From NCBI GenBank assembly GCA_030374765.1, contig JARGXX010000090.1, forward strand, positions 186,001 to 250,000: 64,000 bases of DNA. Direction: 5' to 3'. This DNA comes from Agarophyton chilense. Lineage: Eukaryota > Rhodophyta > Florideophyceae > Gracilariales > Gracilariaceae. Positions within the stretch are counted from its first letter, which is position 1; each line of letters starts with the position of its first letter. Positions 1-64,000 of the stretch are shown in pieces. A program made the position numbers and the translations under genes. The notes under the pieces are model-generated. The model worked only from the letters and a program-made list of their open reading frames with translations, was not told the DNA's origin and did no database searches.

Positions 1-73
1 CAAGGTCTTTCTTGTATCTCAAATATGCGTGCCCCGGGACGGCGTCCCATTTTGAGAGCGTCCCAGGTCTTCC

Positions 74-589
74 TCAGTTGTCTCCGAAGTACTGAATTTG
101 TTCTCTGATGCGGGAGCTACGATGAACCGTCGTGCTCCGGCGAACCGTCGTGTCGGGAGGCGGTTTGGGATTATTCGGGCCAATGGTTGGATTATTCGGG
201 CCAATGGTTGGATTATTCGGGCCAATGGTTGGATTACTCAGACAAATGATTGCCCTTTCGTGAAGGCCGCGCTCCGACTGGCTGATTCTGCGCCAATAGC
301 GGGCGACAAGATTAGCCCGAATGGTTTGAGGCTCTTGCCAATTATCTTCCTCAGGTGTGTAGCCGAACCAACGGACGCAATAGCGCATATTTCCATCTTC
401 TCCCGTACCGGCTGAGATGATGCGCTCAGTCACATATTCCGGTTGGTTTCCATACTCCGGAAGGAGAGTGGGGTCCAGAGGGGCCAATCCATCGAAGTCC
501 GTTGGGAGCGATGGGTCAAAGTAGTTGGCCTTGACCATCGTGTCTGTGGGGCTAGTCGAGTCCCATTTTAAGCCCGAGGTGTATTCCAA
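74..589 (-). pseudogene. Ty3/gypsy chromovirus pol 3' end: chromodomain fragment
   Basis: This 171-residue minus-strand frame is the C-terminal tail of a chromovirus Pol. A chromodomain is visible at residues about 52-100, with YVTERIIS, a YCVRWFGYTPEEDNW core and RYWRR at its end. It is followed by a low-complexity tail containing NPTIGPN repeats and a basic end (RRSSRIREQ). In chromoviruses this domain follows integrase and directs integration to chromatin. The same domain, flanking DNA and tail occur at 52490-52894, so both belong to family B. No integrase lies upstream: homology stops near 590 in AT-rich DNA, so the copy is 5'-truncated. The element's 3' part would continue left of the window. 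Frames on the opposite strand here are shadows. Confidence 0.8.
170..253. repeat. 21-bp tandem repeat in the chromodomain tail
   Basis: Three perfect 21-bp copies occupy 170-190, 191-211 and 212-232, followed by a degenerate fourth copy at 233-253. Because 21 is a multiple of three, each copy adds NPTIGPN in frame on the minus strand. The homologous tail near 52580 carries only one copy, so the expansion is specific to this element. Confidence 0.9.
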
Positions 590-2590
590 CCAATATTTTT
601 GTCAAGGAAATACAAAATAGAAACAGTTCTCAATAAAAAATTTCACTTCAACGGTATTCTGACCCTATAACATTCAACAACGTTTATTGGCCAAAACTAC
701 TTCCCGTAGTAATCCTATCCGGAGAAATCTTTTGACTATTATTAATTTTTGATGGAAATAATATTCCCCTCATCAGCTTTCTTTGAGTCAGCTGCACGAA
801 CATGCTCTTAAACACCCTTGGGATCTTTTATCCATTAGAAACTTACATTGATCCGATTATTTTTCTAATAAATCTTCAATGTTCATTATATTATTATTTT
901 TCTCATCTTTTCTCTTCTGAAACATAGTTTTGTGATTCCATATATTTCATACAAATAAATAAATGTCTGCTTTTGAGCCAGTGGCATGTGGAGAAATATT
1001 AATTTTCTTTGCATTTAAAAGTAAAGAGAATTTTGTCTCAAGACCATAAAGCTTATGTTTGCAGCCAATACTCTTTTCATATTGGACGAAAATATTGTTG
1101 GGAGACAACATCCGTCGCGTATGTAACGAATTAAAATTTTTGATTCTCAAACTGCTGCGCAAAAAACGTTTCTTTGTACATAGCCCTTCAGTTTCATCGA
1201 CGTAGTTATTGTATCATAAATAGAAAGCAGAGCGGATAAAACTCATTATCAACCTCTCAGAAGTAGTCCCGTTCATGTTAAATAGTTTTTCTGAAAAAGT
1301 CCAACTTTCCTCCACGACACATGGTTGCCAACGTCATAAAAAAAATCTTTACCCGTACAAGAACATCGACGCGTTTTTCCATTATTGCAATCTCCTTCGA
1401 TTATTGTCGACACCCTATTCCACAAGGTGTCTAGTTCTTTTGCAGAAAACGTAGTCATTTTCATGAGTGTATGTGATCGATTTTGGAAATAACACGAGTC
1501 ATAAATGAGACTTGCTGAATCGGTTTATTCGTCTGACTCACGGTTTTTTTAGGAGTACTGTTGTAATTTGTTTTCCTGCTCAAGCGCATTCTCGGTAAAA
1601 AGATTTACCTCTTGAGCTTCATGCTCGGGGGTAATATTGCTCATGTTTAAAAGGAGTGGAATGGAATTGGTAAAAATTAGAATTTGACGTAGTGTTATTT
1701 TTGAGAAGATCAACTTCTTTCATAAATACTGCTGTGATGCGTAGTTACTAGGTAATTGTATTTGAGACTTAATTGTTGTCTATATCAAGCCCCTCTCCAA
1801 GTCTTGCTTCAATATGGACTCCCTCGGCGCTGGACATTGAACTAAAAACATTACTGTACACATAGTTACACAGTGTAACATTCTCTGATATGCACGCTGA
1901 GTACCGTTCGGTGAGTCACGCGCAACCCTACTCAGAAAAAATCCGCACTGAAAGTTCTCTTTATTCTCTCTGAGAGTTTTGTTGTATTTTGTGTTGCTGT
2001 GGTGTTATGCCAGGAGACCAAGCGACATGAAGCGTTCGACATCTTCGCCACTGATGGTGGAGCACAGCAACAGAGTCTCTGCGGGAATGCACGACCAAGT
2101 CGGCTTGTACTTCCTAGGCAAACCAACGCGACGAGCGGGGAGAGAAAAGCGTAGGAAAGGTTAGGTCCAGTAAGAATGAGGTTCACGCCGTCTAACCACG
2201 AAATGGTACACCAGATTGTACAGTACGTCATGACCAGAACAGTAAACGAACAATAAGGGGGAAAATGATACGAAGAGAGGGGAAAAAAGGGGGGGTTTCA
2301 CCGAATGGGGCTCACGGGGCGTTGCGCAAGGGACCCAAGCCAAGAAAGTAGAGAAACCCCTAACCAGGGGCGAGAAGACAGCATGTAACAATAACACACT
2401 CTCAAAGCGATAGTAGTTCTGATGGAGATGCAGGGTGAGTAAGTCTACAGGAGATAACGCCGCAGAACCTCCGAAGAGAATAGCAGCAGGCACAGCCCAA
2501 AATGACCTAGAGCCACAAAGACCCAGTTGGGGAATAATTAATGAGCAGCAAGGGCGAGATCGGCGAGCCTCTATATAGTGTATAGTATTA
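590..2590. other. AT-rich DNA without a recognisable gene
   Basis: Between the truncated chromodomain and the tandem duplication I see no frame resembling a known protein. The first 1.3 kb is strongly AT-rich; from about 1930 the composition is more balanced, but all frames are short and look random. It is probably old, decayed repeat DNA. Confidence 0.4.
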
Positions 2591-2591
2591 C

Positions 2592-2999
2592 AGTAAACTT
2601 CCTACCTTAAGATAATGCAGATAATAAAATATATAACTAGCCAACAGTGCTATGCGCACAGTTGTACACCTTTCATACACGACCAGACCGTTTGGAAATG
2701 ATGCTCTCTCATAGAGGCAAGATTCATGACAAATCGCAAGCGTTAAAATGCTTAAGTCGTAGGAAACCACATTCAGAGAAGTTGAATTTCAACACTTGTA
2801 AACTTTCTACCTTATAAGAAATAGTGCAGATAAAACATGTGAAATAACAAACAGTACTGAGCTCAAATGTGTACACCTTGCGTTCATGAAAAGTCTTTTG
2901 GGAAATGACGCTCCGTAACTATTGGAAATACTCATAACACCGCGTAAGAAAAATAATGCGTAAGGCCTAGGATACCACCCTTTTGTAGGTTTCACTTCA
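2592..2999. repeat. Diverged tandem duplication, unit about 205 bp
   Basis: Two adjacent units (about 2592-2796 and 2797-2999) both start with GTAAACTT(C/T)CTACCTTA and stay collinear through TTGTACACC/GTGTACACC, TTTGGAAATGA/TTTGGGAAATGA and a closing TAGG(A/T)..CAC/TTC block. By eye they are roughly two-thirds identical, with small indels. Neither unit has a convincing coding frame. Confidence 0.6.
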
Positions 3000-5700
3000 T
3001 AGATTCCTCCTCAGCTGCGTGTGAGACATCCGCGATGGCGGGTAAAGAATCGTTAAAAATGCATACCAAAAAATTTGGGTCGCCGGTCTTTCCTCCAAGT
3101 CAAATTGATCAACGCGCAAAAGCGAATCCCAACTCTTCGAGCAACCTAGACTCTTTAGGGTCTTCTCCCACCATCTATGCCCTTCTGCGGTTAACTTCTC
3201 CATTCCTCCTTTTGATCTATCCCTCCTTCGAACAGTTCTTCCGGGTAGCTGGGTAATCTTGCATTGGATGCACAGAAACAAAAACAACACCCTGCATGTG
3301 TGCTTCTCCGGATTTCATTCCGGGCATCTGGCGCAGATTTGTGCTGCCGATCCAGCGCCCATTCCGGCCGTCAATGCGGGAGACGCTACTTATGGAGGTT
3401 CTCTGCCCCTGGGCTGGCCCCCCCGTATGACATGCTTTTGGGTCTTCAACCCACAATGCACACATCTATTCTCCAGCTGGTCCAGTGGTTCTACTCGACT
3501 ACGTTGTTCAACGATTCTTTAATAGCGATATAGACAACGGTAGTTGGATGCTCTTGGGTGATACTACAGTTCCTGCAACCACTTTCGTAGGATTAACGTA
3601 ACCGCGTCGCGTTTCCCTTTTACGCACTCACTCATCGCGGGAGCGAGTCAATAGCTTTGGCAAATTCATCTCGTGTCCTTCTTCTTCATCAACAAGTTTG
3701 CCGAGGTATTTTCGAATATTTCATCCTCGATGTTCTGGGCTCTGATATCAAGTTGTACCGCACCAAAGAATAAATTAGATATCTCGACTGTCTTTCAGGT
3801 TTGAAAACACTCGAGTGGAGTGGGTATCTAATTGTGCGATAGCATGCCTTCTGCTGGGTTTGACCAATCATTCGGGTTGGATTCTGCTTGATGCGTCGAC
3901 TCGTGCGAAAAATCTTCTTGGAGATGATCTGCTTTGATGGACGAGCGCAATCGCTCTTGGGGCATATGGTCCTGTACCGAAACAAAGTGATCGAGCTCCT
4001 TCGGGCGGCCAACTGATGCGGTCGATATAGTCCCATCCCATCTTAGTGGTCGCAGGTCGAAGTCTACCCCGTCGCCTATCGCTTGGACCACACCGGCCCG
4101 AACTTTAAGCGATTTCACATATTTCTGAATAGTCTCATTCAGCGTCCGATTCAAGATCTTGCTTCCTAGGTTGAGCTCGTTGCGCGCTCTCTAGAACCGA
4201 CAGTTCTTACACCCCCGCTACCGTTCTGGTTTTTACCAAATGCAACATAGTAAAATGCTTAAGGAAAGGCTCAGAAAGATGCAAGTGGAAAGAACAAAAG
4301 GATATGGAAAAGATCGGGCAGAGTGGGTGGAGAAACGGGGGGTAGCCATAGGTGCGAACTTTGTGAACTAGTATGACACCACAAGTGTGGAATTGAATAC
4401 CTGTGCGGGGACGACAAAGTCTTTTTTGAAAATGGTGAAGGCTTTGCCGCCGTGCAGAAAGCCGTTTCAGTAGAGGTAAGAAAACTTGACGAAAAAAAAA
4501 TGGGTTATAGAGAATTTCTTTGGATCGGGAACGAGAAAACCGTGCCCGAAGACAGGCATGGTGTGCTATGTTTTCTGCGTTTTTTGCTCGATGCGCATGA
4601 GATGGTGTCTGAGGGCGGTAGAAATGGCTGGTGTGGAGGTGAAGAGCGCGTTGCGATTGAGGGGAAATGGCGCAATATTTGGATATCTCGAAGACCGTAA
4701 CGTGCAGCCTTGTTGCTATCAGAGACAGTAGTTAAAGAGAAGATCAACATGTCCGGCGGCGGTGGGCCATGTGCGACGGCATAAGGAGAATCTACACAGC
4801 TAATTACAGTAACTCGCAAAGTGCACCTTTTTCGCATTTGAGCTCAAGGATTGTGCTGGGAAGCATGGTTTCATAGAGCGACAACGCGCACATGCGTCTC
4901 CGGCCATTCCCATGAGCTGAACGTAAGGATCCGCCTTGTCGGCACAAAGAGATTGGTTACTGAGGACATTACAATAGATGAACGAATACAGTAAGGATCT
5001 TGTAAGGCGTGTAAAACGCACGTGTGAAACGAGTGCTGCTTCGTGTATTTGAACGTAAGCGACGCGCATCGGTCCTATAGTTTCACTCAACTAACATAGA
5101 ACTTAAAAAATTATTCGGACGTAGCGCTGTAGAAAGAGTATTCATTTAGAGCCACAAATTCAGTATGAAACGTAAATGTGTTCTGCGTCGAGAAAGGGGC
5201 GCAATTAGGGACTGGCTGGCCGGTGCCGGACCGAAACCCGCACGAATTCTCGCGCTGGACTCCCTCGAAACTATCCGTCAAAGGCCGACCTCGGTCGGCT
5301 TCGACCAACTCTGGTCAAGTTAGCTCGACCAAAGCGGCTCACCCCCCTTTGTTTGGGACCAAAAATATCTCTTAGCCCAGTCTGTGACTCTCTTGCCATG
5401 AAATCTCCGCCTTTTCTCTCTTTACTTGGGGGTCGGGTCCGCCCTCCACCGCGAGTGCGCCGACTTTTTCTGCGAACCCGTCACTCACGTGAAACTGTTT
5501 AGCACCTCCTCTTGTTAACAGAACCGTGTAATATGGCGTCAGGCTCACACTCTACGGACATTTGGCATTCGTGCAAGGGTAAATGAATTTCACTGCTTTT
5601 TTTAGATTGTCGGCGAGGACTGACTTTTGTCTGTCTTGCATATAGTGCTAATGGCTGCAATTTCTTCCAGCCAATATTCCACTGTGCAAAGTTCCGATTA
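3000..5700. other. No recognisable gene
   Basis: Several 80-115-codon frames exist on both strands (for example 3217-3465 minus, 3259-3522 plus, 3828-4154 minus, 4800-5090 minus). They overlap one another, lack family motifs and have no neighbours in the same frame. I treat the stretch as intergenic or decayed repeat DNA. Confidence 0.4.
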
Positions 5701-5704
5701 GGAA

Positions 5705-6310
5705 GTGAAAGCCGTCAGCGTTACCAGGAGAGCCACATACCTCACTGACTCTTCACCCTCTATGGAACCCCTCAGCAACTTGCGCGCCCGCCACATCCTT
5801 CCAGCCGTTACTCACCTTGAGAAGCGTCGGCGCTGTCCTCCATCTCGTAAACTGTCTCTGAAACGCTTTGCCATTCGCAGCATCAACGTGCATATACAGA
5901 GCCCATTGGAGGTACACCAAAGCAGTTCTAAGCACCAAAACGCACTACGACGCGCTTATTACAAAGAAACTGAGTTCTGGTGCCGTTTATGTGATATCAA
6001 GTTCCCTGAAGCCCACAATCTCCGATTTCATCATAAAAGATGCTGTCATTGTGCCGGCGTCAGAAAGAAAAACAATACTATTTTCTATAACGGTTGCGGT
6101 ATACAAATCCCGTCTTTACATTGTGGTAATGGCCTTTGCACATTTTTATTATTATTTCACATCTTTATATCTTGTCCTCTGCCTACCGTATATATATTGT
6201 TCATTTTATCATCTGCACTCTCTACCAATTACACCCCTTCTATCTGTTTTCTCTCATTTACTTTTTTTCTTTTCTCTAACCTGGGTTGGTACTCTAGAGA
6301 GAATATCTAA
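5705..6310 (+). CDS. Hypothetical protein with one C2H2-type zinc-finger motif (C2HC variant)
   Basis: This 201-codon frame contains one good zinc-finger match at residues about 92-112. It runs C-x2-C-x3-F-x5-L-x2-H-x3-C, which fits the classical C2H2 pattern with the last histidine replaced by cysteine. The first 90 residues are basic and Ser/Arg-rich. The last 60 are a hydrophobic run encoded by pyrimidine-rich DNA and may not be real coding sequence. No other fingers are visible and no family beyond the motif is recognised. It ends about 200 bp before the 5' LTR of element A. It may be a small nucleic-acid-binding protein, a fragment of a mobile-element protein, or a chance frame. Confidence 0.3.
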   Translation: MKAVSVTRRATYLTDSSPSMEPLSNLRARHILPAVTHLEKRRRCPPSRKLSLKRFAIRSINVHIQSPLEVHQSSSKHQNALRRAYYKETEFWCRLCDIKFPEAHNLRFHHKRCCHCAGVRKKNNTIFYNGCGIQIPSLHCGNGLCTFLLLFHIFISCPLPTVYILFILSSALSTNYTPSICFLSFTFFLFSNLGWYSRENI

Positions 6311-6510
6311 TACTTGTGTCCCCTAACTAAATTTGAACGGATATGACGTTTACAGATCTGGGCACTTTTTAGCACGTACCAAACAGCATGTAGATTCTCC
6401 CGAAGCCCGCTGTCCTGGGCCACTCCAAATGGATTGCAGCTACAGTGGCCGAAATTAGAATACCATACTCCCGTTCATTTCTGTTTTTTCGGTCCCTTCA
6501 TGACATTGGC

Positions 6511-7118
6511 TGTCGTATAGTGGCAGAAGGTCTGACCTTTGAGGTTGTCGATATACTACACTGACCTTGTAAGTGATGGATGCGAGGGATCATCGGCCAT
6601 GCAGCTCCAGGCGAGCTACCATCTAGGTGTTGTCAGCCACGTGTAGTGTTGACATGTACCTTCTGGTTGAGTAATTGTTAGTAATTGTAATTGTAATTAT
6701 ATTAATTTTAGTACAGTAGTGGAGTGGCCACCTGGCACTGTAGCCAGTGCTGGCCAGGTCTCTGACACTAGGTCAGAGACCGTGCCTTGCTGGCACCTCT
6801 CGGGTGATCTGGAGAGTGCAGTCCACTGCATAAGGGAACTGCACCTCCCCCATCCTAACCTGATAACTACAGGCACCACTTGGGTCACAACTATACCTCT
6901 TGGTTCATTGTTTCTCAACTACCACACAGGATTTCCCGCGCGTCGACGCCTACCATCGTTCACCTACACGGTATAGGCTAGTTGCCCCGCCGTTTTCCCC
7001 TGCGGGTTTTCACGGTGCCCTGTTACCATCGAGGTTTATCACGTCTACCTTCTAAGGTTGAGCGTCACCACGCTCCCGAGACAAGACAGTAGCTGACCCC
7101 AGAGGTGATTGTAGGACA
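6511..7118 (+). repeat. 5' LTR of element A
   Basis: A 608-bp direct repeat starting TGTCGTATAG and ending GTAGGACA. It matches 15100-15732 and the solo copy at 48709-49317 along its length. No TATA box is obvious; an AT-rich run of TAATTGTAATTG type lies about 160-200 bp into the LTR. Confidence 0.92.
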
Positions 7119-7121
7119 TTT

Positions 7122-7141
7122 TGGTCTCCCGATTTAGAAAG
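7122..7141 (+). other. Candidate primer-binding site of element A
   Basis: Three bases after the 5' LTR the sequence reads TGGTCTCCCGATTTAGAAAG. The TGG start fits pairing to a tRNA 3' CCA. A near-identical block follows the LTR of the family B copy at 55334. The tRNA could not be identified by eye. Confidence 0.45.
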
Positions 7142-7405
7142 TTTTTTTAGTTTTCGTCGTACCTTCACGGTTCACACGAGATTCCGGGAAGGATTGGACG
7201 CTCGTACACCTATTTGGTTTCAAGAAATCCCGCACAGCAATACAGGATACCACTATTGGTCACAAATGGAACGACCTAAAAGCAATACGCGTGGTGCCAT
7301 AAAGGTTTTAAAGGAGCCCCATCGGCTCAACCGATTCTGGAGAACCCCGAGGAACTGCTCCGGCACCTTCGGGACAAAACTGTAAAGGTACATGGTCCGC
7401 CGCCT

Positions 7406-9436
7406 ATGGCAACGGAACCTCAAAGGGAATTACCAATTGAGGTTGCAGCGGAGGAGCTATAGCCTCAGCTCGAAGAGCGAGCGAAAGCGCTCGTCACCCT
7501 CGCGGTCGAGGATGCATTAACCTTAAAGGAGAAGTTGGATACGCGGATGGTTCCGCCCTCAATGGACGTCGATGCATTTACCCGTATAGTAGGTGACCGA
7601 GCAGCTCAAGAGCTATCGGACAGGATACCTGAAATGGTGAAACAGTATCTCTTTATAGATGCTAGGGAGCATGTTTACCGCGCGGTGCAAGACCTTTGGG
7701 TTTCCGAGGGATTCGCAGAATCCCGACTTACACAGGTGAACATCGCAAAGCGCAAACCACAAGGGTTCCAAATGGGTCATTGCACCCATTCCAAACACTT
7801 ACCTACTGATAGTGAGTACCTACAAGGTTCAAAGTAGAGTCAAGAGGTCCATGGGAAGGTAGATCCTCAAGACATTTATGTGCCACCAATTACTGGTTTC
7901 GTTCAAAAGGATACCCATGGAGGTGGTCCCAAGGACAATTCGTCTGACTCGATGTGTGAGCGACGAAGAAACCGAAAAGGTACGAAGCGGAAAACGAAGA
8001 AGGGAAAGAATCGAGAGGATGATTCAGACCCCGACTCGTCGGACTCCAGTTCCGAAACGAGTTCATCGTGGGATGATGACCGTAAAGGTAAGAAGAAGAA
8101 ACCGAACAGGTCGACGAAAAAGTCGTCGAAAAAGAAGCGAAAGGGTAAAAAGCAATACAATGAGTCGCCCGACTCTGAGTCGTACACCGAAATTGACCTG
8201 GAGCTGCACCAGCCGTTGAACGATAAGTTCACCAAAACGGTTGATTACAGGACTTATCGGTTGATCAACAATTCTTCTGAATACACGCAAGAGGTTGCTC
8301 AAAAGATTACTAAGCACCACAAGAAGCCCAGCTTCCAAATGGGTGACACAAGCTTCACAGGTACGGATCCTATTGCGGTGATTGAGTTTCTACAGAAGTT
8401 CAAGCTTGCATGTGACCAAAATGGTTTTTCCGAGGGCGCTGCTATGTGGCTATTTCAGTTTTACCTGCAAAGAAAAGCATACGACTTGCTGCAGGGTAGG
8501 CTCCGCGGCAATATCTTAACGATGGATGAGGATGGCACAGAGATGTTTGAGTCATACCCAGAAGTGGTCAATTTCCTTTTGGAAACATACGCCACCGATG
8601 AGGTTATCCAAGAGGCTTATTCGGAAGTCGTCGCCTACCATCATAGGTCTGGGAAAACCGAATCGGAGTTTTCGCTCGCGCTGTGGAATCTGGCAACCCG
8701 TTGTGGTAACGTGTTCACTACCTCTAGGTTAAAGTCGCTATTTGCCGACAATGTCGACAAAGCGATCCGTTCCCAGGTACGCAACTACCTGGCCACTAAC
8801 AGAAAGGTAGACTACAATGGACTGGCTCGATACTTCCAGGGCCTTGGAGATACCCTTCGGCTGGGAAAGAGACCAGCTGTGCCTCCAACCTCGAAGGATA
8901 AATCGAAAAGGTCAGTCTTGGAAATTGAAGACACCACACCCTCAGAGGGTACCTCGCACATAGAAGTACCTACAGAGACCGCTATCCACTTGGTAGCGAC
9001 CCAGGGGCGGTTCTCGAAACCTTCGACGGTAGTAAATTGGTCCTTAACGCGTACACCAAACTCGGTGAGGTCGCACAGGATGCAGGGAGCGATCTCCCAT
9101 AACTCGCCATCCACATCCTACGCCATTGCTCCTACCAAACAGGTTTCGAAGCCCCCCTCAATGGGAACGCGAGACCCCCAAACTGGAGGCCTCGTTTGCT
9201 GGTTCTGCCTCGCCACAGACCATTTGGCAAACAATTGCGCTAACTTACCTCCAGGGATGAGAGACCAGTTGATTCAGGCTCGCATGCAGAATCACCAACG
9301 CCTATATGGGTATTCAACGCAAGCACCAAATAGGCTCAAACCACGTACACCGGTACAGGTAAATACCATCGAGGAAACACCAAACTTGGACTCAACCCCT
9401 CCCGTACAGGAGGAAAACCCCGAACGGTTGGCGTAA
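7406..9436 (+). pseudogene. gag of element A (two in-frame stops)
   Basis: One reading frame from the ATG at 7406 to the TAA at 9434-9436 encodes a capsid-type Gag. It is interrupted by TAG at 7460-7462 and 7835-7837, with no frameshift. A Lys/Ser/Asp-rich region (about 7950-8160) precedes a helical capsid-like core with TDPIAVIEFLQKFK and LLETYATDEVI. A CCHC zinc knuckle (CWFCLATDHLANNC, about 9197-9238) lies near the C-terminus. The family B Gag aligns with it over the core. The stop codon overlaps the pol start as TAATG. Gag would form the virus-like particle and bind RNA; the stops make this copy defective. Confidence 0.85.
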
Positions 9437-12194
9437 TGGCCGAACCCAACATGCAAGTGGAAGGCCGATCGATACCCAGAACCTTGAAGGTGAAAGAGAA
9501 CACGTCACAAACAGGTCTGGTTTGTCATATGAAGTACAAAAACTATAAAGTACGTGCTTCAATGTGTTTCTCCGATGGCCTTGCGGTTCCGGTCACCTGC
9601 GTGTTGGATACGGGGGCGGGGCCAAACGTCCTGAACTCCCGCGTCATACCTGAGGCGGTACTTCGGAACTTGAGCCGACCTCTCGACAACAACCCGCTGG
9701 TGGATGCAAATGAGCGCCCATTAAACCTTCGAGGTGTGCTCACCACTGTGGTGCAACTCGGACACCTCAAGGTAAGACTGCAATTCTTTGTTGTCGACCG
9801 TTTACCAAAAGACTGCCTACAAGGTACGAAATTCATTGACAGACATGTCAAAGCAATCCTTCCTGGTTCCCATACCGTCGCCCTACGTCAGGGGGGACGA
9901 ATTGCCATTTTAGGTAATACGGCAACCAAACGGGGATGGTTCGTCAAACCGAAGGAGACGATATCCACCGAAACGGTCTCCAAGAAAGTGCACATTACCA
10001 AACAGGTTGTTATCCCTCCAATGCACCAAATACTGGTACCGGTGTCGTGGGCGACCCCCGTGCTGGTCATACTACAATACCATCCGAGGTTAGCACATCG
10101 ACACCTCACCTTGATGGCCAACGGGATTGTCGACAACATCCCAAATCAACCTTTTGAGGTGTGTCTCAGCAACTTCAGCAGTCACGACGTGAAGTTGCCG
10201 AAAAAAACCAATGTTGGCATCGCACTACCGGCACCACAAGGAGTCTTCACCGTAGCTCACACTGATCTCGGCGAGGTCGCCTTCGGTAAGGAGGGGTGGT
10301 GCGCAAATGCGTCCACAACCCCAAAGGTACCGATAAACACCAACTTGGAATCAAATCTAACCGAGAAGGCATCGGTAGACAAAGAAGAGGAACCTGACCC
10401 TGAGAGGCAATGGCAAGATATAGTCCAGATCAGTGAAGAAAACGGCGAACTGCGGGGCAGTATTCTCGACCTTCTGGAGGAGTTCGAAACCATGTGGTCA
10501 GGCCGTCTGGGCCAAATTAAGGCCACACAGCATCGCATTGAGCTCCTCCCTGACTCGAAGCCGATTTATCAGCAACCATACCATGCAGGTCCGAAGGCGA
10601 GGGAAGTTGAATTCAAAGAAGTGGAGCGAATACTCCAAAAAGGTGTAATTGGACCATCCATCTCACATTGAGCTAATCCCGTGGTCCTGGTTCAGAAGAA
10701 AGATGATAACGGTATGAGATTCTGTGTGGACTATAGGAGGCTCAATAGCGTGACCGTCAGGGACTGGTACCCGATACCTAGAATGGATGAGTGCATCGAC
10801 TCCTTGGGAGATGCGCAGATATTTACAACTTCGGATGCCAATTGTGGTTATTGGCAGGTACCTGTAGGTGAGGAAGATCGAGAAAAATGGACCTTCACGT
10901 GCCATGCAGGTTTGTTTCGCTGCACGCGGATGCCATTCGGGTTGCGCAATGCTCCAGCCACCTTTCAAAGGTCGCGGGACATCATCCTTTCGAAAGTTAA
11001 ATGGACAACCGCCTTGGTATACATCGATGATGTAATAATCTATTCCAGATCGGTAGAAGAGCATTTTGCTCACGTACGCACCATACTAAACCTCCTAGCT
11101 GAGGCGGGGGTGACCCGGAAGCTACGCAAATGCGTCTTCTTTACCAGAACGGTTGAATTCCTGTGCCACATCATAGGCCCTGGTACCCTAGAGGTTGCGC
11201 CGAGCAACATTAGAGCCGTACAGGAGGTCAAGTCGCCACGATCCCAAACAGACGTACGATCCTTTATAGGTTTATGCAACGTCTATCGTCGCTTCGTGAA
11301 GGGATTCGCGAAATAGAGGCTCCACTCAACAAGAAGCTCCAGAAGGGTGAACCTGAACGCTTTGAGAATCTATCGAACGACGAAATGGATACCTTTGAGG
11401 AATTGAAACGAGCGTTTTTGTCGCCGCCAATCTCAGCGTTACCGAAAACAGTTCTACCGTACACGCTGGATACAGATGCATCCCATGCCCAAAGTGGTTG
11501 TTGTCTCAGGCAGGAGCAGCACAACGGAGACAAATTACCTATAGGGTACTGGAGCCGCGCTATGAATGAGGCGGAGCAGCACTACACCGTAACCGAGAAG
11601 GAATGTCTAGCAGTAGTATGGAGCATATTGATGCTCCGTCCATACCTTTATGGTGAGCGCTTTACGTTGCGCACGGACCACGACGCCTTAAGGTGGATCG
11701 TCGGACTTGCAGATGCGTCTGGTAGACTTGCCCGTTGGAGGTTAAGACTGTCGGAGTTTGAATACGACGTACAGTACCGTCCAGGTATCAAGCACAACAT
11801 AGCTGACGATATGTCACGCTTAAACACCTCAGGGTTAGAGACAGAACCTGTGGACAATGACATCCCTTGCTTTTTGCTGTCATCAAACCAAAATGGTACT
11901 GGCGAACACCTAGCGGGAGCTCCCGACCCGGCTCCCACACACGAAGCTCCCAACCCGGAACATATGAACCCTCGAGGTAGCGCTCCCCCGAAAGATCAGG
12001 ACCAAAAATCAGAGACATTTCCCGTTGACCGTCTGGTAGGCCACATGCGAACCTACAATGGTCTGAAGTACACCGCAAGGTGGTACGGCTGGAGGCCAGA
12101 AGGGGACACCCTCGAACCCTGAGCCGCAGTATCCCCAAACTTCCGTATCAGGTATTGGCGCCGTCGCAAGGAGCCGATGCCTGCAGACGGCTAA
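9436..12194 (+). pseudogene. pol of element A: protease, RT, RNase H, chromodomain; integrase deleted
   Basis: Pol starts at ATG 9436-9438, overlapping the gag stop in the -1 frame. The protease shows VLDTGAGPN (about 9604). RT shows FCVDYRRLN, FTTSDANCGYWQVP, MPFGLRNAPATFQR and the catalytic ALVYIDDVI (about 11014). RNase H shows TLDTDASHAQ, TEKECLAVVW and TDHDALRW. A TGA at 10669-10671 falls where related elements have Trp before ANPVVLV. A frameshift near 11310 separates RT from RNase H. After the RNase H end (DDMSRL, about 11810) a short acidic/proline-rich linker leads straight into a chromodomain (DRLVGHM...ARWYGWRPEGD, then TGA 12120-12122, then RIRYWRRR). No integrase zinc finger or DDE core is present. 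Confidence 0.88.
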
Positions 12195-12429
12195 CCTTAG
12201 ACCTTCGTGGTACTCAGGCCCAAGGAAGGGGGAGAGAAGACGTCGTTTTCGGCAGAAGGTGGACGCATATGCGGGTCAGATTACCTACAAGGGAGTACAC
12301 GAAAGAACAACCGAATGTAACAGTAGAAGAGACAAGAAGAGACAACAATTTACTTGAAGAAGGAAACAATAAGGAAGTCAAGTGGCAGGCGGCCACCACA
12401 AGAACCTCAAAGGTGAAGCGACTGAAAGC

Positions 12430-14910
12430 CTAGCCCCCGAATCCGGGAGTAAAAGCTTTCGATTGAGGAGCAGTAGGATCAGGAGGACCCGTGTTATTGA
12501 CTACCCACGAAGGAAAACTGGCAGAAATGCTAGGAGCCATCGAATTAGGAGGTAGCGAAGGAGCAGTAGCCCCGCCACTGGGGAGAGGAGTCGAAACCAA
12601 CAGAGGTTGAACGGGGGGAACCGCCAGAGCGGGTTGCAAAACCGCAGGGTTCGAGTTAGCACCTAGAAAGGGGTCCGTCAAAGGATCAGATGGCGCAGCA
12701 GCAGAAACGCTCGCCAGATTGGCAACCTGACGGGTGCCCAATTGGTACATGTCTAACTGGAACTGGTTCCGGAACTCACCAAGTTGGTTCAGCGCCTTCA
12801 TGTATTGCGCATGGCGCGGCAGCAAAACTTCAAGGAGCGTTAATGCAGCAACCAGGGAGATAGGCCCAGCCCTCTGAAAGTTGGGGACGCAAGCCTGGCG
12901 AATTCGAGCCAGCAAACCGACCACGGCCGGGGAATCCATCATAGGTTGAGGCGGAGAACGAGCAATACCCACCAACAGAGGTCGAACTGGACCAGCAACC
13001 CGCGAGGAGCTCGGTTGATTAAGAGTCACACCAGTAGGGATAGACGACTTCCGATCTTGAGGTAACGGCTCGGACGGGAAGGGGCCAGCATAACAACCAA
13101 CTGGTGTCTCCAGAGTACCGTGATAAGGCTCGGGGCTCGCGGAAGCTCCATAAACAGGAGGCTACGCGGGATTATATTGGGCATGGCGAGGCACAATCTC
13201 CCAAGTTGCGGGATCGAAAGACTCTCAACCTTGATGGGAATCCCAATGGTAATTCTTGCTCTGATCAAGATACGAGTCCAAATCCTTCACGGTATAATCG
13301 GTCCCCTCAACGATGTTCTCGTAACCAAATCGGGAAATATCCTGGGCAAACCTCGAAGGTATGAAGAAGATGCGACCTACAGGTTGAACACCATTTCGGT
13401 ATATGTCAGAGTCGGGATTGCGACAATCCCAATCGATACTGTAATGGGAAGCCTCCAGAGCCAGAATGGCAACCAATACGGTCCACTCCGAAAGGGCAAT
13501 CGACCAAATGAGGTAATACAGCTCTAGTTTCCGCGAAATCTGACTCCCGAAGTACGCCAAGACCGGCGGAGTGGGCACGCTCAGCGATTACGGAACCTCA
13601 TAAGACTCCCACCGCTCTGGTCGAAGCACGTACCAATCGCGTCTACCCTTCGTAGGTTGTGAGAAGTACTCGACGCTATGAAACATATGCATAACGCGAT
13701 TGTAAGAGTTGCGAGTGCGAACGAAACTCTCCGTCGCTGCATACTCGCCCCACCTACTACGGTCAGCCCAATTGATAGTGGTAAAAGGCCGATTCAGGGA
13801 AACCAAGTCAGGGGAAACGGGAAGGTAAGTTTCCGGAATAAACGGGTACTGGCACACTCGCACCACCAATCGACGGTAATAATCCAGCTCCGGTTCGATG
13901 CGCACATACAGCAAGTCGCTCGGATACATCCGCGGGATGTAATAACTCAAAGGTGTATGACGCTGCCGAATCTGGTAACATTCCAATCGACCCTGACGAG
14001 GTTGAGACTCTTGGTCCCTTTTCTTCAATAGCAATGGGACGGAGCGGAGGCTCTCGCAGTCCCAACGGAACAAACCCAAGAGGGTATCCAATTGCAGTCT
14101 AGTGAGAGCTGCCGGCAATGACGAATTCCCCACCACCACAGGCCAATCGTGCTTTAACACGTCACTGTGAGTCAACTGGTCGAAGGCAATACCAAAAGGT
14201 CCATATTGATTCGTCGTCCGGTTTGCCGCACCAAACGCGGGAGTGTGAGCCCAATTGGTTCGTGTTGTCGGAGGAAGTCCACCAATGTGTTGGTTTGGGT
14301 CAGTCGGAGTCCCAGGGGAGAACTGTGTCGTAGGGACAGGCACGCCGCGAAAACCAATGTTGGTAGGCGTTCGAGAAGCCGAGCGAGTCACCCTCTTGGT
14401 AATACCACCGCGTCCATGACCACGCCATGGGCCGCTACCTGACATGGTTGGGAAGGCAGTAGCTCGAACCGACGAAGGAGGTGATGACTCGACCTCCACC
14501 GCCGCGGTGAACATCAGCGGGTATTCATCCTTCTTAAGTGACGCCTCCTCGGTCCGTTCCGAGGAGATGGCAAACTTATCCAACCTTTCCGGTAGTACCG
14601 ACATCGACCTTTCAGGTGCGACAGTTGCCATCGTACGTGCGCGAGCGGTTCCAGACCTTTGAGGTATCGTAAAGCGGGACCAATTCGACCTTAAGGGCAT
14701 AACTTCAGGGGTATCAATCACCTCGGAATCTCCGACTTCTTCAACCTCAATGGTAACCGGCACCTCACATCTCTTGAGCGCTGGTGCTGCCTGTGGGGAC
14801 GACCCACCCCTTCGAGGCATCGATGGCGAATCCACGATGCGGCGCGATGTGCATCGACGTGGCCCCGAATGGGTTCGCACGCGCGCGTGGAGGCGTCGCG
14901 ATCCTGTCAT
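12430..14910 (-). pseudogene. Antisense extra gene (aORF) of element A, function unknown
   Basis: On the strand opposite pol, one frame runs from ATG 14908-14910 for 826 codons. Only three nonsense codons break it (TAA 13588-13590, TGA 13225-13227, TAG 13162-13164), and there is no frameshift. The first 190 residues are basic and low-complexity, including RGHGRGG. A structured-looking core spans about residues 225-580. The rest is Pro/Ala-rich around a helical stretch with RHAQYMKALNQLGEF. The core aligns by eye with the protein encoded at 50105-51493 in family B: GA..TNQ.G, VR.E.E..Y, ELYYLIW/ALYWLLL, R(I/L)..(I/L)P....I.R.(F/L)G, and NIV..T...V...(D/E).LLD/YLD. It converges with pol (236 bp apart) and starts 190 bp from the 3' LTR, which could supply an antisense promoter. 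It resembles no Env, RNase H or other family I know. Confidence 0.7.
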
Positions 14911-15087
14911 AGCCTTGGAGGTAAACCGGAATGCAAAACCGGAAAAAGGTCACGCAATTACCTCAAGGGAGCGCGCGTCGCGCACCGTGAGCAACCGCCA
15001 GCGGACACCACTCCGATGCCTGCGCCGCTGTCGCTCGCTATACCTTTATGGTTTGATGGAAGTAGATACGGGGCGTGTCTCACGGGT

Positions 15088-15097
15088 AGGAAAGGGG
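15088..15097 (+). other. Polypurine tract of element A
   Basis: AGGAAAGGGG lies two bases before the TGTTG start of the 3' LTR, the position at which plus-strand DNA synthesis is primed. Confidence 0.7.
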
Positions 15098-15099
15098 TC

Positions 15100-15732
15100 T
15101 GTTGTATAATGGCAGAAGGTCTGACCTCTGGGGTTGTCGATATAGTACACTGACCTTGTAGGTGATGGATGCGAGGGATCATCGGCCATGCAGCTCCGGG
15201 CGAGCTACCATCTAGGTGTTGTCAGCCACGTGTAGTGTTGACATGTACCTTCTGGTTGAGTAATTGTTAGTAATTGTAATTGTAATTATATTTATTTTAG
15301 TACAGTAGTGGAGTGGCCACCTGGCACTGTAGCCAGTACTGGCCAGGTCTCTGACAGTAGGTCAGAGACCGTGCCTTGCTGGCACCTCTCGGGTGATCTG
15401 GAGAGTGCAGTCCACTGCATAAGGGAACTGCACCTCCCCCACCCTAACCTGATAAATACAGGCACCACTTGGGTCACAACTATATTTTTTGGTTCATTGT
15501 TTCTAAACTACCACACAGGCTTTCCCGCGCGTCGACGCCTACCATCGTTCACCTACAAGGTATAGGCTAGTTGCTCCGCCGTTTTCACCTGCGGGTTTTC
15601 ACGGTGCCCTGTTACCATCAAGGTTTATTACGTCTACCTTCTAAGGTTGAGCGTCACCACGCTCCCTACGGTTGAGCGTCACCACGCTCCCGAGACAAGA
15701 CAGTAGCAAACCCCAGAGGTGATTGTACGACA
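15100..15732 (+). repeat. 3' LTR of element A
   Basis: A 633-bp copy of the family A LTR, starting TGTTGTATAA and ending TACGACA. It is 25 bp longer than the 5' LTR because GGTTGAGCGTCACCACGCTC is duplicated at about 15645-15690. Scattered substitutions relative to 6511-7118 indicate an old insertion. Confidence 0.92.
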
Positions 15733-16993
15733 TCGGCCAGGAAAAAATACCATAAGCTACAGTACTAAGGTCTAAATAAAAGGTCACAAAATGAAAACAA
15801 ATGACTTCGTCTTTACAGAAATTAATACAAAACGGTTTCAAAAACCACAAAATTAGAATAGAACAGAAGATTTTAATGGTTTTTGTAGTCAAAAAGTCTA
15901 TGATTAAAAATACCTAAACATTATAAAAGCTTATTCAACTTCTTTCTTTCTCTACCAAAATTCTCATTCAGCAGCAATGGGAAGGTAATCGTGCCTGACT
16001 CCCGAAGAAAATGGAATATTTGAAGCTCTTTTTTAGGAAAACAATTCTTTATAAAAACTGCACAAAAGCCTGTCTGAAGTCGTAAATTTGAATAAACTAT
16101 CTTTGAAACAAAAAAGTATGGAAAAAAGTTTGTTACCGAATATAATCCTAAGTTATCAAGAAAAGCGAGTCGTCTCCTCCAACGAGAAACAGCAAAACAA
16201 ACATTATTCCATATCTCAACTAAAATATAATCTTAATTTACCTATGATTCCACGTCGAGTGCAGCAGATACTATCATTTAAATCTAACATGAAGTACATG
16301 AAGATCAAGAAAGCACCAAAATTGACTCTTAAACACGTAGAAGCAAGGCTAAATCTGGCTCGTAAGTATTATGCTTTGTATTTAGCACAGTGGTCTAAAA
16401 TTTATTGAAACGATTTACATAAAGAAGAAAAGGTCTTATCTAAAATAAAAAACTAATGGAGAAGGGGTAATGGGTTTGGGTGCTTTTTGTGACGATGGAT
16501 ACAGAACTCAAGCTCTTTTAGTTGAAAATCAAGATTCTAAAAAGTACTGCAGCACTTCAGAGAACTTTTTGCTACCACTATTTTCAAAGATCTACAGTAG
16601 AAGTTGGGTATTTGAGCAGGACAATGCCGCTATTCACCGTTTTTATTATACGAAAGAGTGGATTGGTTCTAAAAATATTGAGGTAATGGAGTGGCTTGCA
16701 CGGAGTCTTAATTTGAACCTTATTGAGAATGTGTGGGTCGCGGAACGTGTGGAATGTTCCGGCACTGCTGTAACACACGTGTAGGATGTGCCAGCAGCGC
16801 CGGGAGTTCCTACATCTTTGTTGACGCCGACGTTGCAGTGGTATTCTGGTGATGTCAGGCGTAGTTGTTACATTTTAATTGGTTAGTGTGCTGCTGTACT
16901 GGCTTCTAGAAGCCAATAGAGTAACCTAGAAGCACACCGTAGTAATAAGTGAGTATCAATGCGTTGCAGCCCATTCTGTGGGTTCTAGATCTC

Positions 16994-17000
16994 TATAAAA
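16994..17000 (+). promoter_or_regulatory. TATA box in the LTR of element C
   Basis: CTCTATAAAAGGGCC is a strong TATA element. Transcription would start about 25-30 bp downstream, leaving a leader of roughly 840 nt before the Gag-Pol ATG. The same box is at 22752-22758 in the 3' LTR. Confidence 0.65.
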
Positions 17001-17102
17001 GGGCCTCTGAAGTCTCCGAACACCATCTCGGACGACCTCAAGCCAACAAACACCCAATTCAACTATTTCCTTTGGCTTCGAGCCCTTCAACTATAACAAA
17101 AG

Positions 17103-17223
17103 GTGAGGCGTTTGCCGCCTAGGGTCCAGTGAGGCGCTTGCCGCTGGAGGAGCAACCCTATAATTATCTAAAATCGGTGAGGCGTTTGCCGCCGTATAGA
17201 GGACCAGTGAGGCGTTTGCCGCT
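17103..17223 (+). repeat. Four hairpin-forming 17-bp repeats in the element C leader
   Basis: GTGAGGCG(T/C)TTGCCGC(C/T) occurs at 17103-17119, 17129-17145, 17177-17193 and 17207-17223. Each copy can fold on itself (GGC...GCC). They lie in the transcribed leader downstream of the TATA box and are duplicated in the 3' LTR. Role unknown; packaging, translation or dimerisation signals are possible. Confidence 0.8.
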
Positions 17224-17864
17224 GGAAGGTGCACCCTCTATCAGCCCACTGTACCGGTTGAAGCGCCTTTGGCGTGGACGGGAGACGGCTTGTGTGTACC
17301 AACGGTACTGCGTCTGGCAAGGGGTCCCCCACAGAGTGAAAAGCCTGTGTCGGTCGGTAAGACCTGGAGGATTCCTGGGATTCAGTACTGGACGGGAAGC
17401 TGCCACAAGTGGTGCCGCGTAACCTTTCCTGCAAAAGGCCAGCTTGGGTATATGAGTGAAGGCATATCTCGCTGTCATTAGCTCTCCTCGGGAAGCCTTG
17501 TAGGGATTGTATACGCGTGCTTCTGGTTGGCGCAGAAGTACGTAGGCTGCAGAAATCGTCTCACATCCGGAGTGTCTTATCGGAAGTCGGGAGTCTGACT
17601 CCTAGTGACCATTGACATAAGTCTTTCGTTGCGTATCGTCCTAAGAAGATTTTGGAGAATTATCGCTAGGTTGAGCTTCGTTCTCCCCTTGTTATTTTAT
17701 CTATTTTTATCTGACGGGTTGAGTATTCTCCCTGTCTTGCCGTTCTACTTATCTCTTTGCGAAACCGAACTACACTTATCTGTACGGGCCTTTTTTGGCT
17801 ACGAGGGACTCCCATTTACATTGACTTTTACTGTCAAGTTGGCCCACCGCGTCACACTCCCAAG

Positions 17865-20800
17865 ATGGCGCCCACATGGTACTCTCGAGGAGGCAGTTCC
17901 GTGGAAGCCGGCCCTTCAGTTACTACCTTCGATGGTTCATCTATTGATGTTGTGAAGTTCTTTTTCTATTTCGAAAATGTTGCTATGAGAGGAAAATCCA
18001 AGGAAGAGATGGCATTAGAATTGCTCGGTTTCCTAGAGAAGGAGGCGTTCGAGTTTTATTATGATACTTATGCTGTCAATGGTTCACTCTCTGAAGAAGC
18101 AAAAGATTATGAATCTGTCAAGAAAACCTTCATCAATCGATTCGGAGAAGTTAAAGAACCTGAGGAAGACATTCGATTGGCAATATCGGCAAAATTGGAT
18201 TACGGTGACTTAGTTGGTTCAATGAGTTACATGGATAACCTCTTTCAGAAGGCGGGTTTTAATGCCGAGGCGAAGTTTGGCCTTTTGAAAAAGGCTGTTA
18301 TGGGGTACGCAGACCTGGCCCAGTTTGTCATCTTTCGAGGTGCAGAAAATTACGATGAGTTAAAGGTTCAAGTGAAAGCCTTTGACACTGCCAAGAAAAC
18401 GATTGGACCACATGTCTCGTTCTTTACCCCACCAAAGCGTATTGTCCCTAATCCTAGGATCCTTGAAGGTCCTTCTTCGTCCCATGGTTTGGAGTCTAAG
18501 GTCGACAAGTTAGCAGATCAGCTTTCACAGCTCTCTCTCATGGTGAAGAAATCACAGACAGATCGCCGAGACTCAGAAAGGTCTTGTTCTTACTGTAGGA
18601 AGCCCGGACATTACGCTTCTCAGTGTGACTCAAACCCGCATCGTGATACGAGATGTAATCGGTGTGGCAAGATGGGACATTCTGAAATCACCTGTTGGCG
18701 ACGGATATGGCCCGACGAAGCTCGAAAGGTATCAAACAATTCTGAAGAACAGAGAGAAACCTCAAATAATGATCGAAAAGGGCCTGATCCTGTTTCAATT
18801 GTGACGGAGGACTCAGAAACGACTGATGTCGTCGCTGCAATGAAAAGAACCGTGGACGGAGAAGCGCTACCAAAACAGCTTCGCTCGGAAGGCAAAGCGC
18901 CCATTCCGTTCATGTTGAACCCGCCTCTTCATGAAGAAAGAGTTCGTCGTAAGAAGATTACCGAAGGTAAGCCAAGAAAGCAGAAGCAGAGGAAGCCGAA
19001 GAAAGAGAACATACCAGATCATGCAAGCAAGTATAATGTAATTACAGAGTTGGCAAACGCCTCTTCTGGGATCACGTTTGGCCAGTTGATGCGCGGAGAT
19101 GCCGACGATGCCAAGAAACAGATCAGAAAGCTCATTAGTCGCCGAAGCACTGTTCGCCGTCCTTTTGTGGGCCCTGTTGCCAAGCACCCTAGACGTTTAA
19201 AAGCTGTTTCTGTCGGAATATTCGGGAGGGAAACTGAAGCTCTGCTTGATTCTGGCGCTGTTCCTAATCTATTCTCAAAGAAGTTGTGCGAAAAGCTTTC
19301 TCTGAACCCCAAGGAAACCTCAAAAAAGATTACTGTCGCCAATGGAGACAGTGCTTCATGCAGAGGAGTTCTTCACGACGTGCCAGTCTCCTTCGGAGGT
19401 ATATCAGTTCCGCTAGATTTTCTTGTCATTGAAGGGCCACCGTTCGATGTCATCATCGGGTGCCCAACTCTAGAGATGCTACAGGCTTGCTTAGACCTTG
19501 GCAACCAACAAGTGAAGATGAAGATTGCCGGACAGAAGATTATACTCGGTTTTGACTACGCCCGTGTTGAGGCCCCAGATGGAGAAGGATCTGATACGGA
19601 TAGTGAAGACTTTACGTCAGATTCTGATGCCGCTGTTGAGGATACTGTCTCTGAAGATGAAGAACTGGTCGTGGCTCTTACTGACAAAGTGAGAATTGAT
19701 GAAGATGAGATTATACCGGAACTGAATATATCTGGATCCGATCCTCAGGAAGAACTTTTGCTGTCCAAGTTGTCTCACATACCTACGAAAGAAAAAGGAA
19801 AATTTATTTCGAGTTTGAAGGAGACCAATGTCATCGCTTGGACCCTGATGGACCTCCGCCCAGCAGATGTTCCAGTATCACATTCGTTCGAACTGACTAT
19901 CAACAAGCCTATATATTTCAGAGCGAGAAGAATGTGTCCTAGGCATAATGAGTTCATCCGGGAAGAGATCGATTTATTACTGGAGGCAGGTATCATTACT
20001 CCTTCTGCATCAGCGTGGTCCTTTCCTGTTGTTATCGCAACCAAGAAGGATGGTAGCCCCAGGTTCTGCGTGGATTACCGAGAACTCAACCGTGTCATGA
20101 AAGCCGATCGATGGCCGTTGCCACGTATGGAAGAGATCTTTGATAACTTAGGCGGATGCTGTTTCTTTACAACGCTTGATCTTTTCACTGGATACTGGCA
20201 AGTGAAAATGTCGGAAGAGTGCAAAGAAATGACTACTTTCGTATGCAGATATGGGACCTTCATGTTCGAAGTAATGCCATTTGGACTTATGAATGCTCCT
20301 TCTACCTTTCAGCGTATGATGGACGTCGTCCTCCGTGGGCTTTCCTTCGTCCGGGTCTATATCGACGACGTTGTAATCTTTTCGAGAAGTCTCGAAGAAC
20401 ATGTACGGCACATCCGGTCTGTCTTGGAACGAATAAGTATGCATGGCCTTAAACTGAAGTTATCAAAGTGTTTCTTTGCCCTTCCTAAGGTACATCTTCT
20501 CGGCCACGTTATTGACGCGAGTGGCGTTTCAGTATATCAAGCAAAGATTGATAAGATTCAGGAGGCACCCATACCTTCCACCACGACGGAGTTGAGATCA
20601 TTCCTTGGCCTAGCCGGATACTATCGTCGCTTCATCAGAAACTTTGCTGAGACTTCGGCAGTGCTTCACAGTGCTACCTCGGGAAATAAAACCCTGACTT
20701 GGACTGAAGACATGCTTGACGCCTTCCACGGGTTGAAGAAAAAGTTAACTCAGCCACCAGTGTTGTCATTCCCGGACTTTGAGAAACCTTTCATTGTTGA

Positions 20801-22478
20801 GACAGATGCGTCGAGTGTGTCGCTTGGGGCCGTGTTGTCTCAGAAGAAAGAAGACGGTAGGATCCACCCCTTGCAGTTCGCTAGTCGCACGATGACTGCA
20901 GCGGAAAGGAACTATTCTGCATCTGAGAGAGAAGCATTGGCAGTCATATTTGCCCTGAAAAAGTTCAGAGTGTATCTTCTCTCCTCTGTTCCGTTCAAAG
21001 TTATTACGGATCATATGGCTCTCCGATATACCTTTCAGAAACGTGATATACATGGTCGCCTAGCCCGTTGGCTCGATTTCCTTGCCGAGTATGACTTTGA
21101 GATAGTATATCGGGCTGGGAAGGACAACGGTGCTGCCGACTATCTTTCGAGGATTCTCCATGGTGATAAGGTTGAGTTGCACGAGGATGAAGGAGACCTC
21201 GTATGCCTCATAGGTGACACTGATCAATTTCGTGGACTTGAACCATACTATGCAAACATTGCCCGTTATCTCTGTGGAATGTCAATGAACGAACATGACA
21301 GTCATGTTCGCCAAATCGTGAGACGGAATGCGAAACGGTTCTTAGTTTGGGAAGGAAAGCTATTCAGGCGCACTACAAAGGGTCTACAAGTCGTACCAGA
21401 TGTTTCTCATAGGCAGAGTATACTGAGGTCTTTTCATGACGATATCGGACACTGGGACGTCAAGGCTACAAGGAAGTTTATTACGGAGAGGTTTTGGTGG
21501 CCTACAATGTATCGAGAAACTGGGGATTACGTCAAAAGCTGTGACGCTTGTCAGAGGATGGCACCACTTCCACAGTACTATACTAGCCTTCACACACCGG
21601 TTTCGTCTCTGTTTGATGTGTTTTCAATTGACTTTGCCGGTCCTTTCCAGAAGAGCAAGGCAGGAAACCGATTTCTCTTGGTTTGTGTTGAGCATCTTAC
21701 TGGATGGCCGATTGCCGCCCCGACAAGGAATTCAACGTCAGAAACTGTAGTAGAATTTGTGAAAAGTGGAATCATCGCCCCTTTTGGCCTTCCCCGTGTC
21801 ATCGTATCCGACAATGCGACCTGTTTCACGTCCATGTCACTCGTTTCGTTCATGAAAGAGAAAGGAATCAAGTGGAAAACTGTTCTGGCTTACGCACCTA
21901 TGTCCAATGGTAGGGCTGAGAGAATGGTTGGTACACTTAAACGAGCTCTTGGAAAGACTGTCTTAGCCCGTGATTCAAGCTGGGATGATGACCTCCCTTC
22001 AGTTCTATATGGATATCGACGTCGCCATCTTGCCAGCGGAATATCGCCTTTTGAATTGCTTTATGGCGTGAAACCACGTATGACATCGTATGACTCGGGT
22101 GTGGCGGTGCAGCATGGGGAGTCTTCACAGATATTTAGGACCTTGGAGACTTTAGCTTCATCTAATCCTCGGGCAGCGCGTGCTGAGATGAGAGTTACTA
22201 GGGATATTCCGGAGAAGAAGATAAGAAAGTTCCAGGTTGGAGATGAGGTTTTGGTGGCGAAGGGGAAGGCGCTGAATACCACAGTGAAGTGGCCGGCATT
22301 CTCCTCAAAGTACTTTGGACCTTGCCGTGTTGTCCGTGCAGATCACCCCAGGTACACTTTGGTCTCACCACACAACCGCTATACTCGTCAAGGGATACAT
22401 TGTCGACGCCTCAAAATCTATCTGCCGCGACCATTGGACGCTAAGGTTTCCGGGTTGCCGCGGCGTAGCAACCGTTGA
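17865..22478 (+). CDS. Gag-Pol polyprotein of element C (intact, single frame)
   Basis: The ATG at 17865 (AAGATGG, strong context) lies in the last 12 bp of the 5' LTR, giving 1537 residues. An upstream in-frame ATG-type start at 17757 is less likely. Gag ends in two CCHC knuckles (CSYCRKPGHYASQC and CNRCGKMGHSEITC, from residue 241). Protease follows (LLDSGAVPN, Asp462), then RT (FCVDYRELN, MPFGLMNAPSTFQR, VYIDDVVIF with Tyr832) and RNase H (VETDASS, Asp981; REALAV; TDHMALRY). Integrase has a zinc finger (HDDIGH...CDACQR) and a catalytic triad Asp1256, Asp1316 and Glu1352 with 35 residues between the last two. There is no frameshift between gag and pol and no chromodomain. The stop lies 11 bp before the 3' LTR. 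Every key residue I checked is present. Confidence 0.96.
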   Translation: MAPTWYSRGGSSVEAGPSVTTFDGSSIDVVKFFFYFENVAMRGKSKEEMALELLGFLEKEAFEFYYDTYAVNGSLSEEAKDYESVKKTFINRFGEVKEPEEDIRLAISAKLDYGDLVGSMSYMDNLFQKAGFNAEAKFGLLKKAVMGYADLAQFVIFRGAENYDELKVQVKAFDTAKKTIGPHVSFFTPPKRIVPNPRILEGPSSSHGLESKVDKLADQLSQLSLMVKKSQTDRRDSERSCSYCRKPGHYASQCDSNPHRDTRCNRCGKMGHSEITCWRRIWPDEARKVSNNSEEQRETSNNDRKGPDPVSIVTEDSETTDVVAAMKRTVDGEALPKQLRSEGKAPIPFMLNPPLHEERVRRKKITEGKPRKQKQRKPKKENIPDHASKYNVITELANASSGITFGQLMRGDADDAKKQIRKLISRRSTVRRPFVGPVAKHPRRLKAVSVGIFGRETEALLDSGAVPNLFSKKLCEKLSLNPKETSKKITVANGDSASCRGVLHDVPVSFGGISVPLDFLVIEGPPFDVIIGCPTLEMLQACLDLGNQQVKMKIAGQKIILGFDYARVEAPDGEGSDTDSEDFTSDSDAAVEDTVSEDEELVVALTDKVRIDEDEIIPELNISGSDPQEELLLSKLSHIPTKEKGKFISSLKETNVIAWTLMDLRPADVPVSHSFELTINKPIYFRARRMCPRHNEFIREEIDLLLEAGIITPSASAWSFPVVIATKKDGSPRFCVDYRELNRVMKADRWPLPRMEEIFDNLGGCCFFTTLDLFTGYWQVKMSEECKEMTTFVCRYGTFMFEVMPFGLMNAPSTFQRMMDVVLRGLSFVRVYIDDVVIFSRSLEEHVRHIRSVLERISMHGLKLKLSKCFFALPKVHLLGHVIDASGVSVYQAKIDKIQEAPIPSTTTELRSFLGLAGYYRRFIRNFAETSAVLHSATSGNKTLTWTEDMLDAFHGLKKKLTQPPVLSFPDFEKPFIVETDASSVSLGAVLSQKKEDGRIHPLQFASRTMTAAERNYSASEREALAVIFALKKFRVYLLSSVPFKVITDHMALRYTFQKRDIHGRLARWLDFLAEYDFEIVYRAGKDNGAADYLSRILHGDKVELHEDEGDLVCLIGDTDQFRGLEPYYANIARYLCGMSMNEHDSHVRQIVRRNAKRFLVWEGKLFRRTTKGLQVVPDVSHRQSILRSFHDDIGHWDVKATRKFITERFWWPTMYRETGDYVKSCDACQRMAPLPQYYTSLHTPVSSLFDVFSIDFAGPFQKSKAGNRFLLVCVEHLTGWPIAAPTRNSTSETVVEFVKSGIIAPFGLPRVIVSDNATCFTSMSLVSFMKEKGIKWKTVLAYAPMSNGRAERMVGTLKRALGKTVLARDSSWDDDLPSVLYGYRRRHLASGISPFELLYGVKPRMTSYDSGVAVQHGESSQIFRTLETLASSNPRAARAEMRVTRDIPEKKIRKFQVGDEVLVAKGKALNTTVKWPAFSSKYFGPCRVVRADHPRYTLVSPHNRYTRQGIHCRRLKIYLPRPLDAKVSGLPRRSNR
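17877..17894 (+). other. Primer-binding site of element C (inside the coding frame)
   Basis: TGGTACTCTCGAGGAGGC begins directly after the LTR end CCCACA, with the TGG expected for pairing to a tRNA CCA end. It is translated as part of the Gag N-terminus. The primer tRNA was not identified. Confidence 0.5.
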
Positions 22479-22489
22479 GCTTGGGGCTG

Positions 22490-23634
22490 TGTGGGTCGCG
22501 GAACGTGTGGAATGTTCCGGCACTGCTGTAACACACGTGTAGGATGTGCCAGCAGCGCCGGGAGTTCCTACATCTTTGTTGACGCCGACGTTGCAGTGGT
22601 ATTCTGGTGATGTCAGGCGTAGTTGTTACATTTTAATTGGTTAGTGTGCTGCTGTACTGGCTTCTAGAAGCCAATAGAGTAACCTAGAAGCACACCGTAG
22701 TAATAAGTGAGTATCAATGCGTTGCAGCCCATTCTGTGGGTTCTAGATCTCTATAAAAGGGCCTCTGAAGTCTCCGAACACCATCTCGGACGACCTCAAG
22801 CCAACAAACACCCAATTCAACTATTTCCTTTGGCTTCGAGCCCTTCAACTATAACAAAAGGTGAGGCGTTTGCCGCCTAGGGTCCAGTGAGGCGCTTGCC
22901 GCTGGAGGAGCAACCCTATAATTATCTAAAATCGGTGAGGCGTTTGCCGCCGTATAGAGGACCAGTGAGGCGTTTGCCGCTGGAAGGTGCACCCTCTATC
23001 AGCCCACTGTACCGGTTGAAGCGCCTTTGGCGTGGACGGGAGACGGCTTGTGTGTACCAACGGTACTGCGTCTGGCAAGGGGTCCCCCACAGAGTGAAAA
23101 GCCTGTGTCGGTCGGTAAGACCTGGAGGATTCCTGGGATTCAGTACTGGACGGGAAGCTGCCGCAAGTGGTGCCGCGTAACCTTTCCTGCAAAAGGCCAG
23201 CTTGGGTATATGAGTGAAGGCATATCTCGCTGTCATTAGCTCTCCTCGGGAAGCCTTGTAGGGATTGTATACGCGTGCTTCTGGTTGGCGCAGAAGTACG
23301 TAGGCTGCAGAAATCGTCTCACATCCGGAGTGTCTTATCGGAAGTCGGGAGTCTGACTCCTAGTGACCATTGACATAAGTCTTTCGTTGCGTATCGTCCT
23401 AAGAAGATTTTGGAGAATTATCGCTAGGTTGAGCTTCGTTCTCCCCTTGTTATTTTATCTATTTTTATCTGACGGGTTGAGTATTCTCCCTGTCTTGCCG
23501 TTCTACTTATCTCTTTGCGAAACCGAACTACACTTATCTGTACGGGCCTTTTTTGGCTACGAGGGACTCCCATTTACATTGACTTTTACTGTCAAGTTGG
23601 CCCACCGCGTCACACTCCCAAGATGGCGCCCACA
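22490..23634 (+). repeat. 3' LTR of element C
   Basis: 1145 bp, differing from the 5' LTR by one noticed substitution near 23163. It is followed by GAATG, the second copy of the target duplication. Confidence 0.97.
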
Positions 23635-24300
23635 GAATGTATGGGAGGTTTTATCTCGTGCATTCTACGCAAATGCGAGGCAGTTTTCTGATGTAGAAAG
23701 CCTTAAAAACGCAATTGTTGAAGAATGGGGGAAATTGGGTCGATCTTTGAGGTATAATTTACTGAAAAGTATGGAGAAGCGTTGCTTACAAGTGCTAGAA
23801 AGGGGTGGAAAGAAGACGAGCGATTAAGGTTGTGTTTTAGCATGCTACAAATAAATTAATGTTACTTGTTCTATTCTAATTTCGCACTCTACAGTAGCCA
23901 TTTCCTGTTTTCTTGAGGAAAAAGTAGCGCTGAAAGAAGATGGCACAACTTTTGATACCTGTTTTATTGATTGTCCACGTCGACCGCCTCTCAATTGAAA
24001 CACTCCCCGGGAAGTCGAGAGTCATAAAAAATGTGGGGGTCTTTCTATTCTAATTTCGGTCACTGATATGACACCGATGTGTTGTCCAACACTAAAGGAC
24101 CGAAGCTTTGCGACCTGTGCTCTGCCCACCGGAAAGGGCCGATCGGGTCGGCAAATGCATTCCTCGTGCCAACTTCACAAAGAACCATGGTGTTTTTTGC
24201 ATCGTTCTGGTTAGCTAGCAACGTTGCATTCCTCTCAGCGTCGAAGGGAACAACGGGAATGCTGTCGTTCTGTGCGGAAATTGGCGAATCATTGTGTTAG

Positions 24301-25512
24301 ATGAAGACGAGCACGTTTGTCCCATCCTTGTCTCTCGTAACCGGAGCGACTCAGCATTCTCATTATTCACTTCGACTCTCTTGTCGGAGTAGTTTGCTTT
24401 GCACGACTGGTAGGAGAAAGCACACTCTCTTCTCACTCCAGAGAACAGTATGTTCAAACGATGGAGATTCACTGACACCAGATTCGAACAATGATGCTCC
24501 CACTGGGATTCCAACTAATCAAAGGTTTGACCAAAAAGTCGAAGCTACGCGGCGAAACTCAACTCCAGAATCGAGCAGGAGGGATGTAGATGGTACCGAT
24601 ATCGGCGATTCGAATGGGGGATTCCGTAGCGGTGGAAGCGCAGGTGGCAGCGGTGGTGGATCTGGGGGTGGTGGGCACGGGAGCTATGACGGGCACGAAC
24701 TGCCTGAAGATCTTCGGTCCGCATTGGCTTTCGGATCACTTTCTCAGGAAAGCCTGAAAAGGTATTTCGATGCCCTAAGGCACCCTATAATGCGACTTCT
24801 CATGACAATTCCTGCGTATCGAACTAGAGCGTTGGCAGATTCAGCTTTCTTTTTTAAGCTGATGGTTCAGGAGCTGATCGGGAATGGCACAGCTCTGGCC
24901 TCTGAAATAGCTGTCCGCGGGAAAGACATTGTTGATGAACTCGAATATGTAGCATCAGATCTCATTGTCGGAACAGTGGTTGAAGCGGCTTTTGTATGGC
25001 TTCTTGCTCCTACTCTTTCCCTTCCCACTTTGTCTGGGTCGTGGCTATCTCGCTTTCTTTCATCACTACCATCGCACGTATTCCAACCATCAAATGCGAT
25101 TCAACAATTCACATTAACCCAGCGTGCCGCATCTTTCTTGTACGCCGGAATGCAATATACTTGTATTGGTTTCGTTGCGGGAATTGTTGGAACTGCTATA
25201 ACGTACGGACTGATAGAGGGAAGAAAATGCGTCGAGAAAACTTATAAACCAGAAAGGCCCATGCCTGCTGTGATTCCGAACTCTGCTGCATGGGGAGTCT
25301 TTATGGGTGTTTCGAGCAATACACGTTTTCAGCTCGTAGAAGGCCTTGAGCTTGGAATTGCCAAGTTGTTTGCCGGAAAAGCCAAAGCCATTGTGACCGG
25401 CTCCATCATTGCGTTGCGGTTCGCAAACAATTATTGGGGCGGGGTCCAATTCGTACAGTTCTTTAGATATCTCGGTTTACATGCAACCGGTGAGGGAACA
25501 GATTCGCACTAG
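24301..25512 (+). CDS. RETICULATA-related (DUF3411) plastid membrane protein
   Basis: A 403-residue protein. The first 50 residues are Ser/Thr/Arg-rich with few acids, like a plastid transit peptide. A Gly-rich spacer follows (about 107-126), then a DUF3411 domain (about 133-392). Its signature includes ADSAFFFKLMVQE, RGKDIVDELEYVASDLIVGTVVE and NSAAWGVFMGVSSNTRFQ, with hydrophobic segments near 216-238 and 284-304. In plants this family sits in the plastid envelope and affects leaf cell development and possibly metabolite transport; the exact activity is not established. The start is set by an in-frame TAG directly before the ATG. It is tail-to-tail with the FKBP gene, 162 bp away. The name rests on family resemblance by eye. 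Confidence 0.85.
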   Translation: MKTSTFVPSLSLVTGATQHSHYSLRLSCRSSLLCTTGRRKHTLFSLQRTVCSNDGDSLTPDSNNDAPTGIPTNQRFDQKVEATRRNSTPESSRRDVDGTDIGDSNGGFRSGGSAGGSGGGSGGGGHGSYDGHELPEDLRSALAFGSLSQESLKRYFDALRHPIMRLLMTIPAYRTRALADSAFFFKLMVQELIGNGTALASEIAVRGKDIVDELEYVASDLIVGTVVEAAFVWLLAPTLSLPTLSGSWLSRFLSSLPSHVFQPSNAIQQFTLTQRAASFLYAGMQYTCIGFVAGIVGTAITYGLIEGRKCVEKTYKPERPMPAVIPNSAAWGVFMGVSSNTRFQLVEGLELGIAKLFAGKAKAIVTGSIIALRFANNYWGGVQFVQFFRYLGLHATGEGTDSH

Positions 25513-25674
25513 GAAGCTTCCTCGTCGGAGAATCTATGCACGATATGATCAGGAAAATACAGGCGATGTATCATGGGATGTTCATGAAGGCTTCTTGAGT
25601 ACTGGTACTGTCGAGTGCAGGCAATGGCATCTCAGAGTTACTTGAAAAGCGCTGAATATGAGTGTTTGTTCCAA

Positions 25675-26874
25675 CTACTTGAATATGTTGACATCTACTG
25701 GTTGGTCTACATATCCGACGTGAATTGCGCCTGAAATTAAGACGAAGTAAAAGCCAATTCCCACCAGGCCGGCAATGATGAAGAAAGTTATGTTCGGGTT
25801 GATCCACCACGGGGGTTTCTCTCCACTCTGACTTGCAAACGGACTGATGATGTAAAAGCGATCTAGAAATTTCATGCTCTTCTTCTTCTCTGCTTGTGTC
25901 TCTAGCCTTTTCTCGTACTCTCTCGCAATGTCCTCCGGGGTCCGAGCAATGTCAGGGTTAAAGTCTGCCACTTTCTTGATTTCGTCCTCGTCACCCCCGG
26001 CAAATGAGATCAGTTCAATCTCAAACGTCAGCACGGCGTTGCTTGGGATAACGGGAGGCATTCCCCTACGGCCATACGCGTAGCTTGGTTCAATCGTGAA
26101 CTGTGCGATTTCGCCTCTTCGCATAGTTGAAACTCCAGCTTCCCACCCTTTGATGACAGTACCGCTCCCGAGCACAAACTCGAAAGCTCCTCTGGAAGAA
26201 CTTTCGTCGAAAACAGATCCGTCTGCCAGCTTTCCCTGATATTGGACTTTGACGGTGGCACCACTTTCTACTACGTCACCTTGTCCTTGATTAATAATCA
26301 ACTTTGTTACACCACCATCACCGGTAACATTAACGGCCTCATTTCCTGTCTTTCGCATCTTTTCCGCGTCCTCTTCGGCATCCTTCTTTTCGAGCTCATC
26401 CTGTTCCTCTTTGAAAGGATCTTTCACGTCATCTATTCCAAATCGGATATCTACGGGTTCAAATTGTGTTGGAACTCCATCGTCAATGTCATCGACAATT
26501 CCTTCTGCGATGAAGTCTTCTCTTTTCTTCTTCGTAATATTCTTTAGTGTTGTCGGTTCTCGCCGTGTCCCAAGAGCCCGAGTTGCTCTCTGGCCGGAAC
26601 CCGTACTTTCGGAAGAATTGGATAATGAGGAGTCTGGTTGCTGCATGTCTTCTCCGGAGGATCCAGGAGATTTGTTTGAGCTTAGTGAATTTCGCTGTTT
26701 TGACGGTACACTCGGGCCGGCAGCCATTCCGGAGAACCCCTCAGATTTTGGGGTTGGCCTCTTCGGTTGGTTGGCTTTGGCAAAAGTAAATCCTCTTCGC
26801 TTGTGCGAGCATTTTTTGTCGGGAAGAGCTTGAGAAGATGTCCGTAGTGGACTGGCTACCACAAATGCTTCCAT
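25675..26874 (-). CDS. FKBP-type peptidyl-prolyl cis-trans isomerase with C-terminal membrane anchor, probably organellar
   Basis: A 399-residue protein. Residues 1-60 are basic and Ser-rich and look like a targeting leader. Residues 60-176 are Ser-rich then acidic and probably disordered. The FKBP domain spans about 187-291 and keeps the active-site set: Tyr212, Phe222-Asp223, Val-Ile-Lys-Gly-Trp (240-244), Tyr267 and the IPSNAVLTFEIEL end. A hydrophobic segment at 361-386 follows, probably a tail anchor. The enzyme speeds prolyl bond isomerisation during protein folding. A plastid (thylakoid or envelope) location is an inference from the leader and anchor. It is divergent from the hydrolase gene across about 700 bp. 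Confidence 0.88.
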   Translation of the reverse strand: MEAFVVASPLRTSSQALPDKKCSHKRRGFTFAKANQPKRPTPKSEGFSGMAAGPSVPSKQRNSLSSNKSPGSSGEDMQQPDSSLSNSSESTGSGQRATRALGTRREPTTLKNITKKKREDFIAEGIVDDIDDGVPTQFEPVDIRFGIDDVKDPFKEEQDELEKKDAEEDAEKMRKTGNEAVNVTGDGGVTKLIINQGQGDVVESGATVKVQYQGKLADGSVFDESSSRGAFEFVLGSGTVIKGWEAGVSTMRRGEIAQFTIEPSYAYGRRGMPPVIPSNAVLTFEIELISFAGGDEDEIKKVADFNPDIARTPEDIAREYEKRLETQAEKKKSMKFLDRFYIISPFASQSGEKPPWWINPNITFFIIAGLVGIGFYFVLISGAIHVGYVDQPVDVNIFK

Positions 26875-27573
26875 CGTACAGATGAAAGAACGCTAATTGT
26901 GAAAGAAAAAATACGTTTCTTTTCCCGAGGGAAGCCAGATGGCCGTGAGGGAGTTCCAATGCTTCAGCGCTAACAATCTGAACAGAGGTGCATGGCTTGG
27001 GCGACGTCCCGGTTGCTAAGAGAAGAACCGAGGGACGAAGCAAAATGATCTGTTGTCGTTGGTGTGTAGAAGCCGTGAAACAAAAGGATAAGCGAATCAG
27101 AGCTGCATGCTCTGAGCTGAGCTCAAAACAGAAATGACTGGTCAACATTTTGAGCATGTTTTACATACCGTTGGCAGACACTGTAGAAACGAGGACAGAG
27201 TACAGTGGGAGAGCGGTGTCCTTCGAATATCTATCCTACTGTGGCTCGTAACCAGCCATGCGCTCAGGTTGGGCCATCCCATAGAATGGTGCATTCGCGG
27301 TGCCAACCAGGACCGCTACTCTCAATGCGGCCGTGACCCGGAAGAACATAGCTTATTCACCGTGCCGTGTTACCGTTTTGTGAGATCATTGTTTGTAGAA
27401 CCAAGCAATTCCCCATTTCGTATTCGTGAAGAAGGCAGAACTCCCCCTCAAAAGACCAAGATTGGCATTACTGAAACTAGAGTGACGCCGATATCTAAAA
27501 TCTTATATCAGCATCGGCGCCCAGTTGGAATTGAACGAGACAATTCTCATCGCTTGCCATTACCAATCGCTAC
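26875..27573. other. Divergent intergenic region between FKBP and hydrolase genes
   Basis: About 700 bp separate the start codons of two divergently transcribed genes, so both promoters should lie here. I see no TATA box or repeat. A 166-codon frame at 27134-27634 overlaps the hydrolase start and matches nothing. Confidence 0.4.
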
Positions 27574-28692
27574 ATGGCTTCTCTTTCATTCGCAATTCCT
27601 TTGCCGCAAAATAGTCGCTCCCTGCATTTTTTAATCAATCATGACCCTCGTGCCAAAACAATTGACGGTGTTTACCCAAATGCTGCCTCTGTGGGTCCGA
27701 CTCTAAGAGAAAGAATGGGTCTTTCGGGTAGGAACGGACCAACAAGAGCACAATTGGACACAACAAGTTATGCGCCATGTGTGCCTGCAGAGGCTGCCGT
27801 AAAAATAGAGGACCCCAGAGCTCAAGCCATGCTGCAACGTATTGAATACACACCAATTCAAACAGATTTACCAAAACAGACAATCCATACCTCTCATGTC
27901 AATGTATCTAGCTCAAAATCTGCTGAATCAACAAAGCTAGTCTTCTTGCACGGCTTCGACTCTAACATGTTGGAATATCGTTTCATACTACCATTACTGG
28001 AACAGGAAAATGCACGAGCCCATTTTGTTGACATTCTAGGCTGGGGTCTCACCGAGTGTCCCACCGTGCCGGAATTCAGGTACGGTCCAAGTGCAAAACG
28101 CGAGCACCTCCGAGCGTTTGTTGACCAAGTCGTAGGAGGAGGGCCTCTAGTTTTGATAGGAGCATCTATAGGTGGTGCTATTGCCATCGATTTCGCCCTC
28201 AATTTTCCTGATCTTGTACAAGGGATGGTGCTGTTATCACCGCAGGCATTTGTGGATAAACCGTCCTCCCCAGTGATGAATATCGGCGGTCTGGCCGGCA
28301 TGGGGGCGGAAGTGTTGCGCTCTAGATGGCTGCGTCGAATGGCAGGGCAAATGTCGTACGAAAGCCCCGAACTTCGCAAAAGCGATGACGTGTTGAAAAT
28401 TGGTGGTTTACATTGTCAAAGGCCAGGGTGGAAGGAAGCGGCCGTCGATTTCATCAAGGGGGAGGGGTATTGCGTGAGCAGCCGCGTGCGAGATGTAACC
28501 TGTCCAACATTGGTGATGTGGGGTGAGCAGGATCGAGTGTTACCGAAGAAAAACGCAGAGCGGTTTGTAGAGGAAATGACCAACTGCCGCGTGCAGTATG
28601 TGGAAAACTGCGGACATTGCCCACATATCGAAAAACCTTCATTGGTGACAGATAACATTCTAGAGTTTGCGCGCAGCGGATGGCACGTTTGA
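27574..28692 (+). CDS. Alpha/beta hydrolase-fold protein, possibly plastid-targeted
   Basis: A 372-residue protein with a complete catalytic set: nucleophile elbow GASIGG (Ser198), acid in MWGEQD (Asp320) and GHCPHIE (His348). The oxyanion-hole region FLHGFDSNMLEYR lies near 124-136. The hydrolase core spans about 120-368. The first 110 residues are outside the fold and begin with a Ser-rich leader, consistent with organelle targeting. The fold covers esterases, lipases, dehalogenases and others, and the sequence does not show the substrate. The next gene converges on it from the right, with 282 bp between the ends. Confidence 0.88.
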   Translation: MASLSFAIPLPQNSRSLHFLINHDPRAKTIDGVYPNAASVGPTLRERMGLSGRNGPTRAQLDTTSYAPCVPAEAAVKIEDPRAQAMLQRIEYTPIQTDLPKQTIHTSHVNVSSSKSAESTKLVFLHGFDSNMLEYRFILPLLEQENARAHFVDILGWGLTECPTVPEFRYGPSAKREHLRAFVDQVVGGGPLVLIGASIGGAIAIDFALNFPDLVQGMVLLSPQAFVDKPSSPVMNIGGLAGMGAEVLRSRWLRRMAGQMSYESPELRKSDDVLKIGGLHCQRPGWKEAAVDFIKGEGYCVSSRVRDVTCPTLVMWGEQDRVLPKKNAERFVEEMTNCRVQYVENCGHCPHIEKPSLVTDNILEFARSGWHV

Positions 28693-28974
28693 GCATGGAG
28701 GTAATAAAATAGTGCTGAGAAAACCGAAACGACGAAAGGGAGTTGCGTCTGTTTGTGCACGTACTTACGAGCGGGATGTGTTTGGCGCGGGCTTTTGCGA
28801 GGGCGAGTCTGTGCGCATATTCCACACAGCTACGCAGCGTAAGCAGTGTGCAAGTCTACAAGATATTAAACAAGAATATGCAGTGATCATGTACAATCCG
28901 AAACCAGAGCGAAGAAGGGAAACAAAATCGAACAGGAAAGAGCTCAGACAAGAATAGAGAACGCGTGGCAACGG

Positions 28975-30816
28975 CTAATCATTGTCATCCCGTCCATGGG
29001 AAACACTCCAGTTTGCCAATCCAATAGCTGAATCAATGTCGGCTTGAGTGATACGAATCTTCTTCAGCTCCTCTTTTTGCACAACGCGCTCGTTGAACCA
29101 GGCATGCCGTGCAACATCCTGTAGTGTGGCGCGATTCTTCGGCTCTTTCACGAGCATCTTTTTAATCAAATCCTTCAGCTTTCGTGAAACCTTTGGTTGA
29201 TCAGGAAAACGCAACCGCTGCGTACATATACAGTCATAGATCTCAAACACGTTCTTAGCGAGGAAAGGAGCGCGACCGTATACCATGTAGAACAATGAGG
29301 CGCCCAGCGACCATATATCGGCCGCATAGGATTCGGGCGGCGCCTTTGGGCTTCGCTCAGACATACACAACTCCGGAGCAATGAACGCGGGAGTACCGGG
29401 TGCGGGGGACTTTGCGCGCGGGTCTTCGCTGGAGACATCGTACATGCGCGCCTCGCCAAAATCTGACACTTTGACGGTACCATCACCAGCACGCAGCAGA
29501 TTGTCCGGCTTGATGTCTCGGTGAGCAATTCGTTGGTGATGAAGATATTCTAGACCAGAGACCACGTCTCGCATGATTTCGCGCACGCCGTCTTCGGACA
29601 GAGGTTTGACGCCCTCGAGCTTGCTAGAATCCATGACGACGCCCCGTGCCATGTACTCGACGACCACGACGTAGCCATCATTTTCGCTGTCTAACAAGAT
29701 GTCACGATGGGTGACAATGTTGGGGTGATCGAGTTTTCGCAAAACGGCCTGCTCCTCGCGATTTCCAATTGAAGCAGCGCCGCTCTTCTTAACGTTAGAA
29801 ACTACCTTGACGGCATAGAAGCGCTTGTCTTCCGTGGAGAGAGCGAGCTTGACCTTTCCAAACGAACCGCGGCCAATGCCGCCCAGCATGATGTACTCGT
29901 TGACGCGCTTTCGAGTGGATACGGCCTTTCCCCGCCACGAGTCCTTGAGCGGGTCGTATTTAATGCGCTCCTTCAAGATGCGATTAGATTCGGACACCTT
30001 GGCCTTTTTCGGCACAAGGCAGCTGAGACCAGTAAGCCAAGTGACGGACTCAGTACGCGTAGCCAGCATGAGGGCGAGCTTCTTTCCGTCATTGCTCTCG
30101 ATGATAAGCTCGCGGTCGGCAGAGCGCAATTTCTTGACGCGAGTGAGGTTGAGTCGGCCGTTGTCAACGCCGCGTTTCTTGGACTTCCAATTCAAGGACA
30201 TGAGATCCTCACCGAGCCAAATCCATCTCTCACCGTAGCGACGCAGCATCTTGCGCTTTTGGGCGCGGGTGCCGCGCAGTAGGTCGACAACGCAGTCGAG
30301 GACGGAGCGGCCCTCAAGGGCGGAAACAGCGTGCATCTGGCTGGCGGCGGCCTCCTCGACGGGGTCGGTGCTCGGTTCCTCCTCGACCTGCGAGAAGAGC
30401 AGATTCTCGTTTGGACCGTCTCGCTCGTACTCGCTGACAACGGTGAGCCATGAATCGGCGGAGAGGCGGGCAAACGAGGAGTTTTGGCGTACAAGGCGGC
30501 GGTCGGCGTCGTCGGCGTCGTCTTCTTCGTCGTCTTCGTCGAGTTGTGGTTCATCGTCGTCATCTTCGTCTAATTCATCATCGGATGAGAGGGAGTTTTG
30601 GTCGTCCGAGAAGTCAGCGTCGTCGAGTTCGGAGCTTGGAGGGGAAGGGGGCAAGTTGTGCAGCTGTTGTTGAGGGGGGTGGTGGTTGTAAGGCGGCGGG
30701 GCAGACGGAGCAGATGCGCGCGATGATGAGCGACGACGGTAGGCAGCGGAAGGCGGCGACACAATTAAAGCATCCTCCAGCGCGTCGACATCGGGGGCGG
30801 CAGCGTTGTTAGCCAT
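28975..30816 (-). CDS. Ser/Thr protein kinase of the GRIK/CaMKK (SnRK1/AMPK-activating) type with a PH-like domain
   Basis: I place the start at ATG 30814-30816 (MANNAAAP), giving 613 residues. The frame is open to 30999, but the extra 61 residues come from low-complexity DNA. A disordered, Pro/Ser-rich then highly acidic N-terminus (to about 110) is followed by a PH-like stretch (about 170-267, ending in ESVTWLTGLSCLV). The kinase domain is at about 308-573: GRGSFGKV loop, Lys337 in YAVKVV, HRDIKPDN (432-439), DFG (452-454), activation segment PGTPAFIAPE with Thr475. Loop sequences and the pre-domain NEYIMLGGIG resemble plant GRIK/SnAK and CaMKK kinases, which phosphorylate SnRK1/AMPK in energy signalling. 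That assignment is by resemblance; the kinase call is secure. Confidence 0.88.
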   Translation of the reverse strand: MANNAAAPDVDALEDALIVSPPSAAYRRRSSSRASAPSAPPPYNHHPPQQQLHNLPPSPPSSELDDADFSDDQNSLSSDDELDEDDDDEPQLDEDDEEDDADDADRRLVRQNSSFARLSADSWLTVVSEYERDGPNENLLFSQVEEEPSTDPVEEAAASQMHAVSALEGRSVLDCVVDLLRGTRAQKRKMLRRYGERWIWLGEDLMSLNWKSKKRGVDNGRLNLTRVKKLRSADRELIIESNDGKKLALMLATRTESVTWLTGLSCLVPKKAKVSESNRILKERIKYDPLKDSWRGKAVSTRKRVNEYIMLGGIGRGSFGKVKLALSTEDKRFYAVKVVSNVKKSGAASIGNREEQAVLRKLDHPNIVTHRDILLDSENDGYVVVVEYMARGVVMDSSKLEGVKPLSEDGVREIMRDVVSGLEYLHHQRIAHRDIKPDNLLRAGDGTVKVSDFGEARMYDVSSEDPRAKSPAPGTPAFIAPELCMSERSPKAPPESYAADIWSLGASLFYMVYGRAPFLAKNVFEIYDCICTQRLRFPDQPKVSRKLKDLIKKMLVKEPKNRATLQDVARHAWFNERVVQKEELKKIRITQADIDSAIGLANWSVSHGRDDND

Positions 30817-31127
30817 GACTGGCGCACGCGGCGGCAGTGGGAGGGCGGAATGGGGGAGCAAAGTGGGAAATTGTGGGATGGGGGGTGGAAGGAAAGGGGA
30901 CGAGGGAATGAGCGCGAGAAGAGAGGGCGCAAGGTGCACGGCGGAACGCGAAGGGAGAAGCGGCGCGAGACGGACGCTCGAGAGCGTGCACACAGGCACA
31001 GGGCACAGCGGGGGCGGTTTGGGGGGAGAGCGGAGGGGGGGGAGAGGGGCGGGGAAGGGAGAGGGGGGGGGAGGGAGAGCGGAACGCAGCCGGCAAGGTT
31101 ACGCGCGCGCGGGCGTGGTTGTGTTGT

Positions 31128-31130
<3 letters not shown>

Positions 31131-31160
<30 letters not shown>
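31131..31160. repeat. (TG)15 microsatellite
   Basis: Fifteen perfect TG dinucleotides between the divergent kinase and IMP4 genes, inside a G-rich, purine-biased block (30840-31330) also containing runs of eight to ten Gs. Alternating TG can adopt Z-form DNA; any promoter role is unproven. Confidence 0.95.
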
Positions 31161-31163
<3 letters not shown>

Positions 31164-31439
31164 TGTAGATACGAGTGTACGAGTTGTGTGTGTCTGGGGG
31201 GGGGGTGTGTGTTTGGATGGGCGCGTGTGCGCGCTGTGCTTGTGTCGGGTGTGTTGGGTGGCTGCGGCCACTGAGCGGTCGCTGTGGAGGGCCGCGCGCA
31301 CGCGTGGCACGGCGAGTCGCGCGGCACGCCCACACAGGGGCGCGCGCGCGCGCTAGTCCGCGGCTACCAGCGGCCACCAGCGGTTACCCCACCCTTCTCG
31401 CGTTCAACGCCTCTCGACAGCGAGCGAGCGCACGTGGGC

Positions 31440-31493
31440 GCGCGTGGCCACGTTGGGGCGCGTGGCCACGTTGGGGCGCGTGGCCACGTGTGG
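31440..31493. repeat. 18-bp tandem repeat, three copies
   Basis: GCGCGTGGCCACGTTGGG is repeated at 31440-31457, 31458-31475 and 31476-31493 (last copy slightly changed), 130-190 bp before the IMP4 start codon. Each copy contains the palindrome GTGGCCAC, so it could be a clustered protein-binding site. Confidence 0.85.
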
Positions 31494-31625
31494 AAGAATG
31501 TGGCAGGATGGCAGGATGTGGCCATCGCTGGCCGACGGCAGGCGTGAGCAAGGAAGAAAAGAGAACAAGTATCTAGGAAAGGAGAGAACAGCAAAGGAGA
31601 AGGAAGGCAACGAAGACGGGGCGCC

Positions 31626-32498
31626 ATGTTGCGACGCGACGCGCGGCTGCGGCGCGAGTACCTTTTCCGCAAGGCGCTGGACGGCCGCCGCGCCGCCGAC
31701 TTCGACCGCCGTCTGGCCGTGCGCGCCGCGCTGGCCACAGGCACCCCGCTGCCCACGCAGCTGCGCCGTGCCGCGCCAGCGCTTCAAGTCGCCGACGCGC
31801 TGCACGATGCGCTACACGACGCCCCACGCACGCACATCGACGACGAGTACGCCACCGCTGCGGACCATGCGCCGCGCGTGCTCGTCACCACCAGTCGTGC
31901 CCCTTCTGCGCGTCTCTCCCAGTTTGCAAAGGAGCTTCGTTTGTTACTGCCCGGCGCCACTCGCCTCAACCGCGGAAACCTCGTTGTGTCGCAGCTTGTT
32001 GCTTCGTGTCGTGCCAATGCCTTTTCCGATCTCATCATTGCGCACGAACACCGTGGCCAGCCTGATGGCCTTATTGTGTCGCATTTACCGTACGGACCCA
32101 CGGCCTTCTTCAACATTTCCAACTGTGTCATGCGACACGACGTGCATGAACGCCTGCCAAACATGTCCGAAGCGTTGCCGCATCTGCTGTTTCATAACTT
32201 CAACACCGATCTGGGTGCGCGCGTCGTCACCGTGCTCAAGCATCTGTTCCCACCGCCCAAGCAAACATCGCGTCGCGTCATCACGTTTGCCAACTTTGAC
32301 GACACCATCTCCATGCGTCACCACACGTTTGTGCCAGCGCATTCCGCCGAGCATGTGCAGCTCACCGAGGCCGGGCCGCGCTTCGAGCTGCAGCTGTACC
32401 AGTTACGATTGGGCACCGTCGACAACGGCGAGGCAGACAACGAATGGGTGCTACGTCCGCACATGAACACCGCCAAGCGCCGCCGCGCCCTCGGCTAG
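31626..32498 (+). CDS. IMP4: U3 small nucleolar ribonucleoprotein IMP4 (Brix domain)
   Basis: A 290-residue protein, the usual length for IMP4. The N-terminus MLRRDARLRREYLFRKA is typical of the family. A Brix domain spans about 82-265, with RVLVTTSRAPSARLSQFAKE, DLIIAHEHRGQPDGLIVSHLP and the GPRFELQLYQLRLGT region. IMP4 acts in the nucleolus with IMP3 and MPP10 in the U3 snoRNP that processes 18S pre-rRNA. Start context is CGCCATGTT. The gene is GC-rich and intronless. Its stop is only 8 bp from the stop of the convergent FAD synthase gene. A 340-codon frame overlapping it on the same strand is a high-GC shadow. Confidence 0.95.
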   Translation: MLRRDARLRREYLFRKALDGRRAADFDRRLAVRAALATGTPLPTQLRRAAPALQVADALHDALHDAPRTHIDDEYATAADHAPRVLVTTSRAPSARLSQFAKELRLLLPGATRLNRGNLVVSQLVASCRANAFSDLIIAHEHRGQPDGLIVSHLPYGPTAFFNISNCVMRHDVHERLPNMSEALPHLLFHNFNTDLGARVVTVLKHLFPPPKQTSRRVITFANFDDTISMRHHTFVPAHSAEHVQLTEAGPRFELQLYQLRLGTVDNGEADNEWVLRPHMNTAKRRRALG

Positions 32499-32506
32499 CC
32501 TAGCTT

Positions 32507-33535
32507 CTATTGCACGCGTCGCACAAAGTCCATGTACACCTCGCACTGCTCGCAATAAAGCGCCTCGCTTTCAAACAGCACCACCGTATGCTCTTCATCG
32601 CCGTTGCCATCAGCTTGTTCCGACGCGCGCACCTGCACGTTGGCATGCAGCGGCTCGCTACGTCCCATGACGCGCACCACGGCATCGTACAGCCCCGCGG
32701 CCGGTAACTGGTTCACAAAGGCGCCACACAACACCTCACCGCGCGCGCACACGCGCAGCACAATGCCCACGACGCGGTGAAGTCGCCCCAACAAGAGCGC
32801 AACCAGCGCCACGTCACCGGCGCGCAAGGCGGCGCGCACACGCGACGAACTTGCCACACCACCCGCCACGCGCAGCGCGTCCGTGACGCGCAGTTGCAGT
32901 TGCAAACGCTCGCACTCGGCAGCCAATACGTGCACATCGCCGCGCGCACCCTTGCCGAATCGCCAATCCGGGCCGCATACGATGGCGTGGGCGCCGAGAT
33001 CACGCTGCAAAAGGTGCAGGAAGGCGCGCGGCGACATGTCGGCCACCGAGTGGAACGGTAAGAGCTTGGTGCGGATGGGTCGAGAGAAGGCGTGGCACCA
33101 CGACTGTAGGATGCGAGGGCGGTCGGACGGGGCGGCCACGGGCGCGCGCGGCGGCCACTTGAGCCGCGCGGCCATGCCGGAGAAGGACAGCAGCGTGGGC
33201 GTGCCCAGGTGCGCGGCTTGCTGCACCAGGTGGCGGTGGCCCAGGTGCAGCGCGTCGAACTTGCCCGGCACCAGCACGGAGAGCGTTTTTGAGGGCGGTG
33301 AGAGCGACGGCGACGGCGACGGCGGCGGCGGCGGTGGTGACCGCGGCGACAAGGCGGCGGTGAGGACGACGAAGGCGTGCATGGTGCGGCTTTGGACTTG
33401 GAGGTTGGTGGCGGGGATCACGTCGCGAGCGGCTGGGGAGGATTCATTGGCAACGCGATCAACAGCTGCGACTGCTTTTTTGCAGCAACACCATCTACGA
33501 AGGTATGTAAAGCGAGCGCTACACACTGCGCTCAC
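32507..33535 (-). CDS. RibF-type FAD synthase (FMN adenylyltransferase), probably plastid
   Basis: The longest frame gives 342 residues; an alternative start at ATG 33380-33382 (MHAFVVLTAA) gives 291. The nucleotidyltransferase half is clear: GKFDALHLGH (residues 91-100), IVCGPDWRFGKGARGD (185-200) and SSSRVRAAL (229-237), corresponding to the bacterial RibF motifs. The C-terminal half aligns with the riboflavin kinase position but lacks the GFPTAN signature. Plastid RibF proteins of plants similarly make FAD from FMN and ATP without kinase activity. The Pro/Ser-rich N-terminus fits a transit peptide. It is divergent from eS27 (about 300 bp between starts). Confidence 0.87.
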   Translation of the reverse strand: MSAVCSARFTYLRRWCCCKKAVAAVDRVANESSPAARDVIPATNLQVQSRTMHAFVVLTAALSPRSPPPPPPSPSPSLSPPSKTLSVLVPGKFDALHLGHRHLVQQAAHLGTPTLLSFSGMAARLKWPPRAPVAAPSDRPRILQSWCHAFSRPIRTKLLPFHSVADMSPRAFLHLLQRDLGAHAIVCGPDWRFGKGARGDVHVLAAECERLQLQLRVTDALRVAGGVASSSRVRAALRAGDVALVALLLGRLHRVVGIVLRVCARGEVLCGAFVNQLPAAGLYDAVVRVMGRSEPLHANVQVRASEQADGNGDEEHTVVLFESEALYCEQCEVYMDFVRRVQ

Positions 33536-33837
33536 TCACGGCAGTCAAGCGCTGTAAGCCGCTCATACTGTATGCTGTAAGCTGATTCTGTAAGAACAGC
33601 ATTGAGAGACACGTGTACTGCGCACGGCGACGGCGGCGACAGGCGGCGACAGGCGGCGCTCGTCTCCCGTGCCGTCGGCTGTGTATGTACGACAAGATAC
33701 TCCGCGCCGTCGACGCCACTTCGCCAGCTTCTGCCGCAAAGAAGCCTTTGGACGTTGTCGCCTCTTTTTCCGCGTGCGTCTTGCGTTTGGACTTGTTGTT
33801 TGCCTTTCGTGCCTTCCGCCTTCGCTACTTTGACACC

Positions 33838-34190
33838 ATGCCGGTATGTTGCCTTTCTCTGTCCCGCGAGCCGCGCGATCAGCTACCGTTTTCAGCTCTT
33901 CTGACGTTGCGGCCCATTGCTTTTGTGTGTGCGCACAGGCTCTGGAGACTGATTTGCTGAACCCCGACCGAGCGGTAGAGGCCAACAAGCACAAGTTGAA
34001 ACGATTGGTACAATCGCCCAATTCGTACTTTATGGACGTCAAGTGTCCTGGCTGTTATGTCATCACTACCGTTTTCTCGCACGCGCAGACAGTAGTAGTA
34101 TGTGGCGATTGCACCATGGTGTTGTGCCAACCCACTGGCGGAAAGGCCCGTCTCACCGAGGGATGTTCCTTCCGGAAGAAGGTTGACTAA
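33838..34190 (+). CDS. RPS27: 40S ribosomal protein eS27, with one intron
   Basis: Exon 1 is just ATG CCG (33838-33843), followed by an intron at 33844-33938 (95 bp, GTATGT...CACAG) and exon 2 at 33939-34190. The spliced product is 85 residues. It has a C4 zinc ribbon with Cys38, Cys41, Cys57 and Cys60 and the family block [19 protein letters not shown]. The end FRKKVD differs slightly from the animal form. Splicing restores the N-terminus [12 protein letters not shown]; without it the exon 2 frame lacks a start. eS27 is a small-subunit protein needed for rRNA maturation and translation. An intron directly after the first codons is common in ribosomal protein genes of intron-poor eukaryotes. 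Confidence 0.96.
33844..33938 (+). other. Spliceosomal intron of eS27
   Basis: 95 bp, donor GTATGTTG and acceptor GCGCACAG, after codon 2. It is the only intron I can support in the window. Confidence 0.92.
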
Positions 34191-34438
34191 AATCACTTAA
34201 CAGCCTGCCATTCGCAACTTGCGCTTTTTTGCTACGTGCGCTTTGTGCTTCCACCGCGCTGCTACCGTGTCGTCGTCGCCGTCATCGTGATGCACCGCGC
34301 GCACTTTCCCCGCCTAACCCTACGGGTTGGCAGAGTGCGCCAGTGCACGACACTAAATCCAGCTAGCTACTCATCTGCGCTACGCATCCGCGCTCGAGCC
34401 GTACCGCCGTACACAAGGCTGTTTTCACGTCTTGCCAC

Positions 34439-34444
34439 TATAAA
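34439..34444 (+). promoter_or_regulatory. Possible TATA box upstream of small ORF 34619-34822
   Basis: TATAAA within CCACTATAAATTTC lies 175 bp before the ATG at 34619, in otherwise GC-rich DNA. Weak evidence on its own. Confidence 0.3.
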
Positions 34445-34618
34445 TTTCATTTATCTCTACTGTATCCCCCCCCTACCCACTAACGCCTTACCTGCCACCG
34501 TGCCCCCATCGCTCTCTCCTCCGCACGCTCCTCTTCTCTCTGTCAGCCAGCGTTCATCCGCATCGCCTTCGTACCGCGCGTCGCCCAGCGATCCAACCAC
34601 CGTCCCCCACGCCGCGCC

Positions 34619-34822
34619 ATGAACGTCTGCAACACCGATCCGCACAGCGCAACCAAGCCCGATCCAAACCTCGAGCTATTCCGCGACATGGCCCTCACGC
34701 CGCTCATCACGGGCTTTGTACAGGGCTTCATGTCCGTCGCGCTCAAGTACCGCCGCGAGAAGCGCCAACGCGCCCGTGTCGCCGCTCTCGACGCAGCGTG
34801 CGCACCTTCGCCGCGCTCCTGA
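34619..34822 (+). CDS. Small hypothetical protein, 67 aa
   Basis: ATG in good context (GCCATGAAC). The 67-residue product has a polar N-terminus, a central amphipathic/hydrophobic stretch (MALTPLITGFVQGFMSVALK) and a strongly basic segment (YRREKRQRARV). This shape resembles small membrane-associated organelle proteins, but I recognise no family. It lies between eS27 and the CXC gene on the same strand. It could also be a chance frame in GC-rich DNA. Confidence 0.35.
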   Translation: MNVCNTDPHSATKPDPNLELFRDMALTPLITGFVQGFMSVALKYRREKRQRARVAALDAACAPSPRS

Positions 34823-34927
34823 CTCCGACTCGCCACCCGTGCTCAGAGTGCCGTCTCGCCGCCGGCCGCAGCGCCTTCCACCGCCCCGCGCTTCTGCGCC
34901 GTCAGCGTCAGATACGCCACCGTCAAC

Positions 34928-35065
34928 ATGCCCGGCATGATGAACACCTCCATGGCGCGCGCCGCGCGCGCCATCATCATTGTACTTGCCGCTGAAGTCA
35001 TCGTCTTGGTCCCTTGGCTTTATGTCGCACTCCTGCAGCGAATCGTTTCGCCCCCGCGCTTTTGA
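34928..35065 (+). CDS. Possible 45-aa single-span membrane microprotein
   Basis: A short frame from ATG 34928 (CAACATGCC) to TGA 35063-35065. Residues 1-15 include Met, Ala and Arg. A hydrophobic helix follows (AIIIVLAAEVIVLVPWLYVA), then a short basic tail (LLQRIVSPPRF). The layout is that of a small tail- or signal-anchored membrane subunit. No family is recognised and the case rests on hydropathy only. Confidence 0.3.
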   Translation: MPGMMNTSMARAARAIIIVLAAEVIVLVPWLYVALLQRIVSPPRF

Positions 35066-35389
35066 TGCCAGTAAAACTTGTCGTGCTCTTTTTGCTGCTT
35101 TTCGGCGCTTTTTGCACGCTTTTCGGATCTTTTTGGGTGGCGTGTGGCTGTCACGTGATGCGCGGGAGCGCGTGATGTGCGAGTTGGCGCCTTTTTCGTC
35201 GCGCCGCGCGCAATGCGTCCCCAGCGTGCAAACGGCGGTGCATCACGCGACCCGAAACGGCCGAACGCGCCACTCATACAGCGCCCCCAAGCGCATGCAT
35301 TGAGCGCTCCTGTCGCCATTGCTATCGCTCCCCGCCTCCCCCCCCCCGTCCCCACCCACCTTCCTCACTATCCACCGCCCGTCCCCGAC

Positions 35390-36862
35390 ATGCCCGAGCC
35401 CGTCACCCCCGTCAAACCCTCCCCCTCCCGATGTCTAGACTCCCCTTTGGGCCCCCCCGATCCTCTCTTCGCCTCCGCCGCGTTTTCGACGCCGCAGCCC
35501 TCTCCGTCCGCAGCCTCAGCCGCCCGATTCAACCCCGATGACCTCCTGGTCTCGCCCCCGCCCCCCACTTCCACCCCGGATCTCCGCCGCAAGCTGTTTG
35601 CCACCGACGCCTTGCTCACCAACGCTCCCCCCTCTTCCATCCGTCGACACCCATGCCTCACTGGCCTGTCCCCCCCGCCCCCGCCACTCCCACATTCGCA
35701 GCCCCCCGTGAACCATCGCTTAGACCACCACTTTCGCCACCATTCAGCCGACCACTCAGGTGCCACCAACACTCCATCCGCCACCCTCAACCACAATAGC
35801 GAAGCGCCCGCCTCAGACCATCCTCAGCCGCCACTCACAACCGATCCAAAGCCCGAGCCAGTTTCCGACTCTCTCCCCTCATCTGTAACCCAACCTCCAC
35901 AGCAAAAGCCCCCTTTCCAATTCACCTCCACCAAGTGCAACTGCAAGGCCAGCCGCTGTCTCAAGCTCTATTGCCCGTGTTTTGCCTCCTCAGCAGTTTG
36001 CGCCCCAACGTGCACCTGTCAAAACTGCCAAAACAACCCGCAAACCTTTCCGGCCGTCAACAAAGCAAGGTCCTCGGTGCTTTCCAGGGACCCTCGCGCT
36101 TTTGAACCCCGAGTCAAGGCCGCTTCGGCCGCCCCCGATATACACACCAAGGGCTGCAATTGTCGGAAGGGCTGCTCGAAAAAGTACTGCGTATGTCGAG
36201 AATTGAAGGTAGCATGTGGACCTCGCTGCACGTGTTCTGGTCCAAAGGGCTGTCAGAATGGAAAGAATGTACAAGAATCCACTGTCACCGATCCGCGCCA
36301 ACCTGCAGCTTGTGCCAAGAAACGCAACCACATTGAACAACTCACACCACCTTCTCCGTTGCACGCAATCGCCACCTCATTCAGTCCTGGCTTTCCGCCA
36401 CTTGCCGCTCTTTCACCGCCGCTCAAGCTTCCGGATGATCCTTTTGATGATTTGCGCGATGTCATAACCGACCCGAACGACCCGCTAGTATCGCCGGATG
36501 CCATAAAGACACGCAACGCTTGCTCGTCGTTTGTTCCGCCTGTCAATCGTCGCATTGCTCTGGATGATGACTCTTTTCATGACCATAGCCATCTTTCTCT
36601 CTCTGTTGAGCCCAAGCCAACGCACGCGTTCGAACCGAACCATTCTAATACACCGAAGAATGCACTTAAACTGCACGTCATGGACTTGGATTCCTCCCCG
36701 ACAACGGGCATCAAACCCGAAACACCGCCCTCGAAATTTCGCACTGCCTTCGGTTCGTTTCGCAAATCGGACAAGATTGAAAAGTACAGTCGACCACGTC
36801 TTCCGCGTATTCTTCGCGTCAAGATGGGAACCGGAAGGGCTTTGAAACGATTTAATATTTGA
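35390..36862 (+). CDS. Tesmin/TSO1-like CXC (CRC) domain DNA-binding protein
   Basis: I start at ATG 35390-35392 (MPEPVTPVKP), giving 490 residues; ATG 35213 is an in-frame alternative, and the frame extends to a GTG at 35177. Two CXC motifs define the protein. CXC1 begins KCNCKASRCLKLYCPCF at about residue 182 and CXC2 begins GCNCRKGCSKKYCVC at about 255, joined by the usual Arg/Pro-containing linker (RDPRAFEPR). CXC2 is one residue shorter than the common spacing and has an inserted GPKG before its last Cys. LIN54/TSO1 proteins bind CHR-type promoter elements (TTYRAA) and control cell-cycle genes in DREAM/MuvB complexes. The flanks are Pro/Ser-rich and look disordered, with a basic C-terminus. 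Confidence 0.9.
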   Translation: MPEPVTPVKPSPSRCLDSPLGPPDPLFASAAFSTPQPSPSAASAARFNPDDLLVSPPPPTSTPDLRRKLFATDALLTNAPPSSIRRHPCLTGLSPPPPPLPHSQPPVNHRLDHHFRHHSADHSGATNTPSATLNHNSEAPASDHPQPPLTTDPKPEPVSDSLPSSVTQPPQQKPPFQFTSTKCNCKASRCLKLYCPCFASSAVCAPTCTCQNCQNNPQTFPAVNKARSSVLSRDPRAFEPRVKAASAAPDIHTKGCNCRKGCSKKYCVCRELKVACGPRCTCSGPKGCQNGKNVQESTVTDPRQPAACAKKRNHIEQLTPPSPLHAIATSFSPGFPPLAALSPPLKLPDDPFDDLRDVITDPNDPLVSPDAIKTRNACSSFVPPVNRRIALDDDSFHDHSHLSLSVEPKPTHAFEPNHSNTPKNALKLHVMDLDSSPTTGIKPETPPSKFRTAFGSFRKSDKIEKYSRPRLPRILRVKMGTGRALKRFNI

Positions 36863-38207
36863 CTCGGTCGGTTTGTTTGGTACACGAATTTAATCTCTCC
36901 ACTCCCATCACATAGCGGCTGTAGACTAGGTTTTGGTTCTGTTTTTTTTTATCCGGACTCGTTCGCTGCTATCTGACCTTTTATCACATTTTAACCTGTT
37001 TTCATGATGCCGTGTGGTTATCCTCCCATTTCATAACTACAACTTTTTCTTTTTTTCCAGTTCCTGGGCTCGTTTCTGCATCTGTCCAGCTACACGTAGC
37101 TATTCCCACTCTTGTGGAAACGAGATCGTTTCTTGTTCTTGTCTGTGTGCCTTGCAGCCTGGTGTCTCACCTGCCTAGTCCAAGCTGTGGTTGTGGAGGG
37201 TGTAATGTTTTCCTGGACCCCACTTTTGCCTGGCTTCAAAGTAAAGACGGGGAGTAACGCCCTGTCTGCACCTTTACCTTGTACTCCTTCCATGCTCCAG
37301 GGTTTCAGTGTAATAAGCTATTGATGTGTGAAAAGATCGGTATCCTTATGTTAAACCATGACTACATTTCGATAAAGCGCACTGCAGAATAGAAAGAAGG
37401 GCCTTGTTTTTCAACATCTTTCCCTGTCCCTCACCACGCATCGATTCATTTCAAAATTTTCGAGTCACTACCAGGAGCGTTATTATTTTCTGTCGGTCGG
37501 GATCACTCACGATTCTACACTATTGAAACAAAACCAGCGTTAAAGATGATACCATCTTTTTGTCTACATGTTTCTCTCTGTCTGCAGATCAATCCGTTTT
37601 GGCTCTGTCCCTGAAATCTTTTCTGCGTGCAGTGTCGTAAAGGCCAACAATAGAAATGAGTACAGGATACACATTCCCGTTTTCTTCATCCCGGATTAGG
37701 AGTAGCTTGTTAAAAAATAAACCAGCTTTCGAGATAACTAGCAGCTTCATAAAGAGCTTGTTGCTCTCGATCCCTTTAGAACCAATATGCCCAGCGCCAC
37801 CCGCTTTACAAAAACTCACAGACAGTGGCATTCACATTCGCAGAACATCGAACCAACCTTCGTGATCGGAATACAACAGCACGGCTCCTTCAAGCTACAC
37901 AACATCTTTGGAACTTACACTGGATGGTACGCATGGAATCATGCCAAATGGAGCCGAAAACGAGAGAGTGGTGGTTGTCCGGCGAGGATCAGAGTCGGTT
38001 AAGCGCCGTGAGATACGGCGAACGACATCGTTTGTTTTCCTGCAACCTTCCACTACGGGCTACGCCTGTCCTTCACCACAAGAATACAGCGCTTGGCACT
38101 ATGACACACATTCTGGTTTTGCGTCAAGTTTCACATCCCTTTCTTTCACGTACGAGGTTGGCGTGCTGGCAAATTACTTCAACTGAAGAACGTCGAACGC
38201 ATTCAAG
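36863..38207 (+). other. Intergenic, no convincing gene
   Basis: A pyrimidine-rich 1.3-kb stretch between the CXC and glycosyltransferase genes. Overlapping frames of 70-130 codons (37656-37865, 37825-38211, 37908-38186) lack motifs and mostly lack good start codons. It probably holds the 3' end of one gene and the promoter and leader of the next. Confidence 0.35.
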
Positions 38208-39095
38208 ATGACAAACGCCGTTTATAGCATCGTTTCAAGTTCTTTAGAAAATGTGAATACACCGAATCCTTACTCTTCTTCCACTGCGATAAGGATATTT
38301 CAGTTCATTGCATGCACGATAATGGTGATGGCGGCACTGTTCGGCCCAGCAGCCTTTCAGAGGAGCCTGAAAATCGCCCGTCCACAATGGTTTGTTCGCA
38401 AAGGCTCTGACTTCAAGATCGTGACTCTGGTATTCAATCATACAGCTCGGTGGGATTCAAAAATGGTATCTCATAATTGCGCCATGCTCTCTCGCTCAAA
38501 CTACCCCTATCATATTCACGTTGACAACACCTCGTATCCATTCTGCGAACGGTGTAAATGCATTCGATTTGTTCCAAAGATGTGCACTTGTCCACATCCG
38601 AGCACCGAGAACTGTGCACTGTGCGAGAAGCTACACTTTCTAATACGTTCTCTGGAAGAGTACAAGGAATTAGTGTTTTTGGATTCTGACCTGATTCTTG
38701 TTCGTGACGACTTTGTGGAGCGTTTGCGTTCAAGAACAGGTCACTTTGACTTCCTCGCCGCGTATGGGTTTGACAGTCCATGTAAGAAACGATATGGAAC
38801 GCCATTTAATTCAGGTTTGATGTTCATCAGGGCTCTGCCAAAAGTGAACTATTCGGAGATGGTGCAGATGATGTGGGATATGAGCAATAACAATGACCAG
38901 AACGTGATTTCAAGGTTTATTCACGAGCAGTATGCGAATTGGGACACTCTATCATTGCGATGGCATTGTCGGTACTTGCACAAGGAAGGATATGACATTC
39001 CTCCCGAGCAGTGTTACACTTTCCATGGACGCTCTTTGTCTTTAGAACGGTTCTTGAACAGGACGAATTCTTCTTTGCTTGACACTTGGGATTAA
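38208..39095 (+). CDS. Type II membrane glycosyltransferase (GT-A, DXD) with a Cys-rich insert
   Basis: A 295-residue protein. A single membrane span at about 27-48 near the N-terminus gives the Golgi type II layout. The lumenal domain has a GT-A nucleotide-sugar pattern: FKIVTLVFNHT strand, LVFLDSDLILV with the metal-binding Asp159-x-Asp161, TPFNSGLMFIR (198-207) and NNNDQNVISRF (227-237). Between the first strand and the DXD lies an unusual run of seven cysteines (113, 116, 118, 126, 128, 136, 139) that could bind zinc or form disulfides. Donor and acceptor cannot be read from the sequence. Start context CAAGATGAC is good. Confidence 0.8.
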   Translation: MTNAVYSIVSSSLENVNTPNPYSSSTAIRIFQFIACTIMVMAALFGPAAFQRSLKIARPQWFVRKGSDFKIVTLVFNHTARWDSKMVSHNCAMLSRSNYPYHIHVDNTSYPFCERCKCIRFVPKMCTCPHPSTENCALCEKLHFLIRSLEEYKELVFLDSDLILVRDDFVERLRSRTGHFDFLAAYGFDSPCKKRYGTPFNSGLMFIRALPKVNYSEMVQMMWDMSNNNDQNVISRFIHEQYANWDTLSLRWHCRYLHKEGYDIPPEQCYTFHGRSLSLERFLNRTNSSLLDTWD

Positions 39096-39295
39096 GTGTG
39101 AGTGAAAACTCCGCGTACAAACTACATCCTCTTGTTCTCTGGCTCCACGAGGTAGCAATTGCTCACCCTTATCCATCTTCGCGCAGTAAATCAAACATAG
39201 CTCCGCATATTTTTGAAGTAATGAAAAAAAGGCCCGGTGAAGGGGTCAGTAATTAGTTAGCAAGTTGTCAACACTGCGCTGCGATTTCTGTGCGG

Positions 39296-39304
39296 TATAT
39301 AAAG
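39296..39304 (+). promoter_or_regulatory. Possible TATA box for the 39585 gene
   Basis: TATATAAAG within GTGCGGTATATAAAGGAT, about 280 bp before the ATG of the next gene. A good match to the consensus, but the start site is not known. Confidence 0.4.
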
Positions 39305-39584
39305 GATTGCTAACGGTACCGTTGGTAATGCAGGGTTGGTTTTCAAAACATTTTCGGGAGCGGACGTGAATTTTTCAGTATTCCCCAACTCTTTTGAAAA
39401 GCCATAAATTTGGCGCAGTGGTTCCAAGTCAAATAACACACGTGGCGGTCTATCTCCTTTATGGAGACGTTGTGAACGGACAACTTTCGAGCTGGGAACA
39501 CCGTGCCGAACCGGCTCACAGCTGCGCCTTGCGAAACAATGCGACCATCTCTATCTTTGAAGCCTTCATTCGCAGCTCGGTATC

Positions 39585-42278
39585 ATGCAGCCGCTTACCT
39601 CCGATAGCGAGCTCGACCTCACCCCCTCCCCGGCCTTCATTTCAGACCTATACCTGCGTTCTCCCCACATGCGGAGGGTATACGCCTCACTGCGAGATGC
39701 CTCCATTCCCATATCGCCCCCCTCGTCTTCGTCCTCGTCATCTTCCTCTGATGGTCCCCACTCCCCACCGCACTCCCCCGTTCCTGAGCTTTTTGCCGAC
39801 GCGAGTGAGCGGCCTAAAACTTGCGCTGTTGAAGTTGCACCGCCGTCGGATGACCAGCTTGGATTACGGTCGCCTGTTGCTGTAGCTATCGATGACATCC
39901 CTGATTTGATCAAACCGCTCGCGTTGGCGCTTTGGAAGGCGCCTGATGTTTCTATCGTTCACGGTTATACACGCTCGCAAGTTGCTACTGCACTGGCACA
40001 CGCTTTTAACTTGCATCGTGCATCTGGCGCTGCACGTGCTGTGTTAATCGTTCCGCGCACTGCTTCAAGCGCTAAAGTGTGGCAGAAAGAGCTCACTTGC
40101 GCTCTTGACGAGGTCAAAGTCACTACTTTGCGGAATGCGCGCGCGCCACGAATCGCTTGTCTCAACTCCTTGCGCATGGAGCAATCACCTGGGGTTGTGA
40201 TCCTCGCAGATAAATCCTTGAAAGACACAGGCAGTTGGAATCAGATGCAACAAGCGATCAGAGAAAACCGAGTTGTCAACACGTGGGATATTGTTATTTC
40301 AGAGTCTCGAGGAGGCGATACTACTTTAAACCTTTATCATTCTCCTTTTCGTTTGGTGGCTGATAAGAAAGCTCGGGCGGGCATGTTCGTCATGTGCTCC
40401 GATGATCCTGCTCGCCTACGCAGGGAAAAGTTTTCAAGACACGCTGTTCGCGATTTTGTTCAATCCGAGCTTTCTTTGTCGTGTTCGACCGAAGAATCGA
40501 TTTGGATCAGTCCTGCTTCGATTGGAAACGGCAAGAGTGGCAAACTCCCAAATTTGTTGAACGAACCAGCCAGGTCGCAACCCAAGGCCACTCCACCAAA
40601 GCTCGACCACTTGCAACGCACAGCTGATCAGCTGGTTTTGGAGTTTAGAACAACTCCGCCATTATATAAGCGATCGCCAGTGGAGCATAGTAGGGAACGC
40701 AATTTGCTTGACTTAGCGCGTCATGATGTGCCAAAACAAATTATTCGGAACGAGAAAGTATCTCGAAGCCTTTCACTGCCTCTGAGTACTTCACGTCTAC
40801 GAGAAGGAGATTTACCTGGACCACTCTTCTTGCAGGAGAATAGCAAATCAACTCACGTCAAACGAGAATCCCGTCGGAGCGCCGAATTGAAAACAAGGAA
40901 ACGAGGATCACCCTTTCAAGATGTATCCACGATACGATCACGGTTTTCTCGAACCGAAAGACGGCCATCGTTCAGCGATGCGCGATCAAATCGGAGCTAT
41001 AGAGAACGCTCCGTGAGCGTTGTTGAACTCTTGGATAGTGAGGAATCAGAAGACGAATGGCATACGCCACCAAGTCAGCTGGTTATGCCCCCTTTTTTTT
41101 CGGACAGTGAAGGGAACAGAAAAAATTCGAATGATGAAGAATGGAAGACTGCATTTACCTCGCACACAAAGTCGAGAATAAGCCCGAGTCACAACATCGC
41201 AAGCCGAACCAAAAGTCGCAAGGCTCGACGCTCGAGTGACCGCGGTATGCGAAACAGAAATCCTCAGGGCTCTGAATTCACTTTTTCCGATCGCTCGACG
41301 GTAAATCCATCGCCTCCACTGGTTTCCGGCCTCGATAGTCCGGAAACTCATCCCACCCTGTGCGTTCTTGAGAGCGAAGGGAGTACAGTAGATGCGGTCA
41401 AGGAGTACGAGAGGCAAAGCATTAGCCGTAAAAACGTGTTGCGAATGCAAAGGGCTTCAACAGAGAGGTTGTTCGGAAAGAGAGCCGATCCTCATAGGTC
41501 ATTGAGCGCTGAGAAGTGGCTTGATACAGAGGAGACAACAACTCCTATTATCTTCCCGGATGAAATCTCACAACAGCGCGAACGCGGTCGCATCGCTTCA
41601 ACTCGACGAAATGACGGAATTGAAACACCGAATGTGAGTCGGAACATATCATTCGTTGAAATTCCGGATAGTGACATAGAAATAATCGATATCGACGCGG
41701 AAGTGATCGATTTGTGCTCAGATGAAGACATTGCCTCATTTCATGGGTTGTCTTCCACCCGAAACGTAGAGTCGAAAAGTTGGGGACCACGGAATGTGCA
41801 ACAGTCAAAAGATCTCAACAACCATGACGCAGCCAAGGGAAATGGTCGGCAAGTTTCCACGGGTCGTTCAAACGGCTGCATTGCGAATGCTGAACCATTT
41901 GATGAGGAGCATAGTGAAGGTTCTTCTCTCATATTGACAGGTGTGGCGAAATTCAATCCCCATCCGTATTCTTTGACGGAACCTGAAAGGCGGAAGTACA
42001 ATGCATGGCTAAAACGGGCAAGACGGGCTGAGTCTCGAGGGCCTGAGGGATATGATGCGGCAATCAAGCTTTACACAAAGTGTCTTCAGTTATGTGATGA
42101 AGATGACTACCTTACTAATCGGATTCTCTCCCTGTCTCATGAAAACGGCATTCTTCTCAGGACGGACTTTAAAGAAATCGAAGAAGCCTCACGATTATCA
42201 CGAATATCAAGTAGACCACACCCCCCGAGGCGTCGCTTAAGACGTATGTGTAGCAGTAGTACAGACTGTAGTGGTTAG
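39585..42278 (+). CDS. Large protein with a degenerate SNF2-like domain, SUMO-interaction motifs and a C-terminal TPR
   Basis: An 897-residue intronless frame. Residues about 105-285 follow the order of a SNF2/ERCC6-type helicase N-lobe but without catalytic residues: SIVHGYTRSQVATAL in the P-loop position, RAVLIVPRTASSAKVWQKEL (Ia), GVVILADKSL, WDIVISESRGG where WDxVIxDEAH is expected, and a following strand (MFVMCSDD). The middle 450 residues are charged and low-complexity. Two acidic hydrophobic clusters look like SUMO-interaction motifs (VVELLDSEESEDE and VIDLCSDED). A TPR-like helix pair lies at about 803-860 (YDAAIKLYTKCLQLCDEDDYLTNRI). ERCC6L/PICH also combines TPR, SNF2 and SIMs. I infer a non-catalytic chromatin protein; no C-lobe is visible. 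Confidence 0.6.
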   Translation: MQPLTSDSELDLTPSPAFISDLYLRSPHMRRVYASLRDASIPISPPSSSSSSSSSDGPHSPPHSPVPELFADASERPKTCAVEVAPPSDDQLGLRSPVAVAIDDIPDLIKPLALALWKAPDVSIVHGYTRSQVATALAHAFNLHRASGAARAVLIVPRTASSAKVWQKELTCALDEVKVTTLRNARAPRIACLNSLRMEQSPGVVILADKSLKDTGSWNQMQQAIRENRVVNTWDIVISESRGGDTTLNLYHSPFRLVADKKARAGMFVMCSDDPARLRREKFSRHAVRDFVQSELSLSCSTEESIWISPASIGNGKSGKLPNLLNEPARSQPKATPPKLDHLQRTADQLVLEFRTTPPLYKRSPVEHSRERNLLDLARHDVPKQIIRNEKVSRSLSLPLSTSRLREGDLPGPLFLQENSKSTHVKRESRRSAELKTRKRGSPFQDVSTIRSRFSRTERRPSFSDARSNRSYRERSVSVVELLDSEESEDEWHTPPSQLVMPPFFSDSEGNRKNSNDEEWKTAFTSHTKSRISPSHNIASRTKSRKARRSSDRGMRNRNPQGSEFTFSDRSTVNPSPPLVSGLDSPETHPTLCVLESEGSTVDAVKEYERQSISRKNVLRMQRASTERLFGKRADPHRSLSAEKWLDTEETTTPIIFPDEISQQRERGRIASTRRNDGIETPNVSRNISFVEIPDSDIEIIDIDAEVIDLCSDEDIASFHGLSSTRNVESKSWGPRNVQQSKDLNNHDAAKGNGRQVSTGRSNGCIANAEPFDEEHSEGSSLILTGVAKFNPHPYSLTEPERRKYNAWLKRARRAESRGPEGYDAAIKLYTKCLQLCDEDDYLTNRILSLSHENGILLRTDFKEIEEASRLSRISSRPHPPRRRLRRMCSSSTDCSG

Positions 42279-42913
42279 ATCTATCGTTAGTGTTGTGCAT
42301 TCCGCTGGTCAAATTTGCACCGCACCAATGAAAGAAGACGAAATCGCATCAAATTTTGCTGCAATGAGGCCGGGTTTGGTGATCTGAAGGGACATTCATG
42401 GATCCATCCAACCCACCAAACCATTAGCCAAATTCAGTCCTGAAACTCGTATCTATCCATTGAAGTTTGAACTGGAAGCTCAAGAAGGCTTATCCCGCCT
42501 GTGTTACGTCCCATATCACCTTTCTCTGCAATACGCTTCTCATCAAGAGACGTACACGCCGCACAAAGTATTCCCGCTCAAGTTTCTCTCGCACGAAATT
42601 CTCGTACCTACGTGGGAGCGAATCCCTTTTTATCACCCTTTTTATCCAGGTTCTGTAGCTTCAACAGTGCGTTAGCCTTCGTAACTCAGTTCCGGTTGAG
42701 CATGGTCCAGGCACTCGTGGTCCACGTGGATGTACGAAGGGTAATAAGCGAACAAAAAGCAAAAAGTATCCCCGTGCTTTCTTCACTCTTGCGTACTTTG
42801 AGGACAGTGCTACCAATCCAGTCACTCAACGCTTCACCCCAACAAACTGGTTTTATGGATTCAAAAGATGAATACAGTCACTATGTGCGAGAAAGTGACA
42901 TCTTCTTTACGTT
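42279..42913. other. Intergenic between convergent genes
   Basis: 635 bp between the tail of the SNF2-like gene and the tail of the YchF gene. Overlapping plus-strand frames up to 138 codons (42501-42917) have no motif and run into the YchF 3' end, so I do not call them. Confidence 0.4.
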
Positions 42914-44239
42914 TTAAACGTTAAATCGAAAAAGCATAACATCGCCATCCTTAACTTCGTATTCCTTCCCTTCGGATCTCATAATTCCTTTCTCTTTGGC
43001 TATCTTTTCACTTCCGCAAAGGCACAGGTCTTTATAAGATATGGTCTCCGCGCGAATGAAGCCTCTTTCAAAGTCGTTGTGAATCACTCCCGCAGCTTGC
43101 GGAGCTTTCATTCCTTTTCGTATCGTCCACGCTTTTGTCTCGCTCTTCCCGCTCGTGAAATAAGTCTGCAGGCCCAAAAGTTCATAAGTAGCTCGTACTA
43201 GAGCTCTTAAACCACAATCATCTTCTTTCACTCCTAAAGCCTCAAGAAATTCGGTTCGCTCATGACGATCTAAACTTACCAACTCCGACTCCACTTGAGC
43301 AGAAACAACTATTACACTAGATTTTTCTCCTTCTGCATATCGTCTCACCTCTTGAACATACGAGTTTCCTTCTGCTAATTCCCCATCACAAACGTTTGCA
43401 GCATATATTACTGGTTTCAAAGTTAACAGGCCAAGCGGTTTCAACGACTCCAGTTCCTCATCTGTAAGATCTACGCTTCTGGCAGCTCGCCCTTCGTCTA
43501 ATGCAACGGCAACTTTATCCAAAGCCGAAACCTCGTGCTGAGATGCTTCGCCACGTCCACGCTTTGACTTCACTTTTGTCTGGCGTTTCTCTACTTGCGC
43601 CATATCTGCCATAGCGAGTTCTAGATTAATGGTCTCGATATCACGGACAGGGTCGACAGAACCGCTGACGTGAATGACGTCCTCGTCCTCAAAACAACGA
43701 ACGACGTGTACAACTGCATCACATTCTCGAATGTTGGCTAGGAACTTGTTTCCTAGCCCTTCCCCATCCGCTGCTCCTTTCACTAGTCCAGCTACGTCGA
43801 CTACCTCCACAGTCGCTGGAACTACTCGGTCGCTATCACTCAGCTTTGCAAGAACATGTAAACGGTCATCCGGCACGACAGCTATTCCAACATTCGGCTC
43901 AATTGTACAAAACGGAAAGTTTGCTGCCTGCGCTGCGGCGTTCTCCACGAGTGCATTGAACAAAGTAGACTTCCCAACGTTTGGAAGCCCAACGATGGCG
44001 CTGTTCAGTTTCATGCTGGGGCGAGGTGCTCTGGTCCATCGAGAAAAGTATCGAACTTGAAGAGGAACGGTTCTCTTGATAAAGCTCCCTCTCTGCCTAA
44101 GAGCCTGGCGGGTCGAGAATTGACGTTTTGCGCAGGTCAAACGGGGTGATATTCTCATTTTGCAAGCAGAAATAACGTTGACAACACAATAGCCGTGTGC
44201 AAACGCCATGGTGAACATCGATTTCGAAAACAAAGACAC
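42914..44239 (-). CDS. YchF/OLA1-type GTPase with an organelle targeting leader
   Basis: The longest frame is 441 residues; starts at Met11 or Met28 are also possible. YchF proteins are normally about 360-400 residues, and the family core begins here at [16 protein letters not shown] (residue 76). The preceding Arg/Ser-rich, acid-free stretch ([16 protein letters not shown]...) looks like a mitochondrial or plastid presequence. Motifs: P-loop GLPNVGKS (84-91), switch [11 protein letters not shown] (148-156), a YAANV block (279-283) in place of NKxD as usual in YchF, and a C-terminal TGS domain (about 357-440) with [13 protein letters not shown]. The family hydrolyses ATP or GTP and binds ribosomes. 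It is probably the organellar paralogue. Confidence 0.92.
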
Positions 44240-44691
44240 TGAAATGCGTACACAGCTACAAACCGTATCGTCCTCGATTCTCCAGATCAGGAGGATAGAT
44301 CAGTACCCACGCTGGGGAAGAAAAAACAAGCACTTCCTTGACAAAATACAGAGCACAGTCCTTTCCAAGCTATCCTTCCAAAAGGTTTCAGTTTGAGTAA
44401 GTAGACACAATCAAACAAGATTTCACGAGTTTGTCATAGAAAATCAAAAACTGGTGGATCGCTTGCACTCAAGATCATAGGTTATGTACTTATTGCTGCA
44501 CAAGCCATTTTCAAATGTTTTACGAAGTAAAAACAAATCTCCACCGCAAATGGTTGATCTCGATTTCAAAGCAAGTGAGTGCATTTGTCACCCTAGGAAC
44601 CCTTGCACATCAGTTTCGAAGAAACGGAAACTTACGCGGTTTAGCGCTGAGTGAATGACTTGCAAATCTTCGAAGAATCCGAGCGACGAGC

Positions 44692-45786
44692 ATGGGCCAG
44701 AGTGCCGCGACCCCTCAACCTGAGGCCGAACGAGTCGTTGTCATGGGATTTATACCGTCATTTCATCTTTATGAGCGAAGAAGTTCTTTCCATCGAAGTC
44801 CTACTAAGCGAGCAAGGTTTGCCATGTGTGCTAAATCACAAAAGGTATCTCCTTTCGAATTGCGAGAATACGAACGATATTTAAAACAAGTTGCCAAGAC
44901 AAGTCCACCTCCGTATCTTGATGGTCTGCTCCACGTGCTTTCAAAGTTAAACGCGAACCTTGTGCCTCCGTCGAAACGCACAGATCTTCATCCATTCCTC
45001 ATTCCTTTAACCTTTGATGAAGAATCTGTGGTTACAACAGGTCTCTTGCGATGGCCAACTGCTCCAGATGAAATGGAACTACCGGTAGTTCAGTCATCCG
45101 CTGGCGATCAATCCCTGAGGCTAATAGCACCAAGCGCCAAATCCTTTGTCACAAGAAGAATTGCATCGATGGACTTCGCGGGCAAATACGAAGAAAGGGA
45201 CGCTATACGATCAGCCTGTTCTTTGGCCCTTGCATATCAGAACGGGGATGTAGACGCGTCGGGAGTTGGCCTGGAGCGGTTTTTAGTACTTAAAGTGGAA
45301 CCGTTTCCCGATATATATGAGGGCCTTGCGAGCTTCCATAAAGCGAAAGGTGATACGCAGTCTGCATTAGTTACTTGTGAACGCGCTGCAAACGTGCATC
45401 CAGGCTGGGGCCGTGCCCATGCGTTCCACGCCAACTTTCTTCTTCAATTGGGAAGAGATATGGAAGCTCGCGATGCAGCTCGATTCTGTTTGCAGATGCC
45501 CCTCTGGACTGTAGGTTCCTTTGAAACCGTGTTCCAAATGGCCAAGCTTGCAGGTTACAAAGATCCCGACAGTCTGCCCAAGATATACAAGAGACTGTAC
45601 GAAGACGAGAGAAAGGAGGAAATGGCAGACGGCAAATCCCCACAGCAAGTTGCGCTGGACAGAGCTGCATACTTGCTTGATGTTAGTTTTATCAACAACA
45701 CAGGTTGGGAGAGCATAAAAGATGACTTAGGAGCTCTTTACAACCAGGCAGAAATGTCAGATTTTGCGACTTTTGTTCGCTATTGA
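44692..45786 (+). CDS. TPR-containing protein, probably plastid-targeted
   Basis: A 364-residue protein. The first 45-50 residues are Ser/Arg-rich and resemble a transit peptide (start context GAGCATGGG). Residues about 50-150 contain FELREYERYLKQVAKTSPPPYLDGLL and an FLIPLTFDEE block. Residues about 160-270 contain helical repeats of TPR type (ERDAIRSACSLALAYQNG, YEGLASFHKAKGDTQSALVTCERAANVHPGWGRAHAFHANFLLQLGR). The C-terminus is helical and charged. TPRs mediate protein-protein contacts. I recall similar TPR proteins in plastids of plants and algae but cannot name the orthologue. It is divergent from YchF. Confidence 0.7.
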   Translation: MGQSAATPQPEAERVVVMGFIPSFHLYERRSSFHRSPTKRARFAMCAKSQKVSPFELREYERYLKQVAKTSPPPYLDGLLHVLSKLNANLVPPSKRTDLHPFLIPLTFDEESVVTTGLLRWPTAPDEMELPVVQSSAGDQSLRLIAPSAKSFVTRRIASMDFAGKYEERDAIRSACSLALAYQNGDVDASGVGLERFLVLKVEPFPDIYEGLASFHKAKGDTQSALVTCERAANVHPGWGRAHAFHANFLLQLGRDMEARDAARFCLQMPLWTVGSFETVFQMAKLAGYKDPDSLPKIYKRLYEDERKEEMADGKSPQQVALDRAAYLLDVSFINNTGWESIKDDLGALYNQAEMSDFATFVRY

Positions 45787-45827
45787 CCATAAACAATTCT
45801 CAAACCTTTGCAACGTATTTCTGGCCC

Positions 45828-46140
45828 CATGGACTATGTTGCTCAAGATACCCTCACCGAGGTCATCGACATGCATCATTCAAAAACTGTCGTGTCAGCT
45901 ACAGACGAATCCTGATTTCCAAACTTTCGTGTAACGGCGTCTTCGCAGCGCTCGAGGCCAGGACCTATGCTGCTCAAGATACCCTCACCGAGGTCATCGA
46001 TGTGCATTGTGCAAAAACTTTCGAGTCAGCTGCAGACGCATCCTAAATTCCAAACTTGCGCGTCGGCTGCAGACGCATCCTGAATTCCAAACTTGCGTGT
46101 CAGCCGCAGACGCATCCCGGCATCTTCGCAGCGCTCGAGG
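45828..46140. repeat. Compound tandem repeat downstream of the TPR gene
   Basis: A unit of about 130 bp is present twice (45828-45957 and 45958-46140). Both contain GCTCAAGATACCCTCACCGA and end CTTCGCAGCGCTCGAGG. The second copy holds an internal 37-bp tandem repeat at 46025-46061, 46062-46098 and a partial copy 46099-46120 (core GCAGACGCATCC). No coding frame runs through it. Confidence 0.8.
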
Positions 46141-46849
46141 CGCTCTTCACTCCACGGCGATATGATTTCGACTTTCCTTTTCTTCTCCTCGTGCTGTCTG
46201 ACCAGACAATAACTACCACACCAACTCTTCGTTTGCGTTCTCGCCTTCAACCTTCATTCCCCTTCGTTCCTTTCGACTTTTCTCCAGTCCACTCTGCATG
46301 GTCTTTCGTTTTCGCCTAGCTTATCTGCTTCTAATCTGCGTCTCGTTGGTTTTGGATTTCCGCTTTTGTCTTCTTGCTGGGCAAAGAGTTGTTCTTGTGG
46401 AACAAGTCCAAGTCTTGCGTTCGTAGCTCTGTCATCCCTGCGTTCTGTTTCTAACACTGGGGTAGTGTCCATCTTTCTACTATTTGGTTCGCGGCAATCT
46501 TTCTTTGTGTGCCTCATAATCCTTGCAGCTTGCGTCGGGTGCTTCTGGTCGCTGTTATCTCGTTCTCTCATTGTTAATTACTACATTTGTTTTCGTCAGT
46601 CCTTGTTCCCAGCTGACACAACTTCTCGTTTCTCATTGTGCTCTTTCTTCTCTAGAGTGCTCGATTTCGTTCTGATCAGCATCCGTGTTTTGAGAAGCGT
46701 ATTTCGATCATTTCTCTTGAAACTTTCGTGCCTACCTCTTCAACACAACCTCGTTTGCCTATCTGCGCTTTCTGTGTTCCACTATTGTTCATTCCCTTCC
46801 ATTACTCTAATTCTTTGCTCAACAGCAGTCTTTCGGTTTTGCTATCAAG

Positions 46850-47413
46850 ATGATGGTGATCAAAGAGACGGAGTTTTCCGTGCTTGCGGTGCCCGATTCC
46901 TACACCCTAAATATTAGAAACAAGCGATCCAACAGGATTCGCCGCAAAAGATGCGTTCGTTCAGCACGGCTTTACCTTTCTCAATATATCACCCACGCAA
47001 TAATAATGGCTGCTTTCTTAAACCGCCCCGTACCTTCTCGAGTTGATCAGCATCATCTACAAGGCCACGCTCCTAACGTAAACCGTGAACTAACGCCACT
47101 ACGATCAGTAATTCACAAGGTTGGGAAGAAGAGAAGCGGTAATCGTCGTTCATCAATTCAAAAGGCTAAGAAACAACGGGAAAAATACAAGACCACTTCC
47201 TGCATGAATGATCTGGTTGAAGGAGTCGATAAAATGCATATCGGGTCTGCTCGACGTTGTGCTAATGATACGGTAACGAGCCCGAAAACATTATCTGGTT
47301 TGTCTGGGCTCATCGAAGCACTTGGGAAGCTCGATATTACCGGCCCGTCTGATTCTTTGCGGCTATCGGATAAGTCGATCTGCCTTCACCCTCAGAGACT
47401 CGGTATGCAGTGA
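46850..47413 (+). CDS. Hypothetical basic protein, 187 aa
   Basis: ATG in strong context (CAAGATGATGG) after a 500-bp T/C-rich leader. The product is basic, with clusters NKRSNRIRRKRCVRSAR and KKRSGNRRSSIQKAKKQR that could be nuclear or nucleolar localisation signals. A more neutral C-terminus follows (LSGLSGLIEALGKLDITG). No known domain is recognised. It is the last gene-like feature before the AT-rich repeat block. The T/C-rich leader is compatible with a real transcription unit, but coding status is uncertain. Confidence 0.45.
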   Translation: MMVIKETEFSVLAVPDSYTLNIRNKRSNRIRRKRCVRSARLYLSQYITHAIIMAAFLNRPVPSRVDQHHLQGHAPNVNRELTPLRSVIHKVGKKRSGNRRSSIQKAKKQREKYKTTSCMNDLVEGVDKMHIGSARRCANDTVTSPKTLSGLSGLIEALGKLDITGPSDSLRLSDKSICLHPQRLGMQ

Positions 47414-47543
47414 TTGTTCTGGCGACGTAGATCACGAAAGCTGGTAAAACAGCATACATTTTCAAGCTTAAACCGTCGTTTATGTTCGCCAGAAGACATT
47501 TCTTTCTCAAGTACAGTGTCAACCGCAGAGTTCTTTGCCCCGT

Positions 47544-47580
47544 GGGACAGGCACACCTTCATCTGCAATGTGCCTGTCCC
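47544..47580. other. Perfect 12-bp inverted repeat (hairpin)
   Basis: GGGACAGGCACA at 47544-47555 and TGTGCCTGTCCC at 47569-47580 form a perfect stem with a 13-nt loop. It lies about 130 bp past the hypothetical 187-aa gene and could be an RNA hairpin or the end of a small inverted-repeat element. Confidence 0.7.
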
Positions 47581-47703
47581 GCGAAAAAACCTTTCGCAGC
47601 GAAAGTGTGGGATGTTCACGGTCAGGTTGCGTAGAGCTCAAGTTGCGCAGGGGGAAGGGTCTCTACGAGGGGCGTTTAGTCATGTCTTGGCAGGCAGGCA
47701 TGC

Positions 47704-47723
47704 TGTCCACTGTACAGTGGACA
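47704..47723. other. Perfect 20-bp palindrome
   Basis: TGTCCACTGT joined directly to its reverse complement ACAGTGGACA. It marks the transition from gene-island DNA to the AT-rich block. Confidence 0.85.
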
Positions 47724-47759
47724 GATGGTAACTAGAATTTCTGAGTTGTGTAAAGTCCG

Positions 47760-48708
47760 ATTCTCTCAAGTTTTCTATCTATTTTCTAAATTATGGTGTC
47801 TGTCGCAATTTTTTAACTTTTACCGATTTTATAGATATTTAATTTACCAAATCGACATGTATTGTATGTAGAGTCTGTTTCAAAAACATATCCCTTGCAC
47901 AGATATTTCGTAAATTGCCTTTTCGACTACAGTACACCCAACAAACACAACACCTGAAAAATATGAACACAAAATACTGTTTCAAAAACATATCCTTTAA
48001 TCAATCATACTCTCTATAGCGCGCTTTCAGTAGTTTATTTCGCTTCTTTAGGCTGAATGACACTTATAAAGCGTCTTGGAATTTATTCAATAAAAAGATG
48101 AATTGAATTAGAGATTTTTTGTCCCAGTAATTCGTGATACAATTTTTCGAATCAAAAACTATACTGAATTGTCTAATTTGCCCATAAATCATCATAATTA
48201 GCACTCCATTCTTGTTATTCAATAAAGTTTACATCAGTAATCTTTCATGGGTGATGCATACTAGTCATATTTAAATCATTCATCTATTGTTTCATAACAC
48301 TTTTTTACAAGCGCAATATTTTTCTAAAGACCCTAATCTAATTCATACTTACAATAGAAAAGTGGTTACGTATATTTTTTTAGCACTTTATCATAACGTT
48401 CCTCAGTCATGATAGTTTTCAAAACGCGACTTCAGTTGTATTTTTCTTAAGTTTGCCATCCACAACCATCTCAGATGCTCAACCAAAATAATTTCTTAAA
48501 AACCTCATATTTTATTTTGAAATATCGTGTTAATATATATTTTAGAAATCTGTTCTGTTCATTTTCACTTTTTTTGTCCGACAACAAAACTTTTTTCATA
48601 CTCTTTTCCAATGATCTTTTTTGCGAAAAATTACGCACGCTTACGTTTATGGTGCGTTTTGAAACGAATTTTTCTTTATCATGGTATAGTTTAATCAGTT
48701 TTGACTTT
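47760..48708. other. AT-rich block with a 19-bp direct repeat, probably decayed transposon DNA
   Basis: Roughly 950 bp of strongly AT-rich DNA, similar in composition to the Tc1/mariner element at 15.8 kb. CTGTTTCAAAAACATATCC occurs at 47875-47893 and 47976-47994. No intact frame is present. It ends at the solo LTR. Confidence 0.4.
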
Positions 48709-49317
48709 TTTCGCATAGTAACAGAAGGGCTGACCTTTGAGGTTGTCGATATACTACACTGGCCTTGTGGGTGATGGATGCGAAGGATCATCGGCCATGC
48801 AGCTCCGGGCGAGCTACCATCTAGGTGTTGTCAGCCACGTTAAGTGTTGACATGTACCTTCTGGTTGAGTAATTGTTAGTAATTTTAATTGTAATTTTAT
48901 TTATTTTAGTACAGTAGTAGAGTGGCCACCTGGCACTGTAGCCAGTGCTGGCCAGGTCTCTGACACTAGGTCAGATACCGTGCCTTCCTGGCATCTCCCG
49001 GGTGATCTGGAGAGTGCAGTCCACTGCATATAGCGAACTGCACCTCCCCCATCCTAATCTGATAAAGAGAGGCATCACTTGGGTCACGACTATACGTTTT
49101 GGTTCATTGTTTCTCAACTACCACATAGGGTTTCCCGCGCGTCGACGCCTACCATCGTTTACCTACACGGTATAGGCTAGTTGCCCCGCCGTTTGCCCCT
49201 GCGGGTTTTCACGGTGCCCTGTTACCATCGAGGTTTATTACGTCTACCTTCTAAGGTTGAGCGTCACCTCGCTCCAGAGACAAGACGGTAGCAGACCCCA
49301 GAGGTGATTGTACGACA
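48709..49317 (+). repeat. Solo LTR of family A
   Basis: A 609-bp match to the element A LTRs. Its first bases are degraded (TTTCGCATAG instead of TGTCGTATAG), while its last are intact (TACGACA). No matching 5-bp flanks are seen (ACTTT versus GGTAT), and no PBS follows, so it is a recombined or rearranged solo LTR. Confidence 0.88.
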
Positions 49318-49495
49318 GGTATCGTGGTAGAGCGGATCCTAAGGTTCGTCCCCTTTACAGCGGCCCTCCCAGAGTACTTGGTGCAATGCACTGGCTTTTA
49401 CTGCGTAGTCCTACAGGTCGAAGCTACGGAAACGATGGCTTGATGACCAATTGGTGGAACTAATGTACCAAAGGGGGTAATTTGGTATCCTAACA
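49318..49495 (-). repeat. Candidate LTR of family B (minus orientation, incomplete)
   Basis: The stretch 49318-49450 matches the reverse complement of 55150-55293, which lies just before the PBS of the plus-strand family B copy. Read on the minus strand it would start TGTTAGGATACC after a short purine-rich block. The last 40 bp found in the other copy are missing, replaced by the family A LTR. A tRNA-derived SINE is an alternative reading. Confidence 0.45.
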
Positions 49496-49706
49496 GTGCC
49501 TCCCTGATTCTAAGAGAGAAGCGTCACTCAAGCCAATTAAATATCAATGGCAAGGCGCTGGGATCTCCTTGGCACTGTAACGCTATTCTATTACACTAAA
49601 TAAAATAAAATAAAAATCTAAATGTGTCCAGCTGAGGTCGGCCAGTCCACGTGGCGTCTTTAATATAGCTCAGGCCCTGGCAGCTCACAGGACTCAGCCT
49701 TAATCG

Positions 49707-52310
49707 TTGCTCCTTCACAAATCTCCGTCTTTAGGATTCGACCGTCACGGCGAAGTCCAAATTGCCTCACACCTTCCTGGGGGTCTGGCTCCAATTGGAC
49801 CTATGGGTGAACCTCCAATCCTGCTTTCAGGGTCGGAACGTCGTGATCCTCAGCGTCCTGATGGCCTGGACACGAGCAGTGCCGTGTCCGACATGTCGAC
49901 GTCTTATGACCATCCCGGGGGTTAGTTGTTCTCTTTACCAGTGGGCGCGACGGGGCGTCGCATCGCCACCATTCTCGAGGGTATCAGTGCGTATGAGCTG
50001 ACCCTTGGCGCCAGGTTGGCAATTAATTCACCTAAATTAGGGTACGCGCACCCGGGGGGGTCCTTGCCGCTTTTCCTATCCTGCGCTATTCCTTTGGCGA
50101 CCCTATGCGCGTCGTCCGCCGTGAACCACGGTCCGCGCTTCGTCCATTCAGGGTCACGTCGATCATTCTGCCCGATTTGATTTCATATTCCCTCCTTCCC
50201 GTCGTGGTATTCCTCCATTGGTCGCGCGCGATGCCGAACTCGCCTTATAAGCCCGTCGTATACGCCACTCTCCCTCCAGACTTTGTCACTTTCGTTGGTT
50301 CCCCTTTCCATTTCCCGGCGGTCCAACCTGTGGGCAGCGGCGCTAGGGCATCGAACAACCAAGCGGGAAGCTTTTCGGGATACGAAGTGGTTTATGAGCG
50401 CCCCGGGGACCGCTATGACCATACGATCGGACGAAATCCCCGGGCAGTGCGTCAGGCCATTTTTCCGTCCTCTGTGAATGAATAACAGAGGTTTTGTCAT
50501 GTGTATCTCGACGCCCGGAGGTTCTCTAAGATCCCCGATTTCCGGAGGGGCAGTAATAACGTGCGCAGCGTCTCGAGGTATAACCGTTGGTTGCATTGTT
50601 CTGTGGATCCGCGTTCGGCGACGCGCTGTCGCACCCTCATCCAAGCTGACATGCCGTGCGTCCGTTGTGAGGAGGAAGCCAAGTACCAGTTCAGAGTGAA
50701 CAAACTCCTTTCGGACCTCTACGAGGACTTTCTCTCGCCTCATGGGAGATTTCCTCCGGCGGGTCACAAGCTCTTGGCGTTTATGTGCTTCCGACCGCCG
50801 TATGACCGCCTGTTTTGGATGTGCAATAGGGTCTATTGGAACGAGATGCACGAGTCCGATGGTCGTTTGCGTCAATCCTTGGAGTTCTTCTCCTGTTGGC
50901 ACAAGTTGGAGTTTCACGACATGAGCGCAGACAAACGTCCCCGGCTAAATCTATCGCTTCCCCGCGTGAATGAGAACCAATGGGCCCTGTATTGGCTTCT
51001 CTTGCCACTCCTCTTGGTTCCCATGCCGTCCGTAATGGCGTATCATTCGTCCCAACTCATGGGCGATGACAATGACCGAAGGTCTTGGTTGTCCTGGCAG
51101 GTACTCTTCGTTGAGTTCGGCGTGATGTCTCTTATTGCATTCCTGGATACCGCGAAGTACGGAATCCGTGGTAATGTCCGTTCGGGTGATTGGAGGGTAT
51201 GGCACGACGAGCACATACGCGGTTCTCGAGGTCGTCTACTCCCGCTTCCGGTCTCCATGATCCGTTTGCTAAGGAACCTGGGCATCCAGAATATCGTCCG
51301 TAGGACCCAGATCGCCGTTTCGGAGGCTGAGGCCCTTTTGGATCATGTCCTACAGTTGAAGTGGAACAAGACTCCCGGGTTCCTTTGGCATGACCACGAT
51401 ACTGGCTCGTTCACGCCGATCCCGCTACATCCGCAAAGGTCGGGATGTCACTCGTGCCTGTCCCGCCAAGCCTTTGAGAAATCAACCATCTGACATTCCG
51501 AGGCATCATGTGCCTGACTAAAACCCGAAGGCCATTGGTTTCGATCCCCTGTGCGTCGAGCCTGATTTTGAAGCCACGCCGCTGGTTCCTACTGGTATGT
51601 CCGATGGAGAGTAATTCCGTGAAGATCCCTTCATCCTACCGTGGAGGGCGTCAATCTTCCGGTCGAGTCCGCTATTATGTTGCCGACGGCTTCCCCTTCT
51701 CCAGCTTCTCCAGGGGATGCTCCTCAGGATGAACTCTCATATGAGCCGCCTGTCGCCCAAGTGGACATCCCTCACAGAGAGGTTACTGTCGAAGCCTAAA
51801 GTTTTGTAGGTGATGCAATGGCTCAGACGTCCACTGGGGGGCGTCTACATCGCTCCGTCCTCTCCATTGCCGCACTTTCCCGCTTCGGTCACGGCTGCAA
51901 CCGCGGATCTCCTTCATGTCTGTCGTACCGTTGGTATTACTGCCTCGATGGACATTACCACAGTCCTGAAGGAATATTGCTCCTGGTAGCGTCACTCGGC
52001 GCGCTACGCCGCAGTTTTCCAACAATGTCTATATATGAAGGCCAGGATGGTTAATATCCTGCAGCAGAATGCACAAATGATGTCCCAGATGGTTATTGCC
52101 GACTTGGATGCCCGGTATGGTCTAAATTTGAGCGACTGGGAGGCTTCCGAGGGTGACAATAGTTCCTCAGGTGAATCTTCGCCGAAGACGCGTGCTGGGC
52201 TGGCTGGTACCGGGCCAATTGGTACAATAGGCTCTTCGGGTGACCCTAGTTCCGGTTTTGCTCCTGAAAGTTCCAATGAGGACACCGGAGCTACTCCTGC
52301 GCCACCCTAG
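49707..52310 (+). pseudogene. Antisense extra gene (aORF) of the family B element
   Basis: This lies opposite to the pol remnants at 52490-55149 and occupies the same place as the element A aORF. The longest open part is 50501-51493 (330 residues), preceded by 50105-50485 and 49707-49925 and followed by 52035-52310, with frame changes and stops between. Collinear matches to the element A protein include GA..(T/N)NQ.G (about 50340), VR.E.E..Y (50650-50690), ALYWLLLPLLL, R(I/L)..(I/L)P....I.R.(F/L)G..NIV, T...V...(D/E).LLD and a helical YMKA segment at 52029. Overall identity is low. The core is rich in Trp, Tyr and Arg; the tail is Ser/Gly/Pro-rich. Function unknown. Confidence 0.62.
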
Positions 52311-52489
52311 TCAGTCCTGTTGGTGTTTGGAGCGCTTTCGCGAACCTTGAGGTCATGGAGAGGGCTGTAAAACCTCTGCTAGTTAGTCAAATAAGGTAAT
52401 TCTTGTGCTTTCACAAAGTCGCTCTTGTCTTCCTCAAACGTGCGTGCCTTGGGACGGCGTCCGAACCTTGAGAGAGTCTCAGGTCTTCC

Positions 52490-52894
52490 TCAGGTATCGC
52501 CTGAGGATTGACTTTGTTCCCTGATGCGGGAGCTGCGACGAACCGTCGTGTCGGGAGGCGTATCGAGAAGCGTTTTGGTATTATTCGGGCCAATGGTTGC
52601 CCCTTCCTGAAGGCTGCGCTCCGTGCTGCCGATTTGGCGCCAATAGCGGGCGATAAAATTAGCCGGAATAGTCTGAGGCTTTTGCCAATTGTCTTCCTCA
52701 GGTGTGTAGCCGAACCAAAGGACGTGATAGAGCGTTATCCCATCCTCTCCTCGACCGGCGGAGGCTAATCGTCCAATAATGTATTCCTGTTGGTATTCCT
52801 CCTCCGGAAGGAGAGTGTGGTCCAGAGGGGCGAATCCACCGGAGTCGGTCGAGAGAGATCGGTCGTCGTCATTGGCGTCGACTAATGGGTCCAT
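52490..52894 (-). pseudogene. Chromodomain tail of family B pol
   Basis: A 135-codon frame with YIIGRLASAG, YHVLWFGYTPEEDNW and ARYWRQ, homologous to 74-589. The tail has a single TIGPNN unit rather than the repeat seen there, and ends RRSSRIREQ. It follows the integrase on the same strand after a short frame break near 52920, where TGTCTAAGAAGC introduces a stop. Confidence 0.82.
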
Positions 52895-53047
52895 GGGGAT
52901 AGTCGGGTCCGCGGATATTGTCTAAGAAGCTGTGAGGACCTGAGCCTCGACCTGAGGTCGTGGTGATTCCGTTGGGCCAAGAGGCTGATATATTGATGGT
53001 CCGGAGGAACTGGGAGCTCGTGTCACCCGATCAATGGACACGGTGTC

Positions 53048-53890
53048 CTATAGGCCGTCAATTAGTATCGTAATTGGGTGTTGACTGGCCTTGAGGACTT
53101 TATATGATCCCGGCGAGCGGGGTAGGGGTTTTCGTGTAGTATCCTCGAGGTCATCACTGTCTTTCGGTGGCCAGGCCAGATAAACCAATTTTCTTTTCCC
53201 AATGGTAGGTGTGTTCCAGACGGTTTTGTCTAAATTGACCTTGTAGCGTCGTAGGGCTTTGGTCAGTACAGCTCTAGTCAATTGGATAATGCTGGCGATG
53301 CGTCGGCGCGAGTAGTGCTTCGACTGAGTAGAAATCTTTCCTTTGGTTATGTCCTGGAGTATAATAGACTCCTGAATGTCAACAGCTATTGGCGGTGGCG
53401 ATCTCGTTAGCGTTAGATCGAAAGGTGTTGTCCCCGTGGAAGCGTGTACTTTCGTATTGTAGGCATAAACCAGTGGCTCAACGTAGTAGTCCCAGTCCAA
53501 TTGGTGCTGCGATACGTAGTGTGCCAATCGGTCCAGAAGGGTACGGTTGAAGCGTTCTGCTTGACCATTGGTTTGCAGGTGGTATGCCGTAGTAGTTACA
53601 TGTTTGATACCTACGGTAGCACAAACGCGCGAAAAGAGTTTGGATACAAACTGGCTGCCATTATCCGTAAGGAGGTAGAGTGGCCTGCCATAGGGATATA
53701 CCCAGTGGGAAAAGAATGCTGTGGCGACATCCGTTACTGTAGTCTTTCCTAGAGGTTGGGCTCGGGTAATTTTTGTAAACCTATCGGTTATTTCCAAGAC
53801 GAACCGTTTCCCATGGGACGACTTGGGCAAAGGTCCAAATATATCCATTGCAACGAATTCCATCGGGCCTGCGGCGGGGAAAAGTTTCAA
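53048..53890 (-). pseudogene. Integrase of family B (minus copy)
   Basis: A 280-codon frame with the catalytic residues in MDIFGPLPKSSHG (Asp), LLTDNGSQF (Asp) and NGQAERFNRTLLDRL (Glu), and a C-terminal part with KRKLVYLAWPPKDS. The zinc-binding part lies upstream (about 53900-54060) in the same frame behind stop codons: GHLGGRR...C-x2-C. It is an inverted copy of 60524-61400 with about 5 percent amino-acid differences. Confidence 0.85.
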
Positions 53891-54384
53891 TCAGGCCTGA
53901 TGGTTGGCGCGAGACCCTTGTATTTGTGCGCACGAAGTGCAGTTCCGTGCAGTTTGCCAGAGGTCTTGCGCCATTACTGGCCAGTAGAAAAACATCCTTA
54001 GGCTCTGGTACATTCGTCGCCCTCCAAGGTGACTAGCCAAGCGAGGTCAATGGGCGAGGTATACGAATCGCGCCCTTAGTGGACTTGGTATTACCCGTTG
54101 GACTGCGCCATCCAGCGGTGAGCGCCAACACAGTAGTCCAAACCGGTTATGGTCGAATAGGCATCCAGGGGTTCCTACCAATTGGGCTGTTTCCTTTGCA
54201 GTACTCGTCTTCAACCTGCGCGTGTAGGAGTTACTCAATTTTTATAGGGAGGAGTTCTTTTTCCTCCAGGGCTATCGCATTAACCTGAGGTGGTGTCGAC
54301 TTGGGCGGTACTGTCTCTCAGTCCAATAGGTATACTTCATTCTCCGATACCTCAGGATCCTCCGATTGCACCTTACCCATAAGA

Positions 54385-55149
54385 TCATCTGTTTCCGTAT
54401 AGTCCTGTGGTCCATCGTCTGTAAAGGGGGTTGGGAATTAGGTCGTCCAATGGAGTGTCATCAGTTCCGTCGGTAATGATTCGCGGGAGGGTATCCACTG
54501 CCTGGTGCTTGATGCCTGGCCTGTAGGTTATCTCGTAGTTGTATTCTGACAGCCTGAGGCACCACCGAGCGAGGCGGCTTGATGCATTCGTCATATTGAG
54601 TAAGCAGTGAAGTGAATCGTGGTATGTCCTAATGGTAAACCTAGTACCCTCGAGGTATGGACGGAGTGTAAATACGGACCATACGATGGCTAGACATTCC
54701 TTCTCGGTAGTACTGTAGTTTCGCTCCGCGCTGGTGAGCGTTGTCCTCCAGTATCCAATAGGTCGATAGTCCTTTGGTGACTCCTGCTCCTGTAGCATCG
54801 CACGACGCACTTGGACATCAGAGGCATCTGTGTCCAGGACAAAAGACCTATTGGGCTTTGGTAAAGCCAATATAAGTGGGTTCAGCAATTTGTCTTTTAG
54901 GGTCTGAAATGCCTCCTACTGGTCGTCGGTAAGGGCTTCGAACTCCGAAGGTGTTTCCTTCTTCAGCATCGCGTTGAGAGGGGTCGAGATTTTAGAAAAC
55001 CCTTGGACGAACCGTCGGTTGACATTGTACAAGCCCACGAAGGATCGTAATTCCGTGTGGGTCCTAGGAGGTTTAGCCTAGCTAAACACATCCGTGGTCC
55101 GTGTGGCTATCTTTAGCTTTTTTGGGAGGAAGAAGTGACCATAATACTC
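54385..55149 (-). pseudogene. RT 3' end and RNase H of family B (minus copy)
   Basis: RNase H shows VLDTDASDVQ, TEKECLAIVW and a TYHDSLH block (the usual TDH.AL changed), ending TYRPGIKHQAVDTL. The frame continues upstream to 55149 through the RT C-terminal region with TAG codons (reverse complements at 54916-54918 and 55078-55080). The same TAGs are present in the plus copy (59496-59498, 59334-59336). Confidence 0.82.
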
Positions 55150-55350
55150 CAATTTCTCTTCAAGCCATCTTTTCCATAGCTCCAACCTGTAGGACTACGC
55201 AGTAAACGCCAGCCTATTGCACCAAGCACTCTTAGAGTGCCACCGTCAAGGACACGAACCAAAGGACCCGCTCTATCACGCTAACCCGGGTTCAGACTAG
55301 TACGCTGACCTACCAGTCATTGCGTCACATTTTTGTCTCCCGACTTAAAA
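55150..55350 (+). repeat. Partial 5' LTR and primer-binding site of the family B plus copy
   Basis: 55150-55293 matches the reverse complement of 49318-49450. The stretch ends GCGTCACA at 55329 with the CA expected of an LTR end. The PBS candidate TGTCTCCCGACTTAAAAT at 55334-55351 is nearly the same as TGGTCTCCCGATTTAGAA after the element A LTR. The LTR's left end is cut off at the inverted-repeat junction. Confidence 0.5.
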
Positions 55351-55454
55351 TCCCCTAGGAATAATTGAGCTCACCACTGGAAAGAAGAATTATACGGATT
55401 CTAGCCTTTTGTTTAATTCCCCAACGGACCAGAAGTACAGAAGCGACTTCCATT

Positions 55455-57591
55455 ATGAATGCAGGAAACACACCCAACCTACCAGACCATAGGACTCGTA
55501 CGGCAGGACCAGCTGCCACTGCAACCCTGACGATGTTGCCTAAACTTCAGGTTGATAATGTTAGCGACCGCTGGAGCACGAGAAGCCAGCCACAAGGAGT
55601 ATTGACTCCCATGGACGACCCTGAAAGGATTCGCCGAGAACCCACGGTAGCAGCGCGTTTACGAGAACGCCTCACCAGGGCCACCATTAGGCCAGGAACA
55701 CCACAAGGAGAACCCCGTAAGACAGAAAGAATTAGAGAGAATATTCCCGCCGGGCTTGCCGACCTTCTCTGGCCCCGTCTCCGTGACCTCTGCTCAGTCC
55801 ACGTGGATTCCATTGTAGACATGCGACTGGCTACAGCGATCGCTGACCATACGGATTACCTCGTTACCCGAATCGTCCCCAAGGTCATGGAGTCTGAGCT
55901 ATTCTTAGACCCCCTCATTCAGGCCCTTTCAAGGAGCAGTCCCCAGCCAGGCAGGCAACGCGGTCCCAAGGACCACTCCACAAGTCAACCATCTGGCTTC
56001 CATATGGCAACCTCCTACTGATCTCCCAGGAGTGGCGGTATTACCGGCCTCTCGCCGGGAACACCATCAGAAAAATCCAACGGAAAGACAATCTGGGAGC
56101 AGAAGAGAGGCTCCGCGTCTAGACGAGGGACAGATTGCTTAACTTAAAGGACCAAATGAGGTACAGCGACCTCCGGACTCCATCGGATCTGATAGAGAGA
56201 TCGATCCTTCATGTCCCTATTACGCTGGAAAGAAACGGAGTAACCAACAAAAAAAGAATAACAGGAAGAGCAAGAGAAGAGACCGTTTTGACACGAGTGA
56301 TTCCGATTCGGACTCAACCGAAACGACCGACTTGGAAGTGGATGAGGCTGCCGTTCGAGGTCTCAGACCACTGACAACAACCAACGAACTTTTACTTAAG
56401 GTTGCAAACTACCAGAATTACCGGCTGGCCGACAGGTCCGCGAAATATTCTAGTTCGGTGGCTCGCAGAATCGCCAAATGGGCCAAACGGATGCAACTAA
56501 CCATTACGGACAAGTGCTGGGGTTCAGATCCCATTGCTGTCCTTTTGTTTCTCAGTTTTTTCCGTACCGCATGTGATCAGAAGGGTGTCCACGAGGGCGC
56601 CGCTCTGTACCTTTTCCAATTCTTTCTTATAGGACAGGCACGTGACCGAGTCGTTTCGAAGATATCTGGCACAACTGACCTCTTGGATGCTCAAGACCGT
56701 GAGCTGCTCAGGTCACATCGTCAGGTTGTTCATTACCTCTTGGGAACATATGCCACGGATGAAGTTATAATGGATGCCCACCAGGAAGTGATATCCTTTA
56801 GGCAGAGCTCCAACATGGCCGAATCGGCTTTCGCAGACGACCTATGGAAGAAGGCTTACCGATGTGGAAACGTGTTCTCCGAAGGACAGCTTAAACGTCA
56901 CTTCATCACGGGATTGCTCCCTTCCATTTGGACACATGTGCGTAATTACCACACAGAAAACCCGCAATACTCATTCCGAAGGCTCGTTACCTACAATGAG
57001 GGTTATGGAAAAACATAAAGAACCTCCAGGCATAACGCTGATATAACCAGAGGACATGCAACCCCATTGCGTAAACCCAACCAAGCTCATTTGGTTAGCT
57101 CCACGGAGTCGGACATGGATGCATCACTCCATTACGCGGACTCGGGAGATGTCCTCGCGGTCAATTTCAGTGCTCCTCCGTCCGGGCTCCCATCATACAC
57201 CTCTCAGGGAACTACAGTGACAACTGGACTATCCACACCCAATTATTCTCCCTTTCAGACCCGCAAGGACGTTTTTGTTCGCTTCCCAAGGGCTTGCTTC
57301 CTCTGCCTCTCTATGACCCAAACTTGGGACTGTACGATGTATCTGCCTGAGGACGCACGTAAAAACCTTCTAAGCCTAAGGGAAGAGAATTACCTGGTGC
57401 GGAGATCCGAAGAAATGTATAACAGGGCACAGAAAAGAACTAAAGGGAACCCTGGAAGCTCACGGTATGCCACGCCTCCGGATACTCCGATTAAAGCCGC
57501 ACAGGTCCACGCCATTGCAGATCCTACGGACGACCCCGTGGAAGAACCCTATCGTCAGGAAGAAACGGAAACCTCATCGGAAATCTCTTAG
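55455..57591 (+). pseudogene. gag of family B (plus copy)
   Basis: The frame starts at ATG 55455 and stops at TGA 56019-56021. A frameshift lies between there and about 56200, after which an NNRKSKRRDRFD block and the capsid core are in the next frame (56332-57018; SDPIAVLLFLSFFRTACDQ and LLGTYATDEVI). After a TAA at 57016-57018 the same frame continues to TAG 57589-57591. The zinc-knuckle position reads CFLCLSMTQTWDC: the His is replaced and the spacing shortened, so the CCHC is lost. The core aligns clearly with element A Gag. Confidence 0.8.
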
Positions 57592-60500
57592 AGGGACAAC
57601 TTGAGGCAAATCCTCCCTCTTTAAAACCCTGCCTCAACCAATTTGACGCTCATGAACCAAATAGCTCCTCACCTCCCAATACGAACCACCCACAATGGAT
57701 CACTCAGGATGAACCACAATTGGAACACAGTAACGACTCCGTTTGTATCCTCAGGAAAGAGAACTATAGAGTTCGAGTATCCGTAGTAATTCGTTCCAAC
57801 AACTCTCGAGTGACCACAGCTGTACTGGACACAGGCGCCGGTCCCAACTTGGTCCATCCTAAGCTACTCCCACTGGGTTGGAAAGATTTATTTCAGGCAA
57901 GTAAGACCCCAAGGATTGCCGATGGGTCACGTACACCAATGGAAATGAAAGGGCTATTAGCACTTTACCTCCAGTTAGGACAATTCAAAGTCCACACGTG
58001 GTTTCTTGTATGTTCTAACTTGGGCACTCAGGCAATCGTAGGGACCTGCTTTATCGATCGATACATTAAGGCAATTTATCCAGGCCTTAGAAAAGTCGCG
58101 TTCTATCGCGCACCTTCCATCTCCAAAACTGGTTCCGCCCCAGGGCCAGAAGCTAACTGCAACCGAGCGGTTGTCTCCGAAAACAAGAAGTCCAATGAGG
58201 TTCGCCTGTCACAGACCATAACGATACTGCCGATGAACCAAATCGCTGTATCGGTCCATTCCCAGTCCTCAGGTCTCATAGCGATTCAGAACCACCCGAA
58301 AACGGTTCTGAAGCACCCTACCTTGATGGCCAATGGAGTAATGGACATCTACCCCAACAGGACCTTCTTGGTCACAATCAGCAACTTCTGAGATAAACGC
58401 GTGCGGTTACCTAAAGGTACAGTGATTGGTATCACTCTACCCGCCCCAGGGGCCATTATGGAGGCCCAAATGGATAATCTTGCGACGCCAACTCCCGACG
58501 GGGACGTCTACTCTTTGGGGGGGACGGTCGCCATCGGCGAAGAACTCGAATCCTATAGGCCCCATGTACTTGATCTCCTCAGAGAATACCATGCCATGTG
58601 GTCAGGTAGATTGGGCACAATCAGAGCCACTACACACTGCATTGACCTTCAGGATGATGCTAAACCACAGTTTCAGCACCCATACCGTACCAGCCTTAAG
58701 GATAGGGAAATTGTCGCCGACCAGATGGGCAACATGCACGAAGCTCAAGTCATAGAGCCGGCTCCTTCAAACCAATCCGAATGGGCAAGTAACCTTGTCC
58801 TCATGGCGAAGAAAGATGGCTTCGTCAGGTTCTGTGTCGACTACAGGAAGCTGAACGCAGTAACCAAGAGAGACTCATACCCGATACCCCGGATGGATGA
58901 CTGTGTTGATTCTTTAGGCGAAGCTGTCGTATTTACCACACTGTACGCTATCTCTGAAAATTAGCAAATCCCTTTGGCCGAAGACGCGAGGGCGCTGACA
59001 ACCTGTTCCACACATGAAAGTCTGTTCAGATTTACTAGTATGCCCTTTGGTATGAAGAATGCACCAGCCACTTTCCAACGGATAATGGACCTCATACTGT
59101 CCAGAGTCAAATGGAAATTCGCCCTGGTCTATTTGGATGACGTCATAACCGTCTCACGGACCGTAAAGGAACACCTTCGCCACATGAAAAAGGTGCTAAC
59201 AACCCTATAGGACGCTGGAATAACACTGAAACTCCGCAAATGCGCCTTCCTCCAGGCCTCGGTGGAGTATTTTGGTCACTTCTTCCTCCCAGGAAAGCTA
59301 AAGATATCCACACGGATCACGGATGTGTTTAGCTAGGCTAAACCTCCTAGGACCCACACGGAATTACGATCCTTCGTGGGCTTGTACAATTTCAACCGAC
59401 GGTTCGTCCAAGGGTTTTCTAAAATCTCGACCCCTCTCAACGCGATGCTGAAGAAGGAAACACCTTCGGAGTTCGAAGCCCTTACCGACGACCAGTAGGA
59501 GGCATTTCAGACCCTAAAAGACAAATTGCTGAACCCACTTATATTGGCTTTACCAAAGCCCAATAGGTCTTTTGTCCTGGACACAGATGCCTCTGATGTC
59601 CAAGTGCGTCGTGCGATGCTACAGGAGCAGGAGTCACCAAAGGACTATCGACCTATTGGATACTGGAGGACAACGCTCACCAGCGCGGAGCGAAACTACA
59701 GTACTACCGAGAAGGAATGTCTAGCCATCGTATGGTCCATATTTACACTCCGTCCATACCTCGAGGGTACTAGGTTTACCATTAGGACATACTACGATTC
59801 ACTTCACTGCTTACTCAATATGACGAATGCATCAAGCCGCCTCGCTCGGTGGTGCCTCAGGCTGTCAGAATACAACTACGAGATAACCTACAGGCCAGGC
59901 ATCAAGCACCAGGCAGTGGATACCCTCCCGCGAATCATTACCGACGGAACTGATGACACTCCATTGGACGACCTAATTCCCAACCCCCTTTACAGACGAT
60001 GGACCACAGGACTATACGGAAACAGATGATCTTATGGGTAAGGTGCAATCGGAGGATCCTGAGGTAACGGAGAATGAAGTATACCTCTTGGACTGGGAGA
60101 CAGTACCGCCCAAGTCGACACCACCTCAGGTTAATGCGATAGCCCTGGAGGAAAAAGAGCTCCTCACTATAAAAATTGAGTAACTCCTACACGCGCAGGT
60201 TGAAGACGAGTACTGCAAAGGAAACAGCCCAATTGGTAGGAACCCCTGGATGCCTATTCGACCATAACCGGTTTGGACTACTGTGTTGGCGCTCACCGCT
60301 GGATGGCGCAGTCCAACGGGTAATACCAAGTCCACTAAGGGCGCGATTCGTATACCTCGCCCATTGACCTCGCTTGGCTGGTCACCTTGGAGGGCGACGA
60401 ATGTACCAGAGCCTAAGGATGTTTGTCTACTGGCCACTAATGGCGCAGGACCTCTAGCAAACCGCACGGAACTGCACTTCGTGCGCACAAATACAAGGGT

Positions 60501-61465
60501 CTCGCGCCAACCATCAGGCCTGATTGAAACTTTTCCCCGCCGCAGGCCCGATGGAATTCGTTGCAATGGATATATTTGGACCTTTGCCCAAGTCGTCCCA
60601 TGGGAAACGGTTCGTCTTGGAAATAACCGATAGGTTTACAAATCTTACCCGAGCCCTACCTCTAGGAAAGACTATAGTCACGGATATCGCCACATCATTC
60701 TTTTCCCACTGGGTATATCCCTATGGCAGGCCACTCTACCTCCTTACGGATAATGGCAGCCAGTTTGTATCCAAACTCTTTTCGCGCGTTTGTGCTATCT
60801 TAGGTATCAAACATGTAACCACTACGGCATACCATCTGCAAACCATTGGTCAAGCAGAACGCTTCAACCGTACCCTTCTGGACCGATTGGCACACTACGT
60901 ATCGCAGCACCAATTGGACTGGGACTACTACGTTGAGCCACTGGTTTATGCCTACAATACGCAAGTACACGCTTCCACGGGGACAACGTCTTTCTATCTA
61001 ATGCTAACGAGATCGCCACCGCCAATAGCTGTTGACATTCAGGAGTCTATTATACCCCAGGACATAATCAAAGGAAAGATTTCTACTCAGTCGAAGCACT
61101 ACTCGCGCCGATGCATCGCCAGCATTATCGAATTGGCCAGAGCTGTACTGACCAAAGCCCAACGGCGCTACAAGGTCAATTTAGACAAAACCGTCTGGAA
61201 CACACCTACGTTTGGGAAAAGAGAATTGGTTTACCTGGCCTGGCCACCGAAAGACAGTGATGACTTCGAGGATACTACGCGAAAACTCCCACCCCGCTCG
61301 ACAGGACCATATAAAGTCCTCAAGGCCAGTCAACACCCAATTACGATACTAATTGACGGCCTACAGGACACGGTATCGATTGATCGGGTGACACGAGCTC
61401 CCAGCTCCCCCGAGTCACTAAAGTCCCAGTCCCTTGGCCTAAGGGACCCAGACAAAACCGGCTCA
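57591..61465 (+). pseudogene. pol of family B (plus copy): protease, RT, RNase H, integrase
   Basis: The frame is -1 relative to gag and opens at the gag stop. Protease has VLDTGAGPN (about 57820). RT has FCVDYRKLN, MPFGMKNAPATFQR and VYLDDVI (about 59128). RNase H is at 59526-60029. Integrase (60524-61400) keeps MDIFGPL, LLTDNGSQF and GQAERFNRTL. In-frame stops include TGA 58389-58391, TAG 58962-58964 (in the GYWQ motif), TAG 59208-59210, TAG 59334-59336 and TAG 59496-59498, plus stops in the integrase zinc finger. One frame change separates RNase H from integrase. The chromodomain is missing at the truncated 3' end. Confidence 0.85.
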
Positions 61466-64000
61466 ATTTATTGTTTTTTTTTTTCATCGAATTTTTCAAG
61501 TAGTCTTAACTGCAGGGTAATAAGAGTGCCATGCAGTAAAAGAGTTTTATTTAGATTTCCAATAAAGTGTTCAAATGATTTACAATTTTTTGTCGAGGGA
61601 ACCCAAGACAATGACCAGCGATTTCCACAACACTGATTATGAATCGAAAACTGTACGACTTACGACTTATTAACTGAGGAGCTACCGAGCTTTAAACGAG
61701 CGTTACATGGTTTTGTAAGGAACATACAGCAGATTTAATTACAAAACAAAAAGCAGTTGCGCAGCATTCCCTGCAGAAGAGTAGGAAACTTAACGAAAAA
61801 AAAGAGGACTGCATTAATAAGCTCAGTGTACCAGTGAGCACACTGACCGCAGAGAGGCTGGCCAACTGTCGTTACTAACCACCCATTCTAGACTCGCACG
61901 CTACTGTCTCGCGACCAAGACAGCAGGCCACCATTCGCGCCCATTCCAATGCAACACATTTCATCCGTGTGGCCGCTGAGGGGCTCATCCACAGACGTTC
62001 CGCTTTACGCTAACAAGATTCTCACCCCCCTGCAAGTCTGTTTTTCAACCCCGATACGTCACTACAACCATCTTCGCAACTTAAGAGAACCCATTCCCAC
62101 GCCCCCCTGTGTGCTTGCGGATAGGTTATTCACTGCTTCGCCCGTACCACATCCGTAGCATCCCGTCCTTGAAACCCACAAAATATGGGCTGAACCTGTT
62201 CACCAGCCTTGGAAGAGGCCATGGCTCACGCCCAACTGGCAGATCGCCGATGAGCGTGGGGCTGCATGGCGCCACTGCCGTTTCTCGTAGATTTTTGCCA
62301 AGCACGGATCGACTGGGCTGCCTGTCGCGTGTTGGAAGCTCTACCACCTCCAGCTTGCCGAAACCACCCCACATCACCGCCCCGTTGCAAGAAACAGCAG
62401 AGGCAGCCTCGTTATCAACTCACGTGGTGTATTCTAGTAGGAGTGGTTGGAAACGGTTCATAACGGCTGGCATTACCTTGCGTGCATCGCTGCGTTGCGG
62501 TCTTATAGTTAGGTTGGCTGCAAACCTGGTTTGGAAACACCATCTTCGCTACAGAAACGAGAAGCGTGCTGGAACGGCGTGCCGCACTCATGTTTGGAGC
62601 TGCGCGGACACTGTTCTGTAACCTTGCTAGAGAAAGAGGTGTTGGGTTTCTTTTGCGGTCTGCGGCATTCCATCAGAAAGGCAGGGTTCCAAGTCCACTT
62701 CGACGTCTTCTTCCAAGCGCATATATCCACAGTTTCATCTGCATGAGCCGCAAAGGCAGGGCCAGACCAGTGACCAACTTGCTCCTCTTCGTTGCATTCT
62801 CAAGTGCCTCAAACGCCGTCATGTCACAGCAGAGGTCTACATCTTTCGAGTGTTGTGGGTTCTACTGCATTTCACTTTGCGACTTGTAGTTTCTCAGACT
62901 GAATTCGAAACACTGGTGGAGTTCTTCTTCGGTGACTCCCATCGAGTTTGCCCCTTCTTCGAAGCCAGCGCCCCTCCTGGTTTACCCCCTCGGTGAAAAT
63001 CGCGATCGTTTTTCATAACCGTGGTCCCCACAGAGCTTGTTCCGGTGCACTTGTGGCAGGGGATCATCAAATTCTGCAGGCGTAGGTTCGTGCGTTGGAG
63101 CAAGAGAGCATAGCACTCGAAATCAACACGAAGCACTTCTAAGAACGTTCATTTGTCTTTCGCGATCATGAAGTTCAAGGGGTCGGAGTGATGACATGGG
63201 CGATGAACGACATATGAGGGATTGTACAACTTTGAAAACAGATTAAACTTTGAAACCACTGAGAACTTCTTTTCAAGCTGCACCGGGAGTGGTTTTCCGT
63301 CGAAAGAGCATTTACGTTCATGAGCGGAACTAAAATTGACAATAAGAAACGGAAAGAAGACTCGACGGCAATCCCAAGCACTATTCGGGGGCCTCACAAG
63401 AACAGGCCAGAGTTTCTACGGGCGTTTGTAACATTTCGAACCGCAACTGGCTTTCAGGCGATGGCGCGCCAGCAACAACTTGCGTTATGACGAAGTCTCC
63501 TTTTGTATCGACGAGGTGGCGCAGCTGTGGCAATCCGGCCACCAGATGTTGCACGACGACCCAATCCTGTGATTACTGCTGACGGCGCTCATGGCCTTGG
63601 CGGTGTCACCATACCCTTCTTCTGGCGTTGTGGCTGCATCGGCGTCGTACTCGTGACCGAAGCGGGGGCATGATGGGCGACCGGCGAGGTCAATGCTCAC
63701 AACAGCTCTGCAAATCGCTCAATTGAATGCGGAACACCTCGCTTCGAATAAAAATCTGTACAGGTACCCGTAGTCGCGCCCATTGTTTTCTGCCACAGCC
63801 TCCACTTCCTTCTTCTGCCCACCATCCACAGAGCTCTATTTGCCCTCAGTTCCATTAGCTCATGAGATGAGGAATATACTGAATCAAAGAAAGAAAACAA
63901 AAACTGAAATAAACCAAAGCCTAGCGTGATAATATAACTCAAAGGCCATACACTACGAGAGGTTGACTGAGTAACGCGGAATGTGTAGCGAAGTAGTGAT
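61466..64000. other. No recognisable gene
   Basis: After the truncated element the sequence starts with an 11-T run and continues without known domains. Overlapping frames of 60-170 codons (for example 62109-62621 plus) match nothing. A minus-strand frame from about 63130 to 62480 stays fairly open with a few stops and might be an old pseudogene, but no family could be assigned. Confidence 0.35.

What the first reader, a model, noticed from the sequence alone, without database searches (positions are those of the whole stretch)
12430..14910. Conserved antisense gene between chromodomain and 3' LTR in a red-algal-type chromovirus
Seen: opposite to pol, one 826-codon frame with only three nonsense codons and no frameshift, in an element whose own gag and pol are broken. 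Every stop could come from one C-to-T change. The same slot in family B (49707-52310) encodes a low-identity but collinear protein. Two diverged families keeping it implies selection. Known: some plant Ty3/gypsy lineages (for example Grande, RIRE2, Retand) carry unrelated antisense ORFs in this position. Inference: an accessory protein, perhaps driven by an antisense promoter in the 3' LTR; neither copy shows signal peptide and envelope features.
Basis: partly seen in the sequence, partly recalled or inferred. Interest (0 to 1): 0.87.

Follow-up and report, generated by a model that had tools for sequence, protein, structure and literature searches.

The report
Antisense gene in seaweed retrotransposons
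A family of jumping genes in a red seaweed carries, on the strand opposite to its replication genes, an extra protein gene of no known kind that natural selection has kept working, which extends to red algae a puzzle known so far mainly from land plants.

Summary
At 12430-14910 (-), between a chromodomain-like pol end and the 3' LTR of a Ty3-type element, lies a decayed copy of a real gene of about 800-826 codons. The genome holds at least 96 loci of it, this one included; five show open frames of 839-876 aa, two of them read here. In 30 copies, variants private to one copy look neutral (N:S 2.65, expectation 2.48), while variants in six or more copies are constrained (0.61); RT and integrase behave alike. 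So selection acted on the replicating lineage, not on this dead copy. Family B has a homologous protein in the same slot (24% identity, E=6e-18); a transcript ORF of unnamed origin is about 62% identical. No Pfam or PDB relative was found and folding failed. The all-C-to-T claim for the stops is wrong. Not every pol copy has the gene: 12 of 14 checked, chosen for having no listed match, lack it at the expected place. Best reading: an accessory protein for the element's own replication, like plant antisense extra ORFs but unrelated. Expression strand and function are unproven.

The parts
6511..7118 (+). 5' LTR of element A (TG...CA)
   Evidence: self-match to 15100-15732, K2P 0.042
7880..9436 (+). 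gag ORF, 518 aa, CCHC-like motif seen by eye
   Evidence: no Pfam hit
9436..11316 (+). protease and reverse transcriptase, broken into two ORFs
   Evidence: Pfam PF13975 E=0.00053, below cut-off; PF00078 E=2.8e-28
11274..12122 (+). RNase H followed directly by a chromodomain-like end; integrase removed by a deletion at 11912/11913
   Evidence: Pfam RNase H; relatives hold integrase there; junction spanned only by this copy among 40 scored
12430..14910 (-). antisense accessory gene, likely start ATG at 14910, three internal stops in this copy
15100..15732 (+). 3' LTR of element A; purine-rich stretch just before it
50186..52307 (+). family B homologue of the antisense gene, broken in this copy
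   Evidence: tblastn with two open B copies 57-72% identity; blastn 77.9-80.3% to four other B copies
52493..52921 (-). chromodomain-like end of family B pol
   Evidence: Pfam Chromo E=0.00079, below cut-off
53051..53890 (-). family B integrase core
   Evidence: Pfam rve E=1.7e-11; 61% identical to an A-family integrase over 115 aa
49318..49768 (.). LTR-like repeat of family B on the upstream side of the B antisense gene (LTR by inference)
   Evidence: matches repeated flanking sequence in three of four other B copies

Best explanation
It is an accessory protein gene of a Ty3-type LTR retrotransposon clade in a Gracilariaceae red alga, lying tail-to-tail with gag-pol between the chromodomain-like pol end and the 3' LTR. 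Shown: the gene was under protein-level purifying selection while the element replicated, and it is homologous in two diverged families. Inferred: it is read from a promoter of its own in or beside the 3' LTR, and the protein (basic, probably disordered N-terminal part; W/Y-rich core of about 350 residues; helical C-terminal part) acts in the nucleus on the element's own transcription, RNA handling or integration, as proposed for the antisense extra ORFs of plant Grande and Retand. I put the selected accessory gene at 0.93 and the nuclear regulator at about 0.4.
For: 96 loci, window included, scored of 391 candidates. Singletons N:S 977:369, variants in six or more copies 25:41; Fisher (1 versus 3+) p=5e-7, still p=0.009 without CpG-prone sites. 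The only other frame with a similar ratio shares its third positions with the gene and lies on the strand whose frames hold 16 or more stops. Same pattern in RT and integrase. Each third of the gene shows it (p 0.022, 0.0019, 0.00088). A-B homology. Integrase cores are 61% identical where the antisense proteins are 24%, so the gene is old and fast-changing. Three B copies read to that end carry a PPKK-R-RL motif near the C-terminus, like a nuclear signal; it is degraded in the window copy and was not read in the fifth.
Against: No expression by strand is known; the transcript ORF P0009 could come from full-length element RNA. The B basic motif is not in A. Twelve of 14 RNase H copies checked lack the gene at the expected place, though these were picked for having no listed match, so it may be dispensable or supplied in trans. 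A hydrophobic helix could mean a membrane protein. RNase H and protease pieces show only a weaker, non-significant fall in N:S, so the pol yardstick is uneven. No fold was obtained.
Confidence: 0.6

Rival explanations
1. Chance or by-product open frame without a protein.
For: The window copy is decayed, and 28 of 30 copies aligned hold at least one stop.
Against: Frame-specific purifying selection, homology in family B, intact frames; no long sense frame overlaps.
Confidence: 0.02
2. A membrane or envelope-like protein encoded in antisense.
For: A hydrophobic helix at the same place in A, B and P0009, Kyte-Doolittle up to 2.47.
Against: Basic N-terminus of the A protein without a signal peptide by eye; the second-best stretch in each of six proteins scores 1.36 or less; an acidic residue lies inside the helix in most rows shown.
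Confidence: 0.12
3. A second structural (capsid-like) protein derived from gag.
For: Helical prediction only, at low confidence.
Against: Profile comparison with the element's own gag ORF: probability 0.3%; no Pfam hit.
Confidence: 0.06
4. A captured host gene or a nested DNA-transposon gene now carried along.
For: Origin unknown; a DNA-transposon ORF lies beside one copy (L058).
Against: Three protein searches returned only four A. chilense proteins and one transcript ORF, none named as a host or transposon gene (their genomic context was not checked); same slot in both families.
Confidence: 0.1
5. Only the antisense RNA matters, pairing with genomic RNA to regulate it.
For: Antisense transcripts are proposed to act so in other elements (PMC7264820, two of three parts read).
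Against: Selection is on amino acids, in one frame.
Confidence: 0.05

Closest known systems
Retand lineage antisense ORFs (TRP28, PF04195)
   Different: Retand is a non-chromovirus plant lineage with TRP28; here no Pfam match even at E<=10, and pol ends in a chromodomain-like stretch
Grande gene23 of maize and its RIRE2-type relatives
   Same: antisense gene in the same slot; reported nuclear protein with its own promoter (PMC7264820, two of three parts read)
   Different: another host kingdom; no sequence was on hand to compare; promoter and location here unknown
Boty of Botrytis and Sclerotinia
   Same: antisense extra ORF in a non-plant LTR element (named in PMC7264820)
   Different: fungal; sequence not compared
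HBZ/APH-2 antisense genes of HTLV
   Same: antisense genes whose products are nuclear (PMC11963269, passages)
   Different: retroviral proteins of another kind; resemblance in arrangement only

Membership tests
antisense extra ORFs between pol and 3' LTR (aORF-3R) | antisense ORF between pol and 3' LTR | tested here: met
antisense extra ORFs between pol and 3' LTR (aORF-3R) | present in most copies, conserved like gag-pol proteins | tested here: inconclusive
   conserved like RT and integrase; but of 40 RNase H places, window included, 15 shown with it, 12 without it at the expected place, 13 not examined
Retand | TRP28 domain PF04195 | tested here: not met
   no Pfam family at E<=10 in seven proteins
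Retand | flowering-plant host | tested here: not met
   red algal genome
Retand | RT in the Retand lineage | not tested
   no RT tree was made
Grande-type gene23 | own promoter and nuclear protein | not testable with these tools
   no stranded RNA or localisation data
chromovirus | chromodomain at the C-terminus of integrase | tested here: inconclusive
   Chromo hits at E 0.0008-0.058 in three proteins, all below cut-off, none in several others; the stretch recurs in 20 of 20 pol loci, some with a stop in it, which were chosen for having the antisense gene
chromovirus | RT in the chromovirus clade | not tested
   no reference RT tree was made
env-like gene | signal peptide and membrane anchor | tested here: inconclusive
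   one hydrophobic helix, no signal peptide by eye

The most novel reading that the evidence does not exclude
A protein family seen only in Gracilariaceae-type red algal retroelements, which arose separately from the plant antisense ORFs and does the same job in the same slot; that is, an antisense accessory gene evolved more than once in Ty3-type elements because opposite-strand expression itself is useful, for instance as a late or copy-number-sensing switch.
Probability: 0.3. Interest if true: 0.7.

Novelty: new variant of a known kind. Interest (0 to 1): 0.52.

Why it matters
Antisense extra genes in LTR elements are described from flowering plants and from fungal Boty, with no function settled (PMC7264820, two of three parts read; PMC11963269, passages). 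An unrelated, selected protein in the same slot in red algae, with intact natural copies and two diverged families, is an independent case for asking what such genes are for. It also shows that dead copies with long open frames can be told from selected genes by sorting variants into private and shared.

Tried and rejected
Rejected: chance frame, sense-gene shadow, gag-derived protein. The idea that the whole element family lacks integrase was dropped: five relatives scanned hold it and the deletion junction was seen in this copy only. The idea that the gene is in every copy was dropped: of 14 RNase H places picked because no antisense match was listed for them, 12 had none at the expected distance; in six of the 12 A-type LTR sequence lies in that stretch (in one only 39 bases), one has a B-type LTR-like match, one integrase, and four gave no match to anything tested. 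First-look candidate counts fall from 411 (RNase H) to 260, 170 and 191 for the C-terminal, middle and N-terminal parts; these counts are rough. Two structure models failed (mean pLDDT 34 and 38), so no fold search was run. PDB profile searches gave nothing below E=0.3. An upstream alignment for promoter signals failed beyond the first 300 bp or so of the LTR, so nothing is claimed. Papers: the rows listed by searches (8-20 rows asked each, often of many more) named no antisense gene in a red algal LTR element; passages of PMC12477816, PMC12502185 and PMC10388701 held none either. One search did not run.

Full report
What is there. The window lies in an 80 Mb, 135-contig genome. Protein-database hits are four Agarophyton chilense proteins and one transcript ORF without a named organism, and 244 residues of one A. 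chilense protein match the genome at 99%, so the genome is that species or very near it (inference). Published Gracilaria chilensis statistics (76 Mb, 138 contigs, 48.9% GC; PMC10388701, passages) are close. Element A runs from 6511 to 15732 with LTRs of K2P 0.042. Its order is gag, protease, RT, RNase H, chromodomain-like end, then the antisense gene, then the 3' LTR.

The copy is damaged. Integrase is missing by a deletion at 11912/11913. Of 20 pol pieces from other copies, 16 match A on both sides of that point with about 1.5 kb more between, one (L044) breaks earlier on the upstream side, and three (L047, L049, L058) match only downstream of it. Integrase domains were found in five of them (L040, L044, L045, L048, L056). 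None of the other 39 scored places spans the junction. Pol is also split into several ORFs. The antisense frame has three stops.

Is it more than chance? The other five frames over the slot have 16-38 stops. In the own genome 96 loci, window included, were scored of 391 candidates; the others match the 440-aa first part at 74-83% identity; 20 of 96 (window included) have no stop in the matched stretch, and five of these show open frames of 839-876 aa. In 30 copies aligned over 801 codons, two have no stop and the median is three.

Selection. I sorted variants by how many of the 30 copies carry them. Private variants arise mostly after insertion; shared ones arose while the element replicated. 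N:S is 977:369 for singletons (neutral expectation about 2.5), 224:107 in two copies, 98:58 in three to five, 25:41 in six or more; Fisher, one copy versus three or more, p=5e-7. Stop-making changes fall from 57 to 10 to 1 to 0. Without CpG-prone sites p=0.009, with transversions only p=0.0016, with both filters p=0.035. Four of five control frames do not show it; the fifth, the sense-strand frame that shares third positions with the gene (by arithmetic), does (p=6e-5), but the sense frames hold 16 or more stops in the window copy. RT (0.36, 14 copies) and integrase (0.45, 15 copies) show the same fall for variants in three or more copies; RNase H (1.3, p=0.09) and the protease-RT piece (1.1, p=0.06) a weaker, non-significant one. 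Against a simple story: mean pairwise omega in A is 0.63, which I read as post-insertion noise.

Family B. The window's B copy (about 50186-52307, +) lies opposite to B's pol (chromodomain-like 52493-52921, integrase 53051-53890, both -). B has 121 scored matches, window included, of 857 candidates; 12 of 121 (window included) have no stop in the match. Two B copies are open for 748 and 698 codons. Among five B copies omega is 0.27-0.58 in ten pairs. A and B proteins match at 24% identity, E=6e-18, profile probability 97.8%, while integrase cores are 61% identical and RNase H 50%. A and B RNase H are closer to each other than to the compact element at 16.7-22.8 kb (34-37%), whose gag-pol ORF runs up to its 3' LTR, leaving no room for such a gene. 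The gene was therefore probably present in the A-B ancestor and evolves faster than pol.

Is it in every copy? No. Of 40 RNase H places, 13, window included, have a listed antisense match in the right arrangement (compared with 34 listed places: 33 of the 97 rows and one). Of 14 of the other 27 that were fetched, two have it and 12 lack it at the expected distance; 13 were not examined. A-type LTR sequence lies in that stretch in six of the 12. In one of these the C-terminal part of the gene is still beside pol (C75:458556-459144), so at least one is an internal deletion.

What the protein is. No Pfam family even at E<=10 in seven proteins, no PDB relative, and no further homologue in three protein searches. 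P0009 covers the core only, 263 aa, 54-63% identical to A-type sequences and 24-26% to B. Features seen: a basic, S/P/R-rich N-terminal part in A; a W/Y-rich core with one strongly hydrophobic helix shared by A, B and P0009; a basic PPKK-R-RL motif at the C-terminus of three B copies. AlphaFold gave no usable model.

How it probably works. Shown: a protein under selection in the replicating lineage, old, lying tail-to-tail with pol. Inferred: expression from an opposite-strand promoter at the 3' end, nuclear action on the element's own cycle. The inference leans on plant cases: Grande gene23 is reported nuclear with its own promoter, and Retand TRP28 is predicted to bind DNA (PMC7264820, two of three parts read; PMC11963269, passages). 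TRP28 is not found here and gene23 could not be compared, so this resembles them in arrangement at most; it is not a member of Retand.

Novelty. The kind (antisense gene between pol and 3' LTR) is known. The protein family, its presence in red algae and in an element with a chromodomain-like pol end were not found in print in the searches listed under Tried and rejected.

Noticed in passing
16723-22780: Compact Ty3-type element with 99% identical LTRs (over 300 bases) and one 1573-aa gag-pol ORF; no antisense gene.
   Followed up: partly
48711-49317: An A-type LTR sits directly against a B-type LTR-like repeat (49318-49768), as if inserted there.
   Followed up: partly
52968-55151 and 59263-61446: Inverted 2.2 kb repeat, 96.6% identical, of pol in family B type elements.
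   Followed up: no
55157-64000: A second B-type element on the + strand; no significant homologue of the antisense gene in 61-64 kb or in 4 kb beyond the window (L063; best E 0.6).
   Followed up: partly
L058:1266-3125: 620-aa ORF matching Transposase_21 (tnp2) beside an A copy.
   Followed up: no
45827-46063: Two 106-base direct repeats 131 bases apart, 84% identical.
   Followed up: no
30001-36000: GC-rich stretch (62-65%) with strong negative GC skew at 34-36 kb.
   Followed up: no
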